A stretch of DNA of 64,000 nucleotides. Source: Flavobacteriales bacterium. Lineage in GTDB: Bacteria > Bacteroidota > Bacteroidia > Flavobacteriales_D > Crocinitomicaceae. Both the position numbers and the translations under genes were made by a program. The notes below the pieces were generated by a model. It did no database searches. It was not told the origin of the DNA and saw only the letters and a list, made by a program, of their open reading frames with translations. This document shows, in pieces, positions 1 through 64,000 of the stretch. Position 1 is the first letter of the stretch. The number at the start of each line of letters is the position of its first letter. The stretch lies in contig JABXHO010000062.1 in assembly GCA_013373595.1 (NCBI GenBank), positions 1-64,000 on the forward strand, given 5' to 3'.

Positions 1-1
1 A

Positions 2-105
2 GTTTCAATCGAAGGTAATCTCGTAAGGTTCTAAACAGAAAATTCTTTTCTTGTGCTGCGTAATCCTAGGGTTTCAATCGAAGGTAATCTCGTAAGGTTC
101 TAAAC
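2..105 (-). CRISPR. CRISPR array 1, leader-proximal end (cut by the window start)
   Basis: Two identical 35-nt repeats (2-36 and 71-105) flank a 34-nt spacer (37-70). The array runs off the left edge of the window. On the minus strand each repeat ends in GATTGAAAC, the usual 3' end of type I/III repeats. That orientation, and the leader on the right, show that the array is transcribed leftwards, like the cas genes. The predicted 8-nt crRNA 5' tag is ATTGAAAC. The repeat differs from most of array 2 in its central and 5' part (minus strand starts GTTTAGAACC rather than GTTTGAAAGC) but matches the outermost repeat of array 2. Confidence 0.95.
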
Positions 106-215
106 CCATAACTTTGAACTTTTCCCTTTTTACGGGCGTTTTAGCGCATTTTTCAAAAAGCAATATGCCCATATTATGCATTTGGTCAAAAATTAGCAGC
201 TTTAGGAATCCAAGC
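106..215 (-). promoter_or_regulatory. CRISPR leader of array 1
   Basis: This 110-bp block directly abuts the first repeat. It recurs with the same length and roughly 85% identity beside array 2 (3326-3435). The most conserved part contains an AATATG-CC-CATATT inverted repeat (152-165) followed by ATGCATTTGGTCAAAAATTAG. Such a pair of conserved flanks is what one expects of leaders that carry the array promoter and the Cas1-Cas2 docking site. The exact promoter was not resolved. Confidence 0.85.
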
Positions 216-251
216 TTTTTTATCTGTTTCATTTAAAAATTAGCAGCGATT

Positions 252-542
252 TCAAACAATCAAAGAACGTTTCTTCCCTGAAAGATAATCAAAATCTGGT
301 TGAAAGTTGCCTATAATCTTCATTGCATAGAAACTCTCGGTTGAAATTCTCAAGTAGAAAATTTTATTATTCGGAGTTTCTTTCATCAAGGATGCAAGTT
401 TTGACCAAACATTATTTTCTTCAGGACTGAAGTGTCCAATGAATACAGAAAGCTGGATGCGTTCAAAACCTTCCCGTATTAACAGTTTCGCCACTCTGGT
501 ACGAAGGGACGTTTCTGTAATATCATAAATGATTAGATACAT
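252..542 (-). CDS. cas2: Cas2, CRISPR adaptation protein
   Basis: Cas2 is the dimeric core of the Cas1-Cas2 integrase that inserts new spacers next to the leader. The 96-aa length is normal for the family. The N-terminal beta strand reads YLIIYDIT, with the conserved Asp at residue 7, followed by RVAKLL and the ERIQLSVF strand typical of Cas2. It is the last gene of a leftward RT-cas1-cas2 operon. Its ATG (540-542) overlaps the end of cas1 by 20 nt, which points to translational coupling. The stop codon lies about 37 bp beyond the conserved leader of array 1. Identification is firm; no catalytic activity of its own need be assumed. Confidence 0.95.
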
Positions 543-1515
543 GGCGAGTACATTCGTGAATTTGCTTCTTTAAGTCTTCGACCTGCGCATACATATGTCT
601 TCTGATACTTCTTACTTTTCCAGCAAAGGAAATACGCCTATGCATATACTGATTGAAATGTTCAATGATCATTCTCTTCCCTTCTCTACTGAGCCAAAAA
701 CCATCTTTTACCGTTTTGAAATGATGGTCTTGTAAGCTTTCTTTGAGGCACAAATCGATCAATAAACGATCTATCAATGGGCGAAATACCTCAATACAGT
801 CGAATACCAAATTCTCTTTATGCGTTGTTGAGTGAAGTCCACCTACAAATGTGTCGAGTCCCGCAGCATGTATGGATCTGGTTATCTCACCGTATGTCAT
901 ACCATAAAGGTAATTGAGACTCGCGTTGAAGTAATCCTTACCCGGTCGACGACTTCGCCTTTCAAAACAATAAACCTCTGGTAGAATACAATTCACTGCA
1001 CGAAAGTACAGTCGGGCGATTCCACCTTCAATTCCCATGAGAGAGGAAGAAGAAATTGGTTGATGATTGTTGATGCTCTTAAGCGCTTCTTTTTTCATTT
1101 CGATAGACTCAAAAAGCTCCTTCCATTTGCTTTTCAATTTAGTCAACCTTGGCTCATGTAGCTCCAAGGTTTGTAATTGTAACTCTGTTTTCAGTACTAA
1201 CTGTTGAAGTACCCAATTTCGACCTTTTTCTGAGTGCATGAATTTCATCTGCGCATGACGTAAACGACTTTGCTGCAAATAAGATGGACCACTAAGTTGC
1301 GCGAGTAAATTACCCATTTGATCGAAGTACACAATCGGAATCTCACTTTTCGCCGCGAGTTTAATGGCTGCAGAATTAATCAACACATTTGTCAAAATTG
1401 CTATGGATGAGACACGCCGAGGACTTATCAAACGTTTTGTGGACTCATTGCTTATTAGAAATGTGCCATTTTTGACGCTCAGCTTTGTATGAATGGTATC
1501 GATATAGAGTTGCAT
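523..1515 (-). CDS. cas1: Cas1, CRISPR integrase
   Basis: Cas1 is the metal-dependent integrase that joins prespacers to the array. The 330-aa length fits the family. The N-terminal beta domain contains the usual IPIVYFD stretch near residue 60. The catalytic glutamate is visible in [11 protein letters not shown] (E163), the histidine in [12 protein letters not shown] (H228), and the acidic site in [11 protein letters not shown] (D239/E242). It starts 2 nt after the reverse transcriptase stop and overlaps cas2 by 20 nt, so the three are one transcription unit. It is not fused to the RT or to Cas6, unlike many type III Cas1 proteins that have an RT partner. Confidence 0.96.
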
Positions 1516-1517
1516 GA

Positions 1518-2567
1518 TCAGACGTAATTATTAAAGCTTGTCCAGCGAGCCACGAACCGTTCATCTGGTTCAAGGGCTTCATGAAACTGATCGAGATACC
1601 GAACGTACTCTTCACTGAATGTACCTTTGATCTGTTTAACAAAGTTGATTTTTCCCATCACTTCCTGCTTGAATCGTTTCAAGAAAGATAGACCGCTCGT
1701 CATTCCAGTAATTTGGTGTACCTCCACTACTTTTTTCAAACGCACCAAATCCTCATCTAAGGCGCAGTAAAAAGATGGGGCAATTTCAACAGAATTACCG
1801 ACTACTAAACCTGTGACAGTCTTCGGATCTTCAGGGCCATACAGTTTGTGCTTACCACTATTCAGTGGAAGATTAAAACCATCAAGAATTCCCGAGATAG
1901 ATTCAATGTGCCGACTATTCAGGTTTTTGGTGGAAGAAAAGGTGAGATCATCCACAAATCGCGTGTACGTAATGGACTGATTTTCGGACCATTTTTGGAG
2001 TTCAGTATCCGGCTCAATGGTGTAAAAGTTGGATAGTACTGGCGAAGTTGGAGCACCCATTGGCAATCTCCCTTTATATGTACACAATTTGGCTAGTGTC
2101 TTCGAAATGTACCGATCAAATCGAAAAGGATCGTTCTCAAAAATGAATTGAACCCTTTCCGTACTGATTTGATGGAAGAAATCATCCACATCGACATTAA
2201 TCAAATAGGAGCAATTCAGATGTTTTTGCGCGTTTGAAAGAATATTTCGCGGATTCTTTTCAGAAATTGCCCCGATTGTGAACCCATAACATGAAGGGGT
2301 TCTGACCACGAAATAGGCACATTGGAGGTAGTGATTCAGTTTACGCTGTAGCCGTTTTAGTTCATCTTCGGGTGCTTCAATGTAGCGCAGTTCACCGTTT
2401 GACTTTGGCATTGTGAAGTGAAAATAACCTGGATCGAAAGCGTGTAAGGAAATCGAGTTGAGTTCTGCTCCTATAAGTTGCTCGACATCTTTTAGTGTAG
2501 TGCACGAGAAAAGCATTTTTGCTTTTTTATAGATCTGCTTTCGAGTCAATTTTTGATTCAACTTCAT
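1518..2567 (-). CDS. CRISPR-associated reverse transcriptase with retron-type signatures
   Basis: A stand-alone 349-aa reverse transcriptase at the head of the adaptation operon. It probably allows RNA-derived spacers to be copied to DNA, as shown for other type III RT-Cas1 systems. Motifs in order: NAQKH (112-116), VDVDDFF (catalytic D126), LPMGAPTSP (168-176), FVDD (204-207) and VTGLVVGN (251-258). The NAxxH and VTG signatures are the classical marks of retron RTs, whereas most CRISPR RTs resemble group II intron enzymes. Cas1 begins 2 nt downstream. The ATG at 2567 is the first in frame after a TAG four codons upstream. The predicted -10 box ends only 6 bp before it, so the mRNA is leaderless or nearly so, and no msr/msd RNA can lie between promoter and gene. 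Confidence 0.9.
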   Translation of the reverse strand: MKLNQKLTRKQIYKKAKMLFSCTTLKDVEQLIGAELNSISLHAFDPGYFHFTMPKSNGELRYIEAPEDELKRLQRKLNHYLQCAYFVVRTPSCYGFTIGAISEKNPRNILSNAQKHLNCSYLINVDVDDFFHQISTERVQFIFENDPFRFDRYISKTLAKLCTYKGRLPMGAPTSPVLSNFYTIEPDTELQKWSENQSITYTRFVDDLTFSSTKNLNSRHIESISGILDGFNLPLNSGKHKLYGPEDPKTVTGLVVGNSVEIAPSFYCALDEDLVRLKKVVEVHQITGMTSGLSFLKRFKQEVMGKINFVKQIKGTFSEEYVRYLDQFHEALEPDERFVARWTSFNNYV

Positions 2568-2573
2568 TTTTCT

Positions 2574-2618
2574 AATCTAGGAAAGGAATCTGGTTGTGTC
2601 AACTGTGATTTTTCACAG
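2574..2618 (-). promoter_or_regulatory. Promoter and palindromic operator of the RT-cas1-cas2 operon
   Basis: Read on the minus strand: the palindrome CTGTGA-N4-TCACAG (2603-2618) directly followed by TTGACA (2597-2602), 17 bp, then TAGATT (2574-2579). The same arrangement occurs upstream of the effector operon (13483-13527). TGTGA-N4-TCACA resembles a CRP/FNR-family site. Its centre about 43 bp upstream of the predicted start fits an activator overlapping the -35 region. The regulator is not identified. Confidence 0.6.
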
Positions 2619-2643
2619 GTTTGAATTTAAATGAAGAGGCTCT

Positions 2644-2678
2644 TTACTAGTTGTAGGAGTAATCGTAAGCCACTAAAC
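2644..2678 (-). repeat. Degenerate terminal CRISPR repeat of array 2
   Basis: A 35-bp stretch that keeps TCGTAAG and the CTAAAC end of the repeat and sits exactly 33 bp left of the first clear repeat of array 2, which is a normal spacer length here. About half the positions match the intact repeat. Trailer-end repeats commonly decay, so this is probably the oldest repeat of the array. Confidence 0.4.
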
Positions 2679-2796
2679 TCTTATTTTTTATTCTAATCCT
2701 GTGCGAATTTGGTTTCAATCGAAGGTAATCTCGTAAGGTTCCAAACCCGTTTTCGTCGGCGTAAATGGAAGCGCCATGAGGTTTCAATCGAAGGTA

Positions 2797-2815
2797 CCCT
2801 TCGGCAGGCTCAGGG
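2797..2815. repeat. REP-like palindrome inside CRISPR repeat 2 of array 2
   Basis: Core CCCTTCGGCAGGCTCAGGG, part of an extra block of about 23 bp between GAAGGTA and TCTCGTAAGG of an array-1-type repeat. I recognise CCTGAGCNNGTCGAAGG as a short palindromic element dispersed in many environmental bacterial genomes; this is from memory and was not searched. Confidence 0.75.
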
Positions 2816-2957
2816 CGAGTTCTCGTAAGGTTTCAAACTCTCAAGCATCAAAGGCTGCAAGGATGGTGATTTCGTTTCAATCGAAGGATAATCGTAGTGC
2901 TTTCAAACTCTACAAGCGAAGCTGAAACAAAGTGCTCGCGAAGTTTCAATCGAAGAA

Positions 2958-2976
2958 CCCTTCGACAAGCTCAGGG
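2958..2976. repeat. REP-like palindrome inside CRISPR repeat 4 of array 2
   Basis: Core CCCTTCGACAAGCTCAGGG, inserted at the same site as the other three copies but in the second repeat variant. Sequence differences from the other cores argue against a very recent simple duplication of one interrupted repeat. Confidence 0.75.
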
Positions 2977-3052
2977 TAAATAATCGTAGTGCTTTCAAAC
3001 AAAATCATCATGCAATATGAGAATGATTTACGAAAAGTTTCAATCGAAGGAT

Positions 3053-3071
3053 CCCTTCGGCAGGCTCAGGG
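3053..3071. repeat. REP-like palindrome inside CRISPR repeat 5 of array 2
   Basis: Core CCCTTCGGCAGGCTCAGGG, identical to the core in repeat 2 although the surrounding repeat is the other variant. Same orientation and same insertion point. Confidence 0.75.
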
Positions 3072-3214
3072 TAAAAATCATAGTACTTCCAAACGAAATC
3101 TTGATTCTGAGGAAAAGAGAAATCTCTTTGTTTCAATCGAAGGATAATCGTAGTGCTTTCAAACTGTTTATTCACTTGTTTAGGACTGCTACAGGAAAGT
3201 TTCAATCGAAGAAT

Positions 3215-3233
3215 CCCTTCGACATGCTCAGGG
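3215..3233. repeat. REP-like palindrome inside CRISPR repeat 7 of array 2
   Basis: Core CCCTTCGACATGCTCAGGG. This is the interrupted copy closest to the leader. The leader-adjacent repeat 8, the one copied during spacer acquisition, has no insertion. Confidence 0.75.
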
Positions 3234-3325
3234 TATATAATCGTAGTGCTTCCAAACTATCGTTGGGATTATCGAACTTATTAAATATGGGTTTCAATCG
3301 AAGGATAATCGTAGTACTTCCAAAC

Positions 3326-3435
3326 CCATAACTTTCATCTTTCCCCATTTTACAGGCCTTTCAGCGCATTTTTCAACACGCAATATGCCCATATTATGCA
3401 TTTGGTCAAAAATTAGCAGTTTTAGGAATTCAAGC
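3326..3435 (-). promoter_or_regulatory. CRISPR leader of array 2
   Basis: The same 110-bp leader as at 106-215, directly abutting repeat 8, again with the AATATG-CC-CATATT inverted repeat and the ATGCATTTGGTCAAAAATTAG block. Two equally long and well-conserved leaders suggest that both arrays are, or recently were, active acquisition sites for one Cas1-Cas2 complex. The remaining bases to 3510 are not shared, apart from a short TCAAAGAACG close to each downstream gene end. Confidence 0.85.
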
Positions 3436-3510
3436 ATTTTTGTTCAGCTTTGAGGAGTGCTCGTTCCCATTTAATCAAAATTTCAAGATGTCAAAGAACG
3501 ATAGTGCACA

Positions 3511-4377
3511 TTAGCCAATCCGTCTAAAGACTCCATTTCCAAATGCAGCATTTTGTCCCAAAGAAAAAAGGTGTGGAAGCTGGTGCGGAATGCTGATCTG
3601 AATTCGGAAGGCGTACTTTTTTATTTCACGGTCTTTGATGAGTAAAGCGGGTCTGGTGCGTGTTTGAGGTGTGAGTTGCAAAATTCTCACGCTCTTTTTG
3701 ATGTCTTCGGTACTTACTTCGCCATTCGAGAAAACGGAACGCATGAAACTTCCCAAATTTCCCTGAATGCGATTGTCGAAATTGGCAATGACATTTTTTT
3801 CCTTGTCGTAATAGATTCCATTCTTGACGAAACAATCCCGATAAGGCAGCCAATTGGTGCTTTCGTAAATAAACGGCTTGCTACTTTCCCTGATCGAACA
3901 TCTTTCTACGCTTTCGATGCAATTATCCGTCCATTCGGGATGTACTTCACTTAATAGTTCTTGGTAAAAATCTAATGCCTGAACAGCGGTAGGTGTGTAC
4001 GCCCGAAGCGCGAAATTTCCATTTTGTTCGATCGCGTGAATGAGTGGCGGCTGCTTTTTGGAAGGAATACGATGAGCTACCTTTGAGTCGCTTTCGATCA
4101 TCAGTACTGACTGTTCGGTTCGACCACTTGGACCATTGATCAATGCGCCCGGCTCACTCTGTAAAGCGCCGTTTTCATTCACGACGAACGAGGTCGATTT
4201 GGTCAAACCTTTGTCCTTGTGAAAATACTCAGCAGTTGTTCCAGCCGCCAGAAACTGAGATTGTCGGTTCAATGCGAATTCATGCACTTCTCGTTGAAGG
4301 TGCTTCAGAAATAAATACCTTGACTTGATCGGTAAATTGAGGTAGTGGATGGTTTTTATGTGGAGTGATGGATTCAT
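3511..4377 (-). CDS. cas6: Cas6 (Cas6b-like) pre-crRNA endoribonuclease
   Basis: Cas6 cuts the array transcript within each repeat and leaves the 8-nt tag on the crRNA. This 288-aa protein is the last gene of the cmr operon, 3 nt after cmr6. It ends in LGQNAAFGNGVFRRIG, a shortened form of the glycine-rich loop that closes RAMP proteins. NWLPYRD near the middle, followed by IQGNLGSFMRSVF, resembles the WLPF and GNILSFAKG segments of Bacteroidetes Cas6b proteins as I remember them. The stop codon lies close to the leader of array 2. The catalytic residue is not obvious. A further Cmr-type RAMP is the alternative, but all six Cmr subunits are already accounted for. Confidence 0.65.
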   Translation of the reverse strand: MNPSLHIKTIHYLNLPIKSRYLFLKHLQREVHEFALNRQSQFLAAGTTAEYFHKDKGLTKSTSFVVNENGALQSEPGALINGPSGRTEQSVLMIESDSKVAHRIPSKKQPPLIHAIEQNGNFALRAYTPTAVQALDFYQELLSEVHPEWTDNCIESVERCSIRESSKPFIYESTNWLPYRDCFVKNGIYYDKEKNVIANFDNRIQGNLGSFMRSVFSNGEVSTEDIKKSVRILQLTPQTRTRPALLIKDREIKKYAFRIQISIPHQLPHLFSLGQNAAFGNGVFRRIG

Positions 4378-4380
4378 AAT

Positions 4381-5520
4381 CTATTGAAATTCTATAAAGT
4401 TTTTAAAAAAGATGCGCTTGTCATCACCAATTCTGTTCACGAAACAATACACGATCGCGTCCTCTTCCATTGCTTTAAGCGCTCGTGTGTTACCACCTTT
4501 GCTAATCTTGACTGATGGAAAGGGCTTCCCGAGTTGTTTCAAAAATTCTGTATAACCTTTGACTTCTGGAATAAGATAAATCTGATACTTATCTTCGTTT
4601 TCTCGGTATATCGCCTTTTCAATCTTGCAATTGACTCGATCTTTCAATGAGAGCGACTCGAGATTAGGTAAGTGTGAATCCAGCTCCTCCAACTGTCCAT
4701 ATCCCACATTTGTTTTCGCTCCAACGCCGAAATCTTTCAAAATGGCTAAAAACAAGTTGGTTTTGTGTGCACGTAGAAATGTCATCGTGACTTGATCCGC
4801 AGTGATGGAAGAATCCGATAGTCGGAACGCAAAGTGATAACTCACTTGTGGCAAAACTTTCAAAAATTGAACAGGATTGGGCGATTTGAGCGGGGAATCG
4901 TGGGGGGTGATGTAATCATTTCCCAAAAAGAGTCCCTTGCGGTGTCCGGTTGCAACGGGGAAAGCATCCAGAAAAATGTCTCGTTCGTAGACGCAACGTT
5001 CGCCGTCGTGTTCAAACAGCGTTTGCTCCAAGGCGTCGACAATGCTTCGTTTTTGTCCGGTATTCAGCGCTGTCCAGGTAGCATCTTCTTTACAAATTTC
5101 ATCGAGCAACTCAACAATGTACCCCGTTTCAAATTCAAACGCGCTGCGAATGGCACCTTTTACAGAAGAACCAGGAATCACGGGAAGACCAGTTGTGTAA
5201 TCGAAATGGAAACCCAATTTCAATTCATTTTGAACGTAGGCATCGCCGTTATCGTCTTTCTCTCCTGATAAAATCTCGTGTTGATAGCCCGATCCGATCA
5301 ATAGACCCGGGTAAACGGTTTGCAACTCGATGGATTCATTTTGAAGCTGATCTGTATACCTCTTAGCCACTTCTCCGTCCGAAGTCGACCACTTTTGAGC
5401 GAATAATTGCTCGTTTTTCTCCGTTCCATCAAACACAGCAATGTGCTTGCCCCCTTTCCATAGGAAGTTGAGGTCAGCGTAGTAATCCTGATAAAACGCG
5501 TATCCAATATTTGTATTCAT
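4381..5520 (-). CDS. cmr6: Cmr6, RAMP subunit of the type III-B effector
   Basis: Cmr6 caps the Cmr4/Cmr5 filament near the 3' end of the crRNA. The 379-aa protein shows the family landmarks in order: LPVIPGSSVKGAIRSA (about 120-135), the internal FLDAFP segment, DYITPHDSPLKSPNPVQF, and the C-terminal glycine-rich loop FGVGAKTNVGYGQLEE. Its ATG overlaps the cmr5 stop by 4 nt and cas6 follows after 3 nt, so it lies inside one polycistronic unit. It is longer than many Cmr6 proteins because about 100 residues follow the glycine-rich loop; their role is not apparent. Confidence 0.93.
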   Translation of the reverse strand: MNTNIGYAFYQDYYADLNFLWKGGKHIAVFDGTEKNEQLFAQKWSTSDGEVAKRYTDQLQNESIELQTVYPGLLIGSGYQHEILSGEKDDNGDAYVQNELKLGFHFDYTTGLPVIPGSSVKGAIRSAFEFETGYIVELLDEICKEDATWTALNTGQKRSIVDALEQTLFEHDGERCVYERDIFLDAFPVATGHRKGLFLGNDYITPHDSPLKSPNPVQFLKVLPQVSYHFAFRLSDSSITADQVTMTFLRAHKTNLFLAILKDFGVGAKTNVGYGQLEELDSHLPNLESLSLKDRVNCKIEKAIYRENEDKYQIYLIPEVKGYTEFLKQLGKPFPSVKISKGGNTRALKAMEEDAIVYCFVNRIGDDKRIFFKNFIEFQ

Positions 5521-6005
5521 GCTTCTGATTTTTTGAGGTCAAATGTGCGGAGTGCCAATTTGAGGGCGTACAACGCATCCTGTATTTCTTCGGCGAGCAG
5601 GTACAGTTTGTCGCGATTGAGATCATTCATCGAGATGGTTTGTCCCTGATTGTAGTTATCCACGCAGTACTGCAGCGCATGCTTCATGAGCGTTTCGTCT
5701 GCTTGGATTTCAGTATTGTCACCATTCGTTTTTTTGAGCACTGTCAAAATGGCCCTGAGCAATAAATTGGTATCTTCGGCTTTGCGCATTTCTTCGCTAC
5801 TTCCATTTTCGTCGGTTCGACTGGCGCGTGTGTAGAAGGTGATCGTAGTGAGTAGTCCCGTGCGCATAATACTTGCCGCCATACTCACGATGTAGCCTTT
5901 GTATTCTGACGGAACACTGCGATCATTTTTCATCATTCCTGATGTTTCAATGGCGCCCATGGCCACTGGAATCATTTGATTGATTTTCTCACTCATTTTC
6001 CTCAA
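5517..6005 (-). CDS. cmr5: Cmr5, small subunit of the type III-B effector
   Basis: Cmr5 is the small all-helical subunit that lines the inner side of the crRNA-target duplex. The 162-aa product is predicted almost wholly alpha-helical. It has the Cmr5-like pattern SEYKGYIVSMAASIMRTGLL near residues 33-52 and a C-terminal LYALKLALRTF helix. The first ATG overlaps cmr4 by 17 nt; a second at codon 4 (5996) would overlap it by 8 nt and is equally plausible. The position between cmr4 and cmr6 is the usual one. Sequence conservation in this family is weak, so context carries part of the assignment. Confidence 0.88.
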   Translation of the reverse strand: MRKMSEKINQMIPVAMGAIETSGMMKNDRSVPSEYKGYIVSMAASIMRTGLLTTITFYTRASRTDENGSSEEMRKAEDTNLLLRAILTVLKKTNGDNTEIQADETLMKHALQYCVDNYNQGQTISMNDLNRDKLYLLAEEIQDALYALKLALRTFDLKKSEA

Positions 6006-6789
6006 TTTTTTTGATGTTCACATATCCCATTCCAACGCTCGCATTGGCGCCAACTTGAACTAATTCACTTTGAATGACCTTATCAAATTCTTCTTGGTAG
6101 TTTCCTTCTTTGTTGATGAAGAAAATGAAGCGTGTTTCTCTTGGTACCACTTCTTCGTACCACAAGTTTTCGCTGATGCCCTTGTTTAGTTTGTTACGGG
6201 CAACTACAGGAAGTTTTTGGGTCAATTGCTTGAATTGATCATGCTTGAACAACGCTATATTTTCACCGATGTAGTTATTTGTTTCTAAAGAATCATTAAT
6301 ACTTGCATTGAAGTCATCGATTTTGACATTGTCACCACTTTTTATGAGAGGTCGATCACCTTCATGGGTATAGCTCGGGAGCGACAATTCACACCCTAGC
6401 AGCTTACTTTTCGCTCTAATTTCCTCGACAACGAACGGACTGATCGCTCGAAAAAACGGCTGTTTGTTGCTCGGAGCAGGTAAGGAGAGAAGATCGGCAT
6501 TGAAAAAGTTGAAATGACCAATTCCTGGTGTGTCTTTTTTGTTTCGAGCGGTATCAGGACCGAAAATGTGGTTGATGCGTGCGTTTTTATCGTCCTCATC
6601 TTTCCATTTAAAGTCACAGAATTGGCGCAATGCTCCTTTTAAACTCGATGCGTTGATGGTGGGCATTTTGGAAATGCTATCTCGCTGAACGAGGTTGTCG
6701 ATTACGCCAAAGTTTGCGTCTCCGCTTCCTGCATGAAGGTTTGTGATGCAGGTCAATAAATAAGCGCTGGTATTATTGTTTGTTTTCAT
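5989..6789 (-). CDS. cmr4: Cmr4, backbone subunit and target-RNA nuclease
   Basis: Cmr4 forms the filament along the crRNA and cleaves the bound target RNA at 6-nt intervals. The 266-aa protein shows the RAMP start LHAGSGDANFGVIDNLVQRD (19-37). D31 lies where family members carry the catalytic aspartate, so RNA cutting is likely retained. ASSLKGALRQF near 47-57 and NASVGMGYV close to the C terminus are the other expected RAMP elements. The gene overlaps cmr3 by 17 nt upstream and cmr5 by 17 nt downstream. Confidence 0.94.
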   Translation of the reverse strand: MKTNNNTSAYLLTCITNLHAGSGDANFGVIDNLVQRDSISKMPTINASSLKGALRQFCDFKWKDEDDKNARINHIFGPDTARNKKDTPGIGHFNFFNADLLSLPAPSNKQPFFRAISPFVVEEIRAKSKLLGCELSLPSYTHEGDRPLIKSGDNVKIDDFNASINDSLETNNYIGENIALFKHDQFKQLTQKLPVVARNKLNKGISENLWYEEVVPRETRFIFFINKEGNYQEEFDKVIQSELVQVGANASVGMGYVNIKKIEENE

Positions 6790-7909
6790 GATTGTTTCGT
6801 TTGGTGATTACTTTAATTTGATTGTAGCCGAGGTCTTGAAAGTTTTGGAAGCTGTCTTTTTTAAAGAGGTTTTCCAGTTGCTTGGTATCGTTTGTATAGA
6901 AAACACTGCCTTTCTTATACAGGGTGAACTTCTCACTTTTGGTGACCTTCTTTGCGTAGGTTTTTAGAGAACGATCCATATCCGCGTAGTTCTCGGTTGT
7001 ATCTACTGACGTTTTTAAGAAGCGGAAATCAACGGTGTCGGTGATGGCGAAGTCACAGAATTTGAGTGGGTCTTCCTCTCCGACGTATGCATCTGAAACC
7101 AGAACTACTTTGTCGCTGTTGCGAGATGGATGAAAGTCTGGAATCAAATCCTTAAACTCTTCCTCAAAGGGTGAACATTCCATTGTAAATGTACATTGCT
7201 CAGCACCCAAAACCACTTTCGGCTGATTGAGGATCTCGTGGTTCACGGATGCGTCCAATTCCAGTACAAAAGCGAAGGAATACTGACGATCCGCACTATT
7301 TTGAAAGCGCTTAAAAAACTGAATGTAATAGGCATTATCCTCGGTTTCTCCTTTGTAGTTTTTGCGAATGCCTGTTTGCTGGCGATCTGCGAAAATCTTG
7401 TCGGGCTCGACCAGTTCACTTGATTGTTGACTCTGGTAAAAGGTATTTAGTCCAAACTTCGCAGAATATTTTTCCAAATGAAAGAACTGTTCGTTGGGTG
7501 TTTCCATTCGCCCAATTTCAAGAAACTCTGTTTCCTCCTTTTTTTCGTTGATTTGGTATTCATTGTTCGCGTGAAATAAGTAGTCAACTTCTCCTTGTTG
7601 ATTTCGTGCAATAAAAACAGGAGAAAGCGATTTGATCTTCCCGAATTCAAAGGTATTTCCTACTTCAAAACTATTCGGACCAATGAGTGTGGAAACATCA
7701 GCATTTTTCGAAGAAATAATACGGTTTTTCTCCATATTGAAACAATCACTATTTCGAAGCAACTGATAGCGAATTAAGCCTAAAAGTGCTGTTTGCTGCG
7801 GAAAATCATTGGATTTCACCAAGTAATTAGCCTTATCTCCAAAAGTCCGTTCACCACCAAAGAAGAAGTAGCTGTGAGGCGTGAGTTTTATCAAATATTT
7901 TTGGGTCAT
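6773..7909 (-). CDS. cmr3: Cmr3, RAMP subunit that binds the crRNA 5' tag
   Basis: Cmr3 joins Cas10 (Cmr2) and anchors the 8-nt tag of the crRNA. I place the start at the ATG of 7907-7909 (378 aa). It leaves one base after the cmr2 stop and begins MTQKYLIKLTPHSYFFFGGE, matching the LxxxDxxFFRDGRPF opening of the family. Extending to an ATG at 7996 would add 29 residues overlapping cmr2 with no recognisable content. QQTALLGLIRYQLLR (codons 40-54) and the C-terminal NYQ-like basic tail are as expected. It is part of the unbroken cmr operon. Confidence 0.88.
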   Translation of the reverse strand: MTQKYLIKLTPHSYFFFGGERTFGDKANYLVKSNDFPQQTALLGLIRYQLLRNSDCFNMEKNRIISSKNADVSTLIGPNSFEVGNTFEFGKIKSLSPVFIARNQQGEVDYLFHANNEYQINEKKEETEFLEIGRMETPNEQFFHLEKYSAKFGLNTFYQSQQSSELVEPDKIFADRQQTGIRKNYKGETEDNAYYIQFFKRFQNSADRQYSFAFVLELDASVNHEILNQPKVVLGAEQCTFTMECSPFEEEFKDLIPDFHPSRNSDKVVLVSDAYVGEEDPLKFCDFAITDTVDFRFLKTSVDTTENYADMDRSLKTYAKKVTKSEKFTLYKKGSVFYTNDTKQLENLFKKDSFQNFQDLGYNQIKVITKRNNHENKQ

Positions 7910-7910
7910 A

Positions 7911-9689
7911 TCAATTGTCTTTGTTGTGAATAAATGAGATGAATTTGAGCATCCCGCTGATCGTTTGCCAATTCTCGAGGTTATGGTTTTGCGCATCTTC
8001 TTGCTTCGAATCTAACTCGGAAGGAATCGGTGACTCGCTGTAAACAGCTTGAAATACGGCTTTTAAATGTCGAAGGAAAGGAATGAGTTGTTTGTTTTCT
8101 CCAGAACCTGTAGTATGGACAGATTCGTTGAAGTTCTCTTTGAAAAAATGATCCCATTTTGAATTTCGCAGCTCTTCATTTGAAACTCCGCCTGTTGTGC
8201 TTTTAGTGCTGCCGATTCCATAGAAGGTTCCGATATTTTTTTCCAGTGTGGGCATCAATGAATTGATGTAATTCGAATCGTTCACCACTGAATGACTGAG
8301 TTTTCGGAAAGCCTGGTATATTTTTCCCGTTGGATGTTTGCGAAGGTTCAAGGTGAATTGATCTCCGCTGTGTCCTCTGAATTCGAGGACGACTCTGTTC
8401 TTAAGCGGGGATTGTTTCGGTGTTTTCTTCGCGATGTCCGCCAATGCTTTATGACTGAGTTCTTTCGCTTCCGCCAACGGAAACTTGTAGTAAGAGATCG
8501 CGATTCCGTAGGACATGCTAACGGGTGTTTCTTCAATGATGGGACCGAATACAGGATCATGCGTGAAGTACTGGTCAAAAACCGCGTCGATAGCTTCGAT
8601 CAAGTCGAAAATGGTTTCTTGCTGGGTAAGTTTGCCCGCTTCATCAAACGTCGAGTAAGCCACAGAGGAGAAAAACAGCAAGTCATCACCACCAGCATAT
8701 ACGGCATGACCTCTTAATTTCAGAGGAAAGGAAATTTCACCTTCTTTGTCAGTACCTTTTTCGCGATTTCCTCCATTGATTAGAATGGTAGCGGCCCGAC
8801 TAAATTGCAAGGTGTTTTTTGAGAAACGATCCATGCGTTTTTCACCGTTTGCTAGTGGCTTCTTTCGGTCGCGCTCTGCTAATGTCTTAATGAAATTACC
8901 GAACCCGTCTCCATCTGCCTCTACAATTGCGTAGTGCTTCAAGTATTTGCGGTATCTGCTGTGTTTCGATCGCTCCAGTTCCGCGCGAACAGTTCTATAA
9001 AATTCGAGTTGTCCATCGACATTTTCGTCTTGCAAATACTTTTCCACTGCGGAAGCATAGAAAGACTCTTTCTTGGTTCTCAATTCTTCCGTAGCGATTT
9101 CTGCTGTGCTCGGAAAGTTCCGATACTGAAAAGCTTTTCTGTGTAAATAATTGTATTTGGAACCAGCTTTACCCTTTTCTGGTCGCATTTCCAGAAAATT
9201 CTGGAGGTAAGTTTCATTCCCGAGTGGGTTAATGCGATTGGTGAGTTCTGCCGTATCAATGAGTGGGGAAATGGAGTGAATAATTGAATCTTCCAATGTG
9301 TCTTCGTCGAGTTCTATTCCTGAAATCACATGCAGATTGAAGTAAGATTTGCAATACTCACGCACTTGGTTTTGATCGACTTTCAGATCGCGAGCCATTG
9401 CATCAGCGAGTTCCTGAACGACCGTATCGAAAACTCCATGGACATCAGGAGTTCCTTCAACGATGAATTGATCGTGAAACAGCCCAGTGACGGGGTAGTG
9501 ATCGTTACTTAAATCGTCCTCATCGAAATACGGCACAACGAACTGCTCAACGGGTAAGTTGAGTTCACGAAGCATGTTTTTCATAATGTATGAAAACAGA
9601 TAGCTCACTGCCCAGAATGCTTTGGTGCTTTTGGCTTGCAGAACTGTTGGGTAGATGGGACCGATTGATATGGCTGTGTATTTCATCAT
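7911..9689 (-). CDS. cmr2: Cas10/Cmr2, cyclase subunit without HD nuclease domain
   Basis: Cas10 detects target RNA binding and makes a nucleotide second messenger with its Palm domains. The 592-aa protein begins directly with ISIGPIYPTVLQAKSTKAFW, the start of the first Palm domain. The first Palm metal site is HYAIVEADGDGFG (D259/D261). The second carries an intact GGDD (333-336) in GHAVYAGGDDLLFF. The N-terminal HD nuclease found in many Cas10 proteins is absent and the length fits that absence, so collateral ssDNA cutting is unlikely and signalling is the likely output. The neighbouring DHH-CorA gene suggests that the messenger is SAM-AMP rather than cyclic oligoadenylate. That is an inference from known CorA-type III-B systems such as that of Bacteroides fragilis. 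Confidence 0.95.
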   Translation of the reverse strand: MMKYTAISIGPIYPTVLQAKSTKAFWAVSYLFSYIMKNMLRELNLPVEQFVVPYFDEDDLSNDHYPVTGLFHDQFIVEGTPDVHGVFDTVVQELADAMARDLKVDQNQVREYCKSYFNLHVISGIELDEDTLEDSIIHSISPLIDTAELTNRINPLGNETYLQNFLEMRPEKGKAGSKYNYLHRKAFQYRNFPSTAEIATEELRTKKESFYASAVEKYLQDENVDGQLEFYRTVRAELERSKHSRYRKYLKHYAIVEADGDGFGNFIKTLAERDRKKPLANGEKRMDRFSKNTLQFSRAATILINGGNREKGTDKEGEISFPLKLRGHAVYAGGDDLLFFSSVAYSTFDEAGKLTQQETIFDLIEAIDAVFDQYFTHDPVFGPIIEETPVSMSYGIAISYYKFPLAEAKELSHKALADIAKKTPKQSPLKNRVVLEFRGHSGDQFTLNLRKHPTGKIYQAFRKLSHSVVNDSNYINSLMPTLEKNIGTFYGIGSTKSTTGGVSNEELRNSKWDHFFKENFNESVHTTGSGENKQLIPFLRHLKAVFQAVYSESPIPSELDSKQEDAQNHNLENWQTISGMLKFISFIHNKDN

Positions 9690-10936
9690 GAAACTTGATT
9701 TATGGTTCTATCAATTGCTGATAATATTTGGTATTCAATTGTTCTTTCTTGATTTGGGATGTTTTTTCCGAGTCGACTGCTTAATTCGGGTAATCTACTG
9801 AAATAGAAGTTCCAGAAATCTTTCCATGAAAAACTGTCAGGAAGAGTTAATTGAAGGCCACTACTATTCCCCATCTCAATATCAAAACGAGCACCTAAGA
9901 AGTCAGAATCTATTGGTGTACATTTGATTCCAACTTTATATTTTCCATTCCCTAAGTTGAATGGTTTGAATAATACTGGGGACGTGAATCGGTCTATCTC
10001 AGAATTACTTTTCTTGACCTCACTTGAATAGGAGCGCCAAGATTCTTTTGAGCTTAAGCCGAACAGGTCTTTTATCAAGACTTTTGTTGGTTGATCATCG
10101 GAAAAAGCAAGTATATCTGAATTGTTGTGTTCTATTTTTTGCTTATTCAAATCACGAGGAAAGTAGTATTCTTTAATTGATTTCTTGTCCCATTGCTGAT
10201 TCAATTCAAGCATTGAGAAGTAGAAAATAGCAGGTTTTATGTAAAACTTTGAAACCCCACCTCTTCCTTTCCGATTAATACCGCTTCTGAGACTTTTGTA
10301 GAAAATATCTAGCGCCCCGAAAAGATCTAATTCCAAACTCCAATTTTCACTTGAAATGGAATTGTTGTTGGTCCAAGGAGCATTCCTGATCCGAGTTGTA
10401 TCCAACTCGAAAGTTACGTCGAAATGGGTACTCTGGAATTCATCTGTTTGCAATAAGAAAGAGCCGAATCCTTTTGATTGACGGGAACCGAAATTGTGCA
10501 ACCACAAGAACCCAGAGATGTGCTTACTTATAGCGTTCCGTAGCTTTTCATTTCGGGCGTAGAACTCTAGTGTTATTTCATGCTCAGCTTTACTGAGATA
10601 CTTTAGGGATTTTTTGTACTCGTCTCCCATATTTGCAAAGAATGTGGGGAGCTTGTCAACGTCACGTTTGATCTCGTCGCTCGTAACTTTTCCTGCATTT
10701 ATCTTCACTCGATAATTCAATGCTAAATGATCTTTACTGATAAACCAGCTTTCAAACCCGCTCTTTGGAACTTGTTTTTCATTGCGAACCTCAGTTAACT
10801 CTTCTTGTTCTATGATGAATCGATCCAATTTTGGTTTCAGTTCAGTGGCGCGCAAGGTTGCCCCATGCTGATCACCTTGAAAGTGGATCATTGGGGTGTG
10901 CTGTTTTAGTTGGAATGTTAGTTTGTATGTGTTCAT
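9686..10936 (-). CDS. cmr1: Cmr1, RAMP subunit of the type III-B effector
   Basis: Cmr1 sits at the 3' end of the crRNA and aids capture of the target RNA. The N terminus shows QHTPMIHFQGDQHGATLRATEL (split here as HTPMIHF and GATLRATELKPKLDRF, 13-42), the counterpart of the TPMFGG and LRPPSIKGALRFW regions of the family. FWLHNFGSRQSKGFGSF (about 147-163) is the glycine-rich GGLGSRxxxGFGS loop typical of Cmr1. The 416-aa length is usual. It overlaps the CorA fusion gene and cmr2 by 4 nt each, so it is translated within the same message. Confidence 0.87.
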   Translation of the reverse strand: MNTYKLTFQLKQHTPMIHFQGDQHGATLRATELKPKLDRFIIEQEELTEVRNEKQVPKSGFESWFISKDHLALNYRVKINAGKVTSDEIKRDVDKLPTFFANMGDEYKKSLKYLSKAEHEITLEFYARNEKLRNAISKHISGFLWLHNFGSRQSKGFGSFLLQTDEFQSTHFDVTFELDTTRIRNAPWTNNNSISSENWSLELDLFGALDIFYKSLRSGINRKGRGGVSKFYIKPAIFYFSMLELNQQWDKKSIKEYYFPRDLNKQKIEHNNSDILAFSDDQPTKVLIKDLFGLSSKESWRSYSSEVKKSNSEIDRFTSPVLFKPFNLGNGKYKVGIKCTPIDSDFLGARFDIEMGNSSGLQLTLPDSFSWKDFWNFYFSRLPELSSRLGKNIPNQERTIEYQILSAIDRTINQVS

Positions 10937-13434
10937 TTCTTGATCTTTTTGAATTTTTTTCTTCTAAGTATTAACTTCACTATCCAACGCACGAGTAGAA
11001 ATAGTAAGCCTGGCACTACAGCTGCAATGGCACTATAAACTAGAGGCATATTCGGCGTTTCTGTAATCTTCCACGCAAGTGGAGGAAACGTATTCATTCC
11101 TGCAATTCCTGCGATTAATGTTGGGATCAAAAATGCGGTTGCAATAATCGTTAAGCGATGTCCATCCTTTGCCAATTTCTCTTGTTCTTTGGCACTTCTG
11201 CGGCTATTTTCCATTTCCACAAAAGCATTGAGTTCCCGAATTTCCTCGTCCAAATTTTTCACCTCCTGAGGTAGGCGCATGCTCTTTTGAATCATGTCAT
11301 ACAATTCTATGCCCTGTTCTTGTGTAGTTACTTCCCTGAAATAGATGCGGTTCACAAAAAAGATGTACCGTCGATAAAGTTCAGTAATGCGATCACTCAG
11401 ACTATTCGTATGAGCCGTGTCATGATCCTTGTGGTATGTTAAAACTTTTTGCGCTAGAAGAGCCGTTTCATCGGAGAACTGAAGGATGGTTGCTCGTTGT
11501 AAGAGACACAACTCTACCATTTTATAATACATACTTTGTAAATGTCGAACCAAATAGTTGAAATTTCCTAAGTCCGAAAAATTCTTTGTAAGCATCACAA
11601 AACTGTACCTCGACACTCCGTACAATGTGCCGTATTCTATAAAACGGGAGTAAGTCTTTGCTTCTAATTGAGTGTGGCGAATGAAACGGTTGGTTTGCAT
11701 CACTCCAGTATCAACGAAAACGTAATTTTGCCAAAAATCAGCTGTTTCGAAAGCGTAAAATGGTTGGTCGGTTTTGCGGTCATTACTGTAATCACGTTTA
11801 ATTACTTTCAACTCATTCACAGTTTTGGTGTGTCCAAACCAGGAAATAACGTGCATTCGATCATCTAAAACGTGTGAAATGGTTATTGAATCTTTGGACG
11901 ACTTTTGATCGGCAATGAAATCCTTGGGAAATAAGTTCTTGATGAAGCTTGGAAGAATGAACGGGTTCTTTTGGTAGTTTTCTTTCTCCCTGTATGAGGA
12001 AAAATCATCACATAAGATCCTGTTGTCAATATTGAGCCAAATAGCATCGGGTATTTCACCAAGTTTTGTGCCCTTTAAAATATCGTGTTCGTTATCTTCC
12101 CCAGATTGATCGGGAACTCCTGAATAGATCGAAACGGGTTTCAGATCAAAAAATGGCACCGCTACACGACGTCCATACATGTTAATATTGAGAATATCTT
12201 CAGGGTTGCTGTATTCATGATTGCGCAAGTGAAAAGACAATACCGCCGTTCCCATTTTGTATACGTTCAGAATAATGGTGTCGATGGCTAGGGAGTATTC
12301 GATTTGCTTACCGTCATTTCCCTCTTTTTTTAGTCGAACATTGTACGTGGAGTCAGTATTGATTTTGTACTCAAAATGTCGCATAAACTGACTGACGGAT
12401 TCATTGGCAACCAACGATTCTTCTTTTTCGTACAACATTTCGCGAACGTGCTCATAGAAGTAATTGTATTCATTGAAACGATCAAGTCCTTCTAAATTAA
12501 ACTTGCTCGATTCCCACTTACCTGAACATAGAGAATTAAAATGACTCAAGTCAAAAAACGACTCATCATCATTTACTCGCCATTTAAACGGAAACAGGAA
12601 GATGTGGTGACTGTAGATTTCCTCTTTGAGAGTTGTCTCTTTTTCTTCCTCCTGAGATTTCTCTTCTGTAAGCAATTCAATAATTTCATCTCTTGCAGAT
12701 AGAATTTCTTCCTCAGACCATTGTCCGTTAATTAATCCAATATATCCACTCGTTCCGCCTCCCAGATATACACGTTCACTCTCCAATTCTTCTTGAAACA
12801 GGTTTGCCACCTTGTCACGATTCTTTCCGAAGTATGTAAGCTCATTTTCCGTGTAAATAATGTGTTGTTTTGAATGACCAAAAAGGCGATCTGTAATTGG
12901 ACTAAACTTATCATTGAAGGCCCGGATCAATTTTAAACCACCGTAGGATGTGCAATTCTCACGAATGGCTTTTTCGGCTAATTTCTCATCTTGTTCGCTT
13001 ACTCCCTGAGCTTTTCTGTCAAGTCGTCGAATTTTCTCAATTTCCTCCTTGGAAGCACCTAGTTTCTGCATAGCGGGGATGTAGCCAGTATCGTTGGCGG
13101 CAATTAACTGTCGTCTCCATGTGAATGATTCTGGAATTTCCAATAAATCAATGAGCTGTTCTAACGCAGAATTTCTACCTTCTAGTTCGCCGTGATGATC
13201 TATATCTATAGAGTTTTGGGGTCGAGAATCTTTGTCTTGAAGTTCGATCCCTACGAAGATTTTATTTCTGTCTTCAGGGAATTCATAAAGATCCTGATAA
13301 GCTTCCCAACTTGCATTTCCCCATGTCAAGTTTCTGTCTTCAAACGAGAGCTTTCTACGTTTCAAGATGCGTTTGATTTCCGTCATTTCGAGATCGGAAC
13401 CTCCCAGTAAAAATATGTAGTTGTTTTTACCCAT
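10933..13434 (-). CDS. DHH phosphodiesterase-CorA fusion, predicted SAM-AMP-gated membrane effector
   Basis: First gene of the effector operon, 833 aa. The N-terminal part (about 1-260) has the DHH phosphodiesterase signature IDIDHHG (D79-H80-H81), a further acidic motif AANDTG (D115) and a glycine-rich YLGGGTSGYIG that fits a DHHA1-type end. The middle (about 270-750) is soluble and ends in a long helical region. The last 75 residues hold two membrane segments with the CorA GMN motif (779-781) between them and a basic tail RRKKFKKIKK. In published type III-B CorA systems a CorA channel and a separate DHH enzyme (NrN) respond to and degrade SAM-AMP made by Cas10. Here effector and putative off-switch are one polypeptide. 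The function is inferred; the domain order is seen directly. Confidence 0.85.
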   Translation of the reverse strand: MGKNNYIFLLGGSDLEMTEIKRILKRRKLSFEDRNLTWGNASWEAYQDLYEFPEDRNKIFVGIELQDKDSRPQNSIDIDHHGELEGRNSALEQLIDLLEIPESFTWRRQLIAANDTGYIPAMQKLGASKEEIEKIRRLDRKAQGVSEQDEKLAEKAIRENCTSYGGLKLIRAFNDKFSPITDRLFGHSKQHIIYTENELTYFGKNRDKVANLFQEELESERVYLGGGTSGYIGLINGQWSEEEILSARDEIIELLTEEKSQEEEKETTLKEEIYSHHIFLFPFKWRVNDDESFFDLSHFNSLCSGKWESSKFNLEGLDRFNEYNYFYEHVREMLYEKEESLVANESVSQFMRHFEYKINTDSTYNVRLKKEGNDGKQIEYSLAIDTIILNVYKMGTAVLSFHLRNHEYSNPEDILNINMYGRRVAVPFFDLKPVSIYSGVPDQSGEDNEHDILKGTKLGEIPDAIWLNIDNRILCDDFSSYREKENYQKNPFILPSFIKNLFPKDFIADQKSSKDSITISHVLDDRMHVISWFGHTKTVNELKVIKRDYSNDRKTDQPFYAFETADFWQNYVFVDTGVMQTNRFIRHTQLEAKTYSRFIEYGTLYGVSRYSFVMLTKNFSDLGNFNYLVRHLQSMYYKMVELCLLQRATILQFSDETALLAQKVLTYHKDHDTAHTNSLSDRITELYRRYIFFVNRIYFREVTTQEQGIELYDMIQKSMRLPQEVKNLDEEIRELNAFVEMENSRRSAKEQEKLAKDGHRLTIIATAFLIPTLIAGIAGMNTFPPLAWKITETPNMPLVYSAIAAVVPGLLFLLVRWIVKLILRRKKFKKIKK

Positions 13435-13482
13435 TGATAGTGGTTTGCTCGGCTGAAATAACTTCAGCCTTTGGCATGGATA

Positions 13483-13527
13483 AAATTAGAGCGAAGTGGA
13501 GCTGTTGTCAACTGTGAAAATTCACAG
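13483..13527 (-). promoter_or_regulatory. Promoter and palindromic operator of the cmr operon
   Basis: On the minus strand: CTGTGAATTTTCACAG (13512-13527) directly followed by TTGACA (13506-13511), 17 bp, and TAATTT (13483-13488). It predicts a start near 13476 and a 5' leader of about 42 nt before the corA fusion gene. It is the twin of the element at 2574-2618. The intergenic region is divergent (HNH gene at 13665 on the plus strand), so the palindrome could also affect that gene. Confidence 0.6.
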
Positions 13528-13664
13528 GTGGTAATACTGGATTGGCAAAAACAGGATCATCAAGAACATGTTTCTAGATTATTTTTTTTTAAATTCAACT
13601 TGCCCACTACGGAGTAAGTACTTTTTATCACTAATCATAACGTGTCTCTCACAAATCAACCCCC

Positions 13665-15212
13665 ATGAGTTTTCAAAAATCCATTAAAGAAAAAGCGATG
13701 CTTGCCTCAGCTAGACATTGTTGCGTATGTAATAGATATAAAGGAGTGAAAATGGAGGTTCATCACATTCAACAATTAGCTGATGGTGGATCGAACACTT
13801 TTGAGAATGCAATTCCTTTATGTTTTGACTGTCACTCAGATGCTGGACATTATAATGACAAGCACTCAAAAGGAACGAAATTCTCCCCTTCTGAATTGAA
13901 GAAAGCACGCAGCCAATGGTACGAAAAGGTAGCAAAAGACTCTATACCAGTAAAATTGGCAATATCCGACCATGTTCAAACAAGTTATTTCGTTCTACAC
14001 AGCTTCAGTATTCTTGAAGATATTCTTGAGGGTGATTATTCTTCGATGAAGCATTATCGGAAAAACACATATTTGAAACGCAACAAGATGATGGATTATT
14101 GGCAATCTTTGATGTTGGCCAATCGCAAAAACGGTAGGTGGTTAGGAGAGCAAGTAACTTCAGTAAAAAGAAGCTATTACGATTCCATTGAAGAATATCA
14201 AGCAACCCATGAAGATTTCAACATTATTGATAAATCTGAAGGTGATTACCCATATTTTGATGCACAACGAAAGATTACTTGGGATAATTTATTCACTGGA
14301 TATGAAAACAATGAATTCATGAAGTTACTTCGTTATTCAGGATTAGAGGCTCATGAATTATTCACAGGGCTTTTATACAAAAATAATGGAGGTTGTGGAG
14401 AATATATCCCCCAAAAAGGATACACCGAATATATGGAGATCGCTCCCATAAGTTTTGTCTTTTTAGGGATTACGAATGCTTCAAAAGAGGCGATCAGGCT
14501 TGATAAACTTGCTTCAGAAGAAGAACTTATCGAGTTACCAAATTTCGCTGTTTCACCTAACGAAATGATTCTAGTACCAATTGGAGCTGGGATAAATCTA
14601 AACCCCAAATTAGAGGAGAAGGATTCGCTTATATATCACAACTATGATGCTAGAATAGACTACGCAAAGGTGATCGGAGATTCAGGTGGAAAGATGAAGA
14701 ATGTCATGTTTTTCAAGGATATGCTGAAACCTCAACATGTCATTTACAATGACAATGACACAGAATACGAGGTTCAGATTCATGAATTTGATCACGAGAA
14801 CATGTACACCTTGACCAACAATTGGGGAATAGGATCGTGTCCACATCTGTTCTATGTAAAGGAAAATGGTAAACAAGAATACTCGCGAGAACTGCTTCGA
14901 CAGGCTTCAAATGAGCTTGGTTCAGATTCATTTGTAATACCAGAAGGAATCTACCTAATAATAATTCGTGAGCTCGAAGACGAAGTAACGTATCTCGATA
15001 AAATTCTCATAAACAACGAACTTTGCTTTTCTGATATCGTTATGAATAAAGGAGACTCTTTAGAAATAAATGTTCAACCATTTGACACCGTAGAATTGCA
15101 CGGAAGTTATGTCCCAGACTATAAAAACGAATCAGGATTTAATAACATGTGGCTGAGAAATGAATTGGTGAAAAATTCGAACTTTAACTATAATTCGAAT
15201 ATTCCTAAGTAA
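13665..15212 (+). CDS. HNH endonuclease-domain protein of unknown role, defence-island neighbour
   Basis: A 515-aa protein. Residues 18-60 form a zinc-stabilised HNH nuclease: HCCVCNRYKG (C19, C22), EVHHIQQLADGGSN (H33-H34), then NAIPLCFDCHSDAGH (C53, C56, H57). The remaining 430 residues are not recognised. They contain no membrane segment, and the C-terminal third looks beta-rich. An HNH domain followed by a long recognition or sensor part suits a restriction-like or phage-triggered nuclease. It is transcribed away from the cmr operon, ends about 115 bp before the large helicase, and may be the first gene of that plus-strand unit. The ATG at 13665 is the first in frame and puts the HNH domain at the usual distance from the N terminus. 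Confidence 0.75.
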   Translation: MSFQKSIKEKAMLASARHCCVCNRYKGVKMEVHHIQQLADGGSNTFENAIPLCFDCHSDAGHYNDKHSKGTKFSPSELKKARSQWYEKVAKDSIPVKLAISDHVQTSYFVLHSFSILEDILEGDYSSMKHYRKNTYLKRNKMMDYWQSLMLANRKNGRWLGEQVTSVKRSYYDSIEEYQATHEDFNIIDKSEGDYPYFDAQRKITWDNLFTGYENNEFMKLLRYSGLEAHELFTGLLYKNNGGCGEYIPQKGYTEYMEIAPISFVFLGITNASKEAIRLDKLASEEELIELPNFAVSPNEMILVPIGAGINLNPKLEEKDSLIYHNYDARIDYAKVIGDSGGKMKNVMFFKDMLKPQHVIYNDNDTEYEVQIHEFDHENMYTLTNNWGIGSCPHLFYVKENGKQEYSRELLRQASNELGSDSFVIPEGIYLIIIRELEDEVTYLDKILINNELCFSDIVMNKGDSLEINVQPFDTVELHGSYVPDYKNESGFNNMWLRNELVKNSNFNYNSNIPK

Positions 15213-15326
15213 ATCAATTTATAGGAAATTATCGATGTCCTTATTCACATTAAAGATTTATCTTTATTGGATCAACCGCTACTAAGAATCGCAGAAAAAC
15301 TGGTAACGTGTTTTAACTTTAGTTTA

Positions 15327-18300
15327 ATGAATATATTCAACTTACACGATCAAATTATTTCCGACTACAAATCTTACATTAAGAGTTTTCTTTTAATTAA
15401 GGATGATAGAATAAAGGAACGAGTAGATAAAGAATTAGAGGAAGGAAGACTTTGGCCAGACCCATTAATTCAATTCAACCCTACTTTTGAGAAAGGTGCC
15501 TCGATTGATCAATTGGTAAATGAAAAAATTGTTGATCCAAAGTTGAATCAAATCTTCAGTGGTTTTGATTTATACAGGCATCAGGTTGAAGCTATAAAGA
15601 AAGGAGCGGAAGGAAAAAGTTTCATCGTAACCTCTGGCACAGGCTCCGGTAAGTCATTGACCTTTTTAGCAACTATTTTCAGTGATCTTTTAAAGAATGA
15701 TTATGACTCCGGAATTAAAGCAATTCTTGTTTACCCGATGAATGCTTTAATCAATTCACAAGAAGAAGAAATAAAAAAATACGCTGAGAATTACTCCAGA
15801 CATACTTCTGGGGAGGAGTTTCCACTGTCTTTTGCCAAATACACTGGCCAAGAGACAGCTCAGGAAAGATTAGACATTCGAGACAATCCACCAGATATCA
15901 TCCTGACCAATTATATGATGCTTGAATTGATCATGACTCGAGCATCAGAGCGGATGATGCGCGACTCAATTTTTTCAAACTTGAGTTACTTGGTATTTGA
16001 TGAGCTTCACACTTATCGCGGCAGACAGGGAGCAGATGTATCATTGTTGATTAGACGAATTCAAGCTTCAACTGAGAGTGACGTTATTTGTATTGGAACA
16101 TCCGCTACAATGGCAAGTGGCGGTACATTAATGGAGCAAAAACAAGCTGTGGCGCGTGTAGGGAAACAACTTTTTGACAAGGACATTGAAGTCGACCAAA
16201 TCATTGGTGAATATCTTGAAAACACAACGGTTAGCTCAGTTGTAAATACACAGGAGGTGAAACAAGCGTTATTGAATGACATAGATACTGAGGCGAGTGC
16301 TGAAGAATTTATCTCTCATCCAATAGCCATTTGGCTGGAAAATTCGATCGCTTTAAAAACCTTGGAAAATGGAATTACTCAGCGAGCTACCCCGAAGTCG
16401 CTTTCCGATATTGCTGCAATTCTAGCTGAAAATACTAACTCACCCGTAGATCTCTGTAAAGAAAAACTCATTGAATTTTTAAAATGGGCTGAAGCATTGA
16501 ATGAGACTGCCTCGAAAATGGATAATCGTAAGAGTTACTTGCCCTTTAAATTTCATCAGTTTATTGCGCAAACGGGTAATGTTTCCGTAACACTTGATCG
16601 TCCTGGTTCACGTCAAATAACTCTTGACAACACTTTGTATTTGAGAGATTCTGAAGATCGCACCAAAGAGTTACATGTTTTCCCTGTTCTATTTAGCAGA
16701 CATTCCGGTCATGAGTTTATCTGTGTGAGAAAGGACTATGAATCAGGCAGGGTATATCCTCGTATCCCAAATGATTTGCCGCAAAAAATTACCAAATCCT
16801 CTTTGTCTGGAAATAGGGAATTAAACACCAAGAAGAGGGTTCTGGGATGGTTGGATTTTCCAGAAGGATACATTTTATTCGAAAACGGTGAGGAAATTTG
16901 GAATGAAGGGAAGATTATAGATTTACCTGAAACTTGGAAAAAAAGAAGTGATCATACAACGTTAGATAATTACTACGAATTCAAAGTCCCTCAAAGAATC
17001 TGGGTTAACAAATACGGTGAATTTTCCGAAGTAGAAGAAAAAGAGAAAAAACCAGCATGGTTCATCCCATGCCATCTTTTGCTAGATCCGACATCAGGTG
17101 TAATATTTGATTCGAAAGTTCATGAGTTCACTAAGCTCATGCGACTTGGAAATGAAGGTCGAAGCACGGCCACAACGATTACAGCTCTTAGTACAATCAA
17201 GGCACTGAACAGCCAGGGGTTGGACCCTAGTCTGCAAAAACTATTGAGTTTTACAGACAATAGACAAGATGCTTCATTGCAGTCGGGGCACTTCAATGAT
17301 TTCATTTCAACAGTTCAATTAAGATCTGCCATTTACTATGCACTCAAAAAAAATCCTGATGGACTAAACGCCAGCAACATAGCTAACCGAACAGCGGAAG
17401 AATTAGGTTTAAACGAGATCGAATTCGCTAGAAGACCATCAGAAAACCCAAAATATCCCGACCTCAAGAATAAGGAAATGCTGGAAGAGTATCTCTTTAC
17501 GCGAATAGTATATGACCTAAGGCGTGGATGGAGATACAACACTCCCAATCTTGAGCAATGTGCATTATTAGAAATCGATTACAAAACACTTAATCAACTA
17601 GCTGCAGATGATGAAGAATGGGAAGATTTTCACCTTCTAAATTCATTAAGCAATGAAGAACGTAAGGATATATTAAAACAAATCACGACTTATTTCAGAA
17701 CTTCTTACGCGCTGGATCATAGGAAATTAGAAGATAGTAAAAGAGCAGAACTGGCCAACGAAATTAAGGATACCTTAAGAACTGATAGTAACTGGTGTTT
17801 GGATGAAAATGAAAAAATTGCTGCACCTGTAACACTGATCCCAAGGGGTGTTGGTAAATTGCCACATGGCGTAGAGACTGCTGGTTGTGGACATCTGAGC
17901 GCACTTGGTAAATATATCAAAAGACTGTTCATTAGTCATACTGGCGAATTGCCGTTTAGAGGTGACGAACTAACCGATTTCATGGTAAGAATATATGAAG
18001 TCATGCGCAAAGCTAACCTCCTTCAATCATTTGAAATAAAAGGAAAAAAGGGGAGTGTAATGGGATACAGGCTTCGGTTAGATCAGGTGATATGGAAAAC
18101 TGGAGATGAAGCAAACGTTGAAATTGACAAAGTAAGGGTGAATGCGATAAGTGAAATCAGCATTAAACCGAATGAGTATTTCCAAAACTACTACAAAGTC
18201 AATTACTCTAACTTGAACAAAAACATTTACGGAGCGGAACATACTGGACAGCTTCCTTCTGCAGCAAGGCAAATGCGAGAAACTGCATTTCGTACTGGAG

Positions 18301-20546
18301 AAATCTCTGCTCTTTTCTGCTCTCCAACAATGGAATTAGGGATTGATATCAGTAGCATGAACGTAGTACATATGCGAAATGTCCCTCCAGGGCCTAGTAA
18401 TTACGCGCAAAGAAGTGGGCGTGCGGGAAGAAGTGGACAAACAGCCTTGGTTATGACCTATTGCTCAAATACTTCTCCTCACGACAGGAACTATTTTGAA
18501 AACTCAACTGAAATGGTAGCTGGTGTTGTGGCCGCGCCAAAATTAGACTTATCAAATCAGGAACTGATTGAATCCCATTTTAACGCCTACATTTTTATGG
18601 AGCTGGGATTATCTCAAGTTAGAACTTCTGTAAGCGAAATACTTGATCTGGAGCAAACAGAAACTCTTCCAATTAGAGACGATATAAAGGCCTATATTCT
18701 GGATCAGATTCAAGAATACAAAGGAGATTGGATCACTCAATTTAACAAAACTCTAACTGGCATACTGCCTGAATTACAAGATAGCAATTGGTATTCAAGC
18801 ACCAGACTTGAGCGACAAGCAGTAAATTATTTTACCCTATTGGACAGAAGTTTCAATCGTTGGAGAGAACTATACAGAAATGCCAATAGACTGATTGAAA
18901 AAGCACGAATGATCGTGGATGATCCAACCATTAAATCAGGATCCCAAGAAAAGAAGAATGCCAATAAAGATCAGTTTTTAGCGCAACGACAACGTGAGTT
19001 ATTATTGAATGACACTAGAAATCAAAACTCTCAATCCGAATTCTATATTTTTCGATACCTAGCGGCAGAAGGCTTTTTACCTGGGTATAACTTTACGCGA
19101 CTACCAGTTAGGACATTTATTGGCACTAGGGATAAGGGTGAATATATCTCAAGACCGCGCTTTATTGCACTGAAAGAATTTGGACCAAACAATTTGATCT
19201 ATCATATGGGCAGTAAATACCGTGTAAACAGAATGATGTTGACCGATTCCGAACATTTATTGCATAAAATAAAAATTAGTAAATCCACAGGTTATGCCTT
19301 TTTGGATGATGAAGGCATCAGTATTAATAATGATCCCATTACGAACAAAGAACTAAAAGGTGATGAAAATGTTGAACTCAATCCCAACTTACTAGAATTG
19401 GCAGAAGGTCAAACAAAGTTGATGGAGCGAATTTCTTCTGAAGAAGAAGAACGAACTTCTTCTGGCTATGATATTGAGCAGTACTTCACATTTTCATCGG
19501 GAATTCGAAACACCTTAGCTTGCAAAATCTCTTATGACAACGAGCTTTTACTTGATCTAAGATATGGACCCTCTGCGCGACTCCTTCAATTAAATAGAAA
19601 ATGGAGAAGATCACGACCTGGTGACGAAAATGGATATAACATTGGATTAAACACTGGCTTCTGGAAAAAACCAATCGAAGATGAAAAAGACGATGAAAAA
19701 GACCCTGTAAAAAAGGTACACGTTTACACCACAGATACAGCGGATGTACTTTACATACAACCGGTGAAATCGCTTGGTCTAGATGAAGAAGGTGTAATTA
19801 CATTGACGTATGCAATGAAACGTGCCATTGAGAAAGTCTTCCAAATTGAAGAAAGTGAATTAGGAGCATGGAATATGGGGTCTGGAGAGCATGCTAACAT
19901 TCTACTATACGAAGCTGCGGAAAGTAGTTTAGGAGTTTTGTCAGAACTTATCAAAAATCCTGACAAGTTGAAAGTAGTTTTTAAAGAAGCATACAAGGTG
20001 TGTTATTTTAATCCTGAAAGCTTGGAGGACGATAACCCAAATGCATTACGTGCCTCATATGATGACCTACTTTCGTATTACAATCAGAGGCACCATTCCA
20101 TAATTGATCGACACCTCATCAAAAAGCCTCTAGAACTATTGTTCAATGCAACAATCGAAGTTGGGAAAAATGAACAAAAGTCTTATCACAAGCAATTTGA
20201 ATTCCTAAAAGAATCATACGACAAGAGCTCCGTTGCTGAATTGAAGTTTTTAAATTACCTGTACAACAAGGGAATTGCTCTTCCCGACAAAGCTCAAGTC
20301 AACTTAAAAGATTATTACATTTCAGCTGATTTTGTCTATGAAAATCCTGAAACAGAAATACAGACCTTTATTTTTGTGGATGGTTCAGTACACGATAAAC
20401 CTGAAGTAATTGAAAAAGACAAAAAACAAAGAGACTTATTGGCTGAAGCTGGTTATGACCTTATTGTGTGGCGCTACGACCAAGAATTAGACGCAATGAT
20501 TGAAAACAGGAAAGATATTTTCGTAAAAGTGATTGACAATGAGTAA
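15327..20546 (+). CDS. Giant SF2 helicase with DUF1998-like region and Vsr-like nuclease tail (DISARM/Hma-like)
   Basis: About 1,739 aa from the ATG at 15327; an upstream TTG at 15267 is less likely because homologues as I recall them begin near IFNLHDQIISDYKSYIKSF. Helicase motifs in order: TSGTGSGKS (Walker A, about 102-110), LVFDELHTYRG (DEAH-type box), GTSATMASGG, then much later SPTMELGIDI and QRSGRAGRSG. The segment around WNMGSGEHANILLYEAAESS fits DUF1998, the domain of DISARM DrmB. The last 110 residues look like a Vsr/DUF559-type fold: AELKFLNYLY, ISADFVYE, IFVDGSVHD and VWRYD. It overlaps the following helicase gene and probably acts with it and the methylase in restriction of incoming DNA. 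Class 1 DISARM normally has separate DrmA and DrmB; here the parts are in one chain. I cannot tell whether Hma is the better name. Confidence 0.75.
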   Translation: MNIFNLHDQIISDYKSYIKSFLLIKDDRIKERVDKELEEGRLWPDPLIQFNPTFEKGASIDQLVNEKIVDPKLNQIFSGFDLYRHQVEAIKKGAEGKSFIVTSGTGSGKSLTFLATIFSDLLKNDYDSGIKAILVYPMNALINSQEEEIKKYAENYSRHTSGEEFPLSFAKYTGQETAQERLDIRDNPPDIILTNYMMLELIMTRASERMMRDSIFSNLSYLVFDELHTYRGRQGADVSLLIRRIQASTESDVICIGTSATMASGGTLMEQKQAVARVGKQLFDKDIEVDQIIGEYLENTTVSSVVNTQEVKQALLNDIDTEASAEEFISHPIAIWLENSIALKTLENGITQRATPKSLSDIAAILAENTNSPVDLCKEKLIEFLKWAEALNETASKMDNRKSYLPFKFHQFIAQTGNVSVTLDRPGSRQITLDNTLYLRDSEDRTKELHVFPVLFSRHSGHEFICVRKDYESGRVYPRIPNDLPQKITKSSLSGNRELNTKKRVLGWLDFPEGYILFENGEEIWNEGKIIDLPETWKKRSDHTTLDNYYEFKVPQRIWVNKYGEFSEVEEKEKKPAWFIPCHLLLDPTSGVIFDSKVHEFTKLMRLGNEGRSTATTITALSTIKALNSQGLDPSLQKLLSFTDNRQDASLQSGHFNDFISTVQLRSAIYYALKKNPDGLNASNIANRTAEELGLNEIEFARRPSENPKYPDLKNKEMLEEYLFTRIVYDLRRGWRYNTPNLEQCALLEIDYKTLNQLAADDEEWEDFHLLNSLSNEERKDILKQITTYFRTSYALDHRKLEDSKRAELANEIKDTLRTDSNWCLDENEKIAAPVTLIPRGVGKLPHGVETAGCGHLSALGKYIKRLFISHTGELPFRGDELTDFMVRIYEVMRKANLLQSFEIKGKKGSVMGYRLRLDQVIWKTGDEANVEIDKVRVNAISEISIKPNEYFQNYYKVNYSNLNKNIYGAEHTGQLPSAARQMRETAFRTGEISALFCSPTMELGIDISSMNVVHMRNVPPGPSNYAQRSGRAGRSGQTALVMTYCSNTSPHDRNYFENSTEMVAGVVAAPKLDLSNQELIESHFNAYIFMELGLSQVRTSVSEILDLEQTETLPIRDDIKAYILDQIQEYKGDWITQFNKTLTGILPELQDSNWYSSTRLERQAVNYFTLLDRSFNRWRELYRNANRLIEKARMIVDDPTIKSGSQEKKNANKDQFLAQRQRELLLNDTRNQNSQSEFYIFRYLAAEGFLPGYNFTRLPVRTFIGTRDKGEYISRPRFIALKEFGPNNLIYHMGSKYRVNRMMLTDSEHLLHKIKISKSTGYAFLDDEGISINNDPITNKELKGDENVELNPNLLELAEGQTKLMERISSEEEERTSSGYDIEQYFTFSSGIRNTLACKISYDNELLLDLRYGPSARLLQLNRKWRRSRPGDENGYNIGLNTGFWKKPIEDEKDDEKDPVKKVHVYTTDTADVLYIQPVKSLGLDEEGVITLTYAMKRAIEKVFQIEESELGAWNMGSGEHANILLYEAAESSLGVLSELIKNPDKLKVVFKEAYKVCYFNPESLEDDNPNALRASYDDLLSYYNQRHHSIIDRHLIKKPLELLFNATIEVGKNEQKSYHKQFEFLKESYDKSSVAELKFLNYLYNKGIALPDKAQVNLKDYYISADFVYENPETEIQTFIFVDGSVHDKPEVIEKDKKQRDLLAEAGYDLIVWRYDQELDAMIENRKDIFVKVIDNE

Positions 20547-23343
20547 GGAACATAAGCCAGGAACGTTAGTCAATTATAGAGGTCGGGATTGGATTGTAAT
20601 GCCTTCTGATGATGCGGAGATACTAAATATCAAACCTCTAGGCGGCTCTGACCATGAAATAACAGGCATATATTTACCAATAAGAATTCCTAGACAAGAT
20701 ATTACGAATACAGAAATCAGCTATCCTGATGAAAATGATATCGGTGACTTTGAATCTTCCAAACTTTTGTTTCACGCATCACGTTTATCGTTTAGGAATG
20801 CTGCGGGTCCGTTTAGATGTATGGGGAAATTATCCTTTCGGCCTAGATCCTATCAAGTAATTCCTTTGGTAATGTCCTTAAAGCAAGAAGTAACTCGTTT
20901 ACTAATTGCTGATGACGTAGGAATCGGTAAAACCATCGAAGCGTTAATGATCATTAAAGAAGCAATGGAACGGGGTGAAATAAATCGATTTGCCGTTATT
21001 TGCTTGCCTCATTTATGTGAACAATGGAAAAATGAATTGAAAGATAAACTGGACATTGAAACTGAGATTATTCGTTCTTCAACGATTGCTGGATTGGAAC
21101 GAAAAATTCCCGATGATAGGAGTGTGTTCCACCACTACCCTTATCAGGTGATTTCAATTGATTACGTAAAACAAGCTTCAAAGAAAGGTATCTTTTTAAC
21201 AGATTGTCCTGAGTTTGTTGTGGTGGATGAAGCACATACCTGTACAATGCCGGCAGGAGCAAAATCAAAAACACAACAACAACGATACAGTTTACTGCAC
21301 GACATCTCGGCAGATGAGAAGCGGCATATCCTCTTATTAACAGCAACTCCGCATAGTGGAAAAGATGAAGAGTTTCGTTCACTTTTGGGTTTGCTGGATC
21401 GCAAATTTGATTCACTCAATTTTGAAAACATTAGCCCTCAACAGCGTAAAGAACTCTCAAGGTATTTTGTTCAGCGAAAGCGTGCGAATATTACCAGATG
21501 GCTGAACCAAGACACTCCTTTTCCTGAAAGAGAAACAAAAGAAATTGGGTATAAACTCAACCCCGCATACAAAGACTTTTATACAGAAGTGCTGCGATTT
21601 GCCCAAGGACTTACACAAAGAGATGATGATAAAAAAGGACTTACTCATTATTGGGCTGCTTTAGCATTATTGAGAGGTGTGATGTCTAGCCCTCAAGCAG
21701 GACTTGAGATGCTCAAAGCACGTAGGGAAAAGCAATTACTGATTGAAGATACTCCTGAAATCAACCCTCTGTTTTCTTCAGAAGATCAAGATTCGGATGT
21801 TATAGAAACTGATTTAATTGAGCAACTTGAATTACAGTCCGCAGATATAATAACCATCGACGGACTAATTGATCAGATCAAAACGTTAATGACTTTAAAG
21901 AACGATCGAAAAGCGAAATTCACGGTTGAACAGGTTAAACAATGGATAAGTGAGGGTGTTTACCCAATCATTTTTTGCCGATATATTGCAACTGCGAATT
22001 ATTTGGGGTCACTCATAAAAGAAGCACTACCAAATAATGTAAATGTTCAAGCGATCACCTCTGAATTCGCGGATGAGCAGCGAAAAGAAATGATTGATTC
22101 GATGGGAAAGAGTGATAAACGGGTTTTGATTGCCACGGATTGTCTCTCGGAAGGAATCAATCTTCAAGATCATTTCACGGCTGTTTTGCATTACGATCTA
22201 CCCTGGAACCCAAATCGTCTTGAACAACGTGAGGGGCGAGTTGACAGATATGGCCAGAACGCCGATAAAGTGTTTGCTTACTTGCTTTGGGGCGAAGATA
22301 ATCCAATTGATAGTGTCGTACTGAAAGTGTTGATCAAGAAAGTGCGGGACATTCAAAAAGCAACTGGAGTGTCCATCGTTATAGGAGATGAAAATAAGTC
22401 CATCATGGATTCAGTATTGAAGGAAGTGCTTTTAGATCCTGAGAAAATTACATCGCAAAACACACTAGATTTTGGTGATGAGTTTAATAACACCAACACG
22501 ATAATCACGAATCAATTAGAACAGGCAAAGGAAAAAGCCGAGAAATTGAGAAGCATTTTCGCTCATGAAAGCATCGACCCAAAAACCATCGAATCTGAAT
22601 TAATAGAGGTTGACGAGGTCATTGGGGATGTGAAAACCGTTGAAGATTTCGTCGTTCAAGCTTGTCGAACATTAGGAGCAACGGCGAAGAAGGAAAAAAA
22701 TGGATACGTCCTAGACCCGTTCAATTTACCTGATCATTTAAAACGGACGCTTCCAGATGTGAAATTAATTCCGCTCAGTTTTGAATCCCCAACACCAAGA
22801 GGCAGAGTGTACATCGGGCGAAACCATAAATTCGTGGAACAGTTAGCGCAAATGATGATGTCCTTGGCGTTTGAACCTAAAAAAGGTGTAGGACATATCG
22901 CTCGTGCTGCAGTTATTCAAACAGAGGCCGTGAAATCTCGTACAACTATCGTTCAATTTAGAGTGCGAAACGTGATCAAAGAAGTGGGAAGAAATCGAGA
23001 ACTAATTGCTGAAGAAATGTACCTCTGGGGATACAGTGGAAGCAATAGTTCCAAGAAAGTCTTGGACTACTCCACTTGCAAAACGCTCTTATTAGAAGCT
23101 AAAAGTGCTGTTAATATTCAGCCTGATCGCCAGAAGCAATTATTTAGAGAAGTATCAGAAACGTACGGTACTTTAAAACATGAAGTTCAAACGCTCTCTG
23201 AAGAAAGAGCACTTCATCTAGTTGAATCTCACAGCCGATTTAAAGAGTTAGTTGGAGGAAGACGATTCGAAGCAGTTCATCCTGTTTTGCCCCCTGATGT
23301 GATGGGGATTTATGTGTTAATGCCTAAACCTAAAGCGCTGTAA
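20533..23343 (+). CDS. drmD: SNF2-family helicase, DrmD-like
   Basis: A 936-aa Swi2/Snf2 ATPase. The N-terminal KPGTLVNYRGRDWIVMPSDD, followed by LNIKPLGGSDHEITGIY, is the small beta domain I associate with class 1 DISARM DrmD. ATPase motifs: IADDVGIGKTIEA (Walker A), VVVDEAHTC (DEAH), LLTATPHSG, ATDCLSEGINLQ and REGRVDRYGQ. The start at 20533 or the ATG two codons later (20539) overlaps the preceding helicase by a few bases; the methylase follows after one base. The three large proteins therefore appear to be made in fixed proportion. Likely role: moving along foreign DNA for discrimination or cleavage with its partners. Family-level assignment is firm; the DISARM label rests on the N-terminal domain and gene order. 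Confidence 0.75.
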   Translation: MTMSKEHKPGTLVNYRGRDWIVMPSDDAEILNIKPLGGSDHEITGIYLPIRIPRQDITNTEISYPDENDIGDFESSKLLFHASRLSFRNAAGPFRCMGKLSFRPRSYQVIPLVMSLKQEVTRLLIADDVGIGKTIEALMIIKEAMERGEINRFAVICLPHLCEQWKNELKDKLDIETEIIRSSTIAGLERKIPDDRSVFHHYPYQVISIDYVKQASKKGIFLTDCPEFVVVDEAHTCTMPAGAKSKTQQQRYSLLHDISADEKRHILLLTATPHSGKDEEFRSLLGLLDRKFDSLNFENISPQQRKELSRYFVQRKRANITRWLNQDTPFPERETKEIGYKLNPAYKDFYTEVLRFAQGLTQRDDDKKGLTHYWAALALLRGVMSSPQAGLEMLKARREKQLLIEDTPEINPLFSSEDQDSDVIETDLIEQLELQSADIITIDGLIDQIKTLMTLKNDRKAKFTVEQVKQWISEGVYPIIFCRYIATANYLGSLIKEALPNNVNVQAITSEFADEQRKEMIDSMGKSDKRVLIATDCLSEGINLQDHFTAVLHYDLPWNPNRLEQREGRVDRYGQNADKVFAYLLWGEDNPIDSVVLKVLIKKVRDIQKATGVSIVIGDENKSIMDSVLKEVLLDPEKITSQNTLDFGDEFNNTNTIITNQLEQAKEKAEKLRSIFAHESIDPKTIESELIEVDEVIGDVKTVEDFVVQACRTLGATAKKEKNGYVLDPFNLPDHLKRTLPDVKLIPLSFESPTPRGRVYIGRNHKFVEQLAQMMMSLAFEPKKGVGHIARAAVIQTEAVKSRTTIVQFRVRNVIKEVGRNRELIAEEMYLWGYSGSNSSKKVLDYSTCKTLLLEAKSAVNIQPDRQKQLFREVSETYGTLKHEVQTLSEERALHLVESHSRFKELVGGRRFEAVHPVLPPDVMGIYVLMPKPKAL

Positions 23344-23344
23344 T

Positions 23345-26300
23345 ATGAGTTTCTCAAGCATTAACATACAAGGGAACATCATTTCTTCGGAAATTTTGGA
23401 TAAAATCCGAACGGAAGAGAAATTCAAGCATCAATCTCCTGAAGCATTTGGTATTTCCAGAAACGCGTCTTTGAGAGATGAGATTGGCATGGCGTGGTCC
23501 ATTGTACGAACGCATTGGCAGGCCTATAAGAAACGTTTGGAAACCCTACCTAAAGGTGATACTGGAACGTCACTCACTCGCGAGAAATTGATTCTACCTT
23601 TACTTACAGAGTTGGGATATGAAGTAAGCATACAGCGAGCTCAACAGATCAATGGGAAGTCCTACGCTATAAGTCATAGCGCAAGTAACCGTGATCAATT
23701 TCCCATTCACATAATGGGGTTCAATGATAATCTGGACAAACGAAGAGACATTGGGGGTCCGCGCTTATCGTCTCATGCCTTAGTTCAAGAATACCTCAAC
23801 AACACAGAGCACTTATACGCTTTAGTAACCAACGGAAGACAACTTAGATTACTGCGCGATGCTACGCGCTTGGTTCGTATGAGTTATTTGGAATTCGACT
23901 TAGAACGAATGTTCGAGGAAGAGCTTTACGCCGATTTCTCAATACTTTTCAGGGTCTTACACGCAAGTAGAATGCCCGAAAAAATAGACTCGGGACCAGA
24001 ATCTGTTATCGAATTCTACCACCAGGAAAGCATGGCTTCGGGTACTCGAATTCGGGAAAAATTGAGTGAAGCCGTTGAAAACTCAATCAAAACACTGGCA
24101 AATGGCTTTTTGGAGAACAAACGCAACGAAGAACTAACTCAACTGGTTGAATCGAAACGTTTGTCAGCAGATGAATACTACATGCAACAGTTGCGGTTGA
24201 TTTACCGCATTCTATTTCTCATCGTTCTGGAAGAACGAAAATTGGTATATCCCGAGGAACTCACAGACGAACAACAGCGATTTAGAGATATTTATTACCG
24301 CTACTACAGCGTCGAACGTCTACGTAAACTCACAGAAAACCGAGTATATGTTGACGAAGATAAATACGATTTATGGGAAAGCCTCAAAACAACATTCCTG
24401 TTATTCGAAAAAAAAGAGTTTGGTTCTAAAATTGGTATTCAACCGCTCGGGAGCGGATTGTTTGATCCTAATGGACTTGGAAAATTAAATGGACTATACT
24501 TAAACAACGGTAATTTAATTGAAGTTCTAAAACGACTCACCACATTTATGAGCGATCAGGGACAATTGGTTCGGGTGAATTACTCAGATTTGGATGTGGA
24601 AGAATTTGGTTCTATTTACGAGGGTTTGTTGGAGTATGACCCCGTTGTTGAGAAAGTTGGATCAACATTCCAATTCAGTTTTGTTCTTGGAGACGGTCGC
24701 TCGAGTTCAGGTTCGCACTACACACCTGAAGAATTAGTCAAACCATTGATCAAACATTCACTCGATTACATCATTGAAGATAAGTTAAAAGAACCTGATC
24801 CTGAAAAAGCTCTACTGTCCATTACAGTTTGTGACGTTGCCTGTGGTTCCGGACATATTTTGTTATCCGCTGCGCGAAAAATTGCCACCGAATTAGCGAG
24901 TCTTCGTGAAGGTGCTGAACAGCCCTCCCCTACTTACTACCGCGCTGCCATTAAAGATGTAATACGTCACTGTATTTATGGAGTCGATTTGAACCCATTA
25001 GCAGTGGAATTGTGTAAAGTAGCATTATGGTTAGAAGCACACAACCCGAACGAACCACTCAACTTTTTAGATCATCACATTAAATGTGGGAATGCTATTG
25101 TTGGACTAGCGCATTTTGAGGAATTAAAAAATGGTATTGCCGACGAAGCATTTAAAACCTTGCCCGGAGACGATAAAAAGGTCGCAGCGGAATTCAGGAA
25201 AAGAAACAGTTTAGAACGAAAAACTGGACTAGCTGAAGAAAAATCTGAAGGACAACAAATTACCCTAGATACAAATGTTGAACTTGGGAATAGTTTGAAA
25301 GGTATTCACAAAGACTTTGCGGAATTTGTAACGCTACCAGAAACAACTCCCGAAGAAATTACTCGGAAAGAAAAAGCTTATAAAAAACTAACAAACAGCA
25401 GAAAGTGGTACCGTCTAAACAATCTCGCTGACTTACAAGTAGCACAGTTTTTTATCCCCAAAACAGTGGAAAACAAGCAGCGAATTACCACAGATGCGAA
25501 GTACAGAACGTATCTGAATGCTGGAACACAGATTTTGGATCGTGGAACAGCAATGGCCATTGCACAAGAAAAACGTTTTTTCCATTGGTTTTTGGAATTT
25601 CCGCAGGTGTTTGCGAATGGTGGCTTTGATTGTATTTTGGGGAATCCGCCATTCCTAAATGGTTTAAAAATTACCGAGTATTTTGGAGATAGCATGAACC
25701 TCTATTTGGTAAGTAATTTCAAAGGAGGTTCAAAAAGAGTAGACTTGGCTGCCTATTTTTTTAGAAGAGATTTTGAGTTAATTAACAGCAGAGGTTTCTT
25801 CGCTTTAATAAGTACTAATACAATAAGTCAAGGTAAAACAAGAGAAGGTGGGCTTGATGTTATTCTTAAAAACGGTGGTACCATAGTATTCGCCAGTAAG
25901 TCTGTACAATGGCCAGGAGAAGCATCCGTAGTTGTATCACTTTGCTCAATAGCCAAAGGACATGAAAGTATAAATAGAGTATTGAACAATAAAAATGTTG
26001 AATTTATTAGTTCACTCTTTGAGGATGAAGAAAAACTGGCTAAGCCTTACAAGCTCTTTAAAAATACAAGTCTATGTTTTCAAGGTTCAAACCCATATGG
26101 AAAAGAGTTCGAGATCAATGAAGAAATAATGCTTCACATGTTGTCTATATCCGAACAGAATAACAATGTGGTCAGACCTTATTTGGGAGGGAAGGAATTA
26201 AACTCTCGAGTAACCAATTCTCCTTCTAGATGGATAATAAATTTTCATGAATTAGATTTATCCGAAGCAAAAAAATATACTGAACCCTTTAAGCATGTAG

Positions 26301-27394
26301 AGAGTTTTGTAAAACCTGAAAGGAACAAAAGAGATGCAATTAAATATCCAAGATTGGTAAATGAATGGTGGAAGTTCTGGCATTCGAGACAATCTCTTTA
26401 TGATACCATTGGTAAAAAAAAACTTACTTCTCTCATAGGTCGATCTCGGGTTTCAAACCTTCACATCATAGATTCCTTCCCACCTGACTGGACATATTCT
26501 GAAGCTTTAATTGTGTTTCTTTTTGACGACTATGACTCAACTGGAGTTTTACAATCAAATATTCATGAGGCATGGACAACCAAGTATTCTTCAACAATGA
26601 AAAATGATGTACGATACATTGTAAGTGATTGTTTTGAAGCATATCCATTTCCAAATCAAGAGATAAAAGATATTGGCACGAAAACAAAATCTTACTTTAA
26701 AAAGCGAAATGAAGTCAAAAGTCATCATCAAATCGGACTAACAAAACTGTATCGATTATTTCATACCAATGATGAATTGGAGTTAACAATATTAAAATTA
26801 AGAGAACTCCACAAAGAAATGGACGAGGCAGTTTTAGCCGCTTATGGTTGGCAAGACATCGATCTTCGCCATGATTTCTACGAAGTAGATTACCTCCCAG
26901 AAAACGACAGAGTTCGTTACACCATTCATCCAGAAGCGCGTAAAGAGGTGCTAAAACGTCTATTAATGCTGAACCACGAACGCTACGAAGAAGAAATAAA
27001 ACAAGGACTTCACAAAAAGAAAGATGTACTCGCTTTTTATGCCCAAAGAAATGAGGATCTTCCTGCAGACGTAAAATTCAGTGATGCGAAAAGCAAAAAA
27101 CCAGCTAAGAAAAAAGCTAAAACAAACAAGGTCGCAGAACCACAAATCCAATATGGTTTATTCGAAGAAACAGCCATCAATGAGATTGGTATCAATAGCA
27201 AAGTGCACATCAAAAATTCGAGCGGAGATAACTTTAAATATCACATCCTGAAATCAGCCCGAAAAGATGCCTTCTCGGAAGATTACAAACAAATAAACCC
27301 CACCACCAGGCTCGCCGAAAATATGCTCGGTAGAAAAACAGGTGATAAATTCCAGTTTGGTGGTGTTGGTTATGAAATAATTGAAGTGAACTAA
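23345..27394 (+). CDS. drmMI: Eco57I-type N6-adenine DNA methylase, DrmMI-like
   Basis: A 1,349-aa methyltransferase that should mark host DNA so that the accompanying helicases spare it. SAM-binding motif I is [17 protein letters not shown]; the catalytic motif is [11 protein letters not shown] (NPPF). [18 protein letters not shown] and [20 protein letters not shown] are typical of the Eco57I/DrmMI group. About 450 N-terminal residues and a long region after NPPF, presumably target recognition, match the unusual size of class 1 DISARM methylases. The C-terminal tail is lysine-rich ([15 protein letters not shown]). The N-terminal region contains [13 protein letters not shown], as in type I/IIG enzymes, but I see no clear PD-(D/E)XK triad there, so a combined nuclease-methylase is possible but unsupported. 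Confidence 0.78.
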   Translation: [1349 protein letters not shown]

Positions 27395-27466
27395 AAACAA
27401 AGAATTCCAAAGGAACTCTATTTATTGAAATTAAACGTTAATTTGTATACGTAAATAAACAAACCG

Positions 27467-28600
27467 ATGGAAGAGGACGAAACAACAAATGATTTGGAAC
27501 CAAACGTTGAAATTGAAGAGGAAATAATTGATGAAGAAACAGGTTTGATCGAAAAACCTTTCGATCCAACCTTGATCAATATTGAAACGAAAACGCCGTC
27601 TTTAGACACATTGATCAAGCGAATTCGATCTCACTCCGTTGAACTCGATACTGAAAATTACTTTCAGCGTAAGGATGACCTTTGGGACAAACAACAGCAA
27701 AGTCGATTGATTGAATCAATCATTATTCGTTTCCCATTGCCCGCATTTTTTTTCGATGCCTCGGATGACAATAAGTGGCTTGTCGTAGACGGATTACAGC
27801 GCTTGAGTAGTATTCGAAATTTTTGCGTGGACAAGACCCTAAAACTAACGAACCTCGAGTTTCTATCTCAGTTCGAAGGAAAATACTGGGATGATTTACC
27901 AATGGACATTCAGCGCGTAATTGAAGAGTCCCAAGTGGTGATTTACAAAATCATGCCTGGCACTCCAACCGATGTAAAATTCAATATTTTCAAGCGAATC
28001 AATACGGGAGGTTTAATATTGGAGGCTCAGGAAATTCGACATGCGTTGTTTCAAGGTACACCTTCTAAATTCATCGCTGAGCTGGCCAAGAACGAAGCTT
28101 TTTTAGAAGCCACTCAATGGAGAATACGCACCGACAGAATGCTAGATCGAGACTTTGCCAATCGTTTCTTGAGTTTCTATTTATTCGGATTCGAAAATTA
28201 CACCGATTTAGATTCGCACATGAGTAAAGCAATGGCTGAATTGTACAATAAAGACGAACAGCAACTTGATGCTATTCAAGAAGCCTTTACCAAGGCAATG
28301 GATACCTCAAGACTAATATTTGGAAACGAAGCCTTCCGCAAAATTTACAAACCTTACAAGCGTTTACCTCCCATTAACAAAGCACTATTCGAAGTGCTTT
28401 CCACCCAGCTTTCGCTGCTTTCAGATGATGAAAGGGAAGAACTCATTCTACGCGGGGAAGATTTTAAGGGGGCACTTCGACTACTCCTAGCAGAAGACCC
28501 TACATTCTTTGATTCTGTTACAAGTTCAACAGGTACAAGAGGACGTGTTTTAACGCGTCATAGAGACATTCTTACAATTATACACGATACTTTATCATGA
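27467..28600 (+). CDS. DUF262 (ParB/GmrS-like) protein of a three-gene module
   Basis: A 377-aa stand-alone DUF262 protein. The acidic N-terminal 25 residues are followed by IETKTPSLDTLIKRI, then the signature VVDGLQRLSSIRNF (usual form DGQQR) and FNIFKRINTGGLILEAQEIRHAL, all hallmarks of the ParB-like fold. DUF262 is the GmrS half of modified-DNA-cutting GmrSD enzymes and occurs in several defence systems, where it uses NTP or nicks DNA. The GmrD-type HNH domain (DUF1524) is absent. The gene lies 72 bp after the methylase, with enough room for its own promoter, and overlaps the following ATPase by 4 nt (ATGA). It is more tightly linked to the next two genes than to the DISARM-like trio. Confidence 0.82.
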   Translation: MEEDETTNDLEPNVEIEEEIIDEETGLIEKPFDPTLINIETKTPSLDTLIKRIRSHSVELDTENYFQRKDDLWDKQQQSRLIESIIIRFPLPAFFFDASDDNKWLVVDGLQRLSSIRNFCVDKTLKLTNLEFLSQFEGKYWDDLPMDIQRVIEESQVVIYKIMPGTPTDVKFNIFKRINTGGLILEAQEIRHALFQGTPSKFIAELAKNEAFLEATQWRIRTDRMLDRDFANRFLSFYLFGFENYTDLDSHMSKAMAELYNKDEQQLDAIQEAFTKAMDTSRLIFGNEAFRKIYKPYKRLPPINKALFEVLSTQLSLLSDDEREELILRGEDFKGALRLLLAEDPTFFDSVTSSTGTRGRVLTRHRDILTIIHDTLS

Positions 28601-29748
28601 TTCAATCAATTGAAATAAAGAACTTCAAATCAATAAAGAAAAAGTACTTTCCTTTAAAGAATTTGAATATTCTTCTTGGGCTAAATGGAATGGGGAAATC
28701 CTCTTTTATTCAGAACCTATTGGCATTTCGCCAGTCACGAGATTTACTAACGGGACGCTTCGATTTGAATGGAGACTATGTCAATATTGGATCTACAAAA
28801 GATGCTTTGTATCAGTATGCTAGCAAAGATCCGTTCTCGGTAAACCTAAAATTTTCATCGTTGCATTTAAATATGCAATTTAATTACCACCCTGAGGCCG
28901 ACTATTTTACAACGGACGAAATCGAAGACACGTTCAAGGACGAAAAGGAAGTTTCAACACAATTTTCAAATGAAGGTCTATTCAATCGTAATTTTCAATA
29001 CTTAAACGCAAATCGAACTGGTCCAAAATCGATTAATGATAAAAACTACACACAAGTTATTGAATTAAGAAACCTTGGGAACGATGGACGATATACTGTT
29101 CACTACATTGAATCATTTGGAAATGACACGATTGAATTCAAGAATTTAATCCATCCAAAATCAACGGTGAAAGATGAAATCACAGGGAAAGATTTTGTGA
29201 ATGATACGCTAATTAATCAGGTTAATTTATGGATGGGGGAAATTTCTCCCAACGTAAATATTAAAACCACTAGTATTTCCTCTGACAATGTATTGTTAGA
29301 ATACGTTTTTAAGCAACCCAACTTTGGTAACACAAATCGTTTCAAGCCAGAGAACGTTGGTTTTGGCATTAGCTATGGATTACCTGTTGTTGTCGCCTTG
29401 TTAAAAGCAAAGCCTGGAGACTTACTGATTATTGAAAATCCTGAATCGCATATCCATCCGAGAGGTCAAGCCGAACTTGGAAGAATGATTGCTTTGGCAG
29501 CGATGAATAATGTTCAAATCATCGTGGAAACTCATAGCGATCATTTGTTGAATGGAATTCGAGTAGCTGTCAAAGAGAAGGAAATAGATAAGGATAAAGT
29601 GAAATTATTTTATTTTGAAAAGGTTATTGAAACGAGTGAGCAATATGCTAAAATAACAGATATTGAAGTTGATGAAAATGGAGAACTCAGCGAATATCCG
29701 AAGAATATGCTTGACGAATGGAGCAACCAATTATTTAAACTAATGTAA
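28597..29748 (+). CDS. AAA ATPase with DUF3696 end, middle gene of the module
   Basis: A 383-aa RecF/SMC-type ATPase. It starts MIQSIEIKNFKSIKKKYFPL, has Walker A GLNGMGKSS (28-36), Walker B LLIIENPESHIHPRGQAELG and the switch histidine in VETHSDHLLNGIR. The C terminus, ending in SEYPKNMLDEWSNQLFKLM, is the short DUF3696 tail. Such ATPases act as sensors or clamps that license an effector in defence systems. Its ATG overlaps the DUF262 stop by 4 nt, and the toxin-fusion gene starts 2 nt after its stop, so the three proteins are probably made together. It lacks a TOPRIM nuclease, so it is not a Gabija- or OLD-type enzyme. Confidence 0.85.
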   Translation: MIQSIEIKNFKSIKKKYFPLKNLNILLGLNGMGKSSFIQNLLAFRQSRDLLTGRFDLNGDYVNIGSTKDALYQYASKDPFSVNLKFSSLHLNMQFNYHPEADYFTTDEIEDTFKDEKEVSTQFSNEGLFNRNFQYLNANRTGPKSINDKNYTQVIELRNLGNDGRYTVHYIESFGNDTIEFKNLIHPKSTVKDEITGKDFVNDTLINQVNLWMGEISPNVNIKTTSISSDNVLLEYVFKQPNFGNTNRFKPENVGFGISYGLPVVVALLKAKPGDLLIIENPESHIHPRGQAELGRMIALAAMNNVQIIVETHSDHLLNGIRVAVKEKEIDKDKVKLFYFEKVIETSEQYAKITDIEVDENGELSEYPKNMLDEWSNQLFKLM

Positions 29749-29750
29749 AG

Positions 29751-30578
29751 ATGGAAGTTTTCTTCAATGAATTATCGACACTTCCAAAATTCGATTCAAT
29801 TACCTCCGCACGAAGTAAAATCATTGAATTACTTGAAACGATGAAACAATTGAAGACGCAAGAATTCAATGTTCTTAGAGCTCCTAATAATTTCTTTGCC
29901 ATTGAATTATTTTCGGGATACAGTTTTGCCAATTTCGTTCATGACCCAGAAGTGAGTCCTATCTTAAGAATACTACTTCAATCTATCGTGAAAAATCCAT
30001 TTATCCCGAACGAAAACTCATATGAAGCAGAGGTCTTTGTTCTAAGTAAATTTGAAACACTCAATTGTACAGGTAAACAAACATCTCCAGAAGGTATTGC
30101 AGTTGCATATGTAAACAGCTCCCCTACACTAAGTCTTGCGAATTGCAACCAATTTTCCCAACCGGTTCTGGAGTTAACCGTAGTAAATGAACTGAATGAA
30201 TCTTCAATTGAAGAGGTTCAGAATTTTTGGAACCCCGATAGTGTCAGAACCTGGGCCGACGGTCTCATTGGTCAATTAAAACTTGACTCAAAGGAAAACA
30301 TATTAAAGATCTTTCCAGAGAATAAATACGAATTCGACTCTAGAGCCATGAATGAGTTTTTAGATTGGCACCGAGATGATCCAAGGTATCAAAAAAGAAT
30401 AAGAGAATTGATTCTTGATATTAATGAGTTCCCATTTGTTGGAGGTAAGGGGCTTACTGAAACCTTAGGTGGCGGAAAAGCATCCAAGCGCATTGTTAAA
30501 AAAGACAGAGTTGTTTACACATATACTCAATCAAAAATTACCATTCACAGTTGTAAAGGTCATTATGACGATACATGA
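29751..30578 (+). CDS. Protein with a C-terminal YoeB/RelE-type toxin domain fused to a new N-terminal domain
   Basis: A 275-aa protein. Residues about 200-272 align by eye with YoeB: EFLDWHRDDPRYQKRIREL, then LILDINEFPF, KGLTETL, SKRIVKKDRVVYTY and a terminal HSCKGHY. The residues that form the YoeB active site have counterparts: E237, R247, R253 and the H271-Y272 pair. The first 190 residues are not recognised. YoeB toxins cut mRNA at the ribosome and normally pair with a small YefM antitoxin; none is encoded next to this gene. Instead it is the last gene of the DUF262-DUF3696 operon. The N-terminal domain or the partners may restrain it. The toxin fold assignment is from motif matching only. 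Confidence 0.65.
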   Translation: MEVFFNELSTLPKFDSITSARSKIIELLETMKQLKTQEFNVLRAPNNFFAIELFSGYSFANFVHDPEVSPILRILLQSIVKNPFIPNENSYEAEVFVLSKFETLNCTGKQTSPEGIAVAYVNSSPTLSLANCNQFSQPVLELTVVNELNESSIEEVQNFWNPDSVRTWADGLIGQLKLDSKENILKIFPENKYEFDSRAMNEFLDWHRDDPRYQKRIRELILDINEFPFVGGKGLTETLGGGKASKRIVKKDRVVYTYTQSKITIHSCKGHYDDT

Positions 30579-30700
30579 AGCTCAAGATAAAATGAATCCA
30601 AAATCACTTTAAACAAAAAAACTTCGCGAGGTTATCGTGTGTCCCAAAATCTGCTCGCTTCGACTCCATCCCTTTGGAATCAGCATCATCTAAAGCCTAC

Positions 30701-30726
30701 AAAACAAAAACCCCGCCGAAGCGAGG
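30701..30726 (-). terminator. Rho-independent terminator of the tRNA remnant
   Basis: On the minus strand CCTCGC-TTCG-GCGGGG forms a 6-bp stem with a UUCG tetraloop and is followed by TTTTTGTTTT. It lies 6 bp downstream of the 3' end of the tRNA fragment, as expected for the natural terminator of that tRNA. Confidence 0.75.
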
Positions 30727-30732
30727 TAGTTG

Positions 30733-30778
30733 TGGTCCCACATGGGCTCGAACCATGGACCCCCTGATTATGAGTCAG
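30733..30778 (-). pseudogene. 3' half of a CAT-anticodon tRNA (attachment-site remnant)
   Basis: On the minus strand the fragment runs from the anticodon arm (CTGA-CTCATAA-TCAG, anticodon CAT) through a five-pair T arm (CATGG-TTCGAGC-CCATG) to the acceptor strand TGGGACC plus discriminator A; CCA is not encoded. The 5' half is missing: the sequence before CTGA is AT-rich and cannot form the D arm or pair with the acceptor strand. It is thus elongator tRNA-Met or the CAT-reading tRNA-Ile, truncated. With a tyrosine integrase gene 138 bp away it is best read as an att site. Because its terminator lies on the left, the left side looks like the original chromosomal flank and the element lies to the right. 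Confidence 0.8.
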
Positions 30779-30866
30779 ATTTTTCAACACCTGTAAAATT
30801 TAGAAATACTCGAAAGTCGTCTATTTATCTTTATTTAACAGTATTCTCTAAATGAGATTTCAGGAC

Positions 30867-30900
30867 ATTTGCGTATTTTTCAGGTATAAAGCACGCAAAT
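30867..30900. repeat. Inverted repeat before the integrase gene
   Basis: Arms ATTTGCGT (30867-30874) and ACGCAAAT (30893-30900) are separated by 18 bp, with a further ACGCAA at 30905-30910 and two TTTCAGG copies nearby. Possible integrase arm-binding sites or an operator for the integrase gene; no proof from sequence alone. Confidence 0.4.
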
Positions 30901-30915
30901 AAACACGCAATTATT

Positions 30916-32211
30916 ATGGCTAAAGTTAAACTAAAACTCGATCAACGCAAAAATTGTATGCGCCCAGATGGGACATTTCCGTTGGTTTTATCTTTATCTC
31001 ATAATTCGAAAACTCGAACCATTTCTCTCAAACAGTATCTTCAACCAAAGCAATGGGATCAAAGTAACTTAACACCAATTGATATTCCCTATCACAAAGC
31101 TATTGGTATTCGACTTAGAGCTAAACTCTCCAAAGCAGAATCTCTTATTGAAGAATTGAAGTTTGAACTATCCCAAATGAGTATTTCTGTCTTAAAAACA
31201 AAAATTGAGGCGGAACTCTTATCCAATGAATCAACGACTGTTTCGCAAAAGACCAGTTTTGTCACACGAAAAACGAATACAGCATCACTCACTGATTATT
31301 CTATGCGAAAGGTTCAGCGCTTTCGAGATTCGTCTAAACATGGAAGTGCCGATGCTATTGAAACAGCCATCCGATCATTGGAACGATTTACGAATACTCA
31401 TAATATCAAGTTTGCTGAAATTGATCTTACATTTTTAAAAGACTTTTGCGCGTTCTGCTATGCTCGCGGAAATAAACCGAACACCGTTGGAGCGTACTTG
31501 CGACAGGTAAAAGCATTGTATAACGAAGCTATTGAAGAGGGTTTGATCAACGAAGAGGTTTACCCGTTCCGAAAATTCAAAATGCCCAAAAGTCCAAAGA
31601 CGAAAAATCGAGCGTTGAGAATAACTGATATTGATAAACTACGCTCATTGGATTTGAAGCCTCACTCGGCAATCTGGAATGCACGCAATTATTTCCTATT
31701 CATGTTTAACAATATGGGGTTAAACTTTATTGATCTCGTTCAGTTGAAGAAATCGCAATTGATTCAAACGGAGTATGATTCCGATGGAAATCTCATTTCT
31801 GGTCGCATTCGTTACAGTAGAAGTAAAACTCAAAAGGCTTTCTCTATAAAAATGACTGACGAGTCGATTTCAATTCTGAACAGTTACGAAATAGATACAA
31901 AGAATGAAGATGATTTTTTGTTTCCCATGAGATACGAAAACTCTGAACAAGGCAGAAAACGGTATCGTCAACAGAGAAAACGTGTAAATCGAAAAATGAG
32001 AGAATTAGCGAAATTGGCACACATCGATGAGGAACTCACGACTTATTATGCAAGACACTCTTGGGCGACAATTGCAAAACGAAAGATGATTCCAGTGTCT
32101 TTGATTTCAGAAGGACTCGGCCACTCCAATCTCAAAACAACTCAGATCTATTTGGATTCCTTTGATGATGATGCTTTGGATGATGCGAATGCGAGTATTG
32201 TTGAATCTTAA
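30916..32211 (+). CDS. Tyrosine recombinase (integrase), Bacteroidetes type
   Basis: A 431-aa site-specific recombinase likely responsible for integration at the neighbouring tRNA. It has an N-terminal arm-binding domain (KLKLDQRKNCMRPDGTFPL), a SAM-like core-binding domain (about 130-220) and a catalytic domain. Visible active-site parts: YYARHSWAT (the HxxR box, with Tyr for His as is usual in this clade), SEGLGHSNLKTTQIYLDSF with His and the nucleophilic Tyr. The first catalytic Arg, normally in an RGxNFxD context, seems replaced: the protein reads NNMGLNFIDL. That may reduce activity, or the Arg may lie elsewhere. Its stop overlaps by a few bases the stop of the converging T9SS gene. Confidence 0.88.
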   Translation: MAKVKLKLDQRKNCMRPDGTFPLVLSLSHNSKTRTISLKQYLQPKQWDQSNLTPIDIPYHKAIGIRLRAKLSKAESLIEELKFELSQMSISVLKTKIEAELLSNESTTVSQKTSFVTRKTNTASLTDYSMRKVQRFRDSSKHGSADAIETAIRSLERFTNTHNIKFAEIDLTFLKDFCAFCYARGNKPNTVGAYLRQVKALYNEAIEEGLINEEVYPFRKFKMPKSPKTKNRALRITDIDKLRSLDLKPHSAIWNARNYFLFMFNNMGLNFIDLVQLKKSQLIQTEYDSDGNLISGRIRYSRSKTQKAFSIKMTDESISILNSYEIDTKNEDDFLFPMRYENSEQGRKRYRQQRKRVNRKMRELAKLAHIDEELTTYYARHSWATIAKRKMIPVSLISEGLGHSNLKTTQIYLDSFDDDALDDANASIVES

Positions 32212-35200
32212 ATTTTAACGATAGGAATTCGTGATCTTCCTTTTTCAGAGATCACGGTAATGAAAAATAGTCCTGACTCTGAACCCAGAGTCACTACAAC
32301 TTCTGATGAATCCGTGTACGATTCACTCTGAATAGTTTGACCAAGTGGATTCATAATTTCAACTTTAACTTCTCCAATTTGATCATGAAACTGGACTGTT
32401 ACATTATCGGCTGTTGGGTTAGGATGGATTGTCCAGTTGAATGTTTCTCCCAATTTAAATATGCCCACTTGATTGATTGCTTCGCAAGAACTTGTATCTA
32501 CACAGCCACTGTCATCAATTTGAACGGCATAAAGTCCATTTTGCTGAGCCACAAAGCTCGCACTCGTTTCTCCTGAAATTTGAGCAAAATTGTTGTCACA
32601 ATCAAGCCACTGGTAGGAGGACATTCCTAATGGAGCGACCAATTCGGGATCATTGTTGGTGATGGTGGTGTTTACGGTGTTGATGGTTAAATCAAGTGTA
32701 ACGATTGAATCGCAGCCGAAAGCATTGGTAAGTAGAAATGTCGATGTGTCATTATCGCTGTAATAGGTTAATCCATCGATCCACGTATATTCAAAGCAGG
32801 CCGTTACTTCGTCGGTTGATTGACTTGGAGGATTGATCGTTAAATCGAGCGTAACTGTGGAATCACAACCGAATGTATTTTGGAGAACGTAAGTCGCGGT
32901 GTTGTTGCTCGAAGTATAGGTGTTTCCGTCGATCCATGTGTAAGATTCACAGGCGGAGATGACGTCGGTTCCTGAGTTTGAATTTACTATTGTCAAGTCT
33001 AACGTCACAATTGAATCGCACCCTTGTGCATTCGTTAATATCCATTGCGCGGAGTTGTTGGAAGACGTGTAGGTATTGCCGTCGATCCATGTGAAATTGT
33101 TGCACGCTGCATGAACATCGGTATCGAATGTTGGCTGAAGAATGGTTAAGTCTAACGTCACGACTGAATCACAGCCTTGTGCATTCGTTAGCACCCATTG
33201 CGCCGTATTATTGGAAGAGATATATGTGTTTCCATCCAGCCAAGTATACGACTCGCACGCTGAGACAACATCCGTACCAGAGGTTGGTGTATTGATTGCA
33301 AGATTCAAAGTAACAACTGAGTCACAGCCTTGATTGTTCAACAGTGTAAACGTTGCAGTGTTGTTGTTGGCCGTATAGGTGTTGCCATCAATCCAAGTGT
33401 GACTATTACAGGCAGTAACAACATCAACGCCAGCCGTTGGAGTCAATAAGGTTAGATTCACCGTATCTGACGAAACACATCCGTTAGTGTCAGTCACTTC
33501 AACAAACCAATCTCCAGCGGTTGAAGCGAAGAGCGAATTTGTACTGCCTAAACCATTGTTCCAGTCATAAACTACGAACCCGGTAGGAGCAACAAATTCG
33601 ATGGAATCTCCTATGCAAACCTCCTGATCGCCACCAAGATCAATCATAGGCAAAGAATAAAACATCACATGCGCCGTATCTTTGTTTGAACAGCCATTGA
33701 CATCTGTAACTTCCACAAAATAGTCACCCGTGGTTGTGACCACAAGAGAGTCAACATTTGCCAATCCATTGTTCCAATCATACGTCGCGTATCCTGTATC
33801 TGCGTATATGGTAAAGGATTCTCCCTGACACAAGGTATCTCCCACAATGCTGATGTTCGGCAGCGGGTTTTCCTCAATGATAATGGTATCAGACTTGGCA
33901 GCACAGCCATTCGTATCCTGAACAGAATAATAATACGAACCGATTGCATTTACCACCAAAGAATCTGCTGTGCTCAAGCCATTGTTCCAGTTATAGTTAA
34001 ATGGTCCTGAATCGGCAAAGAGTGTTGTTGAATCGCCTTGACAAATATTGAAATCCGCGCCCAAGGTGGAAAGTATTGGCGATGAAACGTACACGACAGG
34101 AATCACGGAAGACGTATCGACGTTGTAACCATTTGAAACGATGCATCGATAATCTCCTGCATTTGGCATCGTTCCAAGAATCGTGAGAGAATCTGCTGTA
34201 GCACTGGGAATGTCTGTTCCATTAAATTGCCACTGGAAGTTAATTGGAGGTACGCCACCCGTAGTGATTGAAATAGTAACGCTATCTCCTGAACAAATGA
34301 CTGCGTTCTGTGACGTAGTCAAAACTTCGGCCTCGAGGAAAACTTCGTATGCTCCAATATCGACTGTATCGAGAACTAATCGCGCTCCTCCTCCTAAATC
34401 GGTTGAAGGAAGGTTAAGTCCAAGTGTGTCCGGTGTTCCTGCATTTAGACAGGGAGAGTTGCTTCCAATGCGCCAATCGGCATTGAGTCCGTCAAACAAG
34501 TCTCCAGCTCCTGAGGATGGTGCGATAAACTGTGGAACCTGATTAATATTGTTTGTATAAACCGGAGCTGGACCAGTACCGTAGTTAATACTGGATAGTC
34601 CCCCTTCGATATTGCAGTGCGTGAAAGATGCACTGGACGGATTCCAGCCGTTGTATTCAATAGATCCATTGTAATAGGTGCCGCCTCCAACATTTCCTTT
34701 AAAAATACAATTGATAAAATCGGAATTCGACCCCGAAGTAGTTGCCATAATTCCAATAGCCGGCGTCACTTGGTTGTTCACGAAATTGCAATTGGTATAG
34801 GTCGCTTGGCAAGAATTTGTAATCGATGCAACAATACCTTGATTATTCGCGAACAGGCAATTTTTCGCGTTACCGATACAGTTTCCAGATAGGACTATTG
34901 TGGCACTCGATGTGTTATTTGTAAAGGTGCTATTTTCAACATTAATGGTACAATTGTCCGTTGCATAAATTGCCGCTCCTGACTGTGATACCGAATTGGC
35001 GTGAAAGGTTTCATTCTCCAGATTTATTTGACTGTTATTCAAAAGGTAAAATGCGCCACCTTTATCCCCGCCATTCCCAGTGTAATAATTACCGTTAAAG
35101 TTTGAATTGGTGTACGACTGAAAAAAGGCCACTGCTCCATCATCACCTGAAACGTTATTTATAAAGGTATTATTGGTAACCGTAAGAAATGCATTGCCTG

Positions 35201-35999
35201 CCCAAAGGACAGCCCCGTCATAGGTGGATGTATTACCTTCAAACGTATTTCCATCTAGCGTGAATGAACAGAAGCTCCAGCAATGGATGGCTCCACCAGT
35301 TAGAGCGTCGTTGAATGAGATAATATTATTCGATAAAATAGGATTTGCTGGCGAACTTATAGTGAATGCCCCACCATAATTGTCGGCACTATTGTGAATG
35401 ATCGTATTCTCCTCAAAAACGCATGATCCGGTCCCAGAAATAGAAAAGGCACCTCCGTTGTTCTGACATGTATTGTACTGCACCAAATTATTCTTGAATA
35501 TTGCGCTGGTATTCCCAAAAAATGCACAACCCGCTCCAAATGCCTGACCGTACTGAAGTGTACAATTCTCAATTCTAACCTTACTGAAATTTGTAATTCG
35601 AAAAAGTCCCGTTCCTTTACCGTACTCGATCGTACAATATTCGAAAATCGTACTATCACTAGCAACATTCACGGAGTCCATGAAAATGCTCTTCCAACCG
35701 CTTACCTGATTTTGCGCTGTGAAGGTAATTGGATCCAATGAAGTACCTGAAGCCAGAACGTTTCCTTTGATTCGCAACCGTCCTGTAGCACCAAACTGTA
35801 TGATTGTCCCAGGTTCTACCGTCAACGTCTGGCCGTCTTGAACGACAATCAGTCCTTGCACTTGGTAGGGAGAATTGGCCGCTGTCCAAGTACCACTTAC
35901 ATTACCCGCAGGAATGGCTGTTTGGGCAATTGTAAAGGACACACTTATCAAAAGGAATACTATCGAAAAGATTTGCAGTTGCATTTTTCTACGTTCCAT
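32208..35999 (-). CDS. T9SS-secreted beta-helix and Ig/repeat surface protein
   Basis: A cell-surface or extracellular protein of about 1,263 aa. The start at 35999 gives MERRKMQLQ followed by the hydrophobic signal-peptide core IFSIVFLLISVSFTIAQ; an ATG at 35984 is also possible. Residues about 40-470 contain repeated NN-xx-GGAF units (FKNNLVQYNTCQNNGGAF and similar), a right-handed parallel beta-helix. Next come one Ig-like domain and three PKD-like modules with NWNNGL, then five 51-aa repeats. The end (WTIHPNPTADNVTVQF to the terminal IVKI) is a type IX secretion sorting domain, which directs export and anchoring in Bacteroidota. Role is probably adhesion or carbohydrate contact; no catalytic site was recognised. 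Confidence 0.88.
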   Translation of the reverse strand: MERRKMQLQIFSIVFLLISVSFTIAQTAIPAGNVSGTWTAANSPYQVQGLIVVQDGQTLTVEPGTIIQFGATGRLRIKGNVLASGTSLDPITFTAQNQVSGWKSIFMDSVNVASDSTIFEYCTIEYGKGTGLFRITNFSKVRIENCTLQYGQAFGAGCAFFGNTSAIFKNNLVQYNTCQNNGGAFSISGTGSCVFEENTIIHNSADNYGGAFTISSPANPILSNNIISFNDALTGGAIHCWSFCSFTLDGNTFEGNTSTYDGAVLWAGNAFLTVTNNTFINNVSGDDGAVAFFQSYTNSNFNGNYYTGNGGDKGGAFYLLNNSQINLENETFHANSVSQSGAAIYATDNCTINVENSTFTNNTSSATIVLSGNCIGNAKNCLFANNQGIVASITNSCQATYTNCNFVNNQVTPAIGIMATTSGSNSDFINCIFKGNVGGGTYYNGSIEYNGWNPSSASFTHCNIEGGLSSINYGTGPAPVYTNNINQVPQFIAPSSGAGDLFDGLNADWRIGSNSPCLNAGTPDTLGLNLPSTDLGGGARLVLDTVDIGAYEVFLEAEVLTTSQNAVICSGDSVTISITTGGVPPINFQWQFNGTDIPSATADSLTILGTMPNAGDYRCIVSNGYNVDTSSVIPVVYVSSPILSTLGADFNICQGDSTTLFADSGPFNYNWNNGLSTADSLVVNAIGSYYYSVQDTNGCAAKSDTIIIEENPLPNISIVGDTLCQGESFTIYADTGYATYDWNNGLANVDSLVVTTTGDYFVEVTDVNGCSNKDTAHVMFYSLPMIDLGGDQEVCIGDSIEFVAPTGFVVYDWNNGLGSTNSLFASTAGDWFVEVTDTNGCVSSDTVNLTLLTPTAGVDVVTACNSHTWIDGNTYTANNNTATFTLLNNQGCDSVVTLNLAINTPTSGTDVVSACESYTWLDGNTYISSNNTAQWVLTNAQGCDSVVTLDLTILQPTFDTDVHAACNNFTWIDGNTYTSSNNSAQWILTNAQGCDSIVTLDLTIVNSNSGTDVISACESYTWIDGNTYTSSNNTATYVLQNTFGCDSTVTLDLTINPPSQSTDEVTACFEYTWIDGLTYYSDNDTSTFLLTNAFGCDSIVTLDLTINTVNTTITNNDPELVAPLGMSSYQWLDCDNNFAQISGETSASFVAQQNGLYAVQIDDSGCVDTSSCEAINQVGIFKLGETFNWTIHPNPTADNVTVQFHDQIGEVKVEIMNPLGQTIQSESYTDSSEVVVTLGSESGLFFITVISEKGRSRIPIVKI
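32648..33412 (-). repeat. Five tandem 153-bp coding repeats
   Basis: Five consecutive 51-codon units inside the T9SS protein. Each contains a Cys, then TWIDGNTYT, SNNTA and GCDSVVTLDLTI. DNA identity between neighbouring units is high enough (CGATCCATGTG and CACAGCC blocks recur) to allow slippage or recombination. The two Cys per unit could form disulfides outside the cell. Boundaries are set from the first residue of the first unit. Confidence 0.8.
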
Positions 36000-36104
36000 T
36001 AAAGTTAGTAATTCCACAATTGTAAGAAAGAGAAAAGGCCACAATCAAAACAGATTACACAATTCTACTGAATCTGTTTCAATATTGTAAATCGACTATT
36101 CTTA

Positions 36105-39100
36105 CTATAAAGAAAATTCATTCCTTTTGAGGTTGACTAATCCTGAACTATTTTCTACATCCACACGGAAACGATGATAAATTGGCTCACCAGTCGCGTC
36201 TCTTTTAGGAAGGGTACTCGAACCTAAGGTAGTATCAAAGAGATCGACATTAACCAAAACATCGTTGTTATGAACATTTGGATCGATTTCATGAATCATT
36301 TTCCAATTTCCCTGCGTGTTCTGTTTGTACAATCTATATATTGCGTTGTATGTAGATTGAAGAAAGGAAATGTTCACATTCGTTATTTCTAATGGACTGC
36401 CAGATGGCGGATCATGATGGAAACTAAGATCTGGCGCAACTGGATTCAAATTATCAACCACATTGATCAATGCAACATTCGATGATTTCGAAGGTATCAT
36501 TTCTAAAGAACCTTGTTCATTAGAAATTTCTCTCAAGGCCACAATACGGTAGAATAATGGCTCTCCGAAAAGTGGGAAAGTCTTATCTGAGAAATCGTCA
36601 ATTAAATCATACCCAACTCCAATTGTTCTAACCAGATCCATTGTTCGAACGCTTAGGGCTTTTTGAGAATCAATTGTTCTGTATAATTTAAACTCTTTAA
36701 TATTTTCAGATTCCTGAAATTCATTTAATTCAAATAAAATAGAATTTTTCTGAGAAGTCCCTGGAACTTTTAGATTCGTTACTACTTTTCTTATTTCAGG
36801 AGCTTCAGCCGGTCCACTATTCACCAATTGAATTGGGCCACTTACAGGGCTTCGGTCGCTAACAGCTAGTGTGTTTGAAAGCTCTACAGCAAAGTAGAAA
36901 TAGATATTGGAAGCGGCTCCATCCAATGTATAGTCCGTAAATCGCACGAACCTATCATTTGTTAGATCTTCATACCCCGTATCTCCATCTTGCAAAATCG
37001 TTCCGCCTCCATTCTTCTCATATCGGAAAGCCATTGGCCATGGATCAAACTCAGGATCATCTTTCGTGTAGCGAGCACCAGTTTGCGGGTTGCGCAGCAC
37101 AGGTTCTCTTCCAGTAGTTTGGAATTCCGTATCCTGCAATTGCTTATAAATTGCTGGGATTTCCGTTAGCGGAAGGAAGGCACCATCAATACAATCTTTG
37201 GTAATTTGAAAGTACGTTTGCGTAACGAGACCTATCGCCGGATTTGAATCCGTATATGAATAAGTGTCCGCAAAATCATAAGGTTGCGTTTGCTGCTCTT
37301 GTTTGGTTGGGAATGGTGCCTCAACCACCGTCGGGTCTGCATGAGGAATCAAATACCCATCATTAGATGGCATTGGAAACCTGTAACCTCCTGGTGTATA
37401 CTCTTTGAAAGTGTTGGTGATAGTGTCAATATTCATGTTCACTAAATCATTCCATCGATCCTGCATGAAATCAACGTCGGGACTTGTTAAACTAGACAGT
37501 TCATCGAGAATCTCATCAACGTGAGCAGGTTCATACAACTGATCTAAAATTCTTCGCTCGTTTGCACGGTAAAAAATCAACGCGAATGGATTGTCTACCT
37601 GAACATCAAACGTATATGTCGCCTTTCCATAAAAATTCGGTCGTGTTGCGAACAATGGTCCCGTTGGAACACCCGGTGCCACAAGTTCACGTATTTCTCG
37701 TGCCAACAATCCAGCTGGCGGCGTCATGTACGATGCCAATGCAGTTGGGGTGATGGTTGAATCAATAGAGCGTGCTGCCATGTACGATGTGCGCGTTCCT
37801 TCCCCATCGCTAGGCAAGATATTGTCATTGATAAACAATCCTGCGCTTTTGTACACGTACACGCGGTACGAAGGGTGGAAGTTAATTATCGACACGGTTC
37901 CAGTTTGAATTGGCGTGTAGCCGTCCAATGGCGTAAAATCGCTTCCAGTCAAGACAAAATCATTGTTTGCGTCGCGCTCCAGACCAAACGTTGCATCAAA
38001 TGCCGTGAGTACTGTAACGCCACCGGATTCTTTGATCTTCCACACGACCAGACGCTTCATTTCGTTGTTAGCGTCTAGAACGCGAACTGTTCCTCCAACG
38101 TAATCAACGATTGCATTCGGATCTCCATTCGGGTGTGCAGGAAGCAGTTCTGTATCAAAGGTAATCGTATAAACGCCTGTCGGCACCTGCGCTGGTCCTC
38201 CTGCCGGCACATACGACATAATGTTCGGATCAGGATCGGCGATATCGACGATAGTACCACTTCCGGTAAGTCCTCCGATGTCAAGCGTTTCTGTCGTTCC
38301 ATCGCTGTGAGTTACCAATTCTGTATGCGAACTAAATTGCTCAATGGATACTGTTGCTGCCAATTGCTCATCCCAGCTAGCTCCGCTATCGAGATTTTCT
38401 GCGATGAAAAAGCGTTGATCCTCTTCCGGACTGATCCATGATTCTGTGGTAGAGAAGATATTGTTGTTGTTCACATCTTGCGACGCGGTAACGCGCTTCT
38501 GCTTTAATTTAATTTCAGGATTGGTTCCCGAAGTGATGATATCCAAAATCTCGAATGCCTCACCGTCTATCGTTAATCGTGCACCGATAAAACGTGCCAC
38601 ATCTAGACTGTCAATTACCGGAGTTACCACCTGGTTGACGCTTGCGTTCAAATAGCCTGTTGTTTTGACCGTCACAGTCTTAGCAACAGGATCTTCGACA
38701 ATTGCTCCAGCACCGCTATCAATTTTACCCTGCACAATCAACGGTGACGATTGTCTCCAAAACAACTCTACACCATCGGCAGTTTGATAGGCTTTGTTGT
38801 GCACTTCATTCCAGTCGAATGTAATACGCACGTAGGTTTTATCCGCATCCACAATTGCATCCAGATCATCTTGCTCCTGTTGGGTTGTAAAGATCAAAGG
38901 CGCTTCTTCCTGAATCAATTGCACATTGAAATTGGTTGGCGGTAACAAGGTGTTCACTGGAGGGAAAGTTGTATAATCTGTTTCTTCCTTATTGCTGATT
39001 TGCGAAACGCGCGAGAACCAGTTGATACTGTAAAGTGCATAATGGTGCTCGCCTTCTGTTGTTTCCTCGTGAATGTAGACACGTTCACCAGCTGTTAGTG

Positions 39101-41912
39101 GAATTCCAGTTACTTCTGGAAGTCCTCCCAAGTCCTGCCAACTAGGATCGTTCGTGATTTCCGGTCGATTGAACGGATTGCCATCACTAATTAGCGATTC
39201 TGCATATTCCAATCCGAGCAAAACGGCAACCGACTGACTGCAAAGACTGAACTGGGTTGAATTTTCGAAAAACGTTTCCAATTCTTTCTCGAACTGGAAT
39301 TCTTCTCTGTTGATTTGGATGTAACGGGACGCTCCATACGGATTATATCCTTGCTCATCAGTGAGTAATGTAGGTGAGCCTGTGTGATTATCGACATAAA
39401 TTCCATAAGTGACGGGTTTTTGCACTGGTACCGGTGGTAATTTGTGGTCTTCTTTCGATATCGGAGGCGTCATGTAATAATGCTGAACGGTATCAGGTGC
39501 TTCCTGCTCCAATTGTGCCTCCGTCACATAATGCATTAGGTAGACAAACTGTTCTTCTTCACTCGATGTGTCGTTAAAGTCAATGTGCCCCAATCCCAGC
39601 ATTCGTGCCACGTGATAATCCAACGAAACAAAATTCAGCATATCCAGATAACTAATATCCATCGAGGAATCGTTCGCAATTGGATCGTTGTTAGTATGCG
39701 TTACTACTGCTTTCACGTCTGTGATACTAGTATCTAAATATGTAACCACAGCCTCCTTCAACCCTTCGGTCATAGTCCAACGTGATTTATAATTATCCAC
39801 ATTTACACGGAATTCGCCAACGGCATTTACATCTGGCTCGTTGTACTTACGCCATTTACCATCTAAATTGTAAAGGGTGTCGTCCTCCAATCGCTTAAAA
39901 ACAGATGCATTCGTGTCGGTATTCCCATCGTCTAGAGCAAATTGATTTATATACGACCAGGCTCCTTCAATATTCTTCCCATAAATGAAATCATCGTAGG
40001 CGATTAATCGAATTTTAGTCGGCACCGAATCTCCATCGTAATCAAAACGGAGCGCATCCACATTGTCACAGAAAATGGTTTCATTCGTTGCAAAAGTGAG
40101 TACCTTTCGTGTTGAAACTTTTCGAGTCTCAACATCCAATGGATCACTAATTTTTACGGTCTCGACACGCAGGTTACTCGCCCCTTGTCCAAGAGTAAAC
40201 TCAGCAGCAAAAAAGAGCTTGTCAACAATTCTAACCGTTATTATACCAAGGTAATTACTCACAAAATTTGCAGGCGAAGTGCTTGGGTTGTGGTTTACCC
40301 GAGTCATATCGTATTGAGCGCGATTCTCAAAAGTAACTTCAACATCTGTTGTAAATGATGGATCCGCAGCAATCGGCTGAAAACTGTTGTAACGCCATAC
40401 ACGGTCGAGTCCTACTTCAGTGATAACATCAGGCACAACGGAAAAATTTACATCAACATAATAAGCCATGTTGAACGGTGTCTTGAAAATACGCACGTAA
40501 TCGTCCTCTCGATTATAACCTATGTTTGTTGGATAAGATCCTCCGGCAGCCGAATAATCTCCCTTTGGAAGATGTGTTTCACCAAGGTTACGTAGTAAAT
40601 CCCATCGTAAATGGAACCCCTCAACGGAATCATCAGATTGATCCGAACCAGCAGCATCCAAATAAATGTAAGGCGATTGAAACATGACGTTCCCTTCTAA
40701 TTGCAATGATGTAGATGGACAAATTCGATTCTCAACGTAAGTCAAGTCGGACGAAGACATTTCCTCACTACTCACCGTCATTTCTGGAGCTGGCAGTTTT
40801 CCCACCCAATCGGATGAGTCTAGTTGCTCAGAAATACCCCGTGGTGACTCTAGCGTAACGGTAGAACAAGATTCAAAGTCTTTATTTGTGTGGGCTATCA
40901 ATAATGAATCAAGTTCACTCTCATTCTGGTACCCCACTACTGCCACTTCATCATCAATTGTACCGTCATTCAAAATATCGAGTAGAATGGTCGTTCCCTG
41001 AATATCTAATTCTTTCTCCCATTGTAAAGTTAAAGAAGAATCGAACTTGCAGACTATCGACTTCTGTTGTTGTTTCGAGTATTGCAGAACGTAATAAGCG
41101 GTACTTGTTTTAATAATGCGCTTGGGACCAGTTTCGTCTCCTGAGAAATAATCAAACGAAGAAACGGAATGCGTAGTATTATTGGGGTCAATAATGCCGA
41201 TAAAACTCGCCTGCTTATGAATGTCACCAATCACCACAAGGGTTTTGGCATCTCTACGCACAAGATCGACTATTTGATGGGAAAACTGATGCTTGTATAA
41301 TTTTGCCCAGTTTTGCGTTAAGTTACTATCGAAACTGAAAATGAAAGACTGAAAGTCGTTCACGGTTGTTCCTCCGTACACCAATACTCCACTTCCATCG
41401 CTCTTAACGTCATGAACCATTTGATTGGAATGCGTTGCAATCTGAACAGTTTTAAGAACAGTTCCTGTACCATTGATTTTCACCAGTTCAACGCGCTCAT
41501 CAGCTACTGCATGTTCGTACCAGGATGTAAAAAAATACGTGTCTTTCTCCGATTTAATTAATCGAATGTTCTCCTTTGTATTAGTCTGAGCATAAGACTT
41601 ACACCAAAGTACGGAACCCGTGCTACTTACACGAGCAATAACAGTTTTATTTCTGGCAGCACTTAAAACCAAGGAGCCATGTAGTAGAAAGTCACCATTA
41701 TCGGCACGAACCCCCGTTTTAAAAAATACCGTATTTTTAAGAATTGAATACTGCTTCGCCATTTGTAAATCTCCATTTCCATTGGTTTTTACAAAAAGTC
41801 CACTCTGAGAAACCTGCCCAACACCAAATAGTGCATCAGACAGAGAATCATCAATAATTCCAAGAAGCTTTGAGCTTGCTACGTTATCATATAATTTTAC
41901 AAAAAATCCCAT
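36105..41912 (-). CDS. Giant protein of unknown function, propeller-like N terminus and fibronectin-like domains
   Basis: About 1,936 aa from the ATG at 41912, which lies 28 bp after the stop of the preceding giant gene; an upstream ATG at 42035 overlaps that gene and adds unconvincing sequence. Residues 1-380 contain repeated SLTxxWxKxxxxQ strands (NLTQNWAKLY, SLTLQWEKELDIQG, GSVLWCKSY), typical of beta-propeller reporter domains. Later parts resemble fibronectin type III modules (EAPEIRKVVTNLKVPG, YRIVALREISNEQG). It shows no signal peptide, membrane segment or T9SS tail. It is the third gene of a leftward unit of three giants. I do not recognise the family. Its neighbours suggest a large extracellular or surface complex, but the export route is not evident. 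Confidence 0.6.
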   Translation of the reverse strand: MGFFVKLYDNVASSKLLGIIDDSLSDALFGVGQVSQSGLFVKTNGNGDLQMAKQYSILKNTVFFKTGVRADNGDFLLHGSLVLSAARNKTVIARVSSTGSVLWCKSYAQTNTKENIRLIKSEKDTYFFTSWYEHAVADERVELVKINGTGTVLKTVQIATHSNQMVHDVKSDGSGVLVYGGTTVNDFQSFIFSFDSNLTQNWAKLYKHQFSHQIVDLVRRDAKTLVVIGDIHKQASFIGIIDPNNTTHSVSSFDYFSGDETGPKRIIKTSTAYYVLQYSKQQQKSIVCKFDSSLTLQWEKELDIQGTTILLDILNDGTIDDEVAVVGYQNESELDSLLIAHTNKDFESCSTVTLESPRGISEQLDSSDWVGKLPAPEMTVSSEEMSSSDLTYVENRICPSTSLQLEGNVMFQSPYIYLDAAGSDQSDDSVEGFHLRWDLLRNLGETHLPKGDYSAAGGSYPTNIGYNREDDYVRIFKTPFNMAYYVDVNFSVVPDVITEVGLDRVWRYNSFQPIAADPSFTTDVEVTFENRAQYDMTRVNHNPSTSPANFVSNYLGIITVRIVDKLFFAAEFTLGQGASNLRVETVKISDPLDVETRKVSTRKVLTFATNETIFCDNVDALRFDYDGDSVPTKIRLIAYDDFIYGKNIEGAWSYINQFALDDGNTDTNASVFKRLEDDTLYNLDGKWRKYNEPDVNAVGEFRVNVDNYKSRWTMTEGLKEAVVTYLDTSITDVKAVVTHTNNDPIANDSSMDISYLDMLNFVSLDYHVARMLGLGHIDFNDTSSEEEQFVYLMHYVTEAQLEQEAPDTVQHYYMTPPISKEDHKLPPVPVQKPVTYGIYVDNHTGSPTLLTDEQGYNPYGASRYIQINREEFQFEKELETFFENSTQFSLCSQSVAVLLGLEYAESLISDGNPFNRPEITNDPSWQDLGGLPEVTGIPLTAGERVYIHEETTEGEHHYALYSINWFSRVSQISNKEETDYTTFPPVNTLLPPTNFNVQLIQEEAPLIFTTQQEQDDLDAIVDADKTYVRITFDWNEVHNKAYQTADGVELFWRQSSPLIVQGKIDSGAGAIVEDPVAKTVTVKTTGYLNASVNQVVTPVIDSLDVARFIGARLTIDGEAFEILDIITSGTNPEIKLKQKRVTASQDVNNNNIFSTTESWISPEEDQRFFIAENLDSGASWDEQLAATVSIEQFSSHTELVTHSDGTTETLDIGGLTGSGTIVDIADPDPNIMSYVPAGGPAQVPTGVYTITFDTELLPAHPNGDPNAIVDYVGGTVRVLDANNEMKRLVVWKIKESGGVTVLTAFDATFGLERDANNDFVLTGSDFTPLDGYTPIQTGTVSIINFHPSYRVYVYKSAGLFINDNILPSDGEGTRTSYMAARSIDSTITPTALASYMTPPAGLLAREIRELVAPGVPTGPLFATRPNFYGKATYTFDVQVDNPFALIFYRANERRILDQLYEPAHVDEILDELSSLTSPDVDFMQDRWNDLVNMNIDTITNTFKEYTPGGYRFPMPSNDGYLIPHADPTVVEAPFPTKQEQQTQPYDFADTYSYTDSNPAIGLVTQTYFQITKDCIDGAFLPLTEIPAIYKQLQDTEFQTTGREPVLRNPQTGARYTKDDPEFDPWPMAFRYEKNGGGTILQDGDTGYEDLTNDRFVRFTDYTLDGAASNIYFYFAVELSNTLAVSDRSPVSGPIQLVNSGPAEAPEIRKVVTNLKVPGTSQKNSILFELNEFQESENIKEFKLYRTIDSQKALSVRTMDLVRTIGVGYDLIDDFSDKTFPLFGEPLFYRIVALREISNEQGSLEMIPSKSSNVALINVVDNLNPVAPDLSFHHDPPSGSPLEITNVNISFLQSTYNAIYRLYKQNTQGNWKMIHEIDPNVHNNDVLVNVDLFDTTLGSSTLPKRDATGEPIYHRFRVDVENSSGLVNLKRNEFSL

Positions 41913-41940
41913 TTTGTTCAGTGTTTGTTGGTAAGTCCTT

Positions 41941-44900
41941 TTAGGACAGGTACGTGAATGATATAATTTCTGTTTGAACAATGTCGTAATCAACACCATT
42001 GTACTGTTTGTACTTGAAGGTAAATTCAAGTACATCCGAATTACTCAGCCCGAGATTCATTGACCCATTAGTGATAAATATTGAGGATAAATCTTTAGAA
42101 TATAGATACTCAAAAGTTCCTCCCGCATTTACCGTCATTTGAATACAACCTGAGAGTTCCGTAGAAGGTAGCTTCGGATCATTGAAGGGTTCTGGGTTTT
42201 TCACTAGAATACCAATCACATTTCCTGAATTTGTATCCTTGATGACGTTGAACTCTGTACTGATTGGAGCTTCCATGGCTTGCATTTTCAGCGCGCCTTC
42301 AAGCAATCGGTTGTACGGATGACCAAACTCTTGACGCAATGCATCATCGGTTGGTACTGTATCTTGTACCACGGTGATTGCCGTAGCCAGGTCCGCTGGA
42401 TCAATCGCGAAACCATCATAAAAGATAGCCTCTCTGGTCGCTCCTTCCGTTTGAGCAGCCCCCTCTAGCTGCCAGCTTCCTACCTGATCAGTAAAATTGG
42501 CATAACGTGACGTTTGGAATCCATATCGAAGAATCTCGCGAGTCTCGAATTCTGTTTCCGGGAAGCGTTTGTAACTCAAGTTAAAGACTGCTGTGTACAA
42601 TTTCAATGGTTTCAAGGTCGGCAATTGGAAATTCGCCACTGGATACTGTGGATCGATCACGGTTGTTGTAGAACAAGGCATTCCATTGGTCATCATGTTG
42701 TTGAGAATCGTGACCTCCTCACTAACCAATGGCAATTCACTCAAGGTCCAGGACAGCACTCCGTCAGAATTCGTTGCACCTTCTTCAATCGCTGGATCTA
42801 AAATGGTCACTTTGAACTCAATGTCCAACTGAGGCAATCCTCCGAATGGGGACCAATTGTGGAACATTTCGTATACATAATTTTGTGTGTAGTACAACAA
42901 CAGTTTCGGATCTTCGAAAAACAATGGCTTCGCGTTGATCAGTTGTCCATCCGCGTTAGGGTAACATTTCGGGAAATCGATATAGTAGAGCAAATTCTTT
43001 AATTTGAATTCGTCCTCACTTCCTACTGTTTCCAATGCTTGGTAGTCAGGCACCATGTCGTTGATTCCAGCATCATTGCGATACTTGTGGAAGTGCCCAA
43101 TTGGTCCCATTGTTCTAAACCCATAAACAGCAGTGTTGTTGTGCTCGGTCAAATAACCACCACCTTCACGATTCAGCTTATCTTTAGTGGTAATTTGAAT
43201 CGCGTAATTCGTATCCGGTCGCCAAATTGGTTGAATGGAACCGTTGAATGAATTGATGATTGTCTGCACTTCTTCTTCCACCTCTACCAAAGTTGGCATT
43301 GTTGCATTTATTAATGCGCTTTCTACATCAAGTGTACACACCGAATAAACGTAGGTCGCGCACATATCTGAACAATCGAAGGATTCGAAACATGTGCTAA
43401 TATACACGGTCTCCATCGAACCGTCATTCATATTTAAATCGATCAAATATCCAGTACCATCTCCTCCAACAGTAAGATCTAATCGCGGATTGGTGAAGTT
43501 CTTGATAGCGTCAAAACTAAATGTAGAATTCGGCTGGAGCAATTGGAATTCAATCTCACAGGAGTAACCGCAATTGTCAACAATATTGATGATTAAACTG
43601 TTAGCTGTCTGCGCGACTGGTATCCAAGTTGGCGAGGGATTCTCGCACTGTCCCTGCCCTGCATACATCAGTGAATTCATCCATAGATTGTCATATGGAG
43701 ACTGCGTTAATAATGTTGTTTTTGTAAGTTGTCGTCTCGAAGCCAAAACCTGAAGTAAGTTGATAAACTCCTGCCCAATTGCTGTTATCCCTTCAGTACA
43801 TTCGGTCGGCTGTTGCGCACAGGTTCCTGCATCAACTACAATTCGATCGATTGGATTATTTGTATCGCTGTAATCTACAATCCCTGAATCCGTCGAAAGC
43901 ACGGTTTGCGAACTAACGAGGACGAAACTGAATGTTGGTGCAGCCAATGTTCCTGGCGGTTGCAGATCTTGTTCTCTGCGATAGAAACTCACCGTTGCAC
44001 CGTCGGTTACTGTCTGCAATTTCAGGGTGATGTCGGCTTTCGGTTCAGAGAAAATTATTTCCATGCTTTCGCCTGATTGAATCCGCACTGCCTTTGTTAA
44101 ACTGAACGCACTGCGCGTCACCCAATCGCCATCACCAGAATTGATGCGCATAAGGAACTGTTCGTGCCAGATTAATTGGTCTTGTGGAATCAATGTCGCT
44201 CCCACCCCAGCATCAGGAATTTCGAACACTTCGTAATTGGTACAATTCATCTGAATCGTACCTGGCGGACAGAAAATTTCCTCAGTGGTAATTCCAAGAT
44301 CTTCAACAACCACATCACCCGTGCCCATCGAAGTGTAACTCAACGGAGATTGTGCCATGATCCGTAATTTGTTGTGCAGATTCGCTGACTGGTATTGCCA
44401 GTAACCAGATTTCAACACTGTTAATGGAGTTGTTACGAATGGTGCCATCGACATTGGTGTGTTTGCAGCGTAGATATCGAAATCAACCCAAGCAGAACCG
44501 TTGTGATACATGATTTTGACGTCTTGCAAAAGATATTCGTGCTTCACACGATCAGATTTACCACGCTGCGGCGGCACATAATCAATGTATGAACTTCCCA
44601 TGGTATTTCCCCCGAAATTGTTCAGAACGTTGGTCGATGGAAGCACACCATGTAAGAACTCTATATCGATAAAGGAGTCCATTGGGACGATATTTCCAAT
44701 TAAATCATTGTCTGGATCTGCTGGGAGTGAAGTTCCTGCCCACAATTCAAAGGATTCTTGCGTTTGCATGTTGATGGCTTTGGCTGAATCTCTAAGGTTT
44801 TCTTTTAAGAGTGGTGTTTCACTCAAGTCAAGATCGTTTGTAAAAGTCCATGTAAAGCTGAATTCCGCGCAACGATCCTTCCTGAGTACCTTCACACATA

Positions 44901-47862
44901 CTTTAACAGAGCCTGCAACGATAAATGGCTTCGCGGATTCCGCTGCGAGTGATGCAGCAGCACCGATGGAGAATCCAAAACCAAAGATGTAGAGTCCAGC
45001 ACTACCCCCCAATTGGATGGATGCCCCTTTTTGTTTTGGACGTTTGCTGATTTTTCCTGCCACATCAAGGTAGGCGCTAAGTTCTGCACGTAACGGTCCA
45101 AATTTCTTTTCAACTTCGAACGACGCCCCTGCTCCGGTACTGATTCCATTCGAAGACAGCATAAAGTAGAAGTACGCATTGAAGAGATCCAGTAGGCGTA
45201 CCTGAATACGTCGGCTTTCTGGTAAATCTTTACCGATATTGATGTACCATGCTCCGCTGTTGCCCCAGAAGAATCCCATTTCAATAAGTCCGTCAACTGT
45301 TGCGATTCCTCCTGGGTTGTCTCCATCATCTGGAATTTTGTAGTTCACTCCAAAGGCTGTTTCAACCGAATTACTCGTAATCGCGACCAGAGCGAAGAAC
45401 GGTGGGTCTTGAGTGGTATCGAGTCCAATACGCTCTTTGAGAATTTGTCCCTGACCTTGTAGCAGGAATACTTCTGGTAGGCTCAACAAGAAAAATATTT
45501 TCGCGGAGAACGCTTTCCCACTGTCGGTTGCAGTTGCCAGCGAAACTCCAGCACCAAGGCTAAATCCATCCGTTTGTTCGAATTTCGATCCCTGAATTCC
45601 TTCTTTGTAATCTGGTTCGATTTTCGCCTTGTAGTATTTCCACCATGGTTCTGTCGGATCGACATTTGCGGCTTCTTTCGTTGCCACGTAGCGCTGTCCA
45701 ACAAGTCCGCGAAAACCGTAAATACCAAGTCCAGTTGCTCCTAGAACAATTGGCGTGGACAGTTCCAATCCTACATCTATAAGGAAAGCTGGAACTTTAG
45801 GATTTAATCTCATCGCCGCGCTTCCGCCCATTTTCAATTTCGGCAAGGTGAAGTCTACCCCACCCTGATATTCGGTTCCGCTCGCGGTATCCTTCATAGC
45901 CAGGAAGCCTGATAACAACAAGGCGGCATCTTCCGGTTTGGCGTTTCCTGGAATGACGATATCGATGGCGATACTTTGGATGCGCATGTAGAAATGCAAA
46001 TCACGACCCGCACTTTCATCTACATCTGAAGTCCAATACAAGGCTATTCCGTTACCACTAGCATCGACACCTCCTGGATTTACACTAATCCCGCCATCGA
46101 ACGTTACGTATTTGTATTTACGCATTTCTGGCAACAAGGTATTGGAATTGGTTCTTTCTTGTTCATGCGACCCCATTCCAACAGCAGTTACGGACAGTTC
46201 CACAGGTCCTAACTTCAAGCTAACAGCCTTCGGAAGGGTAATTTTCCCTCCTTCAATTTCAATTTCACCGTCATCCCAAATTATAAGTTTTTTTATGTCG
46301 AGTTTGTCTGGAAGGAAATTGCCTATAGCACCACCAAGGTCCTCAAAATTAACTGCTCCAGAGATACCAAAGAACCAACGTCCATCCTCGCGCCCAACAA
46401 AAACACTGCTGAGTTCAATTGATAAGATGTCTTTGATCTTTATTGCTGTAATACTCTGGTCTTCGGATGCTGTTACTTTGAAGTCACCATCCTGACCGAT
46501 GTGGACATTGATGTTAATTTCTGCTGGGTTACCAGCAGCGTCTTCAAACCCCGGTATCATTAATGTTCCGTTAATATTGGAACCGACAATCGCATTTTGT
46601 TGAAACGTCATGTCAAACGAATTGAAACAAGCCTTAAGCTTATCTCCAAATGTTTTACACAACCCAGCCCCTGTTGTTTCAAGCCCCACTGTTCCAGAGA
46701 TTCCTCCAGTGCCAATCAATAAATTTCGACCGACGATTGCCCCCCCCGGAGGGCTCGTCGGATCATCTTTAATAAATGGAGGCAACCCAATTTCGAGGTA
46801 CTCAACGAAGACTCCAATAAAATCATTTGGCCTTCCGTCTGCCGTTGCTTCTGGAATATTCGTTTCCTTAGAAAAATCCACCTTCGCATTAGTGAAACCA
46901 ATGGTAAAACCTGTTTGCCCTATCTGAGCTTTAGGATAATCCCCCGGAAATGAAACGGTCGGACTTCCTGGATATCCTATTCCTCCTTCTGTGGAGAAAT
47001 TAAACGAGTCGAAATCGAAATCTAAGCGAAGTAAAATTGCTTCATCATCTTCTACCGTTCCATCAGGTTTGATCGGAACGAGAACATTTCTAGGAAACTG
47101 AAATGCTAAACTTACATCTAACTCAGCTTGAATTTTTGGGATGAAGAGTTCCTTGACACGCTCAACAGCACTTGTTCCTGTTTTAAATGCAAACAGCTGA
47201 TCAATATTATCCAATATGTCTTCAACTTCTCCTACCTGATCAAGAATCTTAAAAACTAAATACGCAAATGAAGATGCGGCAGATTCAGCTGAGTTAAATA
47301 TCGAATCGGTCAATTCTCGAATCGCCATCTCAGGATCATTTAGTAACGGCACTGGTATTTCATTTATTGTACCAGCCAAGTCATTTACCTCATTCAACAT
47401 GGCAACGAGCTCAGCAATACTTCCATTTTCGGTAAATAGGTCAATTATCTGCTCTAGCAATTCGGAAATTTCAATATCTAAAATTTCCAGTAGCATATTA
47501 AAAAAAGCGAATGGCTCGGCGCTAAAACTATCTAATGAGAAATTACTTACATACTTCAGAATTTCCTGTTCGTACGTCACTGAAATCGGAATAATCGTTT
47601 GAGTTGGGTCGCTTGGATCAGGATTGAAAAGCAGTTTAAAATCGGTTCCGGGGATACCTATTCCCAATTCCTTAAACGCTACGATTACCACATAGAAACT
47701 TCTAGTATCGCCAGATGGAGATTTCTCAACCTGAAATTCCTTTACAAAAACTCCATCGAGCAAGTTTTCCAACCCGTCCTTAATGAACCCGAGTTGTTCT
47801 GGCAATGACTCAAGCGTGACAACGTCTGAAAGTCTTGGATATGATTTATTTAAGGTAGACAT
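41941..47862 (-). CDS. Giant protein of unknown function, second gene of the giant operon
   Basis: A 1,973-aa protein. Residues about 115-250 are helical and leucine-rich (FFNMLLEILDIEISELLEQI and similar). Residues about 270-1000 are glycine-rich beta strands with alternating hydrophobics (LGIYGFRGLVGQRYV, SIQLGGSAGLYIFGFGFSIG), reminiscent of a large barrel or beta-solenoid. The last third has Cys-containing beta modules (CENPSPTWIPVAQ, NCGYSCEIEFQLL). No signal peptide, transmembrane helix or T9SS sorting domain is visible. It lies between the giant protease gene (150 bp away) and the propeller/fibronectin giant (28 bp away). The initiator ATG at 47862 has no obvious Shine-Dalgarno sequence. 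Function unknown; a structural partner of the two flanking proteins is the simplest guess. Confidence 0.55.
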   Translation of the reverse strand: MSTLNKSYPRLSDVVTLESLPEQLGFIKDGLENLLDGVFVKEFQVEKSPSGDTRSFYVVIVAFKELGIGIPGTDFKLLFNPDPSDPTQTIIPISVTYEQEILKYVSNFSLDSFSAEPFAFFNMLLEILDIEISELLEQIIDLFTENGSIAELVAMLNEVNDLAGTINEIPVPLLNDPEMAIRELTDSIFNSAESAASSFAYLVFKILDQVGEVEDILDNIDQLFAFKTGTSAVERVKELFIPKIQAELDVSLAFQFPRNVLVPIKPDGTVEDDEAILLRLDFDFDSFNFSTEGGIGYPGSPTVSFPGDYPKAQIGQTGFTIGFTNAKVDFSKETNIPEATADGRPNDFIGVFVEYLEIGLPPFIKDDPTSPPGGAIVGRNLLIGTGGISGTVGLETTGAGLCKTFGDKLKACFNSFDMTFQQNAIVGSNINGTLMIPGFEDAAGNPAEININVHIGQDGDFKVTASEDQSITAIKIKDILSIELSSVFVGREDGRWFFGISGAVNFEDLGGAIGNFLPDKLDIKKLIIWDDGEIEIEGGKITLPKAVSLKLGPVELSVTAVGMGSHEQERTNSNTLLPEMRKYKYVTFDGGISVNPGGVDASGNGIALYWTSDVDESAGRDLHFYMRIQSIAIDIVIPGNAKPEDAALLLSGFLAMKDTASGTEYQGGVDFTLPKLKMGGSAAMRLNPKVPAFLIDVGLELSTPIVLGATGLGIYGFRGLVGQRYVATKEAANVDPTEPWWKYYKAKIEPDYKEGIQGSKFEQTDGFSLGAGVSLATATDSGKAFSAKIFFLLSLPEVFLLQGQGQILKERIGLDTTQDPPFFALVAITSNSVETAFGVNYKIPDDGDNPGGIATVDGLIEMGFFWGNSGAWYINIGKDLPESRRIQVRLLDLFNAYFYFMLSSNGISTGAGASFEVEKKFGPLRAELSAYLDVAGKISKRPKQKGASIQLGGSAGLYIFGFGFSIGAAASLAAESAKPFIVAGSVKVCVKVLRKDRCAEFSFTWTFTNDLDLSETPLLKENLRDSAKAINMQTQESFELWAGTSLPADPDNDLIGNIVPMDSFIDIEFLHGVLPSTNVLNNFGGNTMGSSYIDYVPPQRGKSDRVKHEYLLQDVKIMYHNGSAWVDFDIYAANTPMSMAPFVTTPLTVLKSGYWQYQSANLHNKLRIMAQSPLSYTSMGTGDVVVEDLGITTEEIFCPPGTIQMNCTNYEVFEIPDAGVGATLIPQDQLIWHEQFLMRINSGDGDWVTRSAFSLTKAVRIQSGESMEIIFSEPKADITLKLQTVTDGATVSFYRREQDLQPPGTLAAPTFSFVLVSSQTVLSTDSGIVDYSDTNNPIDRIVVDAGTCAQQPTECTEGITAIGQEFINLLQVLASRRQLTKTTLLTQSPYDNLWMNSLMYAGQGQCENPSPTWIPVAQTANSLIINIVDNCGYSCEIEFQLLQPNSTFSFDAIKNFTNPRLDLTVGGDGTGYLIDLNMNDGSMETVYISTCFESFDCSDMCATYVYSVCTLDVESALINATMPTLVEVEEEVQTIINSFNGSIQPIWRPDTNYAIQITTKDKLNREGGGYLTEHNNTAVYGFRTMGPIGHFHKYRNDAGINDMVPDYQALETVGSEDEFKLKNLLYYIDFPKCYPNADGQLINAKPLFFEDPKLLLYYTQNYVYEMFHNWSPFGGLPQLDIEFKVTILDPAIEEGATNSDGVLSWTLSELPLVSEEVTILNNMMTNGMPCSTTTVIDPQYPVANFQLPTLKPLKLYTAVFNLSYKRFPETEFETREILRYGFQTSRYANFTDQVGSWQLEGAAQTEGATREAIFYDGFAIDPADLATAITVVQDTVPTDDALRQEFGHPYNRLLEGALKMQAMEAPISTEFNVIKDTNSGNVIGILVKNPEPFNDPKLPSTELSGCIQMTVNAGGTFEYLYSKDLSSIFITNGSMNLGLSNSDVLEFTFKYKQYNGVDYDIVQTEIISFTYLS

Positions 47863-47924
47863 AACTAGTTCATTTATGGTCGGCGCACATTGCGTCGAAA
47901 TGGGTTAAATTTATTTGCTGGTGC

Positions 47925-47966
47925 ATCAATCTTATCGATTGATCTTCTCCTGTTAATCTGAGATTA
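47925..47966 (-). promoter_or_regulatory. Two inverted repeats between giant genes
   Basis: ATCAATC (47925-47931) and GATTGAT (47937-47943) can form a 7-bp hairpin with a 5-nt loop. TAATCT-G-AGATTA (47954-47966) is a second small palindrome. They lie in the 151-bp gap upstream of the 1,973-aa gene and could be an operator or a partial transcription stop; there is no T-run. Confidence 0.35.
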
Positions 47967-48013
47967 AGAAGCAGACAAGCATTATCTATTTTCGTGACTC
48001 TTTTCATGCGATC

Positions 48014-51000
48014 TTAGACTCCGAATTCTGTTAAGTATTCATCGATGTAGAACAAGCCTATTTCTGGATTCCTCAAGAATATTCGAATCAGCACTTCAGC
48101 TAGCGATGCATTAGGATCCACATTCAAATGACCGTTTGCACTAATAATACTTCCCTGAAGTGTATGAGCAGGGTCTTTTAAGTAGCTATATGCCTCAAAC
48201 GCACCGCTATCGTGTGTATCTGTCAACATCGTAAATAACTCCTGATAAACACTAAAAGATGGAGGTGCAAAGCCGTAAGCTATGTTGCATTCATTCACAA
48301 CCAAACTGAATTGCGTATCGCTATCTACATGTCCAAATGATTGATCACTGGGCACTAACTCATTGAGGTAATTACTACTTGCTCTTCCTCCGCTCAACCA
48401 ACCGTTAGCTCCAATAAAAATGACACCTGCTGCTTCGTCAACTGTGATAATATCTGGGTCGGAAACATTTCCAGGATCAAGCACTTCTTGAATGTACAAG
48501 TAGTCCGCTGATTCCAGAATTGGTGATCCAAGAGGGAAATTCGAATCAATATCCGCCTTAAGTGCAGTTAATTCGGCTTTTAACTCTTGAATTTTATTTC
48601 CAGTCGGATCATATACCACAGGTCCTGCTGCACTCTGAGCGTTACTAATTGCTTCACCGATCGAAGAGTAAATGACTTTTTCCGAAATAAGTGGATACGT
48701 CGTAGATCCAGCATCTTTGATTCGTTTGTGAACTTGTCCTCTCGGATCAAAAGACACGATCATGTATTCGTTAAATGATTCCAATGCGTTGAACATTGCC
48801 AGTTTTTTGAACCTTCTTAAATCATCCTGAATGGTTCGTCGACTTGTTCTGAACTTATTCTTCGAAGGATCGGTGAGATCCAATACTTCCGATTTGTAAG
48901 CACTCATGATAACATTCCCTTGCGTCTGGACATTCGTCTTGATCGCTTCCCAGCGCGTCTTGTTTTTCTGAATCTCACTCCACAACAGCGGCATATTTAC
49001 ATCTGCACTTTCGGCAACTGCGAACTCTTCTAATAGTCTCAATTCTAATGCAATATCGCTGAAGAATGTTTCCGCTATCATTAAATCGGACATGTACTTC
49101 AAGTCTTCAGTATTGACGCGGTCAGATCCATTTTGGAACAACACAGAGTATTCGGCTACGTAACCCTCTCTGTACTCATTCCTGTACCAACATACAACGC
49201 GGTAGAACGTGTAATTACCTTTGTAATTTGCTCCTCCTCCAAGCAAACGTCTTCCTAAAACAACTACTCTAGTTCCTGCGGGAAGCATAATAGGGTCACC
49301 TGCATTGACTACACCAGATCTTCCCCACGTATCTTCTGGAGTTCCTGTATAGGTTTGAACGTTTCCTGTATCATCATAGAGTTCCCATTCTAATTTATGG
49401 TTCGTATTCGTTTCTCTATCTACATCAACAATTAGTCTTCGATACACCTGTGGACTACCAGAATTATTCTTGTCCCATGTAATATCGTTCCAACTTGCAA
49501 CGGCCGGTTCTGGTTCTATCACAGCAGCCGCAGAAGAGCATAGGAAAGTACCACTACCACCATAAACTTCGAGTGTTTCAGGAAGTTCTGTGAAGGCTCC
49601 TGAACTGTTCAATCCTGCAAATCCAATTTCGGCCTTCAGGTACCCTAAACCGTTATCATCTAAATTGGATGTTTTCGAACGGATGTTGATGACTGGTGCG
49701 TAAATGGTATCATCCAAATTAGCAATATTCGTTTTGAGTGTGGCTAACTCTGCGTCAGTGATTGACAATCCCATTAAATTCAATGGTGAGCTTATTTCAT
49801 TTCCGATAATCTCATCTGAAACAATATCTAGGTAGTAAATCGTGTTTCCACCAACCACAATCTCACGCTTTCGTTTGTGCAAGCCTGGAAGTTTATTCCC
49901 TAATATTGCGTCAAAGAAACTTTGATCGAAGGATCCTGCCAGCAATCGTTTGTAACGCGAGCTTCCTCGCAAACTCAAAGCAGTTGTTTTCGGCACTGCA
50001 TAGAATATTGTTCTTCCCGAATCTTTTGCTACGCCGGAATCCACCACACCCTGGAAACCAATGCTATTGGCTCCGTCAATGTATGGCTCGGTTCCAACTG
50101 GCATCATCTGAGTACTCTTAGCATTCGCAAAGAATTCAGGTTCAGGGCCAAAAACATTATCGAAATCATGGTTCTTTGGAAGCAAACTGCCTTGATCTTC
50201 CGAATCGGTTCCGATATCGTCTATATACTTGAGTCGCACATAATATGAAACCAACGAAGTCACCGGTGTTGAAGGATCAGGTGGATAATTCAACAAGCCA
50301 ATGTCAATGGAATCCTCAGCATAACCATCAATATCCGTTGAAAAGTTATAGAATCGCTGCTTATCCTTTGTAAGTTCCAACATTCTACTCAGCTTCTTAT
50401 TGAACGGCTTACCCGATGAAAGATACACCTTGAAATTACTGGTCGATTTACCTCTCAAGTATGCTCTGAAAGGTACTGTTTCCTTTTTACTGTCATCATT
50501 TCCACTCACTAATGAAACATCTGCGGCAGTTAGTATTTTAATTGGCCAGCTATTAGTAGAATATCCCATTAAAGCTCCTGAATCCGATGGACCTCCTTTC
50601 TTACCGAGGATAACTTTAATTTCCGGTGGAACGACCTGACTAAAGTTGTATGTTTTTCCCTGAACCCCTCGGATATCCAGATAGATCGTGTTCCTATTAA
50701 AGAAATAAGGACTCAATAGTTTTACATATACATTTTCTTGTCCGGCTACATATTCTTCTACAGTAGCCGTTCCTCCTCCTTCTAGGTTCGCTTTAACTAT
50801 CCCACCGATACCGTGCATTCCATAAAATGCACATGGGTCAAGGTATCCCAAAATTTGCGATCGAGCGGTTAACTCAGCTTCTGTCGAAGCACCAGTTGCT
50901 GTGTAGGTTATTATGTTCTGTTTCTTCCGTACATCTCCGAATACAGGATTGAGGTTTTCGTCCTCCAAAATGATATCGAAACCAAAATTGTTCGAACCGC

Positions 51001-54000
51001 TTAATCCAACGAAATGTCCTAGGGTATCTCCTTTCTTCACTGGCACAGGTTGATTATCTCCACGACCGAAGAAACCCGCTGATAATGGAGTTCCATCGGG
51101 AAGTCCAACAAGGTCTAATCCTAAAGATTCTATTCCCACCACTTCACCAGGTGGAACTGATGCTACTGCGTTCACTTTCTTGTAGAGCTCTTCATAGCTT
51201 TCAACGGCATTCTTCACCAAATCAATCGTCCCTACAGAAGCTATATTCAAATCTGTCGAATTCGCAACCAATTCACTCTTTAGAATCCCTCGATAAACGA
51301 AGTATTTAACTTTGAGTCCTTGAATAACTCCTTGATCGTATGGTTTGAGTATAAGGTTTACGGTGGCATTCGGACCAGCAGGTCCGTCCACAGTATCCTG
51401 AGCAAAGACTACTCCAGCTGTTACCGCATAGGCTAATGGGTCTAATGCCCCAGCTGTTGTGAACAAGTTGGTCGTATTAAACGCGGTGCTACTATTTGGT
51501 CCAAAGGACATCGTTGCTGATTGACCGCTTGCAATCAAATCGGGTTGAGTGTAGAACAATACCTCTTGTTTTTCAGTCGCTCCCGATGTTCCTGTTGTCG
51601 ACTCAGGAGAGATTGTAGAAGGCGTTGTTACGATAATTTGATGTGCTTCAGAATATAGCTCAAACTCGTTTTCTTCATTGTATACTTTTACAGCAATGGA
51701 GATCTTAGACGTCGTTAAGCCAGCTTGAACTGTTGTTTCAAACACCGTTTGAATCTCTGGGGTATTCACATCTCCAGTAATGTTTGGATGTACAGTAATC
51801 CAGGTATCATTAAACGTGGTATCATCAATGACTGGGTCTATAAATTCGAAAGCGCTACTCGTTGTATTGTAATGATATTCAGCCACCTCTGGATTCGTTC
51901 CAGAGGAGAAAAACTCTCTTTTAAAAACAATGTGAATATTCTTCTTATAAAATACTCCCGATAGGGCTTTAAGATCAATACTCACCACTTCATCGATTGG
52001 CGAAGCGTCTATATTGATCAGGTTTACGGGTAAACCAATATTCCCAGTCTTACGGAACTGCGCATTGTAGAATCCTATCTCCCGAAATGAAATATTGTTA
52101 TTCGTTTGAGGTGAAAGACCATCTGTTATTGTTGCGCCATCTTTTACGATTCCATCGTGAGGTAGCACTTCCGCTAACGCAAATAGACGTTTTGTTCCAA
52201 AAGCGATTGCTTCTGGAGTATTCGTTCCGTCGAATTTATTTCTTGGTGGGAGGTGGTTATCAGGCCAACCTGAAAGGAACAACTTATGATGTTCGTCCGT
52301 TCCCTGCCCCTTACCTTTAATTGGTTCACTAAAATTTTCTATATTTTCATTAAGTATAATCGTCCCTTCAACACCCTTAGATATATCAAATGCAACTCCA
52401 GGATTAACTGTATTTAAGTTATTCAGCACGTAGTTCTCGAGCTGAAGGTTTTTGTCAGTTTTGACGCAAATAGAAAAACGAACATTATTAACATCTCTTG
52501 CGCTTGCATCTTTCGCCTTTTCGAAACTATCTTTTTTTCCGGCATTACGTACTCTAGCATATACTTGCCTTGATCCAGGACGCAAAACTATTGTCCACTC
52601 GTCCGCAATGTCATGGGTTCCTGTTCCAAACTTAATCCGTACTCCTGATGCTCCTCCCTCAATATCGGCAAAAGTGGTAGAAATAGTAATTGGAGATGGT
52701 GAAGATGTAACAGTGGAACCAACCGTTTTTTCGAAACTATAAGCGGTTGAACTATCAACTCGAATAACATAAGTTGTGAGTTCTGAAACAGGAGGCCCAT
52801 CATAAAAGGTGTCGACTTCAAGATCATCATCTCCCGAACCATCAAAGCTGGTCACTTTTGGAATCGCAATCTCTAAGTTCTGATTTAATTCATTACTGTC
52901 ATTTTCAGCCGCCAAATCCAAATCGGCTTGTTTTCTGACCCAAATATCAGGGCTTTGAATCGAGTCTCCATTTAAATCCTTACCATTATCATTTAGGTTG
53001 TTCTTGATATAGAGATCTACATCTTCAAATTTATAATCTTTAGCCTCTGTCACAGCATCCAGTGGATTGACTCTTCCGAAACCAAAAGCATGATTGTAAT
53101 CTGCTCTTCTACCTTTAGTAATAAAGTATGGAGAATTGTGCGTAAATTCTGGTTTATCAATGACAATCTTATTCGGTTCAATTTTCTCAACGATTACCCG
53201 AATTTCGCTTGAAACCTCTTTCACAATTACGTTTGCATTATAACTGTTCTGAACCGAGGTAGAGGCCTTTAATTTTAATGTAGTCTCATTGTTCGATGGA
53301 TTGATTGTTACAGCTGTTCCATCATTAATCAATTCTATTTCCTCCGTTTGAAAAGCTGGGTCGATTTCCACAACAACTCCTATCGGATTGACACCCGTAG
53401 GTAAAGTGAATGGTGCCGTTAAAACAATCCTACTACAACTTCCATCACGGCCATATTTTGGAGAACTATTTGATGTTGTACCAAAGCCGCTAATTTCTGC
53501 AGCAGTGCCATTGATCAAAATATGATCGCCCGTCTTGAAACCATCCGTGCTATTTACATCTATATTCGCTCCATTTACAGCGATTAAAGATGTTTTGGTG
53601 TCTCTTCCGATAATTAGCGTCTGCCCTTGCTTAAATCCTCGTCCATCTTTAACTACTATTGTAGTATCACTGGCGCTCACGGCATTTTTTAATGTTGATT
53701 CCCACCCTATAAGTAGGGTTTGTTTTAATTGAAAATCATCACTACTTGCAACAGTAATTTGTCTGCTAGAACCATTAAGTGTCCCAGAGGTAATATTGAT
53801 AGGTGCAGAATCAATGTCTTCATTGACTACTGCGCCTGTGGTAGAATTAATTTCCTGATGTTTCGCAATAAAGCCTCCCTCGTTATTAACTACTGGTAAA
53901 GCATTTGCCTCATCGTACATGTCTACCGAATTGAATTGTCTCCAATTCAGAATTGATCCAATAGTGCTGACACCTCTATGCCTCATGTTTATTGGAATAG

Positions 54001-56359
54001 CGGTTCTTCTAAGAATGTCCCGAACCTCTAACCAACTTAAATTAGGATTGACGCTTAGCATCAAACCAACAACACCACTCACAATTGGAGTCGCTGCAGA
54101 TGTCCCACCGAAGAACAAATGAAACCTAGAGAAAACGCTGCTTGACGCATTTTTCAAAATAGTCAATTTTTTTCCACTCGAATGCGAGTTCAAAAGACTA
54201 GCCTGATGATTTTTCGAAAAGTTAGTACTTACCGTAACTGTAGAATCTGAAGCATTCCCTGATATCGCGACAACCAATAACTCAGATTTTCCTCCATCAC
54301 TTAACAAAGCTATTCCTGTTGCAGAGGTGACGACTTCATTAACCAGAAATGTGCTCGAATTAGCATTCGCTGTGCCCTTTACAGTGAATTGAATAACACT
54401 CCCTCCAGAGACAAAAGGTTCTGGGGAAAATAACGAATCACGAGCCGGGATAGTTGCAGGAGGTGGGCTAGGGTTAGGTTTCGTCGGTTCACCCCTATGC
54501 GAAGATGTGGCTATTCCATATGCGTATGGTATATGAACCGCGGAAGGAGGAGGATCGGTACTGGGTGGAACAGGTAGTCTACCGACTAAGGAGTCACTTG
54601 GAGCACAAACATCAATAAATCTGTCATAATCATTGGAATACGTGCTGTAAGGCGACTTCGTTTCTTGCCCCAGATAGTTTAAGGTTGATGCCGCTATCGA
54701 CATCATATTCATATGCTGTCCAAATATTGTTGTATTCTTTAACGAATCGTCTGAATTTCCCGCTCCAACTACATTAGGTATTCCTCGTCTTTGCCTACCT
54801 AAAAAACTGACTAGCTTCATTCCTTTGGAAAAGCTGTTCAACTCAGCAGGCAACAAGGATGACAATCCCCATGAGTTACTAAAAACAGAAGCCGAAGGTC
54901 CTTCCACTGCATAATCGTCTAGGTCATAATTATTGGGATTATTGTTCGGAGCGGGGTTCCCGGTATCTTGAATGGGCTCAACTTGCTGCCCAAGGGCTGG
55001 AAAATTTTCTGGGAATTTATGACTTGCTGGATATAACGATCCTAAATGATTTAACCAGTTCGTTTCGAGACCAGATGCGTGCTTAAACATGTTTGCAAGA
55101 AATTCTCCGTTCGAAGAGGAGGGATATACCAAACTCATCATTCTTGAGTTGGGGATCATACCTTGCGTACCGTGAGTCGTTGCTTTCGCAGCCACTGTTC
55201 CTGAAGCATTGGTACCGTGATATTGGTTATGACCTGACTCATTTCCCTGCTGATTGTTGTCATGATCATAAGTAAAGTAGGTCTTTTTGATATTACCACC
55301 TCCTGGGGGCGTGACATCACCAGAAAAGTCGTTGTGTACTGCTGAAGTGCTACCCTGAGATGTACCCGATACAGGAGGAGTATCAGAAGTCTCGATTCCA
55401 CCATCAACTACAGAAATAGTCACGTCAGCACTTCCAAATTTTGAATGACTCCCCAGCTTATCCTTTACAACCTGCCATACTTCAGACATTTCTAACAAAT
55501 CGAAATGCCATTGAAAACCTGTCATATTTCCAACAGGAGGTACGGAAAAGGCTGTTGCTTTTAGCGGCGTACAAGGGATCACGCTGCGTATAGAACTATG
55601 ACTAGCTAAATCGTTAATGAAGTTAATCATTTCGTAGTCATTAGGCGGTATGTATTCTACTAACAAGGTATTCTCAGAATGCACAACTTTAGACACCACC
55701 TTGAATGAATATTGCTCCACTACTTTTGAAATATCCTTTATTGAGATATCTTTTTCGAATTCTACATAAACAAAGCCATTTAAAATAATCTGAGCATCCT
55801 CATTATCTACAATCATGGGGCCCATGCAGCTAACCACCTCATCTTTTATGAGTAAATCTTTTAACTCTTTTCGACTTTTCGAAGACTTCAGATTTTTCAA
55901 CTCTACTCTTCGGTTGACTTTTTCCTTCTTCGATTCTTTTGGCTTGTTAACTCCGAATTGTTTTATCCTTTCATAGAACGCCTCTTTTCGTTCTTCTGAT
56001 AACCCTTCCTTTAAAACAATCCCTAAATTGTCAACATCTCGAACAAATGGTATTTTTTGATTTCCGACAGTTAGAAAATCTCCACCGTCTACTCCCAAGT
56101 GAATTTCGTGAATCTCGTTGTTATTAGAAACTTTAAGCGGATAATCATGGGAGCAGAGATCACCAGAAAACGCTTGAACAACATAACTCCCAACAGGAAT
56201 ATTTTCTATGATATGAAGTCCCGATTCACTATCATAAGTAGGGATCAATGTTGAAATGCTTTCTTTGCTTTTATTGGACCTTAACTTTACCTCAACGGAA
56301 GTAAGACTTTTCCAGTTTGCGTTGAAAAATCGGAACTTAACGGTGGTTATCTTAATCAT
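48014..56359 (-). CDS. Giant subtilisin-type (S8) protease, 2,781 aa
   Basis: First gene of the giant operon. Residues 1-270 are a leader-like region: a small beta domain (1-95), a basic linker, and an inhibitor-like segment ending in RSVIPCTPL. The S8 domain follows with a complete triad: D319 in ISVVDGGIE, H381 in QYHGTNASG and S754 in GGTSAATPIVSGVV; the oxyanion Asn is N535 in GAGNSDDS. About 150 residues are inserted before the serine box (590-745). Some 2,000 C-terminal residues are mostly beta and unrecognised. No signal peptide or sorting domain is seen, which is odd for a subtilase. Plausible roles are maturation of the two downstream giants or an exported toxin-like protease; neither can be decided here. 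Confidence 0.82.
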   Translation of the reverse strand: MIKITTVKFRFFNANWKSLTSVEVKLRSNKSKESISTLIPTYDSESGLHIIENIPVGSYVVQAFSGDLCSHDYPLKVSNNNEIHEIHLGVDGGDFLTVGNQKIPFVRDVDNLGIVLKEGLSEERKEAFYERIKQFGVNKPKESKKEKVNRRVELKNLKSSKSRKELKDLLIKDEVVSCMGPMIVDNEDAQIILNGFVYVEFEKDISIKDISKVVEQYSFKVVSKVVHSENTLLVEYIPPNDYEMINFINDLASHSSIRSVIPCTPLKATAFSVPPVGNMTGFQWHFDLLEMSEVWQVVKDKLGSHSKFGSADVTISVVDGGIETSDTPPVSGTSQGSTSAVHNDFSGDVTPPGGGNIKKTYFTYDHDNNQQGNESGHNQYHGTNASGTVAAKATTHGTQGMIPNSRMMSLVYPSSSNGEFLANMFKHASGLETNWLNHLGSLYPASHKFPENFPALGQQVEPIQDTGNPAPNNNPNNYDLDDYAVEGPSASVFSNSWGLSSLLPAELNSFSKGMKLVSFLGRQRRGIPNVVGAGNSDDSLKNTTIFGQHMNMMSIAASTLNYLGQETKSPYSTYSNDYDRFIDVCAPSDSLVGRLPVPPSTDPPPSAVHIPYAYGIATSSHRGEPTKPNPSPPPATIPARDSLFSPEPFVSGGSVIQFTVKGTANANSSTFLVNEVVTSATGIALLSDGGKSELLVVAISGNASDSTVTVSTNFSKNHQASLLNSHSSGKKLTILKNASSSVFSRFHLFFGGTSAATPIVSGVVGLMLSVNPNLSWLEVRDILRRTAIPINMRHRGVSTIGSILNWRQFNSVDMYDEANALPVVNNEGGFIAKHQEINSTTGAVVNEDIDSAPINITSGTLNGSSRQITVASSDDFQLKQTLLIGWESTLKNAVSASDTTIVVKDGRGFKQGQTLIIGRDTKTSLIAVNGANIDVNSTDGFKTGDHILINGTAAEISGFGTTSNSSPKYGRDGSCSRIVLTAPFTLPTGVNPIGVVVEIDPAFQTEEIELINDGTAVTINPSNNETTLKLKASTSVQNSYNANVIVKEVSSEIRVIVEKIEPNKIVIDKPEFTHNSPYFITKGRRADYNHAFGFGRVNPLDAVTEAKDYKFEDVDLYIKNNLNDNGKDLNGDSIQSPDIWVRKQADLDLAAENDSNELNQNLEIAIPKVTSFDGSGDDDLEVDTFYDGPPVSELTTYVIRVDSSTAYSFEKTVGSTVTSSPSPITISTTFADIEGGASGVRIKFGTGTHDIADEWTIVLRPGSRQVYARVRNAGKKDSFEKAKDASARDVNNVRFSICVKTDKNLQLENYVLNNLNTVNPGVAFDISKGVEGTIILNENIENFSEPIKGKGQGTDEHHKLFLSGWPDNHLPPRNKFDGTNTPEAIAFGTKRLFALAEVLPHDGIVKDGATITDGLSPQTNNNISFREIGFYNAQFRKTGNIGLPVNLINIDASPIDEVVSIDLKALSGVFYKKNIHIVFKREFFSSGTNPEVAEYHYNTTSSAFEFIDPVIDDTTFNDTWITVHPNITGDVNTPEIQTVFETTVQAGLTTSKISIAVKVYNEENEFELYSEAHQIIVTTPSTISPESTTGTSGATEKQEVLFYTQPDLIASGQSATMSFGPNSSTAFNTTNLFTTAGALDPLAYAVTAGVVFAQDTVDGPAGPNATVNLILKPYDQGVIQGLKVKYFVYRGILKSELVANSTDLNIASVGTIDLVKNAVESYEELYKKVNAVASVPPGEVVGIESLGLDLVGLPDGTPLSAGFFGRGDNQPVPVKKGDTLGHFVGLSGSNNFGFDIILEDENLNPVFGDVRKKQNIITYTATGASTEAELTARSQILGYLDPCAFYGMHGIGGIVKANLEGGGTATVEEYVAGQENVYVKLLSPYFFNRNTIYLDIRGVQGKTYNFSQVVPPEIKVILGKKGGPSDSGALMGYSTNSWPIKILTAADVSLVSGNDDSKKETVPFRAYLRGKSTSNFKVYLSSGKPFNKKLSRMLELTKDKQRFYNFSTDIDGYAEDSIDIGLLNYPPDPSTPVTSLVSYYVRLKYIDDIGTDSEDQGSLLPKNHDFDNVFGPEPEFFANAKSTQMMPVGTEPYIDGANSIGFQGVVDSGVAKDSGRTIFYAVPKTTALSLRGSSRYKRLLAGSFDQSFFDAILGNKLPGLHKRKREIVVGGNTIYYLDIVSDEIIGNEISSPLNLMGLSITDAELATLKTNIANLDDTIYAPVINIRSKTSNLDDNGLGYLKAEIGFAGLNSSGAFTELPETLEVYGGSGTFLCSSAAAVIEPEPAVASWNDITWDKNNSGSPQVYRRLIVDVDRETNTNHKLEWELYDDTGNVQTYTGTPEDTWGRSGVVNAGDPIMLPAGTRVVVLGRRLLGGGANYKGNYTFYRVVCWYRNEYREGYVAEYSVLFQNGSDRVNTEDLKYMSDLMIAETFFSDIALELRLLEEFAVAESADVNMPLLWSEIQKNKTRWEAIKTNVQTQGNVIMSAYKSEVLDLTDPSKNKFRTSRRTIQDDLRRFKKLAMFNALESFNEYMIVSFDPRGQVHKRIKDAGSTTYPLISEKVIYSSIGEAISNAQSAAGPVVYDPTGNKIQELKAELTALKADIDSNFPLGSPILESADYLYIQEVLDPGNVSDPDIITVDEAAGVIFIGANGWLSGGRASSNYLNELVPSDQSFGHVDSDTQFSLVVNECNIAYGFAPPSFSVYQELFTMLTDTHDSGAFEAYSYLKDPAHTLQGSIISANGHLNVDPNASLAEVLIRIFLRNPEIGLFYIDEYLTEFGV

Positions 56360-56494
56360 ACTTAAATATTTAGAGGTGTACTGAATTAATCAGTAATCAA
56401 CTCATTTACCAACCGTTACGGGATTGCAAGATCGGAATAGTTGGTCTTAACAAAAGGTGAACGTAATTGGTTAATTCGTCTGTATAAAGATATG

Positions 56495-56530
56495 TTGACT
56501 GAACGTTCGTGTCAATGAGTATTAATACTC
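56495..56530 (-). promoter_or_regulatory. Candidate operator upstream of the giant operon
   Basis: GAGTATTAATACTC (56517-56530) is a perfect 14-bp palindrome. Directly beside it TTGAC (56495-56499) and GTCAA (56511-56515) flank a near-palindromic AACGTT centre. Both lie about 140-165 bp upstream of the giant protease start, in the 293-bp gap that otherwise shows nothing recognisable. The orphan NarL-type regulator encoded at 57703-58359 is a candidate ligand. Confidence 0.45.
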
Positions 56531-56652
56531 AAATTGAACACTTTTTTGACTAAACACTGAGTGGGTCGCGACAATAATACGTCCGATTAAACTCGTATTA
56601 CTCTTTTGTTCGAGTTCCAAATACATGTGAGAAAAACCGCGTTACGAGTGAC

Positions 56653-57594
56653 TTATTTTTTTACAAAAAATGTAAACGACAATTGATGAGCACCTGAATA
56701 TTCAACTCCATTCAAATTATAGATTAACTCGGTTAGGTCATTAACCCCATTCAACAAATAACCTGGCATGTCGAAGTAGAAATTCAAATAGCCTCCAGTG
56801 GTGCCAGCTCCATAATTCGTCAAGCCCATTCCTTCGAAAAATTGACGCATTTTTTCCTGATCCACCTCATCCTTTCTCATGGAAATGGTAAGAGTTCCTG
56901 GAAACGTTGTCGCGTCTGAAAAACTTTCTTCATTTGAAATAAGTGGTCCGGCATATTCGACCAAATCGACTTCAGCTCTTAATTTCTCCAATTCGATACA
57001 TCTCGCACCTTTCATTTCGTACTCGCCTTGCTTTTTCTTTACGATATAGGATCGTTTTAAATGTTCACCGGGAGCTCTGTGAAAAGGCTCTGAACTTTTT
57101 CGAAGAAAATCACTCATTAAAAAGTGAACCTCCAGTCCTAAATTTTCTAATAAACGCTCAAATCTGGCTTGCAAGGAAGAATCAGTTTCAGGATTATTAT
57201 CTCCCATTCGGGTAAGGTAGAGGAAGTCTGCATTATCATTTACGGGATAGTTTAAGCCTTCTAGAAAATAATAGGGTTCATCCTTTTTTAGTAAATAAAT
57301 CTTGTCTGGAAGAACACGAATGTTTTCTGCTGAAATCGTTAGATAGTCGGGATGAGAAATGACTATATCATATAGTCTCGTACTTTTACTTCTGTACTTC
57401 AACTCATATTTTTTTGACTTTTCGCTGTACGCACCGCCGGAACCATTAATCGAAAATTCAGCATCCGTTACTGGTTCATTGTTTCCGTTCAAAAGTTGAA
57501 ACGAATTAGACTTGTTTGGTTCTTTCATTGTTTCAGATTGAGCTAAACTTATATTAGCCAGAATTAATAAGGTGAAAAACACTACGGATTTCAT
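56653..57594 (-). CDS. Secreted protein of unknown function
   Basis: A 313-aa protein with a clear signal peptide (MKSVVFFTLLILANISLAQ). The mature part begins with a short carboxypeptidase-regulatory-like beta module (QLLNGNNEPVTDAEFSING to about residue 100) of the kind that mediates surface attachment in Bacteroidota. The rest (LEGLNYPVNDNADFLYLTRMGD onward) is not recognised and has no cysteine pair or catalytic motif that I can name. It is followed by the giant operon on the same strand, 293 bp away, and preceded by the response regulator gene; a shared function is possible but unproven. It does not carry a T9SS sorting domain, so it is probably periplasmic or outer-membrane associated. 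Confidence 0.65.
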   Translation of the reverse strand: MKSVVFFTLLILANISLAQSETMKEPNKSNSFQLLNGNNEPVTDAEFSINGSGGAYSEKSKKYELKYRSKSTRLYDIVISHPDYLTISAENIRVLPDKIYLLKKDEPYYFLEGLNYPVNDNADFLYLTRMGDNNPETDSSLQARFERLLENLGLEVHFLMSDFLRKSSEPFHRAPGEHLKRSYIVKKKQGEYEMKGARCIELEKLRAEVDLVEYAGPLISNEESFSDATTFPGTLTISMRKDEVDQEKMRQFFEGMGLTNYGAGTTGGYLNFYFDMPGYLLNGVNDLTELIYNLNGVEYSGAHQLSFTFFVKK

Positions 57595-57702
57595 GCTAGT
57601 TCTCTTTTAGGTCACTTACTTCAATAACTGTGCCAAGACAGGAAATATCAACCGTAAATCTATTCAACAGAGCTAAATATCTGTACTTTTCAATCAGAAT
57701 AT

Positions 57703-58359
57703 TCATATCGCGTAAACATTATTCTTAATTGCATAAACCACTAATTCTGCTGTTGTTCTACACTGCGTCTTCTTCGAAATCCGCATTCTGTGATTCTCTA
57801 CTGTTCTTTGACTGAGAGAAAGTTCCAATGACATCTCGCCATTCGATCTCCCTTTGCAAATTAGTACAACTATTTCTGCTTCGCGTTCAGTTAGCACATT
57901 TTTTTTGTCGAGAAGAGACTCCTTCTCTTCGGATTCAGAATTAACTTCCAATAAAAACTCAGGTGTCAACAGCCCATGGTAGAAGCGCTTATTCGTGTAC
58001 ACTTGTCTTATTGCATTGACTAACACGTCAATGCCAACCGATTTACTCAGAACCGTCCAGGCTCCATGAGTCAAATACCTTCTTAAACTTTGAATGGATT
58101 CAGCTATCGTTAAAAAGATCACTTTTACATTTGGGTGAAATTGGCTTAAAAAACTCAGGGTTTGTAAGCCATTCATTTCGGGCATTTCTTCATCTAGCAG
58201 AACTAAATCTACTTCCTTCTCTTTTATGGCTTCAATTAATTCTTTGCCATTTCTTGAAGAAGCAACAATTTGAAATTCTAAAAAATCACCGAGTACACGC
58301 GAGAGTCCTTCTCTTATAATTTCCTGATCTTCTGCTAGTGCTATTCGTATGGTGGTCAT
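57703..58359 (-). CDS. NarL/LuxR-family response regulator (orphan)
   Basis: A 218-aa two-component regulator. The receiver domain (1-120) is intact: DQE near residue 11, phospho-acceptor D56 in DLVLLDEEMPEMNG, T84 in IFLTIAE and K106 in VLSKSVG. The output domain (about 150-215) is a LuxR helix-turn-helix, LTEREAEIVVLICKGRSNGE with LSQRTVENHRMRI. No histidine kinase gene is next to it within the window. It is read in the same direction as the secreted protein and giant operon downstream, and a palindrome suited to such a dimeric regulator lies upstream of the latter. It may also answer to a kinase elsewhere. Confidence 0.92.
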   Translation of the reverse strand: MTTIRIALAEDQEIIREGLSRVLGDFLEFQIVASSRNGKELIEAIKEKEVDLVLLDEEMPEMNGLQTLSFLSQFHPNVKVIFLTIAESIQSLRRYLTHGAWTVLSKSVGIDVLVNAIRQVYTNKRFYHGLLTPEFLLEVNSESEEKESLLDKKNVLTEREAEIVVLICKGRSNGEMSLELSLSQRTVENHRMRISKKTQCRTTAELVVYAIKNNVYAI

Positions 58360-58524
58360 GTTGTAAATAACGGTTAGTTGTAGGGTTGTTACGCTTTAAG
58401 TTTTAATTTGAAGCGCAGGAGTAACAACAGTTAAACTTAAAGAAAATTATTTTATTGCACAAGTAGCCATTTTTAACTTTTTTTGGTTTCAATCCAATCC
58501 ATCTAAAAAGTTTATCTTTACCAC

Positions 58525-59157
58525 ATGAACATCAACCTATCCAGCGAAGAAAAAATCAAAGTCTTAAATGGCGACGACCTTTACGGAATCATGCAGCGCA
58601 TTTTACTTCGTGCGGATAAAATTGATCAGGATCGTGAGCATTTTTGGATCGTCGGCTTAGCAACGAACAACCGTATTCTTTTTATCGAGTTAATCGGGCT
58701 AGGCTCGGTAAATGCAACAATTGCAGAGCCCATGGATGTTTTCAGTTTCGCCCTTCAAAAACGTGCCGTAAAAATCATATTAGTTCATAATCATCCGAGT
58801 GGAGAACTGAAACCTTCACCTGCGGACCTAGACATGACCGACAGACTGATTCAAGTAGGAGTTATCGTGAATACCGAAGTGTACGACCACCTCATCATCA
58901 CAAAACGAAGCTACATGAGTTTCCGCGACACAAGTGTACTGGATGAGCTAAAAGAGAGTAAAAAGTATGTTGTTCCAACCATGCCATTGGATGACCGATT
59001 AAAATTAAAAGCAGAACAATTAGCAGAGAAGAATGCAGTTTTTGTCAAGAGTGAAATCGCATTGAAGTTACTCGGAAAAGGTGTCGACCTCGAAACGATT
59101 CGCGAAACGACAGGTTTATCGACTGAAGAAATACAACAATTGCGTTCCGAAAATTGA
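58525..59157 (+). CDS. radC: RadC-like JAB/MPN-domain protein
   Basis: A 210-aa member of the mobile-element branch of RadC (UPF0758). It lacks the N-terminal helix-hairpin-helix part of chromosomal RadC. The JAMM metal site is complete: E55 in LFIELIGLGS and HNHPSGELKPSPADLD (H88, H90, D101). About 60 extra C-terminal residues include KLLGKGVDLETIRETTGLS, a small helix-turn-helix-like unit also seen at the end of Rpn/PD-(D/E)XK transposase-like proteins. The biochemical role of this family is unsettled. Short RadC proteins are frequent markers of integrated elements in Bacteroidota. It is the first gene of a plus-strand cassette reaching to 61,942. The promoter was not resolved; the ATG at 58525 is the first in frame. 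Confidence 0.88.
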   Translation: MNINLSSEEKIKVLNGDDLYGIMQRILLRADKIDQDREHFWIVGLATNNRILFIELIGLGSVNATIAEPMDVFSFALQKRAVKIILVHNHPSGELKPSPADLDMTDRLIQVGVIVNTEVYDHLIITKRSYMSFRDTSVLDELKESKKYVVPTMPLDDRLKLKAEQLAEKNAVFVKSEIALKLLGKGVDLETIRETTGLSTEEIQQLRSEN

Positions 59158-59177
59158 TTTAGACTCACCCGTAAAAA

Positions 59178-59231
59178 GATCAGTAAGGATCAATAGCGAT
59201 CAGGAAAGATCACAAAAGATCGTTGACGATC
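59178..59231. repeat. Six GATC sites spaced exactly 10 bp apart
   Basis: GATC occurs at 59178, 59188, 59198, 59208, 59218 and 59228, each followed by six variable bases. The block lies between radC and the next gene. Exact 10-bp phasing places all copies on one face of the helix, as with iterons or cooperative operator arrays. It may be a replication-initiator or repressor site of the cassette. The alternative is a run of codons in an upstream extension of the next gene. Confidence 0.6.
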
Positions 59232-59266
59232 GATACGAAAACGAACTTCTTTCTCGTTGTTACCTC

Positions 59267-60040
59267 ATGGAAAACACCCTCGAAAGCGAATTCAAATTAC
59301 GAAAGCAGAAGCATCTTGAAGCTCTCAATAGTTCGTATCAGTCATTAATTGAAGCTGCTCACGACAAAACATACGCAGCACGTGTTTATTCCAACTCTCT
59401 ATTTGGTTCGATCTTGGATTGGAAAGACCAATCACTCTACTTCGAACGTGTTTTGGCTCAAGTAGCACACCTTTCAAAATTGAATCCAAGTAATGTTATC
59501 GCACCACTAATCGAAAAGCTTCCTACGATCAAAGAAGGAATCTATGACACCTTACCCCTATTCAATGAAGATGATACTGACACTCAAAATGAACTTCGCT
59601 TCTTGGAATTAACCGACATCGAATTGGCTGATCACCTGGCACAATTTATTGCAGCTTTGGATTTATCGAAAAAGTACGCCTCACGAACTGTCGAAGAATC
59701 GAATAAAAGTGATTCAACCAAAAACAAGAAGCATCGTTTCACCCGAAATCAGCAATTATTAGCGATTTATTACACCTTGAAATCAGCGGGTATTGAACCT
59801 CGAAAAACTGCAGATATGACGAACTACTCCCGCTTCGTCCACCTACTCAGTGGAGTTGGTTTCACTAAAGTAGAAAACGATATTTTTTACTCTAAAGTTC
59901 AGAAACTGCCGAATCTTTCAACCGATCCCTATTTAAAGAAAGATCTCGAATACATCCGAGACTACTTCTTAAAGATTGATGCACACAAAATCGTTGAAGA
60001 AATCGATTTAGAAATCAAAAACTGCTCAAATAACCACTAA
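59267..60040 (+). CDS. Conserved Bacteroidetes mobile-element protein of unknown function
   Basis: From the ATG at 59267 the product is 257 aa, beginning MENTLESEFKLRKQKH. The same frame is open back to an ATG at 59081 inside radC, which would translate the GATC repeat block, so I prefer the later start. The C-terminal 100 residues (FTRNQQLLAIYYTLKSAGIE, FVHLLSGVGF, KKDLEYIRDYFLKI) follow a pattern I recall from many Bacteroidetes mobile-element proteins of unknown role. The N-terminal half is helical. No nuclease, helicase or HTH motif is clear. It may be a regulator or replication-linked protein acting on the phased GATC sites just upstream; this is only a positional guess. Confidence 0.6.
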   Translation: MENTLESEFKLRKQKHLEALNSSYQSLIEAAHDKTYAARVYSNSLFGSILDWKDQSLYFERVLAQVAHLSKLNPSNVIAPLIEKLPTIKEGIYDTLPLFNEDDTDTQNELRFLELTDIELADHLAQFIAALDLSKKYASRTVEESNKSDSTKNKKHRFTRNQQLLAIYYTLKSAGIEPRKTADMTNYSRFVHLLSGVGFTKVENDIFYSKVQKLPNLSTDPYLKKDLEYIRDYFLKIDAHKIVEEIDLEIKNCSNNH

Positions 60041-60128
60041 AAAGCATCATTTAGGGGTACCCTAACCCCACCCAAGGGCTGTTTTTGTCCCGAACTTTGC
60101 ACTGTAGTTTTAACAAAACGTATACAGT

Positions 60129-60728
60129 ATGAAGCAGAAAAAGCAGAAGAAAAAATCGAAAGTCTATTCGAAAAAAGGACTATCTGGACTCATCCAAAAG
60201 TACAGTTCACTTGACACGAAACAGAACGTTGGCAATACAGCCATCAAAAGTATCACTGAAGTTGCGGCAGGGGCTGGTGTAGGATCACTTCTTTCAGCAT
60301 CAATCGGAAAGAACTCGCCACTTGCGGGTTTACTCCTAGTATTTGCTGGAAACTATGTAGGCGACTCTACTCATCTCCTGAAAACAATTGGCATCGGAAC
60401 TATTGCACATGGAATAGCGAAGGCAAATGACTATGACAAAATGGGAAATGCTAAATCACGATTTCAGCAACTTCGTGAGGATTGGAAAAAGACATTTCGA
60501 ATTTCCACAAAAGAAAAGAAGTCGATCGTTAGGACCTCGACTGAAACTCCTACACCAACATCCACTGAATTGAATACTGTGGAATTGGACTCTAGTCCAG
60601 AGGTGTCAGGTCCTGAATTCTTGTATAACCTCTATGAGGAAAGTGAAACTCGCACAAACGATGAAAAACTCGACCTAGAGAAAACCAAAGATTTGGATGA
60701 GCAATTAAAAATGAACCCTTTAATCTAG
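60129..60728 (+). CDS. Small protein with glycine-rich hydrophobic core
   Basis: A 199-aa protein of three parts. The N terminus is very basic (MKQKKQKKKSKVYSKKG). Residues about 45-100 are glycine/alanine-rich and hydrophobic (AAGAGVGSLLSASIG, LLLVFAGNYVG, IGIGTIAHGIAKAND), probably two or three short membrane helices. The C-terminal half is polar and acidic with a TETPTPTSTELNT stretch. I do not recognise the family. The layout would suit a membrane-interacting or virion-type protein of a small element. It lies 88 bp after the previous gene, behind a small TTAGGG-gta-CCCTAA inverted repeat (60051-60065), and 6 bp before the next gene. Confidence 0.55.
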   Translation: MKQKKQKKKSKVYSKKGLSGLIQKYSSLDTKQNVGNTAIKSITEVAAGAGVGSLLSASIGKNSPLAGLLLVFAGNYVGDSTHLLKTIGIGTIAHGIAKANDYDKMGNAKSRFQQLREDWKKTFRISTKEKKSIVRTSTETPTPTSTELNTVELDSSPEVSGPEFLYNLYEESETRTNDEKLDLEKTKDLDEQLKMNPLI

Positions 60729-60734
60729 CAGACC

Positions 60735-61421
60735 ATGGAAGAAAGAATGGCATATAACGAACAGAATACGAATCGCATTTATCGCAGACTAGAAAATGCG
60801 ACCAAGCAAGGATCACCAATCGAATATGAAATACGTATCGATTCCTATGTTTCTGTTCACAGAACTACAGACTTAGAATTGTTTGATTGGCATGAGAGTG
60901 ATTTAGACGAAGACTCCGAGAAAATTACGTTTCTCCTCTATCGTGGGAAATCACAGCACTCTGATCGCTTTGAATTAATCGGGACGCCAACCACTTCGTT
61001 ATTTGGGCTTCAAACCGAGAATGAACGTATCAAGACAAGTATAGCGGCATTTCGAAAGGAGCAAGAAGAACAGGAACGGGAAAGAAAACTGCTTAAACTC
61101 AGGAGAAAGGTCAAAAAATTGAAACGGATTGTACACACCCAGGACAGCCTCATTACTGAACTTCAAACCAAACAATCATTTGATTTCAAAGAATTGGTTC
61201 CGTTGCTTCAAAGTATCCGTCCAGCAACGGGTATGGAATCTTCGCCAAATGAAGCAACATTGGCAGGAATTCCCGTCAGCACCATAATCCCAGAGTTTGA
61301 AAAAGCCGAAAAACAATATGGAAGAGAACGCATCGTGGAAAGTATGATGATCATGCTCGATATTCTTCCCAGCAAATCCCTCATTAAAAAAGTGAAAGAA
61401 CTCATCAAGAATCATGGATAA
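60735..61421 (+). CDS. Coiled-coil protein of the RadC cassette, function unknown
   Basis: A 228-aa protein. The N-terminal third is mixed alpha/beta (SPIEYEIRIDSYVSVHRTTD), followed by a strongly charged coiled coil at about 95-145 (KEQEEQERERKLLKLRRKVK, LITELQTK) and a C-terminal helical region (about 150-228). No catalytic motif is visible. The ATG at 60735 follows the previous stop by 6 bp; a second ATG at codon 5 is possible. Its last bases overlap the start of the HTH gene by 8 nt, so these genes are co-translated. A structural or DNA-partition role would suit the shape but is not demonstrated. Confidence 0.55.
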   Translation: MEERMAYNEQNTNRIYRRLENATKQGSPIEYEIRIDSYVSVHRTTDLELFDWHESDLDEDSEKITFLLYRGKSQHSDRFELIGTPTTSLFGLQTENERIKTSIAAFRKEQEEQERERKLLKLRRKVKKLKRIVHTQDSLITELQTKQSFDFKELVPLLQSIRPATGMESSPNEATLAGIPVSTIIPEFEKAEKQYGRERIVESMMIMLDILPSKSLIKKVKELIKNHG

Positions 61422-61659
61422 AGAATTGAACAAAAGAATAAAAAGTCTTCAGAAACAACTGAAGCAATTGGAGAAAAAGATCAGCACTCAGAAAGAGGTA
61501 CTACTGACTCGCGCTCAAGCGGCTGAATTCCTATCTGTATCACTCACCACCCTACGTGAATGGACGGAAAATGGATTAGTCTTGGGACGTAGAATTGGAG
61601 GTCGTGTGTATTACCTCAAAAGTGAGATCCTCGGGTCGATGGTTGTAATTGGAAAATAA
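61414..61659 (+). CDS. Small excisionase-type HTH protein with coiled-coil N terminus
   Basis: An 81-aa protein. Residues 1-28 form a heptad-rich coiled coil (KSLQKQLKQLEKKISTQ). Residues 30-72 are a MerR-like winged helix of the HTH_17/excisionase type: LLTRAQAAEFLSVSLTTLRE, then GRRIGGRVYYLKSEI. Such proteins control excision or element gene expression. It overlaps the coiled-coil gene upstream by 8 nt and the next HTH gene downstream by about 11 nt. Dimerisation through the coiled coil would suit binding to repeated sites. Confidence 0.8.
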   Translation: MDKELNKRIKSLQKQLKQLEKKISTQKEVLLTRAQAAEFLSVSLTTLREWTENGLVLGRRIGGRVYYLKSEILGSMVVIGK

Positions 61660-61942
61660 AACAGTGAAGATGGAAATTATCGTATTTGAAAAGGAGAGTT
61701 TTTACAAGTTGGTTGATGAATTGACCGAGCGCATTGTGCGTAATGTGGAACGAAGATATAAAGAGCAAGAATGGATTAATGAGGTTGAAGCGAAGTCGCT
61801 GCTTGGGATTAAAAGCAGGTCAAAATTGCGTGAACTGAGGGAGCAACTGATGATTGAGTTTAGTCAGTTTGGGAAGATTATTCGGTACAGTCGGAGTAGT
61901 ATTTTACGATTTTTGGAGGAGAGACGGGTGCGGTTGAGGTGA
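61649..61942 (+). CDS. Second HTH protein of the cassette
   Basis: A 97-aa basic protein; the start at 61649 overlaps the previous gene, and an internal ATG at codon 8 (61670) avoids the overlap. Residues about 43-92 resemble HTH_17 domains used by Bacteroidetes elements: WINEVEAKSLLGIKSRSKLR, then FGKIIRYSRSSILRFLEERR. It is probably an excisionase or repressor working with the 81-aa protein. Its stop codon directly abuts the stop of the converging PtuB-like gene, so the cassette ends here. Confidence 0.7.
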   Translation: MENKTVKMEIIVFEKESFYKLVDELTERIVRNVERRYKEQEWINEVEAKSLLGIKSRSKLRELREQLMIEFSQFGKIIRYSRSSILRFLEERRVRLR

Positions 61943-62908
61943 TTAAGGGGTTAAAAAACCCGCCTTCCCTAGATAATCAGTTATTATGTACTTCGCCAAT
62001 CCGCTGTACTCTTGATTTTTATCAGTAAAAGATTTTAATTCAATAAGCTCTTGGCGGAGTATTCCTTCAAACCATGTTCGCTCTTCTTCAGAAGTGTCAA
62101 GATATTTATTAAAGTTTTCAATCGCCTGTTCAACCCTTCGCAGTTGTGCTTTTATTTGGATCACTTTTGCTTCTCTTGCTTGAACTAATGCAAGCCTTTG
62201 AAGACCATAAACGCGAATAGATGTTTGCGCTTTGTTTTTCTCAAAATCGTTTAATTTAAAATTCGGACTAATCGTGCCATTTTCATTATACTTAAAATGT
62301 TTCTCAACTTCATCAGTACATGGTTTAACTAAAAGTCTCTCAGACTCTTCTTTTTTATGGTGTTCTATATATGTGGTATGATCAGATATATAAATGCCCC
62401 CGTGAGTTGAGTTAAGACGATATGTTTCTGTTAGTAAAGGGAACTGGTTAAGTTTACCCAAAACAATTTCTTTCAATTGACCATTTTCGATTATTTCATG
62501 GGAGTTAGTTTGATTACAAAATGGACAAGAGAAAAGCAGATTATCCCAATCTGAGGCCAACCAATAGTAACCAGGCTTGGTAATTGGCTCTCCTGAATTT
62601 GTATATCCAGCTTTCGGTCGAAAATGTTCTATATCTCCATTATAAATGGACGTGATTTTACTTTCACAATAAGCACACTTTCCATGAAACATTTTTATTA
62701 AGGCTTTACGAACCTCTTTATCTGAGTATACAGTATACGAACTCTTGGTTCTATGCCCACGAGTTCCCATTTTTGCGTACTTCAAATTATGATTAACAGG
62801 GTCACTAAAAAAGTCTATTACATCAGTAGTTTCAATTTCACCCTCACTTTTAGGGTTTTCACCTACTTTAAGAATTTCAGGTATATCGATTCGATTAACC
62901 TTAATCAT
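61943..62908 (-). CDS. ptuB: HNH endonuclease, Septu PtuB-like
   Basis: A 321-aa HNH nuclease. The motif region is typical of the PtuB group: GKCAYCESKI (zinc Cys pair), GDIEHFRPKAGY (catalytic His), YYWLASDWDNLLFSCPFCNQ with N and the second Cys pair, followed by N-S-H. In Septu, PtuB degrades DNA when released or activated by the PtuA ATPase; retron and other PtuA-associated systems use similar HNH proteins. It overlaps the ATPase gene by 8 nt, which supports one operon read leftwards. C-terminal residues 215-321 are helical. The start at 62908 gives MIKVNRIDIPEIL, as expected for the group. Confidence 0.82.
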   Translation of the reverse strand: MIKVNRIDIPEILKVGENPKSEGEIETTDVIDFFSDPVNHNLKYAKMGTRGHRTKSSYTVYSDKEVRKALIKMFHGKCAYCESKITSIYNGDIEHFRPKAGYTNSGEPITKPGYYWLASDWDNLLFSCPFCNQTNSHEIIENGQLKEIVLGKLNQFPLLTETYRLNSTHGGIYISDHTTYIEHHKKEESERLLVKPCTDEVEKHFKYNENGTISPNFKLNDFEKNKAQTSIRVYGLQRLALVQAREAKVIQIKAQLRRVEQAIENFNKYLDTSEEERTWFEGILRQELIELKSFTDKNQEYSGLAKYIITDYLGKAGFLTP

Positions 62909-64000
62909 GATTCTCAGTATTTAACTTGGACCAAATTGCAGAAACACGATCGACAGCTTCTTTCTTTAGTTCTTGTCTTGACATTGGCTCTCGATTATAA
63001 ACTAATTTTTCAGCTAAAAGTTTATCAATCACGGTGTACATTAATTCCTCACGCAAAGAAGCTCCGAGTTGCTTCTGTTCACGTAAATCATCTTTTAAGT
63101 CATTTAACTCAGTTCGTTCTTCAGGCGTTAGATCTTCCTGATTGGCCAATAAAGAGTGATATTGATTAAACTTTGCTTCTAGCTTTGGATCGACTAAACT
63201 ATTTAAGCCGAAAAACTCAGATGCTAAAATTTGATCTACGCGCAACAAACTAGGGTCCGGTAATTCTGTAATTGGTGTAATTTCCTTATTAATATTTCTA
63301 AGCAACAATATTTCGCCTTGTTCTGATCCTCTTAAACAAAGTGGATGATGAGTGGAGATAATGAAGTTGATGTTTTTAAAGACACCCCTTAATTGTTCAA
63401 CGATTCTCATTTGCCATCTAGGATGTAGCTGATTTCCAAGTTCATCTATCAACACTATTCCCGACATTTTGTCCATGTCAGAATGCGCACTTGATAATTT
63501 CATCATAATATCAACAGCTAAGATTATAGTGCTCTTGAATCCATCACTTAATTGAGAAAAAAGCACTTCCGAATCTTTAAACATGATTTCTCCTTTATGC
63601 ACAGTTAGCTCATTATTTTCAAAGTCATGCGGCAGAAGCTGTTTGATCGAAAATGCAATTCGATCAAATAAATCAGGATCATTGCTGTAGGTAGATTGTA
63701 GCCATGTAGTAACATCATTCAATGCTGTTATGGGATTAAATAAGTTCTTATAACTGATTTTGTTCAAATCTCTTTTAGGATTTTCTTTTACTACATCTGA
63801 AGAAAGTCTTAGAGAACCATAACCGATTACGAACGAATTGAATTTCCCTTCTTGAATAATTGATCCATTCTTACGAACCAGAGTTGTTTTAATTATGTTA
63901 TTACTGTTTCGCTCTTTGATGATAATGTTCGCTTTTTGCTTTCTTTTTTTTATCAAACTAGGAACTACCTGTTTATTTAGGACTCTTTTGTCTGCACTCA
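62901..64000 (-). CDS. ptuA: AAA ATPase, Septu PtuA-like (5' end outside the window)
   Basis: C-terminal 366 residues or so of an ABC/RecF-like ATPase. The reading frame is open through to base 64,000, so the N terminus with Walker A lies beyond the window; a TTG at 63956 is not a convincing start. Visible motifs: ABC signature-like FSQLSDGFKSTI, Walker B GIVLIDELGNQLHP, and the switch region FIISTHHPLCLRG. The region after it (LEAKFNQYHSLL to KLNTENHD) is helical and matches the end of PtuA-type proteins in general layout. With the downstream HNH gene it forms a Septu-like pair. A retron-type or other ATPase-HNH variant cannot be excluded until the upstream sequence is seen. Confidence 0.8.
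   Translation of the reverse strand, partial: SADKRVLNKQVVPSLIKKRKQKANIIIKERNSNNIIKTTLVRKNGSIIQEGKFNSFVIGYGSLRLSSDVVKENPKRDLNKISYKNLFNPITALNDVTTWLQSTYSNDPDLFDRIAFSIKQLLPHDFENNELTVHKGEIMFKDSEVLFSQLSDGFKSTIILAVDIMMKLSSAHSDMDKMSGIVLIDELGNQLHPRWQMRIVEQLRGVFKNINFIISTHHPLCLRGSEQGEILLLRNINKEITPITELPDPSLLRVDQILASEFFGLNSLVDPKLEAKFNQYHSLLANQEDLTPEERTELNDLKDDLREQKQLGASLREELMYTVIDKLLAEKLVYNREPMSRQELKKEAVDRVSAIWSKLNTENHD

Follow-up and report, generated by a model that had tools for sequence, protein, structure and literature searches.

The locus described here raises the question of how a reverse transcriptase (RT) with the features of a retron enzyme has come to head the adaptation genes of a CRISPR system, and what it does there. 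The locus lies in a stretch of 64,000 nt from a Flavobacteriales bacterium (contig JABXHO010000062.1), which is referred to below as the window. According to a passage of PMC11014452, which cites Toro et al. (2019), CRISPR RTs have arisen at least three times and one small clade of them is related to retrons. The RT of Haliscomenobacter hydrossis is mentioned as retron-like in passages of PMC5541045 and PMC6013744, and a passage of PMC8934634 cites it to illustrate that retron RTs occur with CRISPR. Because retron-like CRISPR RTs are already in print as a minor lineage, the window RT adds a member to a known kind, and an earlier note on this DNA was right in guessing that its clade is known but rare. 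Recruitment of RTs into CRISPR adaptation is known mainly from the group II branch; the present material brings together the recruit and its closest retron kin, whose RNA is intact, and permits a direct comparison that shows the apparent loss of this RNA.

The genes of the locus are transcribed from the minus strand in the order DHH-CorA fusion, cmr1, cmr2/cas10, cmr3, cmr4, cmr5, cmr6, cas6-like gene, CRISPR array 2, RT, cas1, cas2, and CRISPR array 1. The RT gene (1518..2567), identified by its open reading frame (ORF), profiles, motifs, and tree, encodes 349 aa and is the first gene of RT-cas1-cas2; cas1 (523..1515; 330 aa; Pfam Cas1, E 5e-61) starts 2 nt past it, and cas2 (252..542; 96 aa; Pfam Cas2, E 6e-11) overlaps cas1. 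RT and Cas1 are separate ORFs, with no fusion between them. Array 2 (2712..3325) consists of 8 repeats, of which 4 measure 35 nt and the other 4, enlarged by an internal insert, 58-59 nt, and its putative leader occupies 3326..3441; array 1 (1..105) has its putative leader at 106..221. Positions 3318-3441 (124 nt) share 90% identity with 98-221, a related leader being found upstream of each array. Array 1 is cut, because window position 1 is the first base of the contig, and the rest of it is probably to be found in contig C178, which belongs to the window's genome and opens in the same repeats. Between array 2 and the RT is a gap of 144 nt (2568..2711) in which a promoter-like site and a palindrome, and no msr-msd, have been found.

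Upstream of array 2, the cas6-like gene (3511..4377) matches Cas6b_C at E 0.013, which is under the Pfam cut-off, as is the match of its homolog at L001:7096-7902 (E 8e-5). Profile matches identify cmr6 (4381..5520), cmr5 (5517..6005), cmr4 (5989..6789), cmr3 (6773..7996 as the longest ORF), cmr2/cas10 (7911..9689), and cmr1 (9686..10936). The true start of cmr3 is probably nearer 7900, because its profile match begins only at residue 33-36. The presence of cmr1-6 with cas10/cmr2, together with the arrays, makes this a type III-B system. The first gene of the order (10933..13434) encodes a DHH (NrN-like)-CorA fusion, in which a DIDHH motif is recognizable by eye and the CorA matches (E 4e-4 and 7e-6) are both under the curated cut-offs; it is likely the membrane effector of the III-B system. 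NrN and CorA, as neighbours or fused, are described in a passage of PMC10600005 as a mark of type III-B systems that signal with SAM-AMP, and by analogy the window system may do so as well.

The earlier note had assigned the RT to the retron type on the motifs NAQKH, VDVDDFF, LPMGAPTSP, FVDD, and VTGLVVGN, and had placed it first in RT-cas1-cas2, 2 nt before cas1. All of these motifs are read in the 349-aa ORF (1518-2567, minus strand), where the catalytic site is intact, and the gene order is confirmed by the ORFs and by Pfam (RVT_1, Cas1, Cas2). With NAxxH and VTG both present, the protein has the signatures of a retron-type RT. It matches Pfam RVT_1 at E 2e-18, its best RT profile in PADLOC is RT-Protease_XI (E 2.5e-66), and its match among solved structures is retron Ec86 (2e-27); in NCBIfam it scores 178 bits against retron Ec67 (model cut-off 450) vs. 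47 bits against group II, both under their own cut-offs. A structure prediction from a two-row alignment gave a pLDDT of 41 and was set aside, and the window RT used as a query against viral contigs found no relatives. The promoter which the note had placed about 6 bp before the ATG stands in part: a promoter-like TTGACA-17-TAGATT is present at 2602-2574, ending 6 nt before the RT ATG, but it is a sequence match only, because the scan called 7 promoter-like sites vs. 2.5 in shuffles and sigma-70-type promoters may not be the kind that this host uses. A perfect palindrome, CTGTGA-TTTT-TCACAG (2603-2618), lies immediately before the -35-like hexamer; it is operator-like, and the scan calls it terminator-like on the plus strand.

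The association of this RT with adaptation genes extends well beyond the window. In a Bacteroidales MAG (L001), whose RT is 50% identical, the genes cmr1-6, cas6, RT, cas1, and cas2 are ordered as in the window. The best plasmid match is pHALHY02 of H. hydrossis (L017), whose RT is ~33% identical to the window RT, begins 3 nt past cas6b, and is divergent from cas1-cas2. At 14194-15903 of this locus CRISPR arrays lie on both sides of the module, with the RT 3 nt past cas6b, an arrangement unlike a random retron insertion. A Cas1 search of 395 genomes of the class, 16 of which matched (the window's own genome among them), has turned up L033/L049, the third locus with RT-cas1-cas2, as well as L051, in which cas1 is followed by a truncated RT, and L052, in which the contig edge leaves the C-terminal 79 residues of an RT ahead of cas1 (E 2e-25 against the L085 RT). 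The L049 RT as a query was above the cut-off in 2 of 22 genomes (L049 itself and L082) and in 15 of 149 genomes; of these 15 matches, six adjoin cas1 and seven are preceded by a DnaB-like gene, L076 lies at a contig edge, and L081 has neither of these genes. Within the window's own order RT matches occur in 25 of 349 genomes, own included, and no cas genes were matched in the 14 loci read among the 25 non-own matches.

In the complete CRISPR-linked loci, which number 11, the RT is followed by a co-directional cas1 in all but L017, and cas2 comes directly after cas1 in 8, further on in L083, and before the RT in L084. The RT-cas1 module is spread over five families and the Bacteroidales MAG, and it occurs with both Cmr (L001, L017, L085-L088) and Csm (L083, L051) effectors. 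The Cas1 tree (30 rows) shares with the RT trees the groups window + L001, L049 + L083 + L084, and L087 + L088, and the conserved gene order and this tree indicate a stable link of the RT with adaptation genes. The Cas1s of L051, L082, and L017 group with Cas1s from RT-less loci, that of L017 on a very long branch. For the pair L087/L088, dN/dS is 0.074 for RT, 0.061 for Cas1, and 0.067 for Cas6, and the RT is under purifying selection in this one pair; L083/L084 are saturated. In L051, the ORF that follows cas1 (10114-10602) is Cas2-like by eye over its first ~20 residues and is for the rest the C-terminal half of an RT, a broken adaptation module.

The phylogenetic position of these RTs was examined in a first tree of 58 rows and 341 columns, which comprised 11 CRISPR-linked, 21 DnaB-linked (see below), 16 other retron, and 10 group II-type RTs; the partial RTs of L051 and L052 and the fragment L106 were left out of the RT trees. 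Five of the group II-type rows are above the NCBIfam cut-off, four are labelled by similarity, and one is an RT-Cas1 fusion (L115). The 11 complete CRISPR-linked RTs, H. hydrossis included, form one clade with support of 99/100 (98/100 in a second tree without the group II rows), and the 10 group II-type rows, with the fusion L115 among them, form a clade of their own (100/100). The window RT thus belongs to the clade of the H. hydrossis CRISPR RT and stands apart from the RT-Cas1 fusion. Within the CRISPR clade, the pair window + L001 has support of 85/50 in the first tree and 100/100 in the second, and the H. hydrossis RT is a long branch. In the tree without group II rows, the CRISPR- and DnaB-linked RTs (33 rows) are separated from 15 other retrons at 100/99; the 33 include L092, a sequence at a contig edge that was labelled as other in the first tree and groups with the DnaB-linked RTs.

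Joining the CRISPR RTs with the RT-Cas1 fusion L115 is rejected (AU p 1.7e-6, one fusion sampled), and a CRISPR RT of group II type is ruled out against that fusion. The phylogeny that the earlier note had proposed as a check, with retrons and group II-type rows, has accordingly not placed the RT beside the RT-Cas1 fusion sampled, and its claim of a retron RT with an origin distinct from that of the fusions is supported by the retron profiles, which match best, and by the separate clade. A topology in which a single branch sets the CRISPR and group II-type rows together apart from the rest is only 0.44 log units worse and is not rejected (AU p 0.49), and the first tree gives 97/99 for nesting in retrons. 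With this alternative at p 0.49, the CRISPR RTs could branch beside all of the sampled retrons, and their retron affinity therefore rests on similarity, motifs, and the grouping with DnaB-linked RTs; that they are nested inside retrons rather than beside all of them is less certain. In terms of motifs, NAxxH is found in 9/11 CRISPR, 21/21 DnaB-linked, 13/16 other retron, and 0/10 group II-type rows, VTG in 9/11, 21/21, 14/16, and 0/10, respectively, and [YF]xDD in all 11 CRISPR rows.

The nearest kin of the CRISPR RTs are retrons in which the RT is immediately preceded by a gene for a DnaB-like helicase, with an msr-msd in the interval between them (L018-L031, L073-L075, and L077-L080; larger stretches L089-L091 and L093-L096). 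A DnaB-like gene is upstream of the RT in all 14 loci read from the window's family, and the same arrangement accounts for 7/15 matches of the L049 RT. Between the helicase and RT genes lies an msr-msd-like RNA that is flanked by complementary arms (typically AGCCGTTG / CAACGGCT) and has a conserved TTATG[AC]GTC stretch and stem-loops; these RNAs are 160-181 nt long. All six genomes of DnaB retrons checked also encode a full-length DnaB, to which the retron helicase is additional. Rfam at E <=1 gave no match on eleven DnaB-retron loci (among 16 sources), three of the helicases had no match among the PADLOC retron effectors, only mad8 appearing weakly, and our literature search found no relevant paper on DnaB-linked retrons, which are perhaps an undescribed retron type.

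A covariance model built from 14 DnaB retrons found the RNA in place in 7/7 held-out DnaB retrons, at 1e-23 or better in four near the training rows and at 6e-4 to 0.013 in three distant ones. In 13 CRISPR sources it found nothing below E 0.38 and nothing upstream of an RT, the matches at E <=5 being L083:7551-7583 (0.38) and 7503-7537 (4.5), L086:4390-4550 (1.2), window 58459-58577 (2.6), and L001:9311-9442 (3.0, antisense within cas1). The model excludes only a DnaB-type RNA, because it found no RNA upstream of the RT in 15 non-DnaB retron sources and because spurious matches in L092 (0.0025 at 4968-5009, and 0.041; length 42 nt, distant from the RT) rival the distant true ones; another spurious match is in L102 (3.5). 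A second, wider test looked for complementary arms of >=9 bp with a separation of 80-260 nt, in a region that began 400 nt before the RT and reached 60 nt into it. Such arms are present in 18/21 DnaB retrons and 10/15 other retrons and in 0/11 CRISPR RTs (shuffles 4.6, 4.6, and 1.9, respectively); an earlier, smaller version gave 0/11 for CRISPR RTs and 5/6 for controls. Rfam on window 1-4500 gave nothing above threshold, the best match being an RT-2 RNA with 14.2 bits vs. a threshold of 40. The distance from the RT to the preceding gene or repeat is <=100 nt in 8/11 loci (that of L083 measured to a worn last repeat chosen by eye), short of the 160-181 nt of the sister RNAs, and 144, 159, and 222 nt in the window, L085, and L086. 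The claim of the earlier note that the RT has lost its own RNA therefore agrees with Rfam, the DnaB-type model, the arms test, and the gap, none of which revealed an msr-msd beside the window RT, the model and the arms test likewise revealing none beside its relatives. The simplest reading is that the msr-msd would have been lost in the CRISPR branch.

The CRISPR RTs also have a distinctive end. The pattern W-x-x-[FMC]-x-[YN] closes 9/11 of them and the L052 fragment (RWTSFNNYV in the window) and is missing in L082 and L017; it is found in none of 48 other RTs (0/21 DnaB-linked, 0/17 other retron with L106 counted, and 0/10 group II-type). Because the pattern was picked after seeing the alignment and the rows are related, this tail is to be regarded as a shared trait of the clade and not as an independent test. 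We regard the tail as a candidate docking site for Cas1, whose gene comes next in 10/11 loci, and this clade-specific feature suggests a way, simple enough to be tested, in which an RT that is not fused might join Cas1-Cas2.

On these results, we consider it likely that the window RT is a CRISPR adaptation RT which came from the retron branch (DnaB-linked or close to it), lost its msr-msd, is inherited with cas1, and most likely copies RNA for Cas1-Cas2. A DnaB-linked retron (RT with msr-msd), or a close relative of one, would have been the source from which a type III adaptation module took the RT; the recruit would have lost the msr-msd, if the change ran in this direction, with its catalytic site kept, and would since have been inherited with cas1 and usually cas2. 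The RT would most likely copy RNA fragments into cDNA for insertion by Cas1-Cas2 into the flanking arrays, doing as a separate protein, in trans, what the fused RT of an RT-Cas1 protein does in cis, and cDNA made from RNA would suit a type III effector that reads transcripts. What we observe directly is a retron-type sequence, a single CRISPR clade, a conserved gene order, no detectable msr-msd, and, in one pair, purifying selection. A fuller version, tentative and in our view rather doubtful, is that of one domestication in which a DnaB-type retron RT lost its msr-msd, gained the W-x-x-[FMC]-x-[YN] tail for docking on Cas1-Cas2 (a non-covalent counterpart of RT-Cas1), and keeps NAxxH and VTG because it would now be reading another structured RNA, perhaps the CRISPR transcript. 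This transcript is suggested because the RT is directly preceded by an array in four loci (window, L049, L083, and L085).

Three other explanations have been weighed against recruitment from a retron for the copying of RNA. The RT may serve Cas1-Cas2 without acting on RNA prey, by filling or extending DNA prespacers or by copying the system's own RNA. Retron RTs are specialized for a structured RNA, and NAxxH and VTG are largely kept here though no msr-msd was found; no RNA-derived spacer was found among the spacers searched, which also speaks for this explanation. We nevertheless judge it unlikely, as RT-Cas1 fusions take spacers from RNA (passage in PMC11014452) and type III effectors act on transcripts. 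That the RT is still that of a working retron, with an msr-msd that is diverged, located elsewhere, or supplied in trans, would also account for the retained NAxxH and VTG, and it gains from the facts that the model knows only DnaB-type RNAs and that L086 has room upstream; against it, the sister-RNA model found nothing in the 13 CRISPR sources, arms are present in 0/11 CRISPR upstream regions vs. 28/36 of retrons, Rfam has no match above threshold in window 1-4500, and the upstream gap is too small in most loci, so that this explanation appears very improbable.

The remaining explanation is that of a passenger, a retron that chanced beside cas genes. A passage of PMC5541045 suggests that the H. 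hydrossis RT is possibly a recent insertion, and of 349 genomes searched in the window's order, 24 besides its own have related RTs. This printed view does not fit our results, because the 11 CRISPR RTs form one clade with a conserved gene order; they come from several families, the H. hydrossis RT starts 3 nt past cas6, and no msr-msd was found. The conserved module and the purifying selection in L087/L088 disfavour a passenger so strongly that we give it hardly any credence.

The recruited RT can thus be set against the systems nearest to it. With the H. hydrossis RT and the lineage of Toro et al. (2019) it has in common its retron type, its place next to the cas1/cas2 genes of a type III system, and, for H. 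hydrossis, the clade; it differs from the H. hydrossis RT, to which it is about 33% identical, in being co-directional with cas1. Like the group II intron-derived CRISPR RTs and RT-Cas1 fusions, it belongs to a type III adaptation module by cas1/cas2, but it is on another branch, is unfused, and has NAxxH and VTG. It is of the same RT sequence family as the RT-Protease, RT-TIR, and RT-Toprim retrons, from which it differs in having no fused effector domain and no msr-msd that we could find. The DnaB-linked retrons (L018-L031, L089-L091, L093-L096) are the nearest RT kin of the CRISPR RTs (100/99 together), but carry an msr-msd and a DnaB-like gene, and the loci read gave no match to a cas gene. 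The DnaB-linked sister, the RNA loss by direct comparison, and the tail have no mention in the available text of the literature searched, which excludes the 2019 survey and the retron classification, and we do not claim that they are absent from print. Retron-type RTs may prime unlike group II-type RTs, a difference that matters for RNA-recording tools.

Of the spacer origin analysis that the earlier note had proposed, the comparisons with viral contigs and phage records were carried out, and no source was found for the spacers searched. Five of the eight window spacers, as exact cores of 26-28 nt in 5 scans, had 0 matches in viral contigs, and among array stretches compared with phage records window array 2 had no match at E 0.1 and those of L087, L017, and L051 had none at 0.01. 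The repeats themselves show an unusual feature. In array 2 (2712-3325) and at 1-412 of L119 (contig C178), they occur in 35-nt and 58-59-nt forms, the long ones with CCCTTCGRCANGCTCAGGG in mid-repeat. Long and short repeats alternate along the array, so simple repeat duplication fails as an explanation. In the window's own genome the CCCTTCGRCANGCTCAGGG element turned up in CRISPR repeats alone (6 sites, one mismatch allowed), and in relatives it is dispersed, with a match in 13/60 genomes, own included. Another RT-linked array (L052, 3195-3546) has four long repeats which carry a different, palindrome-rich insert of ~24 nt in mid-repeat.
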